A stretch of DNA of 64,000 bases from Sipunculus nudus (Eukaryota > Annelida > Sipuncula > Golfingiida > Sipunculidae). A program made the position numbers and the translations under genes. Shown here piece after piece: positions 1 through 64,000 of the stretch. The DNA is taken from NCBI GenBank assembly GCA_026874595.1, contig CM049315.1, positions 68,457,916 to 68,521,915 on the forward strand, in the 5' to 3' direction. Within the stretch, counting starts at the first letter, position 1. Each line of letters opens with the position of its first letter. Below the pieces are notes generated by a model, which did no database searches, was not told the origin of the DNA, and saw only the letters and a list, made by a program, of their open reading frames with translations.

Positions 1-89
1 CGGTGTCGTCCCCAAGCCGAGCTCAACCAAGAAGGCAACCTATAGGTCATTTGACATAAGTATGTTTGACGCAGCTTAAATTGTGCCAG

Positions 90-140
90 ACAGTCAGTCA
101 GACAGACAGACCGACGGACGGACGGACGGACGGACAGACA
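90..140. repeat. GACA/GACG minisatellite, unit 1 copy
   Basis: A tetranucleotide array passes from (CAGT/CAGA)n into (CGGA)n. The same array with different copy numbers sits at equivalent places in unit 2 (21461-21532) and unit 3 (38838-38884), so it marks the left part of each tandem unit. Confidence 0.85.
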
Positions 141-2718
141 TACAAGGTGCAGAACCGTATCAATGTATGCAGCCGTTTGTTTCGGTTCCGGTAGGTCTTT
201 TTGGTACCATTATACCGGTCGTTATAGCTATCTTAATAAATCACCGAATCTTGGTGTAACAGATCGGGTACACCTCATGCGCTGTAGTATGATTCTGTGA
301 TATTAAACATTGAAAAAAAAATGAGGGATAGGTCCATCTCCTGTTGGTAGCACTATATGTTGAAGAGAATTGAAAATTATAAGAATGGTATGTTATCGTT
401 GACCTTTTGGATTTCAGATTGTATACCCATATACGGACAGGAGAAGTGTTTAAATCTTTAAGGACTGAAGAGCGACTTTAGAGAGAATCATTGAGGTTTT
501 ATTGATATTTCACCCTTTTTCCTTTGGGTTTTAACCTCTGCTTGTGCCCCAAAAGTCATTTGAGCTAAAGGATGGGTCTATATTCTTCAGTTTTTGTCCG
601 TCCGTGCTCCGGGTAAGAGAAAAATCACAACCGTCAGAGCAGAAAATTTAACTTCACATACTGACAATGCCTGTTAGTCCTTCGAGGAATTTAGAACTAG
701 GTCATTTTTTACATATATTCTCCGATTTTGAACACGTAAGTATTCAGTTGCATTTTTGAGTGGAGCGTGGTGGCGAATTGGTGAGGGTATTTACAATTTG
801 TGCCGCCAAGGTTGTGGGTTCACTGTCCCGTTCTGAAATCATACCGATTTTAACACTCCTAACCAATAGCATGCGCTCATACAAAAAGGATCGAATGGTT
901 ACTGGTCATTGGTGGTAGGCAAATATAGAACGAATAACCTTCTAACGCTTAGTATTGCTGCTTGGGTTGCATGTTCTCAAAGGTGTTTAGAAAAGCTACA
1001 AGCAACGTATACATTCGGATGAGACAGACATCACGGTGGCCTATATATTTTTGACTTTGAGGCCCCAATATGCAGGATTTATCAGCCTTTAAATTAAATT
1101 CTGATGCATAGAAACACATACTGCGGTTGTCTTTTTGTTCGCGAGGGTTCAAACTCGCGATATTCGCGAAAAGAAAATTATCGCGAAAATAAAACTTTCG
1201 TGGAAAAGAGTCTACATCTTCAGTGTAATGTCGAAAGGAAAAACATTGCTCTTATAAATGATATCAGAGTTTCAAATTAAATGTGAATAATGAAAAGTAA
1301 TTTCCACTCTTCGATATTCACTTTTATTTCTGTACAATTGTTACGATTTTGCTGAAATGTTATTTGATTTATTTAATTCATATAATAAAGATTAAACTAT
1401 ATTTAGGTTATTGTTTGTTGAGATCGCGAAAATGGAACCCATGCGAAACAACGGAAATGTAAAACTGCAAAATTTTTACCTCGCGAATATATAAAGCCAA
1501 TCACAGTATATTCTAACCACTAGAGTTGGGAGGTCAAACGTCACATGCACTAAAGACGAGTTAAAGTGGCAGACTATTTCCACATATATAAGCTCTATTA
1601 ATAGATATTGCCGCTATACTACTCCAGAGGAAGTTATTTAAGTCTGATAGGGCCCAAGTCTTACGGAAAAGTTGTAGTCTGATTGGCCATCTGGTCGCTG
1701 TACAACCTAAAAATGTGGCATTAGTTTACATTAAAAAAAACAGGTGGCGTCTGTGTGTTTAACCATACAAATATTGTCCCCTAACGACTGATAAGCAGAA
1801 CACTCATACATCTGTTACCACAGAACAATCAGGAAAAACGTTTCCTTAAACAGATATTTTTAATATTTAGACTAAATGTATATTTCGTATGGTATTGTGT
1901 TTATTCCCCAGACATTTGCCAGTTCCCTTTCTGTGCACTCCTATCTTATGAGAACCAGACACACACGAAAACACACATATATCATCATCATCATCATCAC
2001 CAAAAACATATGATGTACGAAAGCCAAAATGATAACTGAGACTTTTTTGCTTTTCAGACATGAACTTTTATTTTAATTGATTTAGAATCATTTAAATACG
2101 TTTTTGGAGAAACACAAACACAGATCGGATACACACATGTACGCGCGTCATCGTCGCACATAACACTAACCTTGTCTTGCATGTTGCGCTTTTACTTCGC
2201 CTTTACCCTGTAGTTGTATGTAATTAATAATCATACATGATAAGCATCTACGGTATTTGAAATAATGTCGCATAAAGAACATGATAAAAATATGTTTTTT
2301 TTTTATTTCCACCTCATTGTCAAGGCTCGCATCAATGCTACTCTCATATCGAATATAGCGGTGTCAATACGTGTATTATTTAATATTGCGTACTATGTGG
2401 ACGAGGCTAAGACTTGGTCAGTTCTGAACCTTAGCTCCCGTGCTCTCTGCTCCCACCACGCTGTGCTAGACCTTGGATACTGGTCTACGCCGCACATATA
2501 CAGTTACTCTTCTCTCTGATCCAGCAGACCACGTCCTGGAGCAGTTGTTTCCGTGGACCCGTGGCTCCGCCTGTGGCCACTTCATGCTTCACGCAGCTCC
2601 TGTCAACTCATCGTCAGACCATAGACTGCACTGACTGACCTGCCAATACGTCACGATCGTGGTGTACAGACTTGTACAGACTTGTAACAATGCCTAGTGG
2701 ACTTTTTCCGCTCCTTGT
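141..2718. other. Non-coding flank 3' of PLK4-like A
   Basis: No exon or ORF here looks like a protein gene. The stretch contains the unoccupied retrotransposon target CTCCT at about 335, a tRNA-like repeat at 758-870, a short (ATC)n run near 1980-2000, and the presumed 3' untranslated region of gene A reading leftward from 2718. The 141-340 part matches 38885-39085 and the rest matches 46771-49143, with small indels. In unit 2 only the part up to 1556 is retained, at 21533-22975. Confidence 0.6.
755..870 (+). repeat. tRNA-like SINE relic, unit 1 copy
   Basis: A TGGCGAATTGGTGAGG stretch at 771-786 resembles a Pol III A box, and GTTGTGGGTTCACTGTCC at 811-828 resembles a B box, about 40 bases apart as in tRNA genes. 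It does not fold convincingly into a full tRNA, so I call it a degraded tRNA-derived SINE head. It is shared by all three units. Confidence 0.45.
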
Positions 2719-5531
2719 TTAAGACGTCTGTGCTTTCCTCAACTTCTGAAGCACCGCGGGTAAAGTGTCCATCTTCTGTCTCACCTCCAACGGAATAAAG
2801 TCATTCTCCTTAAAACTGTAAGAGACAGAAAGAGAGAATAAGATGTAAACCCAGATTTATATAAACTGTGAGCAAATAAATATGGCTAAATGAACTGAGA
2901 CATAGATTCTGGTATTGACAAAATGATTCTAATCAAGCTATTTTGTCTGATTTTAAGGTTTAATTATTTCTATGTTGGCTGTGGAGCTAATCGACTTGAA
3001 TATGATTATAGTCAATTTAAATACCTAGCTTCGCTGTGATATGCTAGGCTTGGTATTGAGCTTGTATTTGTCAAGATTTTTATATTATTTATATTATTAT
3101 ATTTAATATAAGTTATATTAGGGTTAAGGAAATACGTACCTAGCTGAGAATCCATTAGCACCCGTGTACTTGATGACCATGGGACTGGGTTGAAGTTGAA
3201 GTTCTGAACCGTCAACAAACTGGACATACACTTCCTTGTTGGACCACTGAGTGCCACAGCCGATACCAGGGACAAATACTTTACACAGGACCGTTGGTTC
3301 TACCAGACACCAATTGTTGCTGCTTGGTGACGATGAAGCAGACGATGGTGAAGGAGGCGCCCCCTGGTTTGGCGTGGATTCCGGAGACGCCGCCATGTTT
3401 GTAGGTGGATTGGATGACAAAGATGATGTCCTCGTTGAACAGCTGGTTTGTAGAGATGCTTTCTTTTCTAAGTTCGACGACTCTGTCCGAAGAATCGAAA
3501 CACTTGAAGCCGGAGCTGTGCACCTCGGATTTAAAGGAGGGCTGGCCTTGTTGGCAGGAGGACGGCTGCAAAAGTAAAGAGACCAGATGATTAGTCTGAG
3601 CATGCGTGATCACACCAAATTTGCGAATAATAATATTATCTTAATATTTTGTATTATTTGTCTTTACTGAGGTCAATAATAATTTACGCATTAAAAATAA
3701 ACACTAAGGGACAAGTCGGTATTCTAGTATCTTTAAATTAACTGGAACAAATTATTGTTAAAAATAGATACTATATCGGATGTTAACTTAACCTTTTACC
3801 AAATGTTGTATGTAGAAATCGCTTCGTTTAATCATTGTAAAAAAAATGTATACATCGGATAAACTCTGATTTTTTGCTAAGATTTTATAGAAATACTGTA
3901 ATGCTTGTCTCACCTTCCGATCACTACTGGGAAGCAGGTGGCATTTGATCTTGATCCTCCGTTCATCCCCATCGTCATCAGGGAGACGAGATTTAGACAT
4001 TTCTGACGATACTGAAAAGACAAAATAAATTTGTAATTGAAAGGTTAATTAAACAACCTTGCATATGCCAAACAGCGTTGAATAATATGCACTTGTATAT
4101 ATGATTCTTTTTTTATAGCAATTATTAAACGAGGAAGAAAATTTTAAGTACCGGTTATTTCAATAGGTCTAATTAAGATCTTTTATCAAGTTCAGTCTAA
4201 ATTAGTTGTAAATTCTTACCCTCATCGCATAACTGTAGATCTCCCTGTTCTTCGGGTCCAGTTGTTGGAAGCTGGTGTCAGTCTCCAGTGTGATAGAACC
4301 TCCGTTACTCTGAGTGATGATTGTGACGTCATCGCTGCTGCGGACCTTGACGCCGTCATAAAATGCCGCCTCAAAGTCACAGTTATCGTTCTCCATCAGC
4401 ATACACTTGGCTTTGTCCGTGTACATGGTCACTTTTGGTGTTCTCGACTTGACCAGTTCAACAAATCTGAAACATAAATCACAAATAATGTTACATTGCA
4501 AATGAACCAGAAAACAGAAAGAAAATAATAATTGTTTTTAACGAATTTTTAAGAAATTCGTAAGAAATCAACTTGTTTTCATGTCCTTTAAATATCAATA
4601 ATTCATTTTTTTTCCGTATTTTGAATATAATCACCTTGCCGCATGCTGGTACTTCTTCCAGTATTTCTGGGGCAGCCTGTCGTGGCTGAACTCTCTGACG
4701 GAGCCTGCTGCAGGGCTGGCTGGGCTGTCACTGACTGTCGTGTTGTCACACTGGGGCTGATAGACCTGGACCACGTGACCATCAAGGCTGATCTTCATCA
4801 CTTCTTTCACAATCTCCAGGTCCTGTTTATTTCTGAGAATCTCCAAATACACGCTGCAATCGTCTGTGATCGTCATCTGTAAAGGGAAAAAATGTGAATA
4901 TAGAAATGATTCTCAGTAACTATCGCATTTTATCAATTATCTATAGGTTTCCCAGTTTAGCTAAAGAACAAATCCAGTATCTATATTACAAATATTGATA
5001 AATAACTGTTTTCTTTAAATAGTACAAGAAACATAACAAGAATATATCGATGTCACGTTTCACACGTTTCCGATCATCTCGTGATGATAAATGTACAACC
5101 TTTGAAATAACCTTACATTTATAATGCAGAGAAAACTAGAACTTACCACAAGACTGCGAATTTTCTGACGAAAAGGCTCCAGGCGAAAAGACGTGAGAGG
5201 AAGAGTCGGACAATTGTCCACGTGACCATAGGTGACGTCATCCACTGAGGCGGAACACCTTCCTCCCTGGCTGTAACTGGATACCTGAATAAACATTGAA
5301 ATTAATTTATGGTGTATGGCTTTATGGAATAATTCAAATGTTACATGTTTCTGTACAGTATATGTACATAAATATGTCTTAAGTTCAACCAAATTATATA
5401 TTTTCATGTTCTGTCAACGTTATGGTTAAAATGCAAATAGGCTTTAATGAATGAATTAAAATGTGTTCTCAGTTAACTTGTATATTTTACATTTTTTTAA
5501 AGTTCAGACTTACCACATTTTGAACTCCCAT
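2719..5531 (-). CDS. PLK4-like: Kinase-less PLK4-like polo-box protein A (7 exons, 421 aa)
   Basis: Exons, 5' to 3' on the minus strand: 5531-5514, 5284-5147, 4876-4635, 4466-4220, 4011-3914, 3565-3140, 2815-2719. All introns are GT-AG and the phases are 0,0,2,0,2,2. The product starts MGVQNV. PB1 spans about residues 40-130 (FRLEPFRQKIRSLV, then DRLPQKYWKKYQHAAR). PB2 spans about 134-245 (FVELVKSRTPKVTMYTDKAK, FYDGVKV, TCFPVVIG). A Ser/Pro-rich linker covers 249-339 and PB3 about 340-415 (VQFVDGSELQLQP, then FKENDFIPLE). These match the PLK4 C-terminus block by block. In PLK4 these boxes bind centriolar scaffolds (CEP192, CEP152) and STIL. No kinase domain, DSG degron or long linker exists, and nothing kinase-like lies upstream. 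No stop or splice lesion was seen. Host function is inferred; expression is unknown. Confidence 0.88.
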
Positions 5532-5584
5532 TGTTGTGTGTTGTCTCGTCTAATGATTCTGCTAGACCTTCAGAATAAGATCAA

Positions 5585-5763
5585 GTTATATATAATTATA
5601 ACGGCTGAGGCGGGTAGTTATATATATATCCTTAACTGAGCTCTCGTCGAGAACATCTGATGGATTCTGAGGACCGTTCATTTTATTTATTCACATTAAA
5701 GTTAAGAAACATGTTTTACCTCGCCCGCCCCGACCCGTTTGATCTTGTTTTATAAATCACGTG
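5585..5763 (-). promoter_or_regulatory. Putative promoter of PLK4-like A (TATA box and E-box)
   Basis: On the minus strand TATATAAC lies at 5592-5585, about 55 bases before the ATG at 5531, which predicts a start site near 5558 and a short leader. A CACGTG E-box at 5758-5763 sits about 230 bases upstream. The same E-box context, TCACGTGACC, precedes genes B and D at similar distance. The start was chosen because it is the first ATG downstream of the TATA box and splices in frame to exon 2. Confidence 0.5.
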
Positions 5764-6146
5764 ACCTCTTGGGTTAATCAGTCGGGTGTATCGTTGTAGA
5801 GTAAGATATAATTAAGAGTAATCAGACCAGTCGCTGCGAGCGAGCAAGGACGGAGCAATCATCCTGAACGTAATTAGTGCACATGATAATGAGAACATAG
5901 GCAATAATGATGATTAATGGTACTGCTGTACTATTTTCTCATACTTTTTGTTTTCACAGTATTTATTCAAAAATTGCTTATACATAAGGACTAGAGATAT
6001 AAAAATTTTAATTCTGTTCGCCATTACGTTTACATGGATCTGCTTCCTATATGCTCTCCACTTCTAGTATATATATATTCATCCAGGAAAAAATAAATCT
6101 CGAACGTGATAAAATTTAATTGAACTCTACAATTGAACTATCTACG
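5764..6146. other. Upstream flank of PLK4-like A, no gene
   Basis: Non-coding AT-rich sequence, nearly identical to 52185-52560. I searched it for kinase-domain exons that might belong to gene A and found none. Confidence 0.6.
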
Positions 6147-6150
6147 TATA

Positions 6151-6181
<31 letters not shown>

Positions 6182-6209
6182 ATATATACACAATATATAT
6201 ATATACATA

Positions 6210-6240
<31 letters not shown>

Positions 6241-6245
6241 TATAC
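6147..6245. repeat. (TA)n microsatellite
   Basis: Nearly pure TA repeats with a few CA interruptions. This is the left border of a 1.1 kb block present here but absent from unit 3, where the same microsatellite (about 52573-52617) joins directly to sequence matching 7318 onward. Confidence 0.9.
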
Positions 6246-6389
6246 CTAGGAAAAAAATTTAATCTCATTTTTTCATTTGGAGTTGAAAATTATCAAAATT
6301 AATCTCTGTAGCTTTAATTCGTATGAATACAACATTAGAATATTCCAATAATCTTAATTATTTTTGGATTTGAAGCGAATTGTTCCCAA

Positions 6390-6935
6390 TGCAGTGGCAG
6401 TTCCTGAAATTCGAGAACGGGGGGCGCGAATGTATTTGGTTAACGGTTGATGGGTATTAAGCTTTATATATATATATATGCAATATTTTATTACCCATAT
6501 ATATGTACGTAAAATATTTTCATCTTATGAAGTTATAAAATTTTATGAATACATGTATATATGAATAAAATCTAAAGCCATGTTTATTTGGAAAGTTAAT
6601 TACAGGTACACCGGGGAGGGTATGGGAGTGCCCCCCCTCCCATATTGAGAACATGTTTAAATATACAATGTAAAGAGGACATTTTGAAGCATCTTTCACA
6701 AAAATATGAAGATTTTCTGTTCCTTATCTACTGTTCTCTTAAATGTCTTTGATGTCAGACTTTAGATGGCGGGGGTTCACGTGTAGCTGGCTATACAATA
6801 TTTATATTTCTTCAGAATTTGGATATTAATTGTCTAGTTCAAATATTCATCGTTATATATATCATATATTATAATCGTTAGTATCAGGTTAATATTGGGG
6901 GGGGGGGGGGGGTTCTGGATCCGCGACTGCATTTT
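6390..6935. mobile_element. Possible hAT-like non-autonomous element
   Basis: The left end reads CAGTGGCAGTTCCTGAAATT (from 6394). The right end, inverted, reads CAGTCGCGGATCCAGAACC. This matches the CAGTGGCGGATCCAG type of terminus seen in many hAT elements. A run of about 16 G at 6896-6912 precedes the right end. There is no coding capacity and no clean 8 bp target duplication. It lies in the 6160-7318 block that unit 3 lacks. Confidence 0.4.
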
Positions 6936-7859
6936 ATAGATTTAAACGAACAAATCAGATATAAATACTTTTAAATGTAATTTATAGGAACAAGATATCA
7001 GTATATACTATTAGGTATATTGTAATGATATAATTAATCTAATATACAATTTGTATTTTGGTATTTATTTATAAATCTGGAGCAATTTGATCAAAATGTT
7101 AACAATGTGGAGTAATTTGAAGAGCTCAAAGATTAATGTGAATACTACTGGTCATGCTGGACCAGGCTTTGTTCTTTCTATGAAGTGAGCAGCAGTTCAC
7201 TCACGCGTGAGATGACCAGTCATCCATACAGAGTTATATGAAAGGGGTATGCCGGCCTTGACCTGGAAATTTATTTAATACGCACGGGTGATCAAGTGCC
7301 CCGCCGAGATCCCTAAAATATCAAACCCATCGCTCACACATACAAATGACTATAAATAAGGCAGGGTGCCAAACTAGTCTTCTATGTGTCAGTAAGAGTC
7401 ATCAACATCAAAACAGCAAAAAATAACACACAAGTTTCTTTTGGTCACAGTGCAGGGTTATAACTTCCATCCAAAATAAAAAAAAAAAAAAAAATACCAC
7501 AGACCACACACGTGAAAAAATAAACACCACACACACATGTACAGACACACGAATGCATCAATATAACGTAGTGTGCCAAATTGGGTGTCCATGTACCCGA
7601 CAAAGGTCACCAAACGTAAGACAGTGGAAATTAAACAACAAAATTGAAAGCGACACTAAAATAATTAGGTGCAATCCATTGATAATAAGAATGTACAAAT
7701 ACATGTACCTAAGTTACATCTACTAACCAGTATTTACTTAGGTGTGTTCCGTAAGTAACTTTGGTGATTTTTCCCTTATACTTAAACAAGATCACCAAGT
7801 AGTGTGACTAAAGCTGGTAATATGGACACCTCACTGTGGAAGAGACTATAATAATAATG

Positions 7860-7895
<36 letters not shown>

Positions 7896-9335
7896 TTAAT
7901 AAAAATAATTATAATTTAAAAAGATCCCCTTTTTTTAGCAAATTAGATAAAGATAAGTAATAATATCACTTGAACACATATAGAAAAGGCTCGAAGAAGT
8001 AGAAAAAAACACACGAACCAGAAAAATACGCAAGAACAATGCTAATTTTAAACTTTATTCTTACAAACAACAAATGGAATCTGCAGTACAATCCTCCATT
8101 TTATTCAAGAATACAAGCGGATAAAAGGATTACACACAATAGAAACTGACACGCGATTCACTTGTTTATTTCTGTTCAACAAGGTCAGTTGTACATTTCA
8201 GGCCACACCTGCTACAATGAAAATGACAAGTCGTTGTTGTGAACACCCAAAACAATAAATAAAGTCACGGAGATACCAGACATAGGTGTGACATTGGGTA
8301 TAATAACAATTTTATTGCATGATATGATAATGGGTGGTCCATAGGTCATGAATCAAGGTGATGCCACCTTGTCACTCTTTGGCAATGTCTTTTGTTGCCA
8401 AATTCCAAAATGGCGCCTGTAAATAATTTAAAAAAATATGAGAATTATGTTTTAACTTAATGTGATTACAATTATATTTCATAAATTTCAAGATGGCGTT
8501 TGTAAATATTGAAAAAAATCATAGAATGGATGCAAATGAAGCAATACCCCGGTGTAATTACAATTTTTTTTCTAAAAATGGTAAACAGTAGCATGTAGAC
8601 CATGAATCAAGCGGGTGCTACTACGTCTTACGTGGGAATTCTTTGCTTTGGCGCCAAAATCCAAGATGGCCTCTATGAAACCCTAAAACAGCGTGTGGTG
8701 GTGGAACCTGATCTTTAAAATGGCAATTGATTGTTAAACAATTAAAACTGTAACGTTTAAACACTTTTGCTTCTTTCTACCGTTTATTGATTTTAATGGC
8801 CAAACAAAAAGCCGAACTTAGAAGAAAAAAAAAAAAAAAACACATAAAGACAAAAAAGTAACAGAATTCTTAAGCAGAAAAAAAAAAAAGAAATACTAAC
8901 TTTTAATATGTGTGTTTTCCGAAAGAACTGATAGCTGACTGATTCTGCCATGAACGATTTCAGTGTGACAAAATAATTGTGATATGGTAAACGTTTCGGG
9001 AGCTCTATGCGCATGCGCAATTAGTAGTATGTGCCACACGGACAGTGTTGGTGGCATTTATTGATGCAGAATGGAACGTACAATCTTTTGTAACGATCGA
9101 CCATTCTATGGGAATGATTGTTCCTCCTGATCTGATCGAGTATTATAAATCTGTTTGTGTCTATAGGAATCATTTATTATCAAATTCCTTATTTAAAGGG
9201 ATTGTTATTATTTATAAAGTGTGTCAAGCCACGTCAATGTGGCAAATGTGTTTTCGGGTCCAAGGAAATGATGAATCAAGTTGTCATAACAAAATATATA
9301 TCGCCACCCATACTTTTCATTCTTCGTTCTCGCTT
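6936..9335. other. Non-coding intergenic sequence, unit 1
   Basis: No supportable gene. It contains an A-rich run near 7472-7492, a (TAA)n microsatellite at about 7857-7905, A-rich stretches at 8823-8890, three ATGGC-type motifs at 8400-8675 and an NRF1-like palindrome at 9008-9019. From 7320 on it is about 97 percent identical by eye to 52620-54619. Short open frames here change length between the copies and look like chance. Confidence 0.55.
9008..9019. promoter_or_regulatory. NRF1-like palindrome TGCGCATGCGCA
   Basis: A perfect 12-base palindrome fits the NRF1 consensus and is conserved in unit 3 near 54294-54306. It lies about 470 bases before the start codon of a decayed gag reading frame and may be part of that element's old promoter. 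Function is inferred from motif alone. Confidence 0.35.
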
Positions 9336-11543
9336 TGCGTTATGAACATAAATTTTGTAATTGAGAAAAAATAATCAGATTCTGTAACACTAGGCAGCGT
9401 GAAATATCTAGGGGAATGAATAAAGCATTGTTTACAAGATTTATCTCAGTGTTTTTTTGTTATTGTTTTAACATTTGAACATGGCAGATTTCAAACCTGA
9501 GACATTTGTTGACGATCCCGACCCTGATCAACTCGGGCAGTTGACAAAGGAACAGTTGTTGCGTTTGGGACAACACTTGGGGCTACGTGTGAAAAGCCTG
9601 GTATCATTGCTAAAATCAAGCAAAGGTTTAATTGAAGAAGAAGAAATGGAAACATAAAAAATGACAGCCTTGCTATGCAGTTGGAATTAAAACAAATTAG
9701 AAATGCAAAATGAGCTAGAATTAAAAGAGAAAGAAAAAAAAATTGAGTTAAAACGACTGGAGTTATAAAGACTTAAACTAGAACATGGTCTACTTGCTGC
9801 CCCAACTCACCGTTTTGATGTTGCTAAACATATCAGACTTATCCCGCCTTTTCAAGAAAAAGAGGTTGATAAATATTTCTTACACTTTGAGAAGGTTGCT
9901 GAAAATTTAAAATGGCCTATGGAAAATTGGACTATGCTATTCTAAGTGTATTGACTGGCAAGGCCATAGAAATTTATACAGAGCTTTCAGTAGATGCCGC
10001 TGCTGACTATGACCTGGTTAAACGGTTAATCCTAAAAGGTTACGAGTTAGTTCCGGAGGCTTACCGCCAGTAATTCAGAAATTGGGAAAAGCGCAGAGAA
10101 CAGACCTACGTCGAATTTGCTAGGACAAAAGAGCAATTGTTTGATCGCTGGTGTAGTTCTAAAAATGTAATGAAAGATTATGACAATTTGCGCCAGTTGA
10201 TTTTGCGTGAAGAATTTAAGCGCTGCATAAAAGCAGATGTTAAAACTTTACTCGATGAGAAAAGTCCTGAAACACTTGACATTGCTGCTCAATTAGCTGA
10301 TGATTATTCATTAACACTCAGAATATCCTTTACTAGCAAATCAAACCAGTCATTCACAAACAAGAAAGTAAATCAGTATGGTGAAAGGAAGTTTAATGCG
10401 CAGTCGCCCAGTACTAGTAGTCCTGATAATCCAGCAAAGTCCATTGCTACACCTCAGTATACGTCAACTGTGTCTGGATCCAACCAAGGCCAGTCATTTT
10501 CAAAGAAAATCTGTAACAACTGCAAGAAGGAAGGTCATCTAAAATCTGACTGTTGAAAACTTGCGAATAAATCAAATAGAAAACCTTCTAATTTTGTTTC
10601 AAAATCTATAAATAGCATAGTACAAGAGCCAGGCCCTTTTCATGTAAATAAGGGGTACAACTCCTTTATTGACTCTACAAAAGAGTTTGATGCTACGGAG
10701 GCCAACGTGCCGTCTGACTCCAAAGAAGAATCCGTAGCTTGCGAGGTAAAAACCTCAGTTGATTCCTGCGAGGAATTTAATAAAGCTAGATCCTTTTAAG
10801 TTTCCTGCGAGGAGTATTCTCTGAATAAGGAAGTCCTTTTATGACCCCTGCGAGAGTATTTCAAATGAGGCCAGGTCATCTTATGACAAACAGAAGTTTG
10901 TTTCTGTTGAGGAAAATTCCTCTGTTGACTCCCATGAGGAGTGTGATGAAAAAAGGATGTAGATTCCTTAAATGACTCTGCAAAAGAGTTTATGACTGAC
11001 ACCTTCAATGTCAGTTCTTTGTTTAATGAAACTGAGGTAGTATCTGAAATGGAGTTATTTGACCCATTCATACATGATGGTTTTGTATCACTTTCAAGTG
11101 ATTTTTCAGACTCTACCCCTATTAGAATTTTGAGGGACACTGGTTCAGGCCAAACCCTCATGTTAGCAAACACTTTGCCATTTTCTAATAGGTCTTTTAC
11201 TGGTGCACATGCACTTGTTAATGTTGTGTTTTCCGACAAGCACACTTCAGTTCCGCTTCACAGTATACATTTAAAGTCAGATTTGATTTCTGGGAATATT
11301 ACTGTGGGCATAAGAACTACTTTACCCTTTTAGGGAATTCGGTTTCTGCTAGGCAATGATGTTGCCGGTGACAAAGTAGAGCCTGTACCAATAGTGACAG
11401 AAAAGCCGTATATGACCAAACTGGGTAATTTGTCAACAAAAAAAAAAAATAACTTCTTTATTCATTCCCCTAGACATTTTACGCTGCCTATAGTGTTACA
11501 GAATCTGTTTTTTTTCTCAATTACAATATTTATGTTCATCACG
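9336..11543 (+). pseudogene. Decayed Ty3/gypsy-type gag-protease relic between inverted repeats, unit 1 copy
   Basis: A gag-like frame starts at 9481 (MADFKPETFVDDPDPDQLGQ) and continues through several stops and frameshifts. Recognisable parts are a charged coiled segment near 9710-9790, a capsid-like stretch at 9830-10320, a CCHC zinc knuckle near 10514-10556 (CNNCKKEGHLKSDC) and an aspartic protease motif LRDTGSG near 11130-11150. Sequence ends shortly after the protease; reverse transcriptase, RNase H and integrase are absent. Instead of direct LTRs, about 85-90 bases at 9336-9425 recur inverted at 11457-11543. The unit 3 copy carries partly different indels, so it was already non-functional or decayed after duplication. 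Confidence 0.7.
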
Positions 11544-14500
11544 CATACGTGATCTTTTGATATTAGGTTTCGTAACACACGGTGAAAGCGATCTGATTCC
11601 TGGTTCAATGTTCCGAAATCTCGAAATAACGAGGAATTTGTGCAAAATTTATACACCGTTTAATTAAAGACACACTCAAGGATCACATTTAAAAATAAAA
11701 AAAAATAACCAAACAAATGGAAATTTGGTCTAGAATCAGCATAATGTGATTGTTTACAGTCTGTAGTATTCAGAACCACAACGGTGTCGAAAGCTCTCAT
11801 CACAGAAACCAAATTCATCACTCATCAGCTGTTGTTTAAATATCACAAAACTCTCCAAAATGGGGGTACATTTGTATACGTGACATTAACATCCATAAAC
11901 CAATACTCAAACCATGAACAAAAATTGGGGCCTTCAAAATTTCACCAACTCCTCTCAGATTCCGTCCGTCTCTATATACGGAAAGCCGTCAAATCTGAAA
12001 ATTCAGTGACGTCATAATTATGCACATAGATCAAATCACCACCATGAAACAGTGATCTGATGGAAAAATTAAAAGTCCGCCATCTTGTTATCCATATAAC
12101 ACATACTTTTAAATTAACTTGATCGCACATCCAGATCATTATATCATGATTTAAAGCTCAAAATTACTTATCAAATAAACATATTAAATAAAAATATCTT
12201 TGCGTATAAAACCTGTATATATGCACAAAGTTGACTTTATTTCAGGTTCTAAATATACACCTTGTCAGTATTTTGAGCTCCTCTGACCATAAACCAAATC
12301 CAAATTACAAGAAAGCTACTACACAAGATCTCGACACTAGTCTGGATTTCCCTACCATAAATATAAATAATACAAAAACATATTTCGATAATGGTCTATA
12401 CCCCCAGTACATACTAGTAGTTGTTCTCCCATCACCCGCTGGCAGTATACATAACCCAAACACAATAATACACACACGGACACAAACACATAAAGGCAAC
12501 ACGAATTAATAACAAAACGTAAAATCGATGCCTTAATCGATTAAGTAACAGAACCTTTGCTGCTGGCTGATGAAGAAAACAAAAATCACTCTGTCATCAT
12601 TCAAATGAAGGTAGAGAGTAGTGCCAAACTGTCTGCATGCGGTCCGCTGTGGTGTTCAGGCCCTCATCACGGTGTGGGCGTGGTCACTGTCTGCATGCGG
12701 TCGGCTGTGGTGTTCAGGCCCTCATCACGGAGTGGGCGTGGTCACTGCTGCTCTGCTGGCTCGTCAGACTTCTCGTCGTGACCTCGCTGCTGGGTGTTCT
12801 GGAGCTAACCTGGGGAGGCGTCTTGGACCTCTTTGTGCTTGGCTTGCTGTGACATCTACAAATACTTTAACAAATTTCGTCCCTATTTTCGGAGGCTAAA
12901 GAACCTGAAAACAATCTATGTCTGGATTTTGTCGTTGGTGGGGGAGCTGATGTGGCCCGGTTTGCTTGAGTCTACGTGATCGGCTCCAGCCCCGACTCCA
13001 CTTTCTTGGAACCATATATCTAAACACAACAATGAATACGCTGACCTGACCTTCAGAAAATAACGCTCTCTGTGGTGATCCATACTCCTAAAAATAAATA
13101 TTCAACCTTTAAATTTTTGTTTACATTTTCATATCATTTTGAAAATGAAGGTAGATCCATGATTAAAATAAATGGTGTGAGTACAATATGTTTCACTAAG
13201 AAAGACATAGCTAAACACTTATGCGTGACAAATATTAGAGGCACTTTATTTAACCGTAGTCCCCTGTTAAAATCGATACTGGAAGTGTATTGTAGTAAAA
13301 GTACAATATAAATGACCTGCCTAATCTCTCGTCTGGTGGCGGTAACCGGCTCTTATTTTTGCTGCTTTGGCTCCTGGTCCTCAGCATTCTTTAGCGGAAA
13401 CTGGTGACACAAAGAACAGACCCCGGTGATGAAAAAACACATAAGCCGGCCCCTCTGTTCGGTCAGGGGAGTGTTTTATTGACGGCCACCAGGCCAACGG
13501 GTGCATTCCGAGGGACAGGGGAAGGGTGACATTTTCGAGTCGTACATGCGAGTCGTTTTTACATTGGAAGTTAAAAAATTGTATTTATCTTCGTTGCAGC
13601 GAAGAGATAATGTAAATGATGGCAATGGTAACGATAATGATGATAATATATATTATTTTTGCTACTGCTTTTCTAAACATTTACTTAACATGTGTGCCAA
13701 GAATATCCAGTTAACAAGATCGTGATAATACTGGTCCGAATATTTTCCACACTGACTGCATTAATGGTGCTTGACAATTTTGGACTGTAAATTCTATTCA
13801 TATTTTTATTTATTTATTTTCATAATGCACATGGAGATCTTACCCTTGAGCTGTGATGAGGCAATTTTTATCTCCGCCAGTGGGGTAAGCGTTCATCCCC
13901 GCTCGTGTGTGTTTGTGTGTTTTTTTCACAACATATCTCAAACGATAATAAACGGAATCTAATGAGAAATGTTCAAAGTATTTCGGGAATGGCCCAATGA
14001 AAAATAGATTAGCTTTGGCGTGGATCCGGTACATCAACCAGATTCAGTATATATCTAGGTCATGTTTATGACCAAGGAATATTCACAAGTGTACATTCAC
14101 TTATGCAAGAACGAACCTGGGTAAATGGGCCGAATAAGTTAATGCAAAGTCGGGTTTGGTAACATGACCTTGAGAATAAATAAACCGGATGTATCATTGC
14201 AGAGTACGATATGATGATCAGTAATCAAATAACTATCGTCTAGTGAGCAATTAGAGAGTAATCATCCTGCACGTTATTAGTGTATGAATACATATACAGC
14301 AATTATTGATCATAATGACGCTTTCTTGGGTAAACACTCTATAATAGTCAGGGCCGTGCCCCCGTCCGAAACAACATGGAAGAAAACCCCCATGGGCGAG
14401 TCAGTCAAGGATAACTTGTGTAATAGATATATTTAAATTTTTTACCTGGCTTCTGCTATTCTGTTGACGGTTATTCCATGTTTCTTTCTCCTAATAACAC

Positions 14501-15690
14501 ACACACACACACATATATATATATTGTCAGACCAGTAGCATGTCTAGCTTTCTGATGAGGCCTACTATTTGGTTTGTCCATTCTTTGAGGATATAGAACG
14601 AAATATACTAAAGATCAAAATCAAAACGATTTTTCGAGGACCACTCTGGATACTAAGATGGAGAATACTCAGACCTAAAGTTATGACTTATTTCCTGTTC
14701 AAACTCACCTTGTTTCAACTTATTACCATTACTAAGACCTATTTTGGTTTGAGATGATCGAGGGGGCTGTGGGTTAACATTGATGCTCGTTGGGATACAG
14801 TGAATACATGAAGCTTACCTTTGAATTTTTTTGGGATGTGCCCTCTCTCTCTCTCTCTCTCACTGGTTGAACACACATTTAAAAGATTTTTTTTTCTAAT
14901 CTAGATATTCACCTAGTAACCTCGAATTTAAGAGCAGAGTTGTCTTTTGTCTCCGTGCCTGTCTCTCTCAGGTATTTTTCTCCCCCCCCCCTCTCTCACA
15001 CACACACATACACACACAATGCATGCAGTAGAATCATTAAAATCTTTTACACCAAGCTTTATTACAATTATGTGTACCTGTTTTTATGAGCCTGCAAACC
15101 GCACATGTATAGCAAATTTAGCAAGTCAAACACATTGCATAATCACGTTTTAAAATTTGACGGAAATTGGTATAAATGGTGGTAGAACTTGTAAGGCTTT
15201 TACAACAAGTAATCACAAACATCTCGGTCTCTTGTCATCATCATCACCACCATTATCATCATAATAAGACAATGAATAACATGCATATCACACTCTCTCC
15301 ACAAGCTTTGAATGAGTCCATGTGTATATGTGCTCATTTCCTGAGAGAAGTCTTTGGCTGCATCCCAGAATTCCGTTCGGTTTCTCGGCTTCCACTTTTC
15401 AGTCTCCTCCGTCTCTGTGTATGTAGAGTTCTTGGTGCCCTTGACCGATCGATGGACGTGCATGTTCCTAATTGATTCCCGTCCTCTGAAACTCCTTTCT
15501 TGTTGGCGGCTTAGACCGTGGCAGCTTGTTATCAGCCTGTACCCTCACCCGCGTGTTGACGCAACGCCTGTCCTTCAACCTGTGTCAACAGTGTCAAGAC
15601 TGTCAGCTGTGTCAGATTGTGCCATCCGACAGACGAGTGGGTGGACCTTTGAGAACAGCTCTGTGAACTCCTGGGTGGAGGTCTGGGTTC
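11544..15690. other. Non-coding region between genes A and B, unit 1
   Basis: About 99 percent identical by eye to 59641-63805. It contains a 60-base tandem duplication (12630-12755), CT-rich tracts near 14842-14862 and 14983-15000, CA tracts near 14500-14525 and 15000-15020, and the probable 3' region of gene B. At 13600-13690 lies the unoccupied site of the 1.56 kb element found in unit 2 (24740-26303). Small open frames on both strands lack homology or splice support. Confidence 0.55.
12600..12860 (-). other. Ser/Thr-rich open frame with tandem repeat, possible exon remnant
   Basis: Reading leftward from a TTTGTAG acceptor-like site near 12856, one frame is rich in Ser, Thr, Lys and Arg. 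In unit 3 (60952-60708) it stays open for about 80 codons; in unit 1 it meets stops inside a duplicated 60-base segment. I do not recognise it. It could be a decayed exon of an unknown gene or chance composition. Confidence 0.2.
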
Positions 15691-15694
15691 TTAT

Positions 15695-15760
15695 AGCTTG
15701 CCTGTAGCCATCCGTGTATACACAGATGGTCTGTAGCTATCCGTGTATTAGCTCAATATG
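15695..15760. repeat. About 29-base minisatellite, two copies
   Basis: Two imperfect copies of a unit containing GTAGCTATCCGTGTAT lie just beyond the stop codon of gene B. The same place next to pseudogene C (32168-32305) holds about five copies, and unit 3 (63815-63870) holds two. Confidence 0.7.
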
Positions 15761-15773
15761 AACCTACTTTGAA

Positions 15774-18700
15774 TCAAGCTCCAGACGTCTGTGCTTCACT
15801 CAGTTTATGAAGAACTGCTGGTAGATCGTCCATTTTCTGTCTCACCTTTAGAGGTATATGATCATTTTCCTTGAAACTGAAATATGTACCAAGACAAATA
15901 AAGAACTATCAGAAATTTATATTATGAGTAAAAGTATATTTTCATCAGCCTTTAAAGGTTACTATCATTAAGAAGTCGGTACTTCAAATGTATGAATATT
16001 TCCAAGGGTTTACATAATTATGTGTTGCTGTATTTAAAAAAAATGTTCCTGTATTGGTTTTAACATTCATTTGTTCAAGAGGCATTAAGTATACACACCT
16101 TGATGCGTTTCCTTTTGGACACGTGTACTTGATGACCATGGGGTTGGGTTGCAGTGATAGTTCTGACCCGTCATCGAACTGAACAGACACTTCCTTGTTT
16201 GACCACTGAGTTCCCCAGCCAATACCGGGGACGAATACTTGGCAGAGCATCCTTGGTGACGGTAAAGGGAAACTGTTACAGCCAGAGGCAGACGACAATG
16301 TTTGATCCTGGTTTGGCGCCATTTCAACTGACGACAGCGTCTCATCCGGTGTAACAGATATATCTGAACTCCCGTCGATTGGCGTGCTGCTTCTTGGGCT
16401 TTCTCTGGTGGACAAAGGATCTGTTGAGCTGACTCGAGACTTTGGGCTGTCGGTACATGAACGTCTGGATAATGGGAGAGATAATATGATGATTAGAGAC
16501 CGATACACTTTGTAAAGTTAAAGACTAAATATTTTGTATTTTAAACTTCTTAAATCAGTAAATAAAGTAAAATTACATAGGTCGCACCTATATTTTTTAT
16601 CATGAATGACCCATGCATATGATTCAGAACTACCGGTCCATTTCTATCTGTATAAGTGAAATATTAAAGGTACGATATGTATCAAAATACGTCTAATAAG
16701 ATTCACCTTCCGATGACAGCAGGGAAGCAGGTCACATCTTCTCTTGATCCTACGTGATCGTCCATTGACGTCACCAGGTAAACAAAGTCTAAACATTTCT
16801 GACGAATCTGAAAAAAATACAGACATTTTAATGAAAAAAATGTTTTTTTTTTAAATTTTTTTTGTAGAGGCAATCGCCTCCATTTTTAATGCTGACTAAT
16901 CTAAGTAATAAGCTAAGTATTTAAATCTGCAGAGTTCCTTTCCGGATTGGGACTACTTGACAAGGCGGTAGCACTCGCTTTATTTTATATTTTGTCATTT
17001 TTATTTTATATTCTGGTGTCACCCAGGCCCGGGTTCTACCGCACCTGCAGGACCTGGGTGTGAAATCATCCAAATTGCTGGGTCATAACACAGAGGTACC
17101 TTCCAAAGACGCACTCGTTTGTGAGTGATACACGGTTGTGGGGCACAACCTTCCCATTTAACCTGCAGAACGCTCACCCCGGGGTTAGGGCCGACCATGA
17201 AAATCTTAACGCTTCTCGCTGAGATTTGAACTCGCGACCTTCCGGCTCGTGCTCTACCCCTGAGCCACAAAAAAACAAGTCATATTCACAACTGTTTGTA
17301 TATACAGTGAGTGTTTTTGTTGTTTTGTATATTTTTAATATTCTTGATTTTGAAATCGTTAGAGTTATCTAAATATACCTTATAACTTGATACGTTTTTT
17401 TCATATGACCAAATACTCTGGAATAGTTTGTATGATTCATGATGTAAAATTATGATTAGATGTGCTATATTAAGATATAAAAATAAAATTAATATAATAT
17501 ATTACTATTAATTTTTTACCTTTAATGCATGTTTGAGGAGTTGCTTGGTTTGAGGATCAAAGTTGAAAGAGCTTGTTTCAGAATCAAGCTTGAAATATTT
17601 TCCGTCGCACTTGGTGATGCTCGTAACGTCATCACAACAACGGACCTTGGCTCCGTCATAAAACGCCGCCTCAAAGTCATAATTGTCGTTCTCCATCAGC
17701 ATACACTTGGCCTGGTCTGTGTACATGGTCACTTTCGGGGTCTTGGACTTGACCACGTCAATAAATCTGTAAGAATATAAACACATATGGTTCACAATCT
17801 ATAGTTTAGAAAAGTTGTTCAAAAGGATATGTTTCTCGACGTTTTATGTCATTTCATATATTTTATATGTTTCAGGACAATGACATTATATGTAAACTTG
17901 CTTAAGTAAAGATAAAAAAATTTAAAAAGTAATAAAATCGAGTAAGATCTAGATCTGTTTTAATATGCGTGACATGCATGTTCTGTACCTATTGTCGAGA
18001 GACAAAAAGAATAGCACATGTTCTCCATACTTACTTTGCTGCATGCTGGTACCTCTTCCAGTATTTCTGGGGCAGCCTGTCGTGGCTGTACTCACTGACG
18101 GAGCCTGCTGCAGGGCTGGCTGGACTGTCACTGACTGTCGTGTTGTCACACTGGGGCGGATAGACCTGGATCACGTGACCATCAGGGCTGATCTTCATCA
18201 CTTCTTTCACGATCTCCAGGTCCTGTTTAGTTCTGAGGATCTCCAAATACACGCTGCTGTCGTCTGTGATCGTCATCTGTTGAGAAAATGGTGCAAAAAG
18301 GAAATGTGACCACTTGTATTTATTCCTACTACATATCTCTATTCTCAGTTAAATTATCCGATCTCAGTTAAAAGTGTAAAGTCAGGAACGGTAATATAAT
18401 AAGATTTCATTTTTCACAGTTTTCTTCTATTAATCGGTTCGATGATTCGGTTGTCTTCGTCTATTAGTTGTTTGATCAACAAAAGTGATCTTTGACCCAC
18501 ATATAATTTATTTTTTTTTCAAAAAGATATCAATACTTGAATTATTTTTTTAAAATGATAAAATTCTCAGATATAGTGCTTGTGTTATATCGGTGTAAGT
18601 ATATAATCATCGCTGAGTATAATAAATAACGGTAACTTACCACGACGTTACGTATTTTCTGACGACAAGGCTTCAGACGAAAAGACGTCAGAGGAGGAAT

Positions 18701-19112
18701 AGGACAACTGTCCACGTGACCACTGGTGACGTCATCGGCTGAGGATGAACGCTCTTCTCCTTGACCGTGACTGTATACCTAAAACATGAAGGTTTGAAGT
18801 GAGTTTAGGATACCAGTATATTGACATGCGTCGGATATCGGATGAGTCACTCAGATCTAGCGATTATGTATACTCATATCATATATTAAAATACATAAAT
18901 TAACAACACACTTTCAATTTCTGTCATTCATGCATTTAAGTATTCGAAGTAACTTTGACATATAAATGGGCTCATTGTAAGTAATCGGCTGAAATACGTA
19001 GTCGCGAAAGATTGTATTAAAAGATTAATTACAACAGGGTTTCGTTTTATGGCCAAAATAAAATTAAATTTAAAGTCTATATATAATCAGAATCAGTGAA
19101 AGCCCTTACCAT
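15774..19112 (-). CDS. PLK4-like: Kinase-less PLK4-like polo-box protein B (7 exons, 399 aa)
   Basis: Exons, 5' to 3' on the minus strand: 19112-19110 (only the ATG), 18778-18641, 18276-18035, 17766-17520, 16807-16707, 16464-16099, 15876-15774. All donors are GT and acceptors AG, with phases identical to gene A. PB1 covers about residues 30-127, PB2 129-240 (KSKTPKVTMYTDQAKCMLME, FYDGAKV, TCFPAVIG), a Ser/Thr/Pro linker 245-314, and PB3 about 315-395 (VFVPGIGWGTQWSNKEVSVQ, then FKENDHIPLK). The coding exons keep much more identity to A than the introns do, which suggests selection. Exon 1 coding only Met is inferred: no other ATG lies between the TATA-like box and the first donor. A SINE sits in intron 4. 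Kinase domain absent. Confidence 0.85.
16990..17270 (-). mobile_element. tRNA-derived SINE in intron 4 of PLK4-like B
   Basis: On the minus strand TGGCTCAGGGGTAGAGC (about 17266-17250) fits a Pol III A box and GAGTTCAAATCTC (about 17232-17220) a B box. A GC-richer body of roughly 200 bases follows, then an AT-rich tail near 16990. The head resembles the 5' half of a tRNA but is embedded in a longer repeat, so it is a SINE and not a tRNA gene. The family was not identified. Confidence 0.65.
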
Positions 19113-19270
19113 ATTTTTTATTTTATTCTTTTTCCCGATGATGAACGGACTTGACCTTGAGGTATTAAGATATGACCTTGATATGTTATGGCCTTGTGAC
19201 AGCTGAAGCAGAAGCTACCTTTCTGAACAGATCTCAAATCGAATACAACTGATAGAATTTGTGGAAAATC

Positions 19271-19358
19271 CTTTTTTATACCTGTTGAACTTAATAAACG
19301 TGTTTCACCTCGTCATATCCTGACTCGCCCGTTCTTGTTTCATTTATCAAGTCACGTG
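19271..19358 (-). promoter_or_regulatory. Putative promoter of PLK4-like B (TATA box and E-box)
   Basis: TATAAAAAAG on the minus strand at 19280-19271 is a strong TATA candidate, predicting a start near 19245 and a leader of about 130 bases. CACGTG at 19353-19358 lies in the same TCACGTGACC context seen upstream of A and D, although the sequence between E-box and ATG is otherwise largely diverged. Confidence 0.5.
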
Positions 19359-19821
19359 ACCACATGAGTCAACGGGGAGTGATTAGTCAAGTACAATATA
19401 ATTAATACTAATCAATGCAGACCCACAGGTCGAGTATGGATGGGGGACGTAATTAGTGGGAATTAAATGGGCTATAACTATGGAAGTAACATGACGATCA
19501 CTTTAATGGTCATGATACTAATGATATAGTATATATTATTTAATATTGGTTAAATAATATTTAATTCAAAAGGCAAGAATATTAGAAAATAAGCCATAGC
19601 CCTATATTATTAATTCATGTCCTCCTGAATATGCAAATAAACATTTCACATATTATTGTCTAATATTGATTTCTATATATGACGATATAGTTAATACATG
19701 TCCATGTATTATTGCCCGCCTTAATTTGTTAATAAGAATAGCTGAGATTAAAAAATATTTTTTCTTTTCTCCTTTTATAAACTGTTATATATTTTTACAT
19801 GTTTTACAATACTTTTAAAAC

Positions 19822-19878
<57 letters not shown>

Positions 19879-20173
19879 AACATTCTTATACAGGGTTTCT
19901 TAAATTCAATGACTGTATAGTCTGTTAATATGTCGTCATCTCATTTCCCATTGGTGATTTATAACGAAACTGAAAGACATTATTCTCCGAAATATATACT
20001 CTGTGCTTTGGCTGTGACGTGTAATGCATGAATATTATTCCAGTTTTATAAAATATACAATATTTCATAATATTAATAAATTGATCGACAGCTTGTAATT
20101 TTGCTAGTTTTGTTATCTCGCTTCATTAAGGTGTAAAATAATCGTGTACATTTCCGAGGGGAGGACGGCTAAT
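19359..20173. other. Upstream flank of PLK4-like B, no gene
   Basis: Non-coding, AT-rich, with a (CA)n(TA)n microsatellite at about 19826-19879. Parts from 19370 on match 34690-35460 of unit 2, where the microsatellite is missing. No kinase exon was seen. Confidence 0.6.
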
Positions 20174-20513
20174 GCTGCGTTTACCGGGCGCGCGGAAAGC
20201 GAAATGCGGAATGTGGTATAAAATCGCATTGGGCATTATTTTGCCGTCGGTAAAACACTGCGATATGGGCCCGATGATGTCAAATCCCGCTTGGTCGAGC
20301 TGCGTCTGTAGTTCATGCATATTGCAACCAGAGCCCATGGGCGCTGTGTCGCGCGCGTTATGCGGATCAAATTCTGCCTCGAAAATTCCATTTTACCGCG
20401 TCTCTCATGCCGCATACTGCCTACCGGTTAACAATTTACGATAAAATAACAAGGGCAAAAAATATCTTTTTCGCAAACCGCATACCGAATACCGCGTGTC
20501 CGGTAAACGCAGC
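20174..20513. mobile_element. 340 bp MITE with GCTGCGTTTACCGG inverted ends
   Basis: The left end GCTGCGTTTACCGG recurs inverted at the right end (CCGGTAAACGCAGC), with further matching CGCGG beyond. The interior is GC-richer than its surroundings and has no real gene. Unit 2 shows the empty site: GCTAAGGCC near 35454-35462, against GCTAA-element-TGAAGGCC here. A TAA-type target would fit PIF/Harbinger elements, but the right-hand duplicate is imperfect, so the family is tentative. Confidence 0.65.
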
Positions 20514-21460
20514 TGAAGGCCGTTATTAATTTTTTATTCCCTTTTATTGCAAGATTGCTGATTTATGTAGGATTGTAAGATTGGTCACGGCGAGGGTAAA
20601 CCTACTTAATATTAAATTTTCTCGATGTAGGTTTATTCTTTGTAGTTAGGAGGAAACTACAATGTAAATAAAGCAACCTTTTTCTAAAACCCGAAAAAAA
20701 TGAGTGTATATAGTTATTCGAAGCCCTTCGACATTAATTGATAATATAAAAAAACTGTATCATAAAATGGTGTTTTAAATATACAAAAATGTTTTAAAAC
20801 ATCGTGCTTAGGCGTTTCTACCCTAAGTCAATACCTAATAGTAAACTCTTTTAATAATATATTATGTCGGAAAATATATTTCAGGCAAAAACAAATATGT
20901 TAAATTAAAAACCTACATTGAAAACACATGAAATAATGTATTAATGTTATTACCATTTTTCCTTTTGACTTCTCCGTCTTCTTCTATGTATTATTATTTT
21001 TTTTCTGTGCCTCGGGAATGACCTTCCTTCGCTTAGCGGGCCGTTGAACTACCGTCTGTTCCAGGACCTGAACTCGGTGACGTTGTTCGCACTCATTGAA
21101 CTCTGATGAGCGGTCACGCTCTGGAGGCGCCCCCTGTCCGCATGAACCGAGAAACTTGTTAATGCATCATTGTCAGGAACATCATGGGTAAGATATACTT
21201 TATTGTTCTGAATCACGTCAGACAGACCCATGAGGCGTGGAAGCCTGATTTAACAACGGGACAATCTCGGTCGGGTTGCTGTCAACATCACAATTATAAA
21301 CCGTTATATACCCATTGGTATATGATCAACATTTTCAGCTACTACCGGACTCGTCACCAAGCCGAGCTCAACCGAGTACGTCACCTAGGTCATGTGACAT
21401 AAACATGTTTGACGCAGCTTACATTGTGCCAGACAATCAGCCAGAGAGACGGAAAGGGAG

Positions 21461-21532
21461 CTAGACAGGCAGACAGACAGACAGACAAAGTGACAGACAG
21501 ACTGACGGACGGACGGACGGACGGACAGACAT
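21461..21532. repeat. GACA/GACG minisatellite, unit 2 copy
   Basis: Same array as at 90-140, with more GACA units and two AAGTGACA-type interruptions. Confidence 0.85.
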
Positions 21533-22154
21533 ACAAAGTGCAGGATCGTATCAAAGTATGCAGCAGTTTGTTTCGGTTTCCGACAGGTCTTTGTGGTACC
21601 ATTATACTGGTCGTTATAGCTGTCTTAATAAATCACCACATCTTGTTATAACTGATCATTCACACCTCATGAGCTGTAGGATGATTCTGGGATATTAAAC
21701 ATTGAACAAAATGAGAGATAGGTCCATTACCTGTTGGTAGCACTGTGTATTGAAGAGAATGGACAATATAAATGGTATGTTATCATTGACATTTTGGATT
21801 TCAGATTGTATATCCATATACGGACAAGAGAAGTGTTTAAATCTGTAAGGAATGGAAGAGCGACATTAGAGAGAATCATTGAGGTTTTATTGATATTTCA
21901 CCCTTTTTCCTTTGAGTTTGAACCTCTACTTCCATCCAAAAAGTCATCTGAGCTACAATGATGGGTCTTGATTCGTCGGTTGTTTGTCCGTCCGTCCTCC
22001 GGGTAAGATTGAAATCACAACCGTACGAGCGGAAACTTTAACTTCACAAATTGACAAGTCCTGATCAGTCCTTTGTGGTATTTAGAACTGGGTCACTGGG
22101 ACATGTATTCTCTGATCTCTGAGTTACTTGAACACCTGAGTTTTAGATGCATTT

Positions 22155-22265
22155 TTTTAGTGGAGCGTGGCGGCGAATTAGTGAGGGTATTACAATTTGT
22201 GACTTCAAGGTTGTGGGTTCACGTCCCGTTCTGAAATAATTCCGATTTTAACACTTCTAACCAAT
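22155..22265 (+). repeat. tRNA-like SINE relic, unit 2 copy
   Basis: Orthologous to 755-870. The B-box-like segment reads GTTGTGGGTTCACGTCCC, closer to a true B box than the unit 1 copy. Confidence 0.45.
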
Positions 22266-22975
22266 AGCATTCGCTCTGTCTACCAAAGACTGAATGGTTA
22301 CTGGTCATTGGCGGTTGGCAAATGTAGAACGAATAACCTTCTATGGCGCTTATTATGGCTGCTTGGGTTGAATGATTAACAAGGGGCGGACTCGCTGAGA
22401 AAAGCTACAAGAATGAACTAGACTAGAAAAGACCAAATAAGCAAAGTGTACATTCGGATGAGATTGACATCTCAGTGACATATATGATTTCGACTTAGAG
22501 GCCCTAATATGCAGGATTTAGTGGCTCGTAAAATAAATTCTGATACATAGAAGTACATACTATGGTTGCCTGTTTGTTTTTGAGGGTTCAAATTCGAGAT
22601 AAAATTATCGCGAAAATAAAACCTTCGTGAAAAAGAGGCTACTTCGTCAGTGTCACGTGGAAAGGAGACAATCTTATAAATTATATAAGATTTTCAAATT
22701 ATCTGCGAATAATGAGCAGTTATGTCTTTTCTTCGATAGTCACCTGATTTCTGTACAATTTTTACGATTTGGCAGAAATGTTATTTAACATTTTAAATTT
22801 TTATAATAAACATTATACTCTTGGTAGGTTATTGTTTGTTGAGATCGCGTAAATGGAACTCTGTGAAACAACGAAAACGTAAAAACTGCGAAATTTTTAC
22901 CTCGCGAATATAAAAAAAGCACAATATATTCTGGCCATTTCAGCTAGGAAGGTCAAACGTCACGTGCACTAAAGA

Positions 22976-24630
22976 CAGTGGCGGAACCAGAGGGGGAGCT
23001 TTGGGGGCTGAAGCCCCCCCCCTTCCAGGGTGGAAACATTGTTATCATTTTTTTATCAGAGAGGATTTTCATTACATTATTTCAGTTGCCGTCATACAAA
23101 TATCACCCTTTCAACTGAAACATAAACGTTGAAAACCCAAGGAATCGTTAGGAGAGGCGCATGTCTACACCAGGATCAGGCATCTATTTTATTCCCCCGC
23201 CGTTAAGTAGGAGGACTACTAAAATGTGCCGCGTCTGTCAGTCCCTCGGTCCTTTCGTCCACCTGTCCTTCAAAATCCGTCCGTCCGTCCCACACCATCA
23301 CTGATGCCACATTTTCCTGGTTAACATATAGCAGGGGACCATTGGGGCCCTAGGTCCTTTTGTATTTTTAAATAATTACTTGGGCATCCCAAAATTGGTA
23401 ACAGACGTTAAAAATTTCGAATTACAGAATCTATCATCCGTGGCTCCCTCAAGTATTTCTTATGCAATGCTCCAGCTGTCCTTGGGCTTGGACATCTTGC
23501 TTGTGAACATGATTAAGCGTTTAAATAAAAAGCAAACCTTTTTCACCTATTTATCCTAGAAATAAAAATCATTTTCTCTTTTTAACAAAACGTCAATAGG
23601 TTATCATTCAAATAAAAAAAAAAATAATAAACAATGTCTGAATATGCTTACATCATAGCATTCGTTTTTCATGATAGGCAGTGGAAATTTACTGCCTCGT
23701 CATAAATAACATGTATGGTGGACTGGGATTTTGGCTGTATATATCAGTTTGATTTCTCAATGGGGAATCTGTGTTGAAATTATTTTTCCTTGTCGCTCTT
23801 TAAAAGAAAAAAATGTAAAAAACGGTACAAGAAACTTGAGTAAACTGACAATTTTTTATACCTTTAGCGTCCTTTTATGGAAGATATATTATCGATTACA
23901 AATGTATAAATTACCAAATAAATATGGAAATGATAATGCATAAATATGCGAACGAAAGAAATGCATTTTATACTTCAGACGTTATAGACTAAAGAAGCAA
24001 CTGCAAATATGGAGAAGTAATTTAAGCGGAAAGAAGAAACCGCCTCGGGCAGATAACGGACTGGAGGAGGCCGCCGCGGCCCAGGGAAGGCGGGCGGAGC
24101 GGCTTTTGGGCAGGTCACTTGTTTTTCACTTTTACCTGTATTGTTATATGGATCATTAGAAAATAGAAAAAAAAACTGTAATTACAAACTAATTATAAAA
24201 TCGGTTAAACACATAATCGAACAGATCGATATTTTTGTAGAAATACAAAAGTCATCAGGAAAATCTGACTTGTTGTCAAAAATACACCGAACGTTTATGT
24301 CAGGATTCTTCCTTTGACAAAATAGATCAAATGTTAAAAAGAAAAACAGATGTCTTACCGTACATGATGGTTTATACACCAAAGGAAAAGTGCAAGCAGA
24401 ATTAATACCCAAAACTGTACAGGTTTAGCAGTTGTATACTCGATATCACGTCCGGCTTCCCAAGAAGTATGAAATACAGTCTTTACGTCAGTCACGTTGC
24501 CAGGCACCATGATAGCTGAACGTTCGGACGTTACTAGGGTGATGAACTCATTACGTCATTTTTTTACCTTATACAAACGTTCGGCAGATAGGTGTTTATG
24601 TAATTAACGCCGTGAACGCTTTACATGATA
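22976..24630. mobile_element. Unit-2-specific insertion beginning with a hAT-like terminus
   Basis: Homology to unit 1 ends exactly at 22975, where CAGTGGCGGAACCAG begins, a hAT-type left terminus followed by G- and C-rich text. A matching right terminus was not found. A GC-rich patch occurs at 24025-24110. Homology resumes near 24630 at the equivalent of 13540, so a 12 kb segment that in unit 1 carries gene A and the gag relic is replaced here by 1.65 kb without recognisable genes. Confidence 0.4.
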
Positions 24631-24739
24631 CAGATTTCCTGCCGTTATTACATTGTAAGTTAAACAATTTTTCTCATCCTCGTAGCATTGTGGAGATAAT
24701 GATAATGATGACATTGGTAACGATAATGCTAACATATAT

Positions 24740-26303
24740 GGGTCATTCTACGAAAAACGACCCATTCCAGCGGGTACAACATCTGAAAAATAACTTATCA
24801 TAATATTTATTTTATAGAGTCTCTCATGGAAATAAAAATGTAAGCTGCATGAAATTAATTTCGGCAGAGCACCTTATATAATGAAAAGTTATAGTTTTGG
24901 CTGATTTAATGTCCTATGTGTATCATCAATTTCAACAGCGTTACAGACTTTAAGCAATGCTTGGAAATTATCATGAAAGATTGAGCTGGATTTTTTTTTC
25001 TAGCCAATTTCATGGTCCCACATAATTTATTTAGAAAAAATAAGAAGGGCTCACCTGTACGATGTATTTTATTATAAATACATATTTTAACCCTATAAAA
25101 TGCATATTTTTAATATTATGAGTTACGTTTAAATCCTGAAACAAAATACAACCGAAACCCACAGAAGGTATAATGCAATAAATAGAAGGAAAATATAGCA
25201 ATCTACCTCGGTAAATAAAAAATACAGGAGATAAAAGCATTTTCTAAAATGTTTCAAGTCATTTTTTACTTGAAATTAGGTCTATTTTCAAAATATAAGG
25301 GTGTTGAAAAAGGATAACGGTGCTTAATTACAATAAATGGGATCATTGGCAAAATTATTACTTAAAGCAAGCAGACTTCTTATATTATATTTTAAAGTTT
25401 AATATTTAAAAATACATATCACAGTGATAGTTATAAAAAACTATGAAATTCCTGAACAACAATGCCAGTTTGTAGAATTTAGATCTTACATCCATCCTGC
25501 CACCTATTTCTTTCAACACCGTTCATTAAGATTCATCTCCATTAAAAGTGAAAAGTAACGGTGTTGATGCATAATGGTGTTGAAAAAAGATATATTTATT
25601 CAAAGAAACTTAATTACTCCTTCAACCTTTCTAGTACTCAGTATATGTATGTGTTTACAGTGTACGCTATATTCCAAAACTAAGAAAAGCATAAATATTT
25701 CCATTATTTTGGAGAAAAATAGGTAACGGTGTTGAAAAGCAATAAATATACGGACATTTTTTCACAATTATCGAAATTTCCTGTTGTAAAATGACAAAAT
25801 ACATACCAATAATGATGGTTTTTTGGAGTCATTCTGTGACGTTACTTCAACTTAGGTGGGTTTAAACAAGGAGTAATCAATCAACATCGTGTCAGAGCGA
25901 TCAAATCGTCTTTATAACGGTGTTGAAAAAAAATCTGGGGACACACATTTAAGTGCAATAAAAGTGGAAAAATTAGAGGGATGTAAAGAAACTTGTGGAA
26001 GTTTTAAAGTAATGATTTGATTAAACATGAAGAGTGAAAAAAATCTTAGGCCAATACCATTTTTAATAAAAAAAGGAGGATAATCAGTTTTTTATTATGG
26101 CCTGGGGAGAAGTACTTTTCAATGACCTTTGAACCATTAAGTATAGATTTGAAGCATTTTAGGTATTACTCCGCTAAACAAATAAGCTCAAATTAAGCAG
26201 AAAATATTAGGTACTAAAATTAAATCCCGAAAGCACAATGACAGATGATATATATATTTACTATGGCACTGTGAATGCTAGGTCGTTTTCTGTAGGATGA
26301 CCC
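24740..26303. mobile_element. 1.56 kb inverted-repeat DNA element with ACGGTGTTGAAA repeats
   Basis: About 26 bases at the left (GGGTCATTCTACG..., from 24740) recur inverted at the right (ending GATGACCC at 26303) with few mismatches, flanked on both sides by ATATAT. Unit 1 shows the unoccupied site near 13640-13655, and the flanks are otherwise collinear. The motif AACGGTGTTGAAAA or a close variant occurs at 25299, 25557, 25573, 25725 and 25916, and inverted at 25513. No long ORF exists, so it is non-autonomous. The superfamily was not recognised. Confidence 0.75.
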
Positions 26304-26782
26304 ATATATTGTTTTTGCTATTGCTATTCTAAAAGTTTACTTAACATTTCAATCAAGTATTTCCAATTTACAAGATCGGGCCAATACTGATCCGAATATT
26401 TACCACATTCACTGCGTAACAGTTGCCGGTTCATTTTTAGATTGTAAATTCAATTCGAATTTTTATTTATTTGTTTTCATAATGCATATGACGGTCTTTA
26501 CCCTTGAGCTCTGCTAGAGCTATTTTGTCTTCGCTGATGGGGTATGCGTTCATCCCCGCTCGTGTGTGTGTTTTTGTGTTTTTTTTTACACACATAACTT
26601 TTCAAACGATTATGAATGGAATATCATAAAATTTTAAAGGCATATCGGGAATGGCCAAATGAAGAATCGAATAGATTTTGGTGTGGATCCGGTACAGCAC
26701 GCGGATACAGTATCAAGGTCATATATATGATCAAGGAATACTCACAAATGTACAGTCACTGTTGCACGAATTAACTGGGTAG
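26304..26782. other. Unit 2 sequence homologous to 13655-14130
   Basis: Non-coding sequence, roughly 80-85 percent identical to unit 1. It ends at the left border of the next inverted-repeat element. Confidence 0.6.
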
Positions 26783-27121
26783 GGATCTGATTCACGGACT
26801 ACACAACACGCCAACTGATATATGTATAAGCAATATATACACATGTTTGTCAAATAATGTGTATTCTCCACCTCCTTGCAAACCGCTGGAACACCGCTGA
26901 AAAGAAAACACACATATATCTAACGGAAACCTCACTTAGGCGCACAACTAGCTATAACGGACTTGATAGTTGAGTCCCTTTAAAATTCCCTATATGTTAT
27001 GTATAAGCGGAACCTCTATAACGCGGACACCTCGATCACTACTGCGGACAGCGGACAGCAGATTTAAACTCAAACCAACATTCTAGGTGTAAATGAATCA
27101 CTTTTAGACAGGTTTCACAGT

Positions 27122-27122
27122 A

Positions 27123-27188
<66 letters not shown>

Positions 27189-27225
27189 AATATATATATA
27201 TATGTTTATATATATATATATATAA
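27122..27225. repeat. (TA)n microsatellite
   Basis: About 100 bases of nearly pure TA inside the inverted-repeat insertion. Confidence 0.9.
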
Positions 27226-27771
27226 TCGATTAAAAACGGTTATGCATGCACATTTAAGAATCTAATCCCGTTAGAAATATATAAGAACACAAATATGCAA
27301 CCAATTTAATCCATTATAATATATAGCGACCAAACATTGGTTTAACACGTTAATTGGCATACTACCAATACGTATTATATATAAATCAGACTATTGCTTA
27401 TATGCAGGCTATATACATCAATGTTTTAGTAAAAGTGAGTTTATTTCTAGAGGTACTAATGTTTGATGTCACTATCAGATCAAGGACAGTTGTTTCATAA
27501 CATTTGAAACAGATGAACACTGGCACTTGTGCATGGTCTCGTTTCTAAATTTTATTTCCATATTTAATTTGCAATATAAGCATAGGAAACCCCCTACATA
27601 GCTGTATCCCTTGCACATCGTCGGGATATATTATCTTGTCAAACAAGAACAATAACTGATAGACATACGTATTAATAATGACATTAACAGTATCCACCGG
27701 CTCCGCCATTCTAACACAGCGCTGGCAATATCTCTCAAGGTTTTCAGTCTTTTCACACACATACACACACA

Positions 27772-27774
<3 letters not shown>

Positions 27775-27829
<55 letters not shown>

Positions 27830-27830
27830 A
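27775..27830. repeat. (GA)n microsatellite
   Basis: About 55 bases of AG repeats with single interruptions. The Ser/Leu-rich minus-strand frame across it is a repeat artefact. Confidence 0.9.
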
Positions 27831-28611
27831 GATTGTAGTAGAGATTAAACTCCATGAAGAGTGGACCTATTTACATTTTTAGCCATTTATATTACAGTAC
27901 TCGAGCACGAGGACCGACTACTCCAAATGTACTCATGATTACTGTTATGAGTACTTTCAGCAGTTAAACCTAAGATGTGGAATGGAAATAAAACAATGTC
28001 TTCTGTTTGATGTCATAAAAATATGATGCTTTGTGAAGCTTATGAAATGTCTACTCAACTTGTTTATTTTACATGTAACTAATAAAAATTTAATAGCCAT
28101 AAGAGCTGATTCACTTTTAAATAAGAATAATTATCTTGAACATTCTGATAATTATTGTGAGATATTGTTACAAATCCAAAATGTAAGAAATTTGCCTCTA
28201 AAAAATTATAAGCACTGTTGTGGCTAGTTATTGTTATAATTAAAATACAGTTACTCTCCGACGCGTATGTTTTATTAATAATAGCATAAATTTAGATTCC
28301 CATGTGAATATTCAATAGATTGCAAACTTGTGACATTCTAAAACACATACAATGATGATTAGGTGATAAGTTGTCAGTGTTCAGTTCTGCAATGATATAT
28401 AATCAAAGACCATACTTGATAACGTTTAATTAAATTTATAATCAGTATAAATATTATCTCATCATTTAAAGGTGATATTAAAAATACCTTATTTAAAAAT
28501 TAATATTCCCTTGTCCTATAATGCATCCCTTTTAGTTTAGTTATGCCAGGTTTTATTAGACGTTTCTTTGGGTTAATTTAGAGTATATACATACATTTTC
28601 TTGGTATTTCT

Positions 28612-28647
<36 letters not shown>

Positions 28648-31000
28648 CTGTACTGTGTTAACTCGCACACAGAACCATGACAACGTATAAAACGAGGGAC
28701 CCATGGGCCACGGCGCTCAGCAAATGCAAAATATGCAAAAATATTCTATTGTAATGTTTTTCATTTATATAAGCATATGAGAAGCTAAGAGGAAAGGGGC
28801 CCTTCTACTTGGTTATAGTAAAGTTCTAAATATATGATTGCAAAACAAGACTGTCATAAAGAAAAACAGTAAAAGTTTTGAAATACTGTGTTGCACTTGA
28901 AAAAATTACAGATGGACAGGTAAATGGACAGAATGGACTAATACCTTTATTTCATTTCCAAGGGAATAATGCATTTATGTTTATATATAAGCCCATTTTT
29001 TTACCATATCCACTTTTTCCATTAAAGGTTTTTTTTTTTCTTATTCATTTTTTTATTTAAAAGTTTTATAAATTTGTAATAAAAAAACTGAAAATATAAG
29101 TAAAAATATCAGAATTCTAAGTTACAACCATTATATATCCAGAGTGTAGCTCATATTGGGTCATATTATGCATACACATATATTTGATTTTTTAAAATCA
29201 CAAATGTTTAAACTGAAATTAAAAAATATGATGCCACAACATGGCATCTTCAAGATTATTCCTTGAATCACTATTTAAAAGTTTTGCACATTTGAGTTTT
29301 CAGTACATGCTTAATATTACTACTAGGTGGGCTAGATGTAAACAACACTTGACATGGTATATGAAAACTTGAATAAAAGCTACCCTTTTCAATCATTTCC
29401 TTTGAAATTTCAGATTTTAAAAGATTAAATCTTTATGTATATGCTGTGAAAATTAATTCAACAATGCTTACCGGGAAAAAACGTGCCGTTGCCAAAGTTG
29501 GACAAAATATTTGCAAAATTCAGATCTTAATTTTGGGTACACAATTGAATCTTGATTGAATAAAGTTATATTCTTGAAAAAGTCTCCAGCTTCAGCAATT
29601 CTCATGTTAGGTGAGTAAATATATTTCCTGATTTTTTTTTTAAAAATTGCATTATATTTGGGCATAAAATTGGGCATTTTAAATTGCATTATATTTGGGC
29701 CTAACTTCAAAATAATACGCAATACTGACCTAATTTTTGGTATGCTCAAAGAAAATGTAGAAAAAAATATGAATACTAAATATGATCAAAAACAGATCAG
29801 TGGTTTTGATATTAGGCAGCCTTGAAGTGTAACAATGGCTTTTTTATGGAGAACGGAGGTTTTTCCTTAATATCTCGAAGAGACAATGTCCTAGTAAGCC
29901 AAGTTTCGGTATGGTAGCAGATTTTTGGGACATCTAAGGGTATGCAAAATTTTGGAATCGTAGGTCTAACGGTTTCAAAACGTACCTGTTGACAGACGGA
30001 CAACCGGACGGACAAAGGACCACAACTATAGCTTAGATGACATACAGTCAGCTGAGCTAACCAGTGAACAGGAGATATTAAGCCCGTGTATCGGCATGGA
30101 TATGCTTGACAACTTTCGTTATCAGCCTAAATGAGTGAGACTATACACCTATATTCATTATTGCAAATGAATATGTACCTGAAGTGTCACTTATAGAGGT
30201 GTCTGTAATACAGAGATGCCAATAAGGAGAGGTTCAGGAGTTTAATTATGAAACGAAGTGCTTGATCCTATAAGTTGAACTTCATGCCGTCTACAGTAGT
30301 CGGAAGAGTTACACTTACATGTACCACATATAAGATCTTGTACTTATACGCAGATCAAACCGATCTGAGGTGTAGGTTTTACCACCACTTCAGCCTGACA
30401 TATGAACAAAAGACTTTTTATTATATATTTATTCTTCTTTCACAGATTAATCGCATGTCCATGAGTTATACTCCTTGAATTTTAATTTTTATTTTGTTCA
30501 AAATAAAAAATTGTATGTACCGCATAAAATGGGTTGCTGTTCAAGAGGCAATATTTGTCTTATTAACATTATGACAGGTTCACTGTTATAACATTATACG
30601 CTGCGAACAGAATTTTATCACCTATCTCAAAATGAAAGTTCTGTATATGACCTGCAGACAACGACTTGATATATTTCGCTTCCTTGAAATATTTCAGAAG
30701 CCTAGACACAGAAAAATGATATTATCGAATAGCCTTTAAATATATAGTACATGTATATATATAGATGTATGATTAGCCAACGTCAGTGAACCGACTTTTC
30801 TGTGTATACCATTCCTATCTAGTACATGTATATATAAATATTATAGAAATATATAAATATGTTCGTTTCAACGATGTTCCAGCTGTTTGCAAGGAGGTTG
30901 AGTGCTAACATACATTATTTTGCATATATATATATATTGCTTATACATGTATCGGTTGGCCTGTTGTGTACTCTGTGAATCAGTTCCGTAAGATTTATTA

Positions 31001-31040
31001 TGTCGTACGTACGAGATAGTATATCGTACGTACGAGATAA
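31001..31040. repeat. Duplicated TCGTACGTACGA palindrome
   Basis: A 12-base perfect palindrome occurs twice, about 22 bases apart, near the right edge of the inverted-repeat insertion. The surrounding TATTATG...GAGATAAATAA text is also partly symmetric, so this could be a tiny element or a protein-binding array. Confidence 0.5.
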
Positions 31041-31150
31041 ATAATTTATTTTTCTTTTACCAGGTGGCAGCAATACGCTTCCGTAGTTATGCTTTGGATT
31101 TCAGAATAAAAAAATTATCTTAATAAATGACTTTTGTTGAAAGAAACCGT

Positions 31151-32360
31151 TCAAGCTGACGGTTATTCCATGTTTCTTTTTCTTTATAACACATACACAC
31201 ACACACACACACATATATATTGTCAGACCATTAGCATATCTAGCTTTTTGATGAGACCTACCATTTGGTTTGTCCAATCTTTGGGGATATAGATCGCCAT
31301 AAACTAAATTCAGGAGATAAAAATCAAAGAGAATTTTTAAGGACCACTCTGGATCTTTTATTATAATCGAGATATGCACCCAGTGACCTCGAATTATAGA
31401 GCAGAGTTGTCTGTTGTCTCAGTTTCTGTCGCTCTCAGGTATTTTTTTTATCTCTCTGTCTCTCTCACACACAATAAAGCCATAGAACCAGAAAACTCTT
31501 ATACACTGAGCTTTATGTATTAATATTGTGTGTATATAATTTATGTGCCTGTGAGCCGCACATGTATGGCAAATACAGGAAGTCAAATGCCTGACGTTAT
31601 CACGTTAACACTTGGCGGGTATTTTTACAAATGGCGGTAGAACTTGTGCGGCTTTAACAACAAGCAATCACAAATATTTATTTCGCCCATAACCTCGGTT
31701 TTATTATCATCATCACCAACACCACAATCATAAGACAATGAATAACATGCATATCTCACTCTCTCTCTACATGCTTTGAATGAGTCCATGCGTATATGTG
31801 CCTATTTCCTGAGAGTAGTCTTTGCTGCATCCCAGAATTCCGTTCGGTTTCTCGGCTTCCATTTCCACTTCTCCTCCGTCTCTGTATTTGTATAGTTCTT
31901 GGTGCCCTTTACTAATCGATGGACATGCATGGTCCTCTTGGACTACCGTCTTCTGCATCTCTCTTCTTGTTGGCGGCTTAGACCGTGACAGCTTGTTATC
32001 AGCCTGTATCCTCACCCGCGTGTTGACGCAACGCCTGTCCTTCCACCTGTGTAAACAGTGTCAAGACTGTCAGCTGTTTCAGATTGTGACTTGCGAAAGA
32101 CGTGTAGATGAATCTTTGTGAACACCTCTGTGAATTCCTGGGTGGAGGTTTAGGCCTACTGTTCTTACAGATGGTCTATAGCTATCCGTGTATATACAGA
32201 TGGTCTTTAGCTATCCGTGTATATACAGCTGGTCAATAGCTATCCGTGCATATACAGATGGTCTGTAGCTATATCCGTGTATACACAGAAGGTCTGTAGT
32301 TAAACGTGTATATGCTCCATATTAACCTCCTTGGAATCCCGCTCAAGAAGTCTGTGCTTC
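31151..32360. other. Unit 2 flank 3' of pseudogene C
   Basis: Homologous to 14460-15773 of unit 1. Non-coding, with CA and TC tracts and the expanded minisatellite at 32168-32305. An open frame at 31767-32015 on the minus strand is conserved in part at the same place in units 1 and 3, but reading frame and ends are not, so I do not call it a gene. Confidence 0.55.
32168..32305. repeat. About 29-base minisatellite, expanded to about five copies
   Basis: Units contain GGTCTGTAGCTATCCGTGTA with variation between copies. There are two copies at the matching places of units 1 and 3. Confidence 0.8.
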
Positions 32361-34685
32361 TCATAGTTTGTGAAGAACTGCTGGTAGAGCGTCCATTTTC
32401 TGCCTCACTTTGAAAGGGATATGCTCATTTTCCTTGAAACTGAAATATGTACAAAGACAAATAAATAACTATCAGAAATTTATATTCTCAGCAGGGTTGG
32501 GTTCAAACACTTTAAAAATAATCGATTACAAATATAATTACTTTTAAAAATAATCGATTACAATTACAAATACTTTTGTGTTTTCAAAAAAAGTAATTGA
32601 TTACAATTACAAATACTTTTTAAAGTAATTTGAATTACTTTTACAATTACTTTTTGCTTTTAGGGTATTAACATTGTGATAGTGACAACAAACAACTTTG
32701 TATTACCTTGTTTACATATCAAAATCTAAAAATAAATGTATCACACAGTGATGAATGCACTCTATACAATTTCAACATGGGTCTTTCCAAAATAATTAAA
32801 CGCTGTATCGTATTTGTTTTGTGAAGACAGTTCTCTGCTAATGCTGACTCCTGGATGTTTAGTCTAAACAAAAATGTGAACATACTCATCAGGGTTGGGT
32901 TTATTCAAATCGTTCTATAAATATTACTGTTAGTTTCATTGTTATTATATTGCTATTGCTATTACTAATTTACTATCGCCACAGTTCCTCATCTATTACT
33001 TCTTAGTGACATTTATTACTATATTACTTAACTAAATAACAAAATAATTTGGAATGAGACATTTTTTAATTTACTTTATTATTACAAAAATGTTACATTA
33101 CAATACTTTCTGTCAAATAGTGGTGCAAGGGTATTTTCAAGTTATTAAAATTCAGCATTAATTGTCAAACGATTGAATGGTCATCTTAATTAACAACTGT
33201 CCTGTCCTTTTATGTAAATATGACTCCAGTGTTGCTCCTAGAGTGCATCATTGCGGTAATGCCGCAGTTTTGTTGGCCGTGTCCCTCTGTTTTTAGGCAG
33301 GCGCGCCCATATGGACGCACTATTTTTACATGCGTCCCCTAAAAGTTTCAATAATGCGACCCTTTAACGAACGTAGTTATATAAGAATTTAAACGTTTGA
33401 GGTCTACATTTAACAAAACAAATCTATCCCTTCAGAAAGATTTGTGGGAATCCTCCGGTAGGGATTTCTGATAAAACCATATATGCGGGATTACATGATA
33501 CACATACTGTAAACTGGTTCAATGGTAACACCATCGATGTCTAGAATGCATCACCTTAGGGTTGGTCCATTCAAATGGTTGCACATGTTATGACAAAGAA
33601 CAATGTTCTAGTGGTCAGAATAAAGTTGCAAGCGTGTGTCCAGTGTTCAACGGGATGTTGTTAAGCCTACATAATCTCACATTAAGATGCATTTTAATTA
33701 TTTATAAAAGAATATGAAAAAGCAGATATTTTTTTGGATTAAATGAAGTTTAGAATGTGCGCCCACGGTCGACATGATCAATCTTTATGACATTTCCCCC
33801 TAATTTAATCCGCGAAGCGCGGTAGGAAACTCGCCTCCCCGACATTTCGAAAGTTCGCTTGTCATGATGTCAAACAGTTCTAAGCAGCATTAAACAGTTT
33901 AGAATTATACCAGGTCGATCATAAATTACATTATAATGCATCAGATGACGTTGTTACAATTGCTAAGACGATTATTTCGCTCAAGCAACTCCGTTCAGGT
34001 TTCCACCGTTCTCAAACTACCGGTATTTGTCTGTCGTGACACCGTTTCATGGCAGACCAGCCAACCGACAGCCGCTCTTTTTTATATTTGCATATTTTTA
34101 TTCTGGGCCGAACCTTCGCTCCTAAATAAAACGCCGCCTCAAAGTCACAGTTGTCATTCTTCATCAGCATACACTTGGCCTGGTCCGTGTACATGGTCAC
34201 TTTTGGGGTCTTGGACTTGACCACGTCAACCAATCTGTATGAATGGAAACACATATGGTTCACAATCTATAGTATAGAGATATTTCATCATTTATGTTAA
34301 AAATGATATGTTTCTCGACGTTTTATAACATGTCATATATTTGATATATCTTTCATGACAATGACATATTATGTGAACTTGCTTTTGTAAAGATAATAAA
34401 GGATAACAAGAAATAAAATCGAGTAAGATCTAGATCTGTTTTGAAATGCACGACATGCATGTACTGTACCTATTTGTTGAGAGACAAAAAGAACAGCACG
34501 TTCTCCGTACTGACCTTGCCGCATGCTGGTATTCTTCCAGTATTTCTGGGACAGCCTGTCGTGGCTGTAATCCCTGACGGAGCCTGCTGCAAGGCTGGCT
34601 TGACTGTCTCTGACTGTCGTGTTCTCACACTGGGGCTGATAGACCTAGATCACGTGACCATCAGGGATGATCTTTATCACTTCTG
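32361..34685 (-). pseudogene. PLK4-like: PLK4-like pseudogene C (B type)
   Basis: Three exon remnants remain in the right order. Exon 7 (32439-32361) ends early at an in-frame TGA after VLHKL. Exon 4 (34234 to about 34105) still encodes KSKTPKVTMYTDQAKCMLM but is cut off within PB2. Exon 3 (about 34685-34510) has a one-base deletion near the KYW segment and loses its 5' part. Exons 1, 2, 5 and 6 and the promoter are gone. Between exons 7 and 4 lies unrelated inserted DNA (about 32485-34105). At 34685 the sequence jumps directly to the equivalent of 19370, removing the whole 5' end. It cannot encode a polo-box protein. Confidence 0.85.
32485..34105. mobile_element. Repeat insertion inside pseudogene C
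   Basis: This replaces exons 5 and 6. CAGGGTTGGGTT occurs at 32492 and 32889 in the same orientation, each followed by AT-rich text; the first is followed by repeated AATCGATTACAATTAC-like units. Such ends are often seen in non-autonomous hAT-like elements, but I could not pair inverted termini. No ORF of note. Confidence 0.4.
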
Positions 34686-35765
34686 AGTCGACGAAGACTG
34701 ATTAGTCGAGTACTATAAAATTAATATTAATCAGTGTAGTGTGCCGACCCTCAGTGACTTAGGGCAAGGGACGTAATTAGTGGGAAATAAAATGGGCTAT
34801 ATCTACAGAAGTCACATGACGATCACTATGATGGTCATGATAATAATGATATAGTATATATCATTTAATATTGGTTAAATAATATTTCATTACTGAAAGA
34901 ACGAGTATTAGAAAATAGAACACAGCCCTTTAATAATTAACGTCCTCCTGAATATACAAATTAACATTTCATATGTTATTATCTAATATTGATTTTTTTA
35001 ATGATTAGATAATTTATATAAGTGCAAGTATTATTGCAAGCCTTAATTTTTGATTAAGAATAGTTTGGATTAAAAAAATATTTGCTTTTATACTTGAATT
35101 ATCTTTTTATATATTTTTACATGTTTTACAATACTTTTACATTCAAATGTACTTTCATATATAAACATTTATATACGGGATTTCTTTTATTCAATGAATG
35201 TATAATCTGTTGATATGTCCTCATCTCATTTCTCATTGGTGATTATTAACGAAACTGAAAGACATTATTCCCGATATATGTATACTCTGTGCTTTCGCCG
35301 TGACGTGCCATGCATGAAGGTTACACCAGTTTATAGAATATAAAATATTTCATAATATTAATAATTTTAACAACAGGATGTAATTTTGTCAGTTTTGTTA
35401 TCTTGCTCCATTAAAGTGTATAATAGTCGTGTACATTACCGAGACGAGCTGAGCTAAGGCCGTTTATTGTTTATCCCTTTTATTGCAAGATAGCAAATTC
35501 TTATGGATGTAGGTTTATGCAAGACAATTTGAAAACCGATCCTCTCATTTGTAGTTCTGAGGAAACTACAATTTAAATAAAACTACCTTGATTAAAAAGC
35601 CCGGAAAAATGAGTGTATTGTTATTCTTTAAGACTTTCGTGTGAAATTGACTAAAGTTGATAATATAATAATACTGTATCATATAATGGTGTTTTTAGAT
35701 ACACTAAAATTATTTAAAACAGTTCGTGCTTAGACTTTTCTACCCGAATGAATCTAGTCCTTATA
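34686..35765. other. Unit 2 sequence homologous to 19370-20860
   Basis: Non-coding. It lacks both the CA/TA microsatellite and the 340 bp MITE found in unit 1, so it serves as the empty-site reference for the latter. Confidence 0.65.
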
Positions 35766-36109
35766 TTATACACTAATTATTCTATATAATTAATACGGAG
35801 TTGGGTTTTTCTAGACCACGGTTTACGTGCTTCCGTTCTGATTTGACTCTCCAAATTCGGCAGACGTTTCGGTGGTGCGCTCTTCTAGGACAAGTTTGTT
35901 CTATTTTACGGGATAATACCCTATTAAGCTGAATAATTAATAACTTTTATATTTCCCCATATGCAGCCCCTATTTCTTTAGTTGTGCAAGGTCCTCCACG
36001 CCTGTGGCGCTTTTTCAGGAGGCGCCTCGGGGATTTTAACTGGCCTGTTAAGACCGTGGCCAAAGCGCATGACCTGCCCAAAACGCATTTCCGTGCAATA
36101 TGCGGTCAC

Positions 36110-36780
36110 GCAGGTCCACTATAATCCCCATTGATCCCCCATATCCATGTTAAGGCCTCTACGGGATTTTTTTTTCTCTCTCAAAAGGAAGTAAAGATTT
36201 TTAATCCAAAGGCCACATCAATGCGAGGGCTTTTCAGTATGATCAACACTGGGCACTGAGTCCAGTGATGTGACTTCCGTTTGACACATTTTTTATGGGT
36301 TACAGGTATGTTGATTTTTATACATTCAAAAATATCTTTCCATGATAACCATGGTTTAAAAAAGTTCGGCCAAGTCATGTGTTTTATGAAGTATTTCTTT
36401 TTTCAAAAAGAAGCCCCACAACTTAATTAACTTTCGGGTTGGGTGGGGGGGGGGTTACATATGTGTTAAGATCCATTGTCTGTAGGGACGGTGAAACATG
36501 AAAAATTATCACCAGTACATCTTAAAATTGATAACAAACTAGAATCTGTAGTCAGGGCGTACAAACCTCCACCATGCAGAATATCCTTTAATATCAGTCG
36601 TGTGTTCACGTGTATGCGTTTCATGTGTGAACACTGTCATGCTTGTGAACTCACACGAGTTCACCTTGCGAGTGGCAGAACAAATAAATACGAATGGATT
36701 GCTTCCACACTGGCACAAAGGAATAGTCCTTTGTCATAATGGTTTATAGGAAAATATATATTGTGGTGATTCTTTTTACC
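36110..36780. repeat. Direct repeat copy 1
   Basis: Aligns by eye with 36838-37440, with several small indels. Both copies contain the AATATCTTTCC-like block followed by ATAACCATGGTTT. Confidence 0.6.
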
Positions 36781-36837
36781 TCCAAAATGAAATGAAATAT
36801 TGATATGTCTTTACCCTAACCCTCTAACGCTTTTTCA

Positions 36838-37440
36838 GGAGGCGACCTGTAATCCCCACTGACCCCCATTTCCATTATATCGCCTGTTAGGGAATTTAAC
36901 TCTGTCAAAAAGAAAAAGTAAAGATTTTCAATTCAAGCGCGGATCACATGTCCACATTAATCTTGTAATAGAGAGCACTCTTCCGATGAGTGGACACAAA
37001 GAGCTGAGACCCTTTACACGATCACCGTTTTATAGGTTTACAGGTATGTTGATTTTTACACATTCAGAAGTATCTTTCCATAATAACCATGGTTTTAAAA
37101 GTTCGGCCGATTTATTGGCTGTTTGAAAGAAAAAAGTTTTTTTTTTCAAAAGGAAGTCCGGGGGAGGATTACACAAACCGCTAAGGGTCCTCACTCTCTT
37201 GGTCACTTTGAAACCCCCACCAGAATCTATTTATCAGGCGTACGTTCATACGTGCACGTTTCAAGTAAAACATTGTCATGGTTCAGAATCACGGGTTCAC
37301 CAGGCGAGTGGCAGAACAACTGCATACGAATGGGCGGCTTCTACTCGGGGACAAAGGAAGAGCCCTTAATAATTATTCTTTTGTGGAATTGTGATTATTG
37401 CACTTAAGAAAAAATATAGTATGGTGATTCCGATTACCTC
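36838..37440. repeat. Direct repeat copy 2
   Basis: The second copy of the repeat described at 36110-36780. Short open frames in it are not conserved in copy 1. Confidence 0.6.
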
Positions 37441-38837
37441 CAAAAATGTAATCGATTACGGATGCAGTTTTACTCTACCCCTCTACAAAGTTTCAGCAAA
37501 ATCTGTATATTACATTTTGCGTTAATCTGCTGAAAGATAATGCAAGGAACCAAGGCTGAAGTGGTTTCTTTGCTAAATGCTTTCATCGAAATATATCAAC
37601 CTGCTTTCTTTTTATCTGGCAGAGTTGTCAGTTTTGCATCAGACCTGCTTATTCCATGACAATTTACACTACTTAAACCAAACATTTAATACTGTTAGAA
37701 TATATTTTTCTGGGCCTATCTTTTTCACATTGGTAGCTATACGTTTCGCGTACAGGAGACTTCAACGACATATGTATGTGTATAAAAATAACGCATGAGC
37801 TGTTAATATGCCTTAGAATATACTCTCAACTGACTTCACTGAATAAACATCGTTTTTTCACGATGTCGCCTGAACTTCAACTAATACAAACCATCTTTCA
37901 TATAATTTCACGGTAGAATGCTATTTTATACAATCATTATATCTACGATATTTCCCAAGCAATGAAGCTGTCGGACCTATGCTGTTTATAAAAAAAAAAA
38001 ATCTCGCTTAAAATTTCGTACACCCTGAATATACCTCACGTCTCTTTTCAAAATTCATTTTTTGTGTGATTTCTGGTCTAGAATAATTTTTCTTTCTATG
38101 TTGATATTTTGGGGAGGATGTTCTTGGAGAATTCTAGCAGAATTAGTCTTTATATTATATAAGTGAAACACATAACAAAAGTTCCTGCAAATACCTTAGG
38201 ATTAAAATATGCGTCGTTTAGTACCTATCAGCTCATTACAAAAATATGCATCAGATAGAGCCGTGGATTTTCCACGGGTGCAGTTAGTAAAAAATTATAT
38301 CAGAAAATATATTTCTGGTTGAAAAATATGTTAAATTAAAAACCTTCATAGAAAACACAGGAAATAATGTATTAATGTTATTAACATTTTTCCTTTTGAC
38401 TTCTCCGTCTTCTTCTGTATTTTTTTTCTGTTCCTCGGGAATGACCATCCCTCGCTTAGCGGGCCGGTGAAGCGGTCGGTCAAGGACCTGAACTCAATTA
38501 TGTTGTTCGCACTCATTGAACTCTGATGAGTTGTAACGCTCTTGGGGCGCCCCCAAGAACCGGTAAACTTGTTAATGCATAATTGCTAGAAACATTATGG
38601 GCGAAGATATACTTTATTGTTCTAAATCCCATCAGACAGACTCCTGGGGCGTGGAAGTCTGATTAAACAACGGGCGATCTCGGTCGGGTTGCTGTCAACA
38701 TCATAGTTAAAAAACACATTGGTATATGATTTATATTTTTACCTATTACCGGTGTCGTCCCCAAGCCGAGCTCAATCAAGAAGGCCACCTAGATCATGTG
38801 ACATAAGTATGTTTGACGCAGCTTACATTGTGCCAGA

Positions 38838-38884
38838 TAGTCAGTCAGACAGACAGACGGACGGACGGACGGACAGACAGACAT
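38838..38884. repeat. GACA/GACG minisatellite, unit 3 copy
   Basis: Same array as at 90-140 and 21461-21532, with fewer GACG units. Confidence 0.85.
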
Positions 38885-39080
38885 ACAAAGTGCAGGACCC
38901 TATCAATGTATGCAGCAGTTTGTTTCAGTTTCCGGTAGGTCTTTGTGGTACCATTATACTGGTCGTTATAGCTATCTTAATAAATCACCGTATCTTGGTA
39001 TAACAGATCGGGTACACCTCATGCGCTGTAGCATGATTCTGTGATAGTAAACATTGAAAAAAAATGAGGGATAGGTCTAT

Positions 39081-39085
39081 CTCCT
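39081..39085. repeat. Target site duplication CTCCT, left
   Basis: Directly abuts the LTR. It is identical to 46771-46775 and present once in the empty site of unit 1. Confidence 0.9.
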
Positions 39086-40234
39086 TGTCACCCCTAACTT
39101 AACGTGAAAACTTTACAACGGATATATCCTATAAAACCATACGATGGGTTTACGCTCGCCACTTGATTTCACTCATCAAGAAATTAGATCCCGGTCATTA
39201 CAGGTGACATTTCCAGGTTCTTTTAAGGACGTGTATTAAAATACCAGACAATCATACACCCAGATCAATAGAAACTATGAGACATCAGGTTAAATTCACA
39301 AATATAATTCAAGACAATACTTACAGAGACACCAATGTGAGTGTGTGCGTTGATGTGTCAATACGACAGTTCTTCACATTAAAATTACAGGATATTTTAC
39401 TGAGTCCATGGTTTGTATAAAAAAACCATAAAGTCCAGTTCCTTCAGAGATCTCTGGTTACTGTTTTGTGTAGAATCTAGCGTATGGTTAGTACCATATA
39501 GATCTAGTCTTTCTGAGTTTAGCGATCTTCAACTGATCTTGCTTGTCTGCGACCCGGGTAGGTTTACGTTCACATGCATGCAATAACGCTCTTTGTTTAT
39601 GTAGAGCTTAGAGTCCTTGACCTTGCTCGTGTAGCAACGGTTTCACGGCTTACGGCGGTTATGTATCTAGGTCAAGCTGAACTAGGCCGGCAGGTGACGA
39701 GCGCGCTCTCTCACTTTATCACCAATACGAAGCTCCGTCGGCAGCACGGCTGAGTTCTCATGAGCTGGGTCCTTGCCTCATGTAGAAGCTTGCTTCTATG
39801 CCGTTCCTGGCGTTTCAATGTTCCTACTCCCGTTCGTGCGTGCTGCCACCTCAAGCTTCAAGACCCAACTGAAGGCAGCTTCCAGCGTCTCTCCCTGAAC
39901 TCTGACGTCACAATCGTCGTCACAATACGGCGATCCGGTTCTCTGATTGGCTCATTTCTCAAGTGTCCCATATAAGGATATATGTGACCTAGTTTGACTG
40001 TTAGCGTCACCATGGCGACCCACATACCAAATGTAATAATTACACACGATGCGTGACACGGATAAATCAGCTGATAGCCGATGGGATTCCATACAAGAAT
40101 ACACAATATATATATATACAATCAAGACCTGTCAACGCTTTAGGATGACGCTTCACGTCAATATCAATAGAGAACAGACTTCGTTAAACTATGATACAAA
40201 ACACCGTACATATTGTCACCGATTTCTGGTGACA
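39086..40234 (-). repeat. 3' LTR of the GMR1-like element
   Basis: 1149 bp with TG...CA ends and 7-base inverted tips. It contains a perfect CRE (TGACGTCA, 39903-39910) and a CArG box (CCATATAAGG, 39968-39977). It is the 3' LTR because the purine-rich tract lies immediately on its upstream side in element orientation. Confidence 0.92.
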
Positions 40235-40250
40235 TCACCCCCTCCTTTTA
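40235..40250 (-). promoter_or_regulatory. Polypurine tract
   Basis: On the minus strand AAAAGGAGGGGGTGA directly precedes the TGTCACC start of the 3' LTR, the expected primer site for plus-strand DNA synthesis. Confidence 0.8.
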
Positions 40251-40454
40251 AGGAAAATACACAGTATTTTCTCGATACATCGTATCGTTCTATCTTACAG
40301 GGTCCAGCTAAACATATTTACATGTAGCAATACATAGCAATACATAAGGGTCATGTAACAAGTTGTCATTAGTACATGCCCACGGTCTATGACACAGGGC
40401 AAAATCTAGTACATGTTTAGACTTAACTGGCTAAACATTATAGCTCATTACATC

Positions 40455-41037
40455 CTAACACTCAGGCAGTCTGCTAAGAAAATCAGGTCCATGGTTTAGT
40501 TTACCTGACACTGCTTCAATATCAAATCTAAACTCTTGTAGAACCAGTGCCCATCTCATTACTCTCTTATTAGCACATTTTGATTTGCTAATACACTTTA
40601 ATGGTTTGTGGTCGGTCTGAATGGTGAACGGTCTACAAGCCAGGTACATCTCAAATTTCTGTACAGACCATACAATTGCTAATGACTCTTTCTCGATGGT
40701 GGAGTAATTTCTCTCCCTGGGCAATAGTTTACGACTGGCATAAGCTACTGGGTGCATGATCCCCTCGTGTCTTTGCATCAGGATACAGCCAATACCCACA
40801 TCAGATGCATCACATTTCAAATAAAATCGTTTACTGAAATCAGGTAGCTTCAGTATGGGAGGGTCTGACAGTTTAGCCTTTAGAGAACAGTACGCGTTCT
40901 CGTGTACGGGTTTCCAGTCTAGTTTGTTAGGTTGACCTTTACGCGTTAGATCAGTCAAGGGCACCGCTATTTCCGCATAGTTTGGCACGAATTTTCGATA
41001 GTACCCTGTAAGACCTAGGAATGCTCGCAAAAGCCTT
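40455..41037 (-). CDS. RNase H part of pol, shifted frame
   Basis: The frame begins with the end of reverse transcriptase (FLGLTGYYRKFVPNYAE), then a gypsy-type RNase H: LKCDASDVGIGCIL, YASRKLLPRERNYSTIEKES, TIQTDHKPL and GPDFLSRLPE. The conserved acidic positions of the family are present. It lies one frame away from the main gag-pol ORF because of one extra base at 41034-41035, so it is separated by a lesion and is not a separate gene. The codon ATG at 41030 is an internal Met and not a start. It ends 220 bases before the 3' LTR. Confidence 0.85.
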
Positions 41038-44000
41038 CTTTGTCTTAGGTCTATCAGTGCTCTGTATTCTCTTGAGCAAAACTGGATTAGTGGCCAAGTT
41101 GCCCGTGCCTACAAGGTGTCCCAAAAACTCTAGGCTCTGGTAGCCTATGAAGGTTTTAGCTGGTTTAGCTGCTAAGTTTGCACATTCTAATCTAACTAGC
41201 ACTTCTCTAAGAGTTCTTAAGTGCTCGTCCCAAGTCTCTGCGTGTATTAACACGTCATCTACATAACATACTACATTCGGCATGTCGCTGAACATTTTCC
41301 GCATCATGCGGGTGAAAACCGCTCCGGCAGTTACCAGGCCGAATGGCATAACCCTAAATTGGTAATGGCCATCGGGTGTAACAAAGGCCGTCTTATCCCT
41401 GGATTCCTCAGAAACAGGGATCTGCCAGTAACCTTTCGTCAGGTCAAGTTTTGTAAAATACTGGCTTTTCGCGACTTCGACAAAAAGTGTTTCTGGATCC
41501 GGCATGGGTTCAGGATCGAACACGACTGATTGGTTCAGCTTTCGGTAGTCTATCACGAATCTAGTCTTACCGTCAGGTTTCCTAAGCAGGATACAGGGGG
41601 ACGCATAGCTAGAATCTGACTGTTCAATAATGCCTAAGTTTAACATTTCCTGGATTTCTGTTCGCATTGTCTCTCGCAGTTCAAAAGGCACCCTATAGGG
41701 CCTAGTTTTTACAGGTACATCAGATGAGAGTTTAATGCTACATTCTACAACATTGGTAAGCTTGGGTACATCTGTGAATACATCCCCATATTGCCTAAGC
41801 AGACTGAGTATTTCACGGCGCTGACACTTGCCTAGGTCAGCATTTACCTGAACATCTCGCTCAGTCTGGCGGCGCGCATACGACGGTAACGACATGTGGG
41901 CATCCTCATCAATCCCTTCTGGGTTTAACTCTCCGAACACGGGAGGCTCTGTTTCCCCGTCTACACCGTCAGGATCATGTATAGAATCAGGTGCGCCCTT
42001 GGCTACCGCTGCCAGAATATGCTGGGGCTCGTTTCTAGCATGGTACCGTTTCAGCATATTCACGTGGAAGGTTTTAACCTTATCGCCAATCTTAATCCGA
42101 TAGTCTAAGTCCCCAACCCTGTTTACAATAGTATAGGGGCCTTTCCACTGTACCATTAATTTGTTCCGCTCCGTCGGGAGTAACAACAAAACTTCGTCTC
42201 CGGCCTCAAACCTGCGCGTGCATTTACCTCTATCATATAACAGTTTGTGTCTGTTCGCTGATTTGTTCAACGCCTCTCTAGCTAACGCGCATGTGTCGCT
42301 TAGTTTGTCTTGTAGGTCCAGGACGTATTGGTACGTGGTTTTAGTCTCGACGCTAGTATCTCGCTTGGTCCACAGATCCCTTAGAATCCGCATCGGTCCT
42401 CTAACGATCCTACCATAGAGCAACTCAAAGGGTGAGAACCCTGTGCTCTCATGTGGCGCTTCTCGGTACGCAAAAAGCACGGCGCTGAGGTACCGATCCC
42501 AATCTCGCGGTCTTTCCTCGCACATCCGTTTCAACATTAACTTTAACGTTCCATTGAATCTCTCCACCATTCCGTTGCACATAGGATGGTAAGGAGTAGT
42601 GGTGAGCTGTCTTACAGACAAAACACGGCTAACTTCTCGCATGAGGTCTGACGTAAATTGTGTTCCCATGTCAGTAAGCACCTCTGACGGCACTCCTAAC
42701 CGCGCATAAATATCAACTAGCGCATCAGCCACAGAGACTGTATCTATGTTCTTTAAAGCAACAGCCTCCGGATATCTAGTGGCATAATCCATAACGGTCA
42801 GAATATACCTGTGACCTCTCTCGGACGCTGGATGGATCGGCCCAACCAGATCCATCGAAATTCTACGCCAGGGCTCATCAATTAATGGCATCTGGCCTAA
42901 CGTAGCTCCAGGCACCTTGCCTTTCGGTATGGTTTTCTGGCAAATGGGACAGGACTTGCAAAACTCAGCAATGTCATTATACATCCCTTTCCAGAAAAAC
43001 TGAGTTCTCACGCGGTCGTGCGTTTTGTCTATGCCCTGATGACCCGCCATAACCGCTTCGTGGCCCATCCTCATTACGTCGTACCGTAACGTCTGAGGTA
43101 CCACCACTCGAGATCCATCTTGATCTCCCCGTTTGTCACTCACAACCCGAACTAAATATCCGTCCTCAATTCTAAATGGACTATCATTTCTAGCCTCTCT
43201 AGCTAGCCTCCAATACGGCGCTAAAGACCCATCCTCCTCCTGCGCCTTCAAAAATTCGGCCGGACTCACATCGGCAACTGGGTTTGCAACATTCAAGCTA
43301 CGCGTCGGTATCTGTTTCTCTCGTGCAGCGCTCCGTGTCTCCACCGCGGACGACACCTCCTTTTGTGACTCTACACCGTCACACACTATGCCTGAGGACC
43401 GCTCAGACTTCCACGTCGGGTCCGGATCATACGGATCACGCGCTCCCGCTACGTTACCTAGCGCTAAATCACATACAGCATCCCCGACCACCATTGCCTC
43501 GATAGTACCGACAAAGTACGCACAGTCCACATTAATCCTAGCCGTAGGAAATTGTCTTACAGACCCGTCGAACAACCTACACTCGACCTGGTGTCCGGTG
43601 AACTGATTCGGCTCCACGTACGACTCACGTATTCCTGCCGAGGAACATCCCGAATCCCGCAGCACCCTCGCTGACTTACCATTCACCAGCCCTTCACACA
43701 CAGGTAACGAGATTCCGCCTTCTGTCTGGGCAGCAAATCCTAACGACTGACTCGGACTCTCTACTTCCGGTTTCACCGCACCGACTGTCTCCGTTTCCGC
43801 CTCGACTACTGCCATTGACATAGTCTCCGGTTTCTGTTTTGGGTTATACGGGGGGCTAAAATTAGTCCTATACCTCTGCTGATCGCCAGCAGCACGCCCT
43901 ACTTGAGGGGAAGACCTAGGCCTCGACCGGGCACTAGTCTTACATTCCCGCGCCTTATGTCCCAGTTCATTACATAAATAACATCTGATGCCTCCTGATG

Positions 44001-44901
44001 GCTTAAATGTCTGACCGTCCGGACTGCGCTCAACCTCTCGCTTCTCTCTAGGCTGAGATACCGGTTGCGCTGGACGCGGCACATTATTGCCATAACGAGG
44101 ACCTGCTGTAAGGCTGTGTACACCGTGAGCCTCCGTATAACTCTCGGCTAAGTCTACCATACTATCAAAGTCACGACACCGTCTCTCTTTCAAAAACATA
44201 GAGAGATCCCTACTACAGCAGTTTACGAACTGCTCACACATCAACAGGTTAACTACCCCGTCGTAGTCACCTCCGACCCCTGCCATCCCTATCCAATGGT
44301 CTAGGTATCCACTCAGTCTCACCGCAAACTGACTCGGCGTTTCGCCTCGCTCAGGCCTACAAGTCCGAAACTTGTGTCGATAACCCTCTTCGGTCATTTG
44401 GTATCGCTTTAACAAGGCTATCTTTAACTTATCGTAATCCATGGCCTCACAAACCGATAACTGTGTGTAAGTCCCTAGCGCCTTACCCCGCAGTAACGGA
44501 CTCAGGTGTAACGCCCAATTCTCCCTATCATAGCCTTGACATACAGCTAATCGTTCAAATCGCTCAAGAAACGCATCTAGCTGATCGTGAGCCTCATCAA
44601 AAGGTGGAAGCTGGATTTTCGGGAATACATCCCTACTTCTCTCTTCTTTAACCCCAGAGTCAGACTTTAACCTTAGAACCTCTATTTCGTGGGCTCTAGC
44701 CTCTCGCTCGCGCTCTAATTCCCGCTGCTCACGCTCTAATTCCCGCTCTAATTCCCGCTGTTCCTTCTCTATTTCACGTTGCCTAGCTCTTTCCTCACGT
44801 TCCTCATCCGCACGCCGTCTAGCCTCAACATAATCTTGTAAAGCCTGGTCCTTAAGCCCCAAGGCCTGTCCGCATCTAACAAGTGACTCTAACGTTTCCA
44901 T
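40951..44901 (-). CDS. gag-pol: gag-protease-integrase-reverse transcriptase polyprotein (1316 aa open frame)
   Basis: Gag: a long charged coiled coil at residues 20-90, a capsid-like region 95-260, and a CCHC knuckle CYLCNELGHKAREC at 307-320. Protease: DSG at 416-418 (Ser replaces the usual Thr). Integrase: H2C2 zinc finger with H614, H621, C651, C654; catalytic D684, D744 and E780 (D,D-35-E intact); GPY/F module KGPYTIVNRVG near 920-930. Reverse transcriptase follows at about 1040-1290: LRKPDGKTRFVIDYRKLNQS, FRVMPFGL and YVDD at 1213-1216. The last 25 or so residues are out of frame after an extra base at 41034-41035. Start at 44901 chosen as the first Met of the gag coiled coil. The frame is otherwise free of stops, consistent with a young copy. 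Confidence 0.92.
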   Translation of the reverse strand: METLESLVRCGQALGLKDQALQDYVEARRRADEEREERARQREIEKEQRELERELEREQRELEREREARAHEIEVLRLKSDSGVKEERSRDVFPKIQLPPFDEAHDQLDAFLERFERLAVCQGYDRENWALHLSPLLRGKALGTYTQLSVCEAMDYDKLKIALLKRYQMTEEGYRHKFRTCRPERGETPSQFAVRLSGYLDHWIGMAGVGGDYDGVVNLLMCEQFVNCCSRDLSMFLKERRCRDFDSMVDLAESYTEAHGVHSLTAGPRYGNNVPRPAQPVSQPREKREVERSPDGQTFKPSGGIRCYLCNELGHKARECKTSARSRPRSSPQVGRAAGDQQRYRTNFSPPYNPKQKPETMSMAVVEAETETVGAVKPEVESPSQSLGFAAQTEGGISLPVCEGLVNGKSARVLRDSGCSSAGIRESYVEPNQFTGHQVECRLFDGSVRQFPTARINVDCAYFVGTIEAMVVGDAVCDLALGNVAGARDPYDPDPTWKSERSSGIVCDGVESQKEVSSAVETRSAAREKQIPTRSLNVANPVADVSPAEFLKAQEEDGSLAPYWRLAREARNDSPFRIEDGYLVRVVSDKRGDQDGSRVVVPQTLRYDVMRMGHEAVMAGHQGIDKTHDRVRTQFFWKGMYNDIAEFCKSCPICQKTIPKGKVPGATLGQMPLIDEPWRRISMDLVGPIHPASERGHRYILTVMDYATRYPEAVALKNIDTVSVADALVDIYARLGVPSEVLTDMGTQFTSDLMREVSRVLSVRQLTTTPYHPMCNGMVERFNGTLKLMLKRMCEERPRDWDRYLSAVLFAYREAPHESTGFSPFELLYGRIVRGPMRILRDLWTKRDTSVETKTTYQYVLDLQDKLSDTCALAREALNKSANRHKLLYDRGKCTRRFEAGDEVLLLLPTERNKLMVQWKGPYTIVNRVGDLDYRIKIGDKVKTFHVNMLKRYHARNEPQHILAAVAKGAPDSIHDPDGVDGETEPPVFGELNPEGIDEDAHMSLPSYARRQTERDVQVNADLGKCQRREILSLLRQYGDVFTDVPKLTNVVECSIKLSSDVPVKTRPYRVPFELRETMRTEIQEMLNLGIIEQSDSSYASPCILLRKPDGKTRFVIDYRKLNQSVVFDPEPMPDPETLFVEVAKSQYFTKLDLTKGYWQIPVSEESRDKTAFVTPDGHYQFRVMPFGLVTAGAVFTRMMRKMFSDMPNVVCYVDDVLIHAETWDEHLRTLREVLVRLECANLAAKPAKTFIGYQSLEFLGHLVGTGNLATNPVLLKRIQSTDRPKTKKAFASIPRSYRVLSKIRAKLCGNSGALD

Positions 44902-45604
44902 GGTAACGCTCTAACCTAGTAAGATTCCAGTATCTAGTAATATCCGCTCTTAAAAATCCGTAAATACGTACTGTTAAAGCCAACCTAACGAACCGGCGGT
45001 ATCCGTACAATAACACTACGGTAGCTCTACGCATCAAAATTCTACTTATACGGACGGACGGACGGAAGGTCGGACGAAGGGTCAGACGGATGGACGGATG
45101 GATATCAAGATATCAATAAACACCATGCACCTATCATTACCATGCCAATCGGGAGGGGTAAACTTACCTGTCAAGAGACCCTACCACGTGACCAATCACA
45201 AACTAGTGTAGAAAAAATTATACCAGGGCGTATCTAACAACATCAAAAATTTTCACTCTAATCTGGGTTTATATCAACCCAATAATGATGTCCAGGTATC
45301 ACTGAACTAGCATTTCTCACAAAACATGCATGTGTTCTAGCCAAATCTACAAGGTATATGCCGATCTTGAAACAATGTTGTGCTTCAGGTAATATTCTCA
45401 CTGAATAAATATTAACTCCTAACAGTGGGGTAATTTCATTGTGCAAGTATACACTACAACATCAGTTTGGTGTCATTTCCAATTATTAATTCAGATCAAC
45501 TCTAGTTTGAGTATATGAATGTCTGGTTTCAGTACTGTTTTCTCAGTTCAAAACTTCTGAAACTTACTGTAATTAGCCAGTTTTTTAAGGCTAATTATAT
45601 CCTG
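44902..45604 (-). other. 5' untranslated leader of the retrotransposon
   Basis: About 700 bases between primer site and gag with no ORF of note. It contains a GACG-type tetranucleotide run at about 45047-45112 on the plus strand. Confidence 0.7.
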
Positions 45605-45616
45605 GCACGCTCGCCA
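45601..45616 (-). promoter_or_regulatory. Candidate tRNA primer binding site
   Basis: On the minus strand, five bases after the 5' LTR, TGGCGAGCGTGCCAGG starts with the TGG expected to pair with a tRNA 3' CCA. I did not assign the tRNA species. Confidence 0.6.
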
Positions 45617-45621
45617 TACAA

Positions 45622-46770
45622 TGTCACCCGTAACTTAACGTGAAAACTTTACAACGGATATATCCTATAAAACCATACGATGGGTTTACGCTCGCCACTT
45701 GATTTCACTCATCAAGAAATTAGATCCCGGTCATTACAGGTGACATTTCCAGGTTCTTTTAAGGACGTGTATTAAAATACCAGACAATCATACACCCAGA
45801 TCAATAGAAACTATGAGACATCAGGTTAAATTCACAAATATAATTCAAGACAATACTTACAGAGACACCAATGTGAGTGTGTGCGTTGATGTGTCAATAC
45901 GACAGTTCTTCACATTAAAATTACAGGATATTTTACTGAGTCCATGGTTTGTATAAAAAAACCATAAAGTCCAGTTCCTTCAGAGATCTCTGGTTACTGT
46001 TTTGTGTAGAATCTAGCGTATGGTTAGTACCATATAGATCTAGTCTTTCTGAGTTTAGCGATCTTCAACTGATCTTGCTTGTCTGCGACCCGGGTAGGTT
46101 TACGTTCACATGCATGCAATAACGCTCTTTGTTTATGTAGAGCTTAGAGTCCTTGACCTTGCTCGTGTAGCAACGGTTTCACGGCTTACGGCGGTTATGT
46201 ATCTAGGTCAAGCTGAACTAGGCCGGCAGGTGACGAGCGCGCTCTCTCACTTTATCACCAATACGAAGCTCCGTCGGCAGCACGGCTGAGTTCTCATGAG
46301 CTGGGTCCTTGCCTCATGTAGAAGCTTGCTTCTTTGCCGTTCCTGGCGTTTCAATGTTCCTACTCCCGTTCGTGCGTGCTGCCACCTCAAGCTTCAAGAC
46401 CCAACTGAAGGCAGCTTCAAGCGTCTCTCCCTGAACTCTGACGTCACAATCGTCGTCACAATACGGCGATCCGGTTCTCTGATTGGCTCATTTCTCAAGT
46501 GTCCCATATAAGGATATATGTGACCTAGTTTGACTGTTAGCGTCACCATGGCGACCCACATACCAAATGTAATAATTACACACGATGCGTGACACGGATA
46601 AATCAGCTGATAGCCGATGGGATTCCATACAAGAATACACAATATATATATATACAATCAAGACCTGTCAACGCTTTAGGATGACGCTTCACGTCAATAT
46701 CAATAGAGAACAGACTTCGTTAAACTATGATACAAAACACCGTACATATTGTCACCGATTTCTGGTGACA
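45622..46770 (-). repeat. 5' LTR of the GMR1-like element
   Basis: 1149 bp, nearly identical to 39086-40234. It carries the same CRE (46439-46446) and CArG box (46504-46513). It lies next to the primer binding site, so it is the promoter-bearing LTR. Confidence 0.92.
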
Positions 46771-46775
46771 CTCCT
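46771..46775. repeat. Target site duplication CTCCT, right
   Basis: Partner of 39081-39085; unit 3 flank sequence resumes here at the equivalent of position 340. Confidence 0.9.
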
Positions 46776-49143
46776 GTTGGTAGCACTATATGTTGAAGAG
46801 AATTGGAAATTATATGAATGGTATGTTATCGTTGACCTTTTGGATATCAAATTATATACCCATATACGGACAGGAGAATTATTTAAATCTGTAAGGACTG
46901 AAGAGCGACATTAGAGAGAATCATTGAGGTTTTATTGATATTTCACCCTTTTTCCTTTGATTTTTATTCTTTGCTTGTGCCCCAAAAGTCATTTGAGCTA
47001 AAGGATGGGTCTATATTCTTCATTTTTTGTCCGTCCGTGTTCCGGATTAGAGAAAAATCACAACCGTAAGAGCAGAAAATTTAACTTCACATACTGACAA
47101 TGCCTGTTAGTTCTTTGAGGAATTTAGAACTAGGTCATTTGTTACATAAATTCTCCGATCTTGAACATCTAAGTTTTTAGTTGCATTTTTGAGTGGAGCG
47201 TGGCGGCGAATTGGTGAGGGTATTTACAATTTGTGCCGCCAAGGTTGTGGGTTCACTGTCCCGTTCTGAAATCATACCGATTTTAACACTCCTAACCAAT
47301 AGCATGCGCTCATACAAAAAGGATCGAATGGTTACTGGTCATTGGCGGTAGGCAAATGTAGAACGAATAACCTTCTAACGCTTAGTATTGCTGCTTGGGT
47401 TGCATGTTCTCAAAGGAGTTTAGAAAAGCTACAAGAATGAACAGGCGAGTAAAAACAAATAAGCAAAGTATACATTCGGATGAGACAGACATCACGGTGG
47501 CCTATATATTTTTTACTTTGAGGCCCCAATATGCAGGATTTATCAGCCTTTAATTTAAATTCTGATGCATAGAAACACATACTGCGGTTGTCTTTTTGTT
47601 CGCGAGGGTTCAAACTCGCGATATTCGCGAAAAGAAAATTATCGCGAAAATAAAACTTTCGTGGAAAAGAGTCTACATCTTCAGTGTAAGGTCGAAAGGA
47701 AAAACATTGCTCTTATAAATGATATCAGAGTTTCAAATTATATGTGAATAATGAAAAGTAATTTCCACTCTTCGATATTCACTTTGATTTCTGTACAATT
47801 GTTACGATTTTGCTGAAATGTTATTTAATATATTTAATTCATAAAATAAAGATTAAACTCTATTGAGGTTATTGTTTGTTGAGATCGCGAAAATGGAACC
47901 CTTGCGAAACAACGGAAATGTAAAACTGCAAAATTTTTACCACGCGAATATATGAAGCCAATCACAGTATATTCTAACCATTAGAGCTGGGAAGTACAAA
48001 CGTCACATGCACTAAAGATGAGTTAAAGTGGCAGACTATTTCCACATATATAAGCTCTATTAATAGATATTGCAGCTATACTACTCCAGAGGAAGTTATT
48101 TAAGTCTGATAGGGCCCAAGTCTTACGGAAAACTTGAAGTCTGATTGGCCATCTGGTCGCTGTACAACCTAAAAATTTGGCATCATTTTACATTAAAAAA
48201 AAAAAACAGGTGGCGTCTGTGTGTTTAACCATGCAAATATTGTCCCCTGACGACTGATAAGCAGAACACTCATACATCAATCACCACAGAACAATCAGGA
48301 AAAAACGTTGTTAAACAGAAATTTTTAATATTTAGACTAAATGTATATTTCGTATGGTATTGTGTTTATTTGCCAGTTCCCTTTTCCTGTGCACTACTAT
48401 CTTATATGAGAACCAGACACACACGAAAACACATATATCATCATCATCATCACCAAAAACATATGATATACGAAAGCCAAAATGATAACTGAGACTTTTT
48501 TTGCTTTTTCAGACATAAACTTTTATTTTAATTTAGAATTATTTAATTATTTAAATACGTTTTTGGGGAAACACAAACACAGATCAGATACACACATGTA
48601 CGCGCCTCATCGTCGCACATAACACTAACATTGTCTTGCATTTTGCGCTTTTACTTCGCCTTTACCCTGTAGTTGTATGTAATTAATAATCATACATGAT
48701 AAGCATCTACGGTATTTGAAATAATGTCGCATAAAGAACATGATGAAAATATGTTTTTTTTTATTTCCGCCTCATTGTCAAGGCTCGCATCAATGCTACT
48801 CTCATATCGAATATAGCGGTGTCAATACGTGTATTATTTAATATTGCGTACTATGTGGACGAGGCTAAGACTTGGTCAGTTCTGAACCTTAGCCCCCGTG
48901 CTCTCTGCTCCAACCACGCTGTGCTATATCTTGGATACTGGTCTACTCCGCATATATATATACAGTTACTCTTCTCTCTGATCCAGCAAACCAGGTCCTG
49001 GAGCAGTTGTTTCCGTGGACCCGTGGCTCCGCCTGTGGCCACTTCATGCTTCACGCAGCTCCTGTCAACTCATCGTCACGGTCGTGGTGTACAGACTTGT
49101 ACAGACTTGTAACAATGCCTAGTGGACTTTTTCCGCTCCTTGT
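46776..49143. other. Non-coding flank 3' of PLK4-like D
   Basis: Near-identical to 340-2718 of unit 1. It includes the tRNA-like SINE relic at about 47190-47310 and a deletion of about 25 bases, relative to unit 1, in the presumed 3' untranslated region near 49075. No gene. Confidence 0.6.
47190..47310 (+). repeat. tRNA-like SINE relic, unit 3 copy
   Basis: Orthologous to 755-870, with the same A-box-like and B-box-like segments. Confidence 0.45.
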
Positions 49144-51954
49144 TTAAGACGTCTGTGCTGTCCTCAGCTTGTGAAGCACTGCGGGTAAAGTGTCCATCTT
49201 CTGTCTCACCTCCAACGGAATAAAGTCATTCTCCTTAAAACTGTAAGATACAGAAAGAGAGAATAAGATGTAAACCCAGATTTATATATACTGTGAGCAA
49301 ATAAATATGGCTAAATGAACTGAGACATAGATTCTGGTATTGACAAAATGATTCTTATCAAGCTATTTTGTCTGATTTTAAGGTTTAATTATTTCTATAT
49401 TGGCTGTGGAGCTAATCGACTTGAATATGATTATAGTCAATTTAAATACCTAGCTTCGCTGTGATATGCTAGGCTTGGTATTGAGCTTGTATTTGTCAAG
49501 ATTTTTACATTATTTATATTATTATATTTTATATAAGTTATATTAGGGTTAAGGAAATACGTACCTAGCTGTGAATCCATTAGCACCCGTGTACTTGATG
49601 ACCATTGGACTGGGTTGAAGTTTAAGTTCTGAACCGTCAACAAACTGGACAGACACTTCCTTGTTGGACCACTGAGTGCTACATCCGATACCAGGGACAA
49701 ATACTTTACACAGGACCGCTGGTTCTACCAGACACCAATTGTTGCTGCTTGCTGACGATGAAGCAGACGATGGTGAAGGAGGCGCCCCCTGGTTTGGCGG
49801 GAATTCCGGAGACGCCGCCAAGTTTGTAGGTGGATTGGATGACAAAGATGATGTCCTCGTTGAACAGCTGGTTTGTGGAGATGCTTTCTTTTCTAAGTTC
49901 GACGACTCTGTCCGAAGAGACGAAACACGTGAACCCGGAGCTGTGTACCTCGGATTTAAGGAGGGCTGGCCTTGTTGGCAGGAGGACGGCTGCAAAAGTA
50001 AAGATACCAGATGATTAGTCTGAGCATGCGTGATCACACCAAATTTGCGAATAATAATATTATCCTAATATTTTGTATCATTTGTCTTCACTGAGGTCAA
50101 TAATGATTTTCGCATTAAAATAAACATTAAGGGACCAGTCGGTATTCTAGTATCTTTAAATTAACTGGAACAAATTATTGTTGTAAATTGATACTATATC
50201 GGACGTTAACTTAACCTTTTACCAAATGTTGTATGTAGAAATCGCTTCGTTTAATCATTGTAAAAAAATGTATACCTCGGATAAACTCTGATTTTTTGCT
50301 AAGATTTTATAGAAATGCTGTAATGCTTGTCTCACCTTCCGATCACTACTGGGAAGCAGGTGGCATTTGATCTTGATCCTCCGTTCATCCCCATTGTCAT
50401 CAGGGAGACGAGGTTTAGACATTTCTGACGATACTGAAAAGACAAAATAAATTTGTAAGTGAAAGGTTAATTAAACAACCTTGCATATGCCAAACAGCGT
50501 TGAATAATATGCACTTGTATATATGATTCTTTTTTTATAGCAATTATTAAACGAGGAAGAAAATTTTAAGTACCGGTTATTTCAATAGGTCTGATTAAGA
50601 TCTTTTATCAAGTTCAGTCTACATTAGTTGTAAATTCTTATCTTCATCGCATAACTGTAGATCTCCTTGTTCTTCGGGTCCAGTTGTTGAAAGCTGGTGT
50701 CAGTCTCCAGTGTGATAGAATTCCCGTTACTCTGAGTGATGATTGTGACGTCATCGCTGCTGCGGACCTTGACGCCGTCATAAAATGCCGCCTCAAAGTC
50801 ACAGTTATCGTTCTCCATCAGCATACATTTGGCTTGGTCCGTGTACATGGTCACTTTCGGTGTTCTCGACTTGACCAGTACAACAAACCTGAAACATTTA
50901 TCACAAATAATGTTACATTGCAAATGAACCAGAAAACAGAAAGAAAATAATAATTGTTTTAAACGAATTTTTAAGAAATTTGTAAGAAATCAACTTGTTT
51001 TCATGTCCTTTAAATATCAATTATTCAGTTTTTTTTCGGTATTTTGAATATAATCACCTTGCCGCATGCTGGTACTTCTTCCAGTATTTCTGGGGCAGCC
51101 TGTCGTGGCTGAACTCTCTGACGGAGCCTGCTGCAGGGCTGACTGGGCTGTCACTGACTGTCGTGTTGTCACACTGGGGCTGATAGACCTGGACCACGTG
51201 ACCATCAGGGCTGATCTTCATCACTTCTTTCACGATCTCCAGGTCCTGTTTATTTCTGAGAATCTCCAAGTACACGCTGCAGTCGTCTGTGATCGTCATC
51301 TGTAAAGGGAAAAAATGTGAATATAGAAATGATTCTCAGTAACTATCGCATTTTATCAATTATCTATAGGTTTCCCAGTTTAGCTAAAGAACAAATCCAG
51401 TATCTATATTACAAATATTGATAAATAACTGTTTTCTTTAAATAGTACAAGAAACATTACAAGAATATATCGATGTCAAGTTTGACTCGTTTCCGAGGCT
51501 CTCGTGATGATAAATGTACAACCTTTGAAATAACCTTATATTTATAATGCAGAGAAAACTAGAACTTACCACAAGACTGCAAATTTTCTGACGAAAAGGC
51601 TCCAGGCGAAAAGACGTGAGAGGAAGAGTCGGACAATTGTCCACGTGACCATAGGTGACGTCATCCACTGAGGCGGAACACCTTCCTCCCTGGCTGTAAC
51701 TGGACACCTGAATAAACATTAAAATTAAATTATGGTGTATTGCTTTATGGAATAATTCAAATGTCACATGTTTCTGTACAGTATATGTACATAAATATGT
51801 CTTAAGTTCAACCAAATTATATATTTTCATTTTCTGTCAACGTTATGATTAAAATGTAAATAGGCTTTAATGAATGAATTAAAATGTGTTCTCAGTTAAC
51901 TTGTATTTTTTACATTTTTTTAAAGTTCAGACTAACCACATTTTGAACTCCCAT
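49144..51954 (-). pseudogene. PLK4-like: PLK4-like D (A type) with splice and frame lesions
   Basis: Exon equivalents: 51954-51937, 51707-51570, 51299-51058, 50888-50642, 50433-50336, 49989-49565, 49240-49144. It is near-identical to gene A. Two lesions differ from A. The intron 4 donor GTAAGA has become ATAAGA, so readthrough would end after AMKIRIYN, shortly past PB2. A single A is missing near 49963 in exon 6 (425 instead of 426 bases), giving a stop about 11 codons into that exon and removing PB3. Everything else is open, and the exon 1 donor is still GT (GTTAGT). Either a fresh pseudogene, or a copy that makes only PB1-PB2. The homopolymer loss could also be an assembly error; the donor change is a simple substitution. 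Confidence 0.8.
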
Positions 51955-52007
51955 TGTTGTGTGTTGTCTCGTCTAATGATTCTGCTAGACCTTCAGAATA
52001 AGATCAA

Positions 52008-52184
52008 GTTATATATAATTATAACGGCTGAGGCGGGTAGTTATATATATCCTTAACTGAGCTCTCGTCGAGAACATCTGATGGATTCTGAGGACCGTTC
52101 ATTTTATTTATTCACATTAAAGTTAAGAAACATGTTTTACCTCGCCCGCCCCGACCCGTTTGATCTTGTTTTGTAAATCACGTG
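52008..52184 (-). promoter_or_regulatory. Promoter equivalent of PLK4-like D
   Basis: The TATA box (TATATAAC, 52015-52008) and CACGTG E-box (52179-52184) are retained exactly as in gene A, so the copy may still be transcribed despite its coding lesions. Confidence 0.45.
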
Positions 52185-54619
52185 ACCTCTTGGGTTAATC
52201 AGTCGGGTGTATCGTTGTAGAGTAAGATATAATTAACAGTAATCAGATCAGTCGCTGCGAGCGAGTAAGGACGGAGCAATCATCCTGAACGTAATTAGTG
52301 CACATGATAATGAGAACATAAGCAATAATGATGATAAATGGTACTGCTGTACTATTTTCTCATACTTTTTGTTTTCACAGTATTTATTCAAAAATTGCTT
52401 ATACATAACGACTAGAGATATAAAAATTTTAATGCTGTTCGCTATTACGTTTACATGGATCTGCTTCATATATGCTCTCCACTTCTAGTATATATATATA
52501 TATATCCAGGAAAAAATAAATCTCGAACGTGATAAAATTTAATTGAACTCTACAATTGAACTATCTACGTCTAATATATATATATCTATCTATATATATA
52601 TATATATATATATATAATATCACACCCATCGCTCACACATACAAATGACTATAATTAAGGCAGGGTGCCAAACTGGTCTTCTATGTGTCAGTAAGAGTCA
52701 TCAACACCAAAACAGCAAAAAATAACACACAGTTTTCTTTTGGTCACAGTGCAGGTTTATAACTTCGATCCAAATACAAAAAAAATATCACAGACCACAC
52801 ACGACAAAAAAATATACACCACACACACATGTACAGACACACGAATACATCAATATAACGTAGTGTGCCAAATTAGGTGTCCATGTACCCGACAAAGGTC
52901 ACCAAACGTAAGACAGTGGGAATTAAACAACAAAATTGAAAGCGACACTAAAATAATTAGGTGTAATCCATGGACAATAAGAATGTACAAATACATGTAC
53001 CTATGTTACATCTACTAACCAATATTTTCTAAGGTGTGTTCCGCAAGTAACTTTGGCGATTATTCCCTTATGCTTAAACAAGATCACGAAGTAGTGTGAC
53101 TAAAGCTGGTAATATGGACACCTCACTGTGGAACAGACTATAATAATAATGATAATGATAATAATAATATTAATAAAAATAATAATGATTTAAAAAGATC
53201 CCCTTTTCTTAGCAAATTAGATAAAGATAAGTAATAATATCACTTGAACACATATAGAAAAGTCTCGAAGAAGTAGAAAAAAACACACGCACCAGAAAAA
53301 TACGCAAGAACAATGCTAATTTTAAACTTTATTCTTACAAACAACAAATAGAATCTGCAGTACAATGGTCCATGTTATTCAAGAATACAAGCGGATAAAA
53401 GGATTACACACAATAGAAACTGACACGCGATTCATTTGTTTATTTCGGTTCAACAAGGTCAGTTGTACATTTCAGGCCACACCTGCTACAATGAAAATGA
53501 CAAGTCGTTGTTGTGAACACCAAAAACAATAAATAAAGTCACGGAGATACCAGACATAGGTGTGACACTGGTTATAATAACAATTTGATCGCATAATATG
53601 ATAATGGGTGGTCCAAAGGTCATGAATCAAGGTGCCGCCATCTTGTCACTCTTGGGCAGTTTCTTTTGTTGCCAAAATCCAAAATGGCGCCTGTTTATAA
53701 TTTTAAAAAAATTTGAGAATTATGTTTTTACTCAATGTAATTAAAATTATATTTAATAAAATTCAAGATGGCGTCTGTAAATATTGAAAAAAAATCATAG
53801 AATGGTTGCAAATGAAGCGTTCCCCCGGTGTAATTACAATTTTGTTTCTAAAAATGGTAATCAGTAGCATGTAGACAATGAATGAAGCGGGTGCTACTAC
53901 GTCTTACGTGGGAAATCTCTGCTTTGGCGCCAAAATCCAAGATGGCCTGTATGAAACCCTAAAACAGCGTGTGGTGGTGGAACCTGATCTTTAAAATGGC
54001 AATTGATTATTAAACGATTAAAACTGTAACGTAAATAAAACTTTTGTCACTTTTGCTTCTTTCTACCGTATATTGATTTTTAATGGCCAAACAAAAAGCC
54101 GAACTTAGAAGAAAAAAAAAACAAAAACATAAAGACAAAAAAAGTAACAGAATTCTTAAGCAGAAAAAAAGAAATACTAACTTTTAATATGTGTGTTTTC
54201 TGAAAGAATTGTGTTTGATAGCTGACTGTTTCTGCCATGAACGATTTCAGTGTGACAAAATAATTGTGATATGGTAAACGTTTCGGGAGCTCTATGCGCA
54301 TGCGCAATAAGTCGTATGTGCCACACGGACAGTGTTGGTGGCATTTTTATTGATGCAGAATGGAACGTACAATCTTATGTAACGAACGACCATTCTATGG
54401 GAATGATTGTTCCTCCTGATCTGATCGAGTATTACAAATCTGTTTGTGTCTATAGGAATCATTTATTATCAAATTCCTTATTTAAAGGGATTGTTATTAT
54501 TTATAAAGTGTATCAAGCCACGTCAATGTGCTGTTTTCGGGTCCAAGGAAATGATGAATCAAGTTATCATAACAAAATATATATCGCCACCCATACTTTT
54601 CATTCTTCGTTCTCGCTTT
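52185..54619. other. Non-coding intergenic sequence, unit 3
   Basis: Matches 5764-6150 and 7318-9335 of unit 1; the intervening 1.1 kb is missing at the (TA)n run near 52573-52617. It contains a (TAA)n-like tract near 53139-53175, the three ATGGC motifs at 53680-53945 and the NRF1-like palindrome at about 54294-54306. No gene. Confidence 0.55.
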
Positions 54620-55489
54620 GCGTTTTGAACATAAATTTTGTAATTGAGAAAAATAATCAGATTCTGTAACACTAGGCAGCGTGAAATGTCTAGGGGAATG
54701 AATAAAGCATTGTTTACAAGATTTATCTCAGTGTTTTTTTGTTATTGTTTTAACATTTGAACATGGCAGATTTCAAACCTGAGACATTTGTTGACGATCC
54801 CGACCCTGTTGCGTTTAGGACAACACTTCGGGCTACGTGTGAAAAGCCTTGTATCATTGCTAAAATCATGCAAGATCTAGTTAGCAAAGGTTTAATTGAA
54901 GAAAAAGAAATGGAAACATAAAAAAATGACAGCCTTGCTATGCAGTTGGAATTTAAAAAAATTAGAAATGCAAAATGAGCTAGAATTAAAAGAGAAAGAA
55001 AAAGAAATTGAGTTAAAACGACTGGAGTTATAAAGACTTAAACTAGAACATGGTCTACTTGCTGCCCCAACTCACCGTTTTGATGTTGCTGAACATATCA
55101 GACTTATCCCACCTTTTCAAGAAAAAGAGGTTGATAAATATTTCTTACACTTTGAGAAGGTAGCTGAAAATTTAAAATGGCCTATGGAAAATTGGACTAT
55201 GCTATTCTCAGTGTATTGACTGGCAAGGCCATAGAAATTTATACAGAGCTTTCAGTAGAAGCCGCTGTTGACTATGACCTGGTTAAACGGTTAATCCTAA
55301 AAGGTTACGAGTTAGTTCCGGAGGCTTACCGCCAGTAATTAAGAAATTGGGAAAAGCGCAGAGAACAGACCTACGTCGAATTTGCTAGGACAAAAGAGCA
55401 GTTGTTTGATCGCTGGTGTAGTTCTAAAAATGTAATGAAAGATTATGACAATTTGCGCCAGTTGATTTTGCGTGAAGAATTTAAGCGCT

Positions 55490-56180
55490 CCATTGAAGAT
55501 AAATGCTTTTTTTTTCTTGAGTGGGTTACCTTTATGGACAAACTCTCCTTAGTGTCAGAGAGTGTATATGTGACAGGAGACCTAAATTTTCACACTGATG
55601 ATCCAGGCAATAGAGATGCTCAGCAGCTTGTCAGTCACCTAGATGCCCTTGGTTTTTATACAGCATGTCACTCAGCCCACACACAAAAGGGGTCATACAT
55701 TAGATGTGCTTATCACTCGGGAAGATGATCCTACCTTAATGGGTGTACCATCCATACTTGACCCATGCCTTGGGGATTCTGCAGGACATAACTGTAGTGA
55801 TGATTTGGCTGTGCTGTTTGGTGTAGACATAAAGAAACCAGGCTGTGTACGCAAGGAGGTCAGTTACAGAAAACTGCGCGCCATCAGTGTATATGATTTT
55901 CAGCATGATGCATCACTGTCCCCAGCCATCCATGACCTGGACAAGTCTCTTGACACCTTAGTGCAGGCATACAACACCACTCTGGCAAGTCTCATTGATA
56001 AGCATGCACCGCTTATCACCAAGCAGACAACCCTCAGGCCCCATGCTCCTTGGTATACCGAGGAGCTACGGGAGGAAAAGCACAAGAAAAGGAGTCTGTA
56101 CACCACCAGCTCTTCAAAGAACAGTGCAAGGCAGTAAATAGAAAGCTCCATCGGGCAAAGCAGGATTTCTATACCATCAA
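55490..56180 (+). pseudogene. LINE endonuclease C-terminal part, frameshifted
   Basis: An APE-type endonuclease remnant (VTGDLNFHTDD, then HTLDVLITR) continues in three frames because of shifts near 55690 and 56085-56100. The downstream linker between endonuclease and reverse transcriptase is recognisable (APWYTEELREEKHKKRS). The N-terminal endonuclease residues are absent, so it cannot be active. Confidence 0.75.
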
Positions 56181-56189
56181 GATTTCTGA

Positions 56190-57992
56190 GTGCGAAATTT
56201 GTTTGCACTGGCCAGGAAGCTTATGGGTGAGTCTGACAAAGGGACTTTGCCTAACCACAGGTCGTCTAGAGAACTAGCTGATCGCTTTGGTGAGTTTTTC
56301 ATAAACAAAATTACTACCAAACGCAATAACATCAGCTTTGAGAGCTCAACAGCCTTCGATGTAGAAGCAGAGCCAGTCTATGATGGTGTGCCTCTCACAG
56401 AGTTCACTCCTGTTACAGAAGAGGAGGTACAGAGATTGGTCTCAAAAGCGCCTTGCAAGTCATGTGACCTTGACCCCCTCCCTACTTGGCTCATCAAGGA
56501 GTGCTCCACTCAGCTAACCCCACTGATCACCGCTATCATTAATAGATCCCTGACCACTTCTACAGTACCAGCATCCTTCAAGACAGCTCTAGTCAGACCA
56601 CTGCTCAAGAAGAAAGGGCTGGACCAGGACACTTTAAAAAACTACAGGCCTGTGTCGAACTTGCCATTTATTTCCAAGCTGATGGAGAAGGCAGTATCTA
56701 GTCGCATAGAGAACCACCTACAAAAATACCATCTCCACGATGACTTCCAGTCCGCATACCGCGTCGGTCACTCTACAGAGTCGGCACTGCTGAAGGTCCA
56801 GGCAGATATTATGGAGTCTCTTGACCATGGAAACTGTGTCGTTCTCGTTATGCTGGACCTCTCGGCAGCGTTCGACACTATTGACCATAACATCCTACTG
56901 GACCGCCTTCGTCACCGCTTTGGTATTACTTCACGAGCACTGGACTGGTTTCGCTCATACTTTGAGGGTAGGACACAATGTGTGGCCATAGGGGACGCCA
57001 AGTCAACTCCGCAGGTGTTGCAGTATGGTGTACCTCAAGGATCAGTGCTGGGGCCAAAGGCATATTGTATATATACCAGACCTGTTTCTGATATCATAAG
57101 GAACCATGGTTTCAAATATCACTGCTATGCAGATGATTCACAGGTCTACACTATGGCCAAACCATTAGAAAACTGGGATGATATATTCTCCCGAATCCAG
57201 GTGTTAGCGGAGGAAGTGAAGGGATGGATGAACAGGAATATGTTAAAGTTAAATCAAGATAAGACAGAGGTCATCATTTTCCACCCTAAGCAGTGCGAAA
57301 ATCTGTTCAGAGATTTAAGTGTTACCATTGCAAGTCACCGTATTGCCCCAGCTAAACAGGTCAAGAACCTTGGCCTGGTGCAGGATTGTCATCTCACCAT
57401 GGCATCCCAAATAAATGCCATTAGCAGGACCTGCTATTTTCAGCTGCGGAACATCGGTGCCATCCGGAAGTACATTACAGCAGATGCGTGCAGGACACTA
57501 GTTCAAGCCACTATCACATCGAGGCTGGACTATGCCAACTCTCTGCTATATGGAATACCACGCACCCTTATGAATCGCCTACTGAGAGTACAAAATGCTG
57601 CTGCCAGGCTTATCACAAGGACACGCAGAAGGGACCACATCTCACCTGTGATGGCCAGTCTTCATTGGCTTCCGGTGGAATACAGATGCAAGTTCAAGGT
57701 CCTGGTGTTCACATACCAAGCACTTGCAGGCATTGCTCCACAATACATCTGTGACCTTGTGCAACGCCGCCTACCTGCTCGGACTCTAAGATCCTCCTCA
57801 AAGTCCTTGCTTGTCGTACCAAAAACGCGGACTGTAACATATGGTGACCGTAGTTTTAAAGCGGCTGCACCAACACTTTGGAATGAACTTCCTGACATTT
57901 TAAGGGATGCACCATCGCTCTTGGCTTTCCGCAAAGGACTAAAAACCCATCTCTTTAAACAGGCACACACACTGATAAATAGCGCCAAATAG
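56190..57992 (+). CDS. LINE reverse transcriptase (600 aa open frame)
   Basis: Motifs in order: KNYRPVSNLPFISKLMEK, HSTESALLKVQADIMESLDH, MLDLSAAFDTIDHNILLDRL, GVPQGSVLGP and the catalytic HCYADDSQVY. A thumb and C-terminal domain follow (TRRRDHISPVMASLHWLPVE, then YGDRSFKAAAPTLWNELPDI), typical of CR1/L2-type ORF2. The frame is intact, but the Met at 56190 is internal: the true ORF2 began in the endonuclease now lost by truncation. It uses more GC than the surrounding DNA, in line with a recent insertion. Confidence 0.9.
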   Translation: MRNLFALARKLMGESDKGTLPNHRSSRELADRFGEFFINKITTKRNNISFESSTAFDVEAEPVYDGVPLTEFTPVTEEEVQRLVSKAPCKSCDLDPLPTWLIKECSTQLTPLITAIINRSLTTSTVPASFKTALVRPLLKKKGLDQDTLKNYRPVSNLPFISKLMEKAVSSRIENHLQKYHLHDDFQSAYRVGHSTESALLKVQADIMESLDHGNCVVLVMLDLSAAFDTIDHNILLDRLRHRFGITSRALDWFRSYFEGRTQCVAIGDAKSTPQVLQYGVPQGSVLGPKAYCIYTRPVSDIIRNHGFKYHCYADDSQVYTMAKPLENWDDIFSRIQVLAEEVKGWMNRNMLKLNQDKTEVIIFHPKQCENLFRDLSVTIASHRIAPAKQVKNLGLVQDCHLTMASQINAISRTCYFQLRNIGAIRKYITADACRTLVQATITSRLDYANSLLYGIPRTLMNRLLRVQNAAARLITRTRRRDHISPVMASLHWLPVEYRCKFKVLVFTYQALAGIAPQYICDLVQRRLPARTLRSSSKSLLVVPKTRTVTYGDRSFKAAAPTLWNELPDILRDAPSLLAFRKGLKTHLFKQAHTLINSAK

Positions 57993-59640
57993 TGAGAGTG
58001 CGAGTCACTATGTTTTACTGCAGAGGACTTCATTTTTAATCAGCATTATAGCCATGAACTGAGTGGAATAATTACTTTTATCATCTCTTATCCTATTGCT
58101 TTTATCATATATTAATTTTTTACTTTAAATGGAGTTTCGGTTTTAACTTGGAGACTAGGTTTTTAAATCTAGTCTCTAAATGGATATTAGTGTTTTTTTT
58201 CAACTCTTTCATTTTACATGACTGCCTAATGTAAAGCGCTTTAGAGCGATAATCTTATTGGATAAAGCGCTATAAAAATGTTGTAATATAATAATATAAT
58301 AATAATAAAAGCAGATGTTAAAACTTTTCTTGATGAGAAAAGTACTGAAACACTTGGCATTGCTGCTCAATTAGCTGATGATTATTCATTAACACTCAGA
58401 ATATCCTTTACTAGCAAATCAAACCAGTCATTCACAAACAAGAAAGTAAATCAGTATGGTGAAAGGAAGTTTAAAGCGCAGTCACCCAGTACTAGTAGTC
58501 CTGATAATCCAGCAAAGTCCATTGCTACACCTCAGTATACGTCAACTGTGTCTGGATCCAACCAAGGCCAGTCATTTTCAAAGAAAATCTGTAATTACTG
58601 CAAGAAGGAAGGTCATCTAAATTCTGACTGTTGAAAACTTGCGAATAAAACAAATAGAAAACCTTCTAATTTTGTTTCAAAATCTCTGCATAGCATAGTA
58701 CAAGAGCCAGGCCCTTTTTATGTAAATAAGGGGTACAACTCCTTTATTGACTCTGCAAAAGAGTTTGATGCAACGGAGGCCAACGTGCCGTCTGACCCCA
58801 AAGAAGAATCCGTAGCTTGCGGGGTAAAAACCTCAGTTGATTCCTGCGAGGAATTTAATAAAGCTAGGTCCATTTAAGTCTCCTGCGAGGAGTATTCTCT
58901 GAATAAGGAAGTCCTTTTATGACCCTGCGAGAGTATTTCAAATGAGGCCAGGTCCTCTTATGACAAACAGAAGTTTGTTTCTGTTGAGGAAAATTCCTCT
59001 GTTGACTCCCATGAGGAGTGTGATGAAAAAAAGGATGTAGATTCCTTAAATGACTCTGCAAAAGAGTTTATGACTGACACCTTCAATGTCAGTTCTTTGT
59101 TTAATGAAACTGAGGTAGTATATTCCTCTCCTGACTCTGAAATGGAGTTATTTGAGCCATTCATACATGATGGTTTTGTATCACTTTCAAGTGATTTTTC
59201 AGACTCTACCCCTATTAGAATTTTGAGGGACACTGGTTCAGGCCAAACCCTCATGTTAGCAAACACTTTACCTTTTTCTAATAGGTCTTTTACTGGTGCA
59301 CATGCACTTGTTAATGTTGTGTTTTCCGACAAGCACACTTCAGTTCCGCTTCACAGTATACATTTAAAGTCAGATTTGATTTCTGGGAATATTACTGTGG
59401 GCATTAGAACTACTTTACCCTTTTAGGGAATTCGGTTTCTGCTAGGCAATGATGTTGCCGGTGACAAAGTACAGCCTGTACCATTAGTGACAGAAAAGCC
59501 GTATATGACCAAACTGGGTAATTTGTCAACAAAAAAAAAACAATAACTTCTTTATTCATTCCCCTAGACATTTTACGCTGCCTATAGTGTTACAGAATCT
59601 AATTTTTTTTCTCAATTACAATATTTATGTTCATCACGCA

Positions 59641-62608
59641 TACGTGATCTTTTGATATTAGGTTTCGTAACACACGGTGAAAGCGATCTGATTCCTGGTT
59701 CAATGTTCCGAAATCTCGAAATAACGAGGAATTTGTGCAAAATTTATACACCGTTTAATTAAAGACACACTCAAGGATCACATTTAAAACTAAAAAAAAA
59801 AAAAATAACTTAACAAACGGAAATTTGGCCTAGAATCAGCATAATGTGATTGTTTACAGTCTGTAGCATTCAGAGCTACAACGGTGTCGAAAGCTCTCAT
59901 CACAGAAACCAAATTCATCACTCATCAGCTGTTGTTTAAATATCACAAAACTCTCCAAAATTAGGGTACATTTGTAAACGTGACATTAACATCCATAAAC
60001 CAATACTCAAACCATGAACAAAAATTGGGGCCTTCAAAATTTCGCCAACTCCTCTCAGATTCCGTCCGTCTCTATATACGGAAAGCCGTCAAATCTGAAA
60101 ATTCAGTGACCTCATGATTATGCACATAGATCAAATATCCACCATGAAACAGTGATCCGATGGAAAAATTAAAAGTCCGCCATCTTGTTATCCATATAAC
60201 ACATACTTTTACATTAACTTGATCGCACATCCAGATCATTATATCATGATTTAAAGCTCAAAATTACTTATCAAATAAACATATTAAATAAAAATATCTT
60301 TGCGTATAAAACCTGTATATATGCACAAAGTTGACTTTATTTCAGGTTTTAAATATACACCTTGTCAGTATTTTGAGCTCCTCTGACCATAAACCAAATC
60401 CAAATTACAAGAAAGCTACTACACAAGATCTCGACACTAGTCTGCATTTCTCTACCATAAATATAAATAATACAAAAACATATTTCGATAATGGTCTATA
60501 CCCCCAGTACATACTAGTAGTTGTTCTCCCATCACCCGCTGGCAGTATACATAACATAAACACAATAATACACACACGGACACAAACACATAAAGGCAAC
60601 ACGAATTAATAACAAAACGAAAAATCGATGCCTTAATCGATTAAGTAACAGAACCTTTGCTGCTGGCTGATGAAGAAAACAAAAATCACTCTGTCATCAT
60701 TCAAATGAAGGTAGAGAGTAGTGCCAAACTGTCTGCATGCGGTCCGCTGTGGTGTTCAGGCCCTCATCACGGTGTGGGCCTGATCGCTGTCTGCATGCTG
60801 GTGGCTGTGGTGTTGAGGCCCTCAGCACGGAGTGGGCGTGGTCACTGCTGCTCTGCTGGCTCGTCCGACTTCTCGTCTTGAACTCGGTGCTGGGTGTTCT
60901 GGAGCTAACCTGGGGAGGCGTCTTGGACCTCTTTGTGCTTGGCTTGCTGTGACATCTACAAATACTTTAACATACTTCGTCCCTATTTTCGGAGGCTGAA
61001 AACAATCTATGTCTGAATTTTGTCGTTGGCGGGGGAGCTGATGTAGCCCGGTTTGCTTGAGTCTACGTGATCGGCTCCAGCCCCGACTCCACTTTCTTGG
61101 AACCATATATCTAAACACAACAATGAATACGCTGACCTGACCTTCAGAAAATAACGCTCTGTATGGTGATCCATACTCCTAAAAATAAATATTCAACCTT
61201 TAAATTTTTGTTTACATTTTCATATCATTTTGAAAATGAAGGTAAATCCATGATTAAAATAAATGGTGTGAGTACAATATGTTTCACTAAGAAAGACATA
61301 GCTAAACACTTATGCGTGACAAATATTAGAGGCACTTTATTTAACCGTAGTCCCCTGTTAAAATCGATACTGGAAGTGTATTGTAGTAAAAGTACAATAT
61401 AAATGACCTGCCTAATCTCTTGTCTGGTGGCGGTAACCGGCTCTTATTTTTGCTGCTTTGGCTCCTGGTCCTCAGCATTCTTTAGCGGAAACTGGTGACA
61501 CAAAGAACAGACCCCGGTGATGAAAAAACACATAAGCCGGCCCCTCTGTTCGGTCAGGGGAGTGTTTTATTGACGGCCACCAGGCCAACGGGTGCATTCC
61601 GAGGGACAGGGGAAGGGTGACATTTTCGAGTCGTACATGCGAGTCGTTTTTACATTGGAAGTTAAAAAATTGTATTTATCTTCGTTGCAGCGAAGAGATA
61701 ATGTAAATGATGGCAATGGTAACGATAATGATGATGATATATATATTATTTTTGCTACTGCTTTTCTAAACATTTACTTAACATGTGTGCCAAGAATATC
61801 CAGTTAACAAGATCGTGATAATACTGGTCCGAATATTTCCCACACTGACTGCATTAATGGTGCTTGACAATTTTGGACTGTAAATTCTATTCATATTTTT
61901 ATTTATTTATTTTCATAATGCACATGGCGATCTTACCCTTGAGCTGTGATGAGGCAATTTTTATCTCTGCCAGTGGGGTAAGCGTTCATCCCCGCTCGTG
62001 TGTGTTTGTGTGTTTTTTTTCACAACATATCTCAAACGATAATAAACGGAATCTAATGAGAAATGTTCAAAGTATTTCGGGAATGGCCCAATGAAAAATA
62101 GATTAGCTTTGGCGTGGATCCGGTACATCAACCAGATTCAGTATATATCTAGGTCATGTTTATGACCAAGGAATATTCACAAGTGTACATTCACTTATGC
62201 AAGAACGAATCTGGGTAAATGGGCCGAATAAGTTAATGCAAAGTCGGGTTTGGTAACATGACCTTGAGAATAAATAAACCGGATGTATCATTGCAGAGTA
62301 CGATATGATGAACAGTAATCAAATAACTATCGTCTAGTGAGCAATTAGAGAGTAATCATCCTGCACGTAATTAGTGTATGAATTCATATACAGCAATTAT
62401 TGATCATAATGACGCTTTCTTGGGTAAACACTCTATAATAGTCAGGGCCGTGCCCCCGTCCGAAACAACATGGAAGAAAACCCCCATGGGCGAGTCAGTC
62501 AAGGATAACTTGTGTAATTGATATATTTAAATTTTTTACCTGGCTTCTGCTATTCTGTTATGTTCTGTTATGCTTTTGACGGTTATTCCATGTTTCTTTC
62601 TCCTAATA

Positions 62609-62640
<32 letters not shown>

Positions 62641-63896
62641 TGTCAGACCAGTAGCATGTCTAGCTTTCTGATGAGGCCTACTATTTGGTTTGTCCATTCT
62701 TTGAGGATATAGAACGAAATATACTAAAGATCAAAATCAAAACGATTTTTCGAGGACCACTCTGGATACTAAGATGGAGAATACTCAGACCTAAAGTTAT
62801 GACTTATTTCCTGTTCAAACTCACCTTGTTTCAACTTATTTCCTTTACTAAGACCTATTTTGGTTTGAGATGATCGAGGGGGCTGTGGGTTAACATTGAT
62901 GCTCGTTGGGATACAGTGAATACATGAAGCTTACCTTTGAAATTTTTTGGGATGTGCCCTCTCTCTCTCTCTCACTCACTGGTTGAACACACATTTAAAA
63001 GATTTTTTTTTCTAATCTAGATATTCACCTAGTAACCTCGAATTTAAGAGCAGAGTTGTCTTTTGTCTCCGTGCCTGTCTCTCTCAGGTATTTTTCTCCC
63101 CCCCCCCCTCTCTCACACACACACATACACACACAATGCATGCAGTAGAATCATTAAAATCTTTTACACCGAGCTTTATTACAATTATGTGTACCTGTTT
63201 TTATGAGCCTGCAAACCGCACATGTATAGCAAATTTAGCAAGTCAAACACATTGCATAATCACGTTTTAAAATTTGACGGAAATTGGTATAAATGGTGGT
63301 AGAACTTGTAAGGCTTTTACAACAAGTAATCACAAACATCTCGGTCTCTTGTCATCATCATCACCACCATTATCATCATAATAAGACAATGAATAACATG
63401 CATATCACACTCTCTCCACAAGCTTTGAATGAGTCCATGTGTATATGTGCTCATTTCCTGAGAGAAGTCTTTGGCTGCATCCCAGAATTCCGTTCGGTTT
63501 CTCGGCTTCCACTTTTCAGTCTCCTCCGTCTCTGTGTATGTAGAGTTCTTGGTGCCCTTGACCGATCGATGGACGTGCATGTTCCTAATTGACTCCCGTC
63601 CTCTGAAACTCCTTTCTTGTTGGCGGCTTAGACCGTGGCAGCTTGTTATCAGCCTGTACCCTCAACCGCGTGTTGACGCAACGCCTGTCCTTCAACCTGT
63701 GTCAACAGTGTCAAGACTGACAGCTGTGTCAGATTGTGCCATCCGACAGACGAGTGGGTGGACCTTTGAGAACAGCTCTGTGAACTCCTGGGTGGAGGTC
63801 TGGGTTCTTATAGCTTGTCTGTAGCCATCCGTGTATACACAGATGGTCTGTAGCTATCCGTGTATTAGCTCAATATGAACCTACTTTGAATCAAGC
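59641..63896. other. Non-coding region left of PLK4-like B-prime, unit 3
   Basis: Nearly identical to 11544-15773. It contains the 60-base tandem duplication (60730-60855), a (CA)n(TA)n run at about 62610-62640, CT-rich tracts near 62958 and 63098-63115, and the two-copy minisatellite at 63815-63870. A minus-strand frame at 61118-60822 (98 codons) has no recognisable family. Confidence 0.55.
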
Positions 63897-63993
63897 TCAA
63901 GACGTCTGTGCTTCACTCAGTTTATGAAGAACTGCTGGTAGAACGTCCATTTTCTGTCTCACCTTTAGAGGGATATGATCATTTTCCTTGAAA
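63897..63993 (-). CDS. PLK4-like: PLK4-like B-prime, last exon only (cut by the window edge)
   Basis: A CAG acceptor (63996-63994) precedes a 97-base exon encoding FKENDHIPLKVRQKMDVLPA and ending SEAQTS with TGA at 63899-63897. It matches exon 7 of gene B (15876-15774) but stops two codons earlier because of a local change (GGAGCT to GAGCT). The remaining six exons would lie to the right of the window. Whether the gene is intact cannot be seen. Confidence 0.8.
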
Positions 63994-64000
63994 CTGAAAT

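Follow-up and report, generated by a model that had tools for sequence, protein, structure and literature searches.

A kinase-free array of PLK4-type polo-box genes in the genome of Sipunculus nudus

What might genes that carry the polo boxes of PLK4 do in an animal when no kinase accompanies them? PLK4 (SAK) is the enzyme that sets centriole number; dimerisation and self-destruction of the enzyme itself keep its activity in check, and excess activity leads to extra centrioles. In the window analysed in the present study, the whole 64-kb stretch (64,000 nucleotides) of Sipunculus nudus DNA, the initial annotation had described two genes, A and B, that encode PB1-PB2-PB3 and neither kinase nor degron, and this interpretation is supported at the level of sequence by spliced models, Pfam and PDB matches. 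First, Plk4_PB1 and Plk4_PB2 were detected by Pfam in both products (E-values of 4e-31 and 4e-30 in A, and 3e-31 and 1e-30 in B), and also far over the cut-off in L029, another intact copy. Second, the cryptic polo box (CPB; PB1-PB2) of A matched PLK4 CPB structures with an E-value of 3e-45, and PB3 of A matched PLK4 PB3 structures (7e-10; 4e-11 for the PB3 piece alone). Third, no kinase family was observed in A or B at E-values up to 1 in the Pfam scan. In the same database, PF00659 was observed only at PB3 of B, below threshold (21.2 versus 23 bits), and was absent from A, and C5orf34 domains remained below the cut-off in both genes (13.0-18.4 versus 27 bits).

The products of A and B comprise 421 and 399 residues, respectively, and all introns are GT-AG, with zero stops or frameshifts in the spliced models (Table 1). 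The complete splice structure with matching intron phases claimed at the outset was recovered, as the exon end phases are identical in the two genes (0,0,2,0,2,2). The exons are indeed more alike than the introns: exons 2-7 share 56-95% of their DNA sequence, whereas identity across the introns is 44-52%; for intron 3, the one intron compared with a shuffled control, the alignment was no better than that control. The exons of A were reproduced identically by a spliced aligner, as were exons 2-7 of B with B's own protein as the query; with the A protein as the query, the aligner placed a shift in the unalignable linker of B. An alternative reading frame for exon 5 was dropped, since the splice phases give another frame, which is that of PLK4. 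In B, the first ATG of the family is ATA, and translation would start at the last codon of family exon 1, a retained ATG. Between A and B, the 300-bp 5' flank shows 61% identity, compared with 41% in a shuffled control, and the flank of A might contain the promoter; the flank common to A and B was absent from L029 in the flank comparison. Elsewhere in the window, D is a 95% copy of A in which the intron-4 donor reads AT instead of GT and exon 6 has lost 1 bp, breaking the frame upstream of PB3. The gene to which E belongs lies outside the window (L021, C10:68521815-68524817), where its model is open and has lost the first family ATG, as in B. The tandem duplication comprises three blocks with identities of 94.9, 92.4 and 97.3% (self-blastn).

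Table 1. Polo-box features in the 64-kb window (positions counted from its first base)
Feature	Position	Strand	Details	Basis
Gene A	2719..5531	-	exons 5531-5514, 5284-5147, 4876-4635, 4466-4220, 4011-3914, 3565-3140, 2815-2719	spliced model, Pfam and PDB matches
5' flank of gene A (putative promoter)	5532..5831	-	TATA-like AATAAATAA stretch; also conserved in B and across A-type members	
Gene B	15774..19112	-	ATG 19112-19110, exons 18778-18641, 18276-18035, 17766-17520, 16807-16707, 16464-16099, 15876-15774	spliced model, Pfam
B's form of family exon 1	19110..19126	-	17 nt	alignment to the first exons of further B-type copies and of C16 copies
C, B-like remnant	32346..34683	-	partial exon 3 34683-34534 (one stop), partial exon 4 34230-34108, exon 7 32438-32346 (one stop)	tblastn and sequence
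D, recent copy of A	49144..51954	-	duplicate block 94.9% identical	model and exon comparison
E, exon 7 of recent copy of B	63900..63992	-	rest of gene outside window	tblastn
Tandem duplication, copy 1 as visible in window	338..15883		holds A and last exon of B	self-blastn
Tandem duplication, copy 2	46771-64000		cut by window end	self-blastn

The A/B family is real, but two genes proved too few to describe it, as at least 53 kinase-free polo-box loci were observed in the S. nudus genome, 44 of them with PB1, PB2 and PB3. Of these loci, 46 lie on C10 (Chr10; 68.45-70.04 Mb) and 7 on C16 (Chr16), and the family comprises three diverged subfamilies. Among the 31 copies modelled, 17 are intact and 14 are damaged (C, D and 12 others), and every one of the intact copies has the short first exon and reads through exon 7 to the stop. 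One PLK4 kinase gene was found (C10:70113677-70121075; 14 exons, 1099 aa). In a genome search with the kinase of this PLK4, in which 145 of 353 candidates were scored, PLK4 kinase exons were detected only at C10:70.118-70.121 Mb and in neither array, and within 350,784 bases covering the window, array loci and the PLK4 locus, kinase or linker sequence was found only at the PLK4 locus. Overlooked kinase exons upstream of the copies were ruled out by searches that scored 91 of 198 candidates in one case and 145 of 353 in the other. As to the joining of a kinase exon to these genes, raised initially as a possible objection, no PLK4 kinase exon was found near them in the candidates scored, and the family has a conserved first exon of its own. 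The DSGxxT/S phosphodegron is present in 0 of the 17 intact family proteins, whereas the PLK4 of this species has DSGRLT.

Several observations point to common descent of the family with the polo boxes of PLK4. For the PLK4 tree, 31 proteins were picked for phylum spread from the 120 matches listed, and the PLK4 of S. nudus was added; the polo-box tree (38 sequences) comprises this set, five family members drawn from the 15 distinct intact copies, and the metagenome protein P0001. A mollusc origin of the sequence, suggested by Solemya as the one named match in a protein search, was rejected in the light of the PLK4 tree. In the polo-box tree, which had been proposed as a check on the annotation, the five family members form one clade (100%) that is sister to S. 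nudus PLK4 (100%). Across the aligned PB1-PB3 region, A, B and L029 are 42-48% identical to this PLK4, and four introns are common to it and the family (AK^F, phase 2; end of the PB2 core, phase 0; IGR, phase 2; PB3, phase 2). A phase-0 intron within PB1 of the family is missing from this PLK4, one linker intron of this PLK4 is missing from the family, and 43 of 47 PB1 matches start at the new PB1 intron. The 5' flanks of family exon 1 (18 nt, phase 0) and PLK4 exon 1 (21 nt, phase 0, weak donor) showed only chance-level matches. The family resembles the PLK4 of its own genome in PB1-PB2-PB3 order, the four introns and their phases, PC3 S/T sites, STIL-contacting hydrophobic residues and chromosome, and differs in the absence of the kinase and the DSGxxT degron, a short N-terminal extension, the extra PB1 intron, the missing linker intron and the dozens of copies. 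PLK5, a vertebrate PLK in which the kinase is lost or truncated, is likewise a polo-box protein without kinase activity; however, its boxes are of the PLK1-3 type (a PF00659 pair). In agreement with its initial dismissal as a different paralogue, A and B match Plk4_PB1 and Plk4_PB2 and group with S. nudus PLK4 in a tree that does not include PLK5.

The coding sequences bear marks of selection. The dN/dS values, the subject of a second suggested check, are not close to 1: the value between A and B is 0.35, at a synonymous divergence of 0.73, and omega across the family is 0.425 (2dlnL of 174 versus omega=1). The codon models used the 15 distinct intact copies, leaving out the duplicates L020 and L027, and kappa was set to its free estimate in the omega=1 models. 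Omega was 0.304 in PB1, 0.369 in PB2 and 0.278 in PB3, with omega=1 rejected each time (2dlnL of 59, 69 and 78), and was 1.00 in the N-terminal extension and 0.89 in the linker. Within recent subgroups, values of 0.557 (A-type, 2dlnL 17.6), 0.543 (B-type of C10, 15.4) and 0.308 (C16, 71.7) were obtained. Purifying selection thus acts on the three boxes while the linkers drift, and a pseudogene array with neutral coding sequence is ruled out by the A-B dN/dS and the family codon models. This box-restricted constraint suggests that at least some members make a protein, and that its job might be binding.

The residues conserved in the family suggest which partners might be bound. Equivalents of human S698, S700, T704, T707 and K711, placed through residue spacing in the human sequence, have retained S/T and K in all 17 intact copies; phosphorylation of these PC3 S/T sites by PLK4 clusters the isolated CPB, according to the available text of PMC6823436. 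Ten hydrophobic PB3 positions that contact STIL in human (PMC4530586, available text) are all hydrophobic in 16 of the 17 copies, with nine in L029, and a STIL locus was found in the S. nudus genome. Two PB3 backbone-contact positions (human G922 and K943) are changed in the family, and S. nudus PLK4 also differs there. V758 at the PB2 tip, one of four hydrophobic residues required for human CPB clustering, is Ser in 8 of the 17 copies. One basic CPB patch is contested between CEP192 and CEP152, as stated in the accessible part of PMC7479937.

We propose, as the probable explanation, that this is a PLK4-derived kinase-free array whose members are predicted to join PLK4 as free partners, or to compete with it, at its scaffolds and at STIL. 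First, as the sequence comparisons indicate, the family arose from the lineage's own PLK4; it kept PB1-PB2 and PB3 and lost the exons of the kinase together with the degron and most of the linker. Second, the kinase-free copies, with their own short first exon and PB1 intron, were amplified in tandem. Third, the members most likely dimerise through the cryptic polo box, with themselves or with PLK4, and, judging from human structures, most likely dock on CEP192/CEP152-type scaffolds and bind STIL through PB3. They would most likely also act as PLK4 substrates at the PC3 cluster, bringing neither kinase nor self-destruction signal. As a net result, PLK4 at centrioles would be buffered or limited, probably only in certain cells, e.g. 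the germ line or cleaving embryos. The mode of action of the members is the least certain step of this proposal. Weighing against it are the 14 damaged copies, the lost first ATG in B and E, the changed PB3 backbone-contact positions and V758, and the lack of the A/B flank in L029.

Other explanations of the array appear less likely. In Drosophila, Stellate consists of amplified CK2-beta-like kinase-regulatory subunits without a kinase, and its drive is documented. The present family is likewise an amplified non-catalytic partner of a kinase, although it consists of polo boxes and drive is documented for Stellate only. By analogy, the copies might form a selfish, conflict-driven array that influences how centrioles are inherited or segregated in the germ line, its expansion being fuelled by drive or by an arms race with a suppressor. 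The high copy number, the recent block duplications, the single PLK4 kinase locus found and the homogenisation of the PB1 core within exon bounds, alongside faster change in the latter half of exon 4, would fit this reading, which we nevertheless consider unlikely: omega in exon 4b is 0.48, with positive selection not seen, and the published assembly is described without XY- or ZW-type sex chromosomes in the available text of PMC10212961. Equally doubtful is the related possibility that the members are a lineage-specific set of natural decoys, heterodimerising with PLK4 in a Stellate-like array driven by germ-line conflict and controlling centriole number or inheritance, with the PB1 core kept alike by gene conversion.

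A mostly dead array, in which partial PLK4 copies were spread by segmental duplication and few or no members function, the frames being open because duplication was recent, appears somewhat more improbable still. Duplicates of large blocks lie ~474 kb (5 pairs) or ~393 kb (3 pairs) apart, not counting two pairs, at 392.5 and 101.7 kb, in which unrelated copies were joined, and the genes are near-identical in both intact duplicate pairs compared (L020 equals L019 exactly, and L026 and L027 are one change apart); these blocks and the 14 broken copies are what such an array would leave. However, omega below 1 in all three boxes and in each recent subgroup, with linkers near 1, argues against it, as do the A and B 5' flanks, which are closer than the introns, and the A-B synonymous divergence, at which age the chance survival of open frames is too unlikely. 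Least probable is a dosage role, in which more copies simply mean more PLK4 docking protein for cells that build many centrioles or cilia (larval or coelomic multiciliated cells), since three diverged subfamilies were observed instead of uniform copies, although amplified tandem genes with flanks conserved within subfamilies would fit high output.

The kinase-free copies may tune PLK4 or compete with it. With dozens of PLK4 docking modules that are free, lack the degron and evolve under purifying selection, the genome offers a natural version of experiments so far carried out with cut-down constructs, in which PLK4 dose, heterodimers and scaffold competition become testable in an animal. In the available texts, the isolated human CPB forms dimers, and PLK4 phosphorylates and clusters it (PMC6823436), and human PLK4 PB3 binds STIL (PMC4530586). 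The pieces used in those constructs correspond to those of the family; the S. nudus form, in contrast, is encoded by natural genes and unites both modules in one chain. No PLK4-derived family of such build was described in the literature searched, which was covered partly by title and with subscription papers mostly outside its scope. Among 5.77 billion proteins searched, one match without an annotated kinase was obtained, the metagenome protein P0001 (349 aa), which had already been part of the alignment on which one of these searches was based. It derives from a 1901-bp JGI contig, starts inside PB1 and lies on a long branch (63% support) in the polo-box tree; it may be a truncated PLK4 or a fragment and was not counted as a relative of the kinase-free architecture. 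The 120 matches listed from the same database included PLK4 sequences from two annelids and from over 20 species of mollusc.

Genes A and B were each resolved as an open model encoding PB1, PB2 and PB3, the three polo boxes of PLK4, on a shared set of exon end phases (0,0,2,0,2,2). Pfam detected Plk4_PB1 and Plk4_PB2 in both (E near 1e-30) and no kinase domain in either, and the C-terminal part of A matched solved PLK4 PB3 structures (E 7e-10; 4e-11 for the piece alone). Spliced alignment recovered the exons of A, and exons 2-7 of B when B's own protein was used; A's protein as query on B produced a shift inside the unalignable linker of B. DNA identity between A and B is 56-95% in exons 2-7, against 44-52% across the aligned introns; for intron 3, the sole A-B intron with a control, identity does not exceed that of the shuffled sequence. 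Thus, the initial annotation of two kinase-free polo-box genes with matching intron phases, and with exons more alike than introns, holds.

Features in the window and related loci on C10
Feature	Position	Strand	Description
Gene A	5531-2719	minus	7 exons, GT-AG introns, open frame 421 aa
Gene B	19112-15774	minus	7 exons, GT-AG introns, open frame 399 aa
C	34683-32346	minus	remnant with stops
D	51954-49144	minus	young A copy; intron-4 donor lost, 1-bp deletion before PB3
E	right window edge	minus	last exon of young B copy
Probable LTR retrotransposon	39086-46770 (7.7 kb)		duplication copy 2; 1149-bp terminal repeats 99.7% identical, 1319-aa frame
Non-LTR retroelement-like frame	56190-57992		600 aa; copy 2 only, between blocks matching 10228 and 10227 of copy 1
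Gag-like frames	10074-11333; 58287-59426		degraded
S. nudus PLK4	C10:70113677-70121075		14 exons, 1099 aa; ~70 kb beyond array
L029	C10:69997436-70007272		kinase-free locus
L032	C10:69708518-69718207		kinase-free locus

Genome searches returned 48 PB1, 50 PB2 and 48 PB3-exon hits, the last search also giving exon-7 hits that are listed separately. Merged by position, the hits form at least 54 loci, at least 45 with all three boxes; PLK4 itself is one, and at least 53 loci are kinase-free, at least 44 of them with PB1, PB2 and PB3. At least 46 kinase-free loci lie on C10 (68.45-70.04 Mb), the contig that includes the window, and a second array of at least seven lies on C16. The C10 loci found left of ~69.56 Mb are all on the minus strand, and those at 69.70-70.04 Mb are all on the plus strand. 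Because C10 contains block repeats spaced ~474 kb (5 pairs) and ~393 kb (3 pairs) apart, these counts, themselves lower bounds, may include assembly duplicates; the published S. nudus assembly is described as based on HiFi and Hi-C data with haplotigs purged (PMC10212961). In the two intact duplicate pairs compared, the coding sequences were identical (L019/L020) or showed one difference (L026/L027). A total of 31 kinase-free copies were modelled (four from the window, 25 larger loci, L005 and L006; L numbers denote loci outside the window). Intact copies, with exons 2-7 open, correct splicing and a terminal stop, numbered 17 (A, B, L005, L010, L012, L013, L014, L019, L020, L021, L022, L023, L025, L026, L027, L028 and L029); the remaining 14 were not intact (C, D, L006, L011, L015, L016, L017, L018, L024, which is missing the normal exon 7, L030, L031, L032, L033 and L034).

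The build of these genes is shared. First, a short phase-0 first exon is present in 17/17 intact copies (18 nt, but 17 nt in B and L021, where the first ATG is gone and the last-codon ATG is kept), encoding MGVQN(V/M) or MEVQNM in A-type copies, MKV(Q/L)NM in B-type and C16 copies and MGAFSM in L029. Second, a phase-0 intron splits PB1 in all 17; as expected from this split, 43 of the 47 non-PLK4 PB1 hits genome-wide start at profile position 18-24 (of the other four, two start at 10, one at 47 and one at 51), and the PB1 of S. nudus PLK4 spans positions 2-105 within a single exon. Third, four introns match PLK4 (AK^F, phase 2; PB2-core end, phase 0; after IGR, phase 2; PB3, phase 2), and one PLK4 linker intron is absent from the family. 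This common build points to one origin of the family, from genomic PLK4 and with no retrocopy. Over 300 bp of 5' flank, A and B have 61% identity (shuffled 41%). For B and the C16 copy L014 the figure is 77%, exceeding their introns (55-67%), and for B and L022 it is 78%, inside the span seen in the introns of that pair (58-78%). L029 does not share the flank (43-45% vs 44-46% shuffled). The conserved flank might act as a promoter. L029 and L032 represent a third subfamily, deeper than the others, in which the first exon encodes MGAFSM and exon 2 is longer.

The parent PLK4 carries Pkinase (4.6e-73), Plk4_PB1, Plk4_PB2, a POLO_box hit at PB3 and a DSGRLT motif; the query for its model was assembled from the reading frames of that locus, so the model is splice-consistent, not independent. 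When its kinase was searched against the whole genome, PLK4 kinase exons (73-97% identity) were found at the PLK4 locus only, and the other matches were 25-49% identical, none inside the C10 or C16 array (145/353 candidates scored). A Solemya kinase gave the same outcome (91/198 candidates scored), and, at an E cut-off of 10, 350,784 bases (36 records, the window plus 35 loci) contained kinase or linker sequence at the PLK4 locus and nowhere else. In a 32-protein tree, S. nudus PLK4 clusters with Capitella (99%), and NCBI taxonomy places Sipuncula in annelids. The kinship with PLK4 assumed initially was borne out by a polo-box tree including the same-genome PLK4, in which the five family members tested form one clade (100%), sister to that PLK4 (100%) among a sample of animal PLK4s. 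Judging from this position, the family is younger than the divergence from Capitella. In two protein searches (5008 and 7422 candidates, 0.55-1.75x query length), P0001 was the only kinase-free relative found elsewhere, a metagenome protein that may be a fragment; a control search with PLK4 found 1207 proteins, with two annelids and over 20 species of mollusc among the 120 listed.

The exons of A and B, read initially as coding, do not have dN/dS near 1 (Nei-Gojobori dN 0.252, dS 0.725), and a codon model of 15 distinct intact copies gave omega 0.425 (2dlnL 174 vs omega=1). By region, omega was 1.00 in the N-extension, 0.304 in PB1, 0.369 in PB2, 0.89 in the PB2-PB3 linker and 0.278 in PB3; by subgroup, it was 0.557 in A-type (2dlnL 17.6), 0.543 in B-type C10 (15.4) and 0.308 in B-type C16 (71.7). 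Restricting the set to intact copies lowers omega a little, an effect that cannot explain boxes at ~0.3 beside linkers at ~0.9 within the same genes. In the PB1 core, made up of exon 3 plus the initial half of exon 4 (gene A 4876-4635, 4466-4340), silent changes are few between otherwise saturated copies: identical-residue codons differ at 6/97 in the core vs 56/107 elsewhere between A and L029 (Fisher p 9e-14), and at 14/101 vs 55/137 between A and B (p 1e-5). Intron 3, between these exons, is unalignable. Exon-bounded gene conversion is the simplest explanation of the low silent change, silent-site constraint being the alternative; compared with the family copies, S. nudus PLK4 takes no part in this homogeneity.

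Herein, we propose that family members are expressed, might dimerise with PLK4 and could bind the scaffold and STIL, the direction of effect being proposed on the same footing. In human, PLK4 is reported to phosphorylate PC3, and the phosphorylated isolated CPB (PB1-PB2) then clusters (PMC6823436); the human PC3 positions S698, S700, T704, T707 and K711, placed by spacing, are S/T and K in 17/17 intact copies. STIL is described as contacted by ten hydrophobic PB3 positions (PMC4530586), and all ten so described are hydrophobic in 16/17 copies, L029 having N at one. STIL_N hits fall on three exons of a single C4 locus, and human CEP192 and CEP152 are described as using the same CPB patch (PMC7479937). 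Counting against the proposal, backbone-contact G922 and K943 are not retained in the family, nor in S. nudus PLK4, and PB2-tip V758 is S in 8/17 copies. At the level of sequence, the present study demonstrates the genes, their descent from PLK4, constraint and kept sites; a functional protein family is highly probable, and action via the partners of PLK4 is somewhat favoured.

Self-comparison revealed a tandem duplication that holds the A/D and B/E pairs (blocks 94.9, 92.4 and 97.3% identical). Past the window edge, E continues as L021 with an open frame and B's loss of the first ATG. The 7.7-kb element, a recent insertion and by eye a probable LTR retrotransposon, has a CTCCT target-site repeat at its ends, and copy 1 has an empty site near 338-342. 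The 600-aa frame looks by eye like a non-LTR reverse transcriptase. The gag-like frames, with a zinc-knuckle-like motif recognised by eye, occur in both duplication copies.
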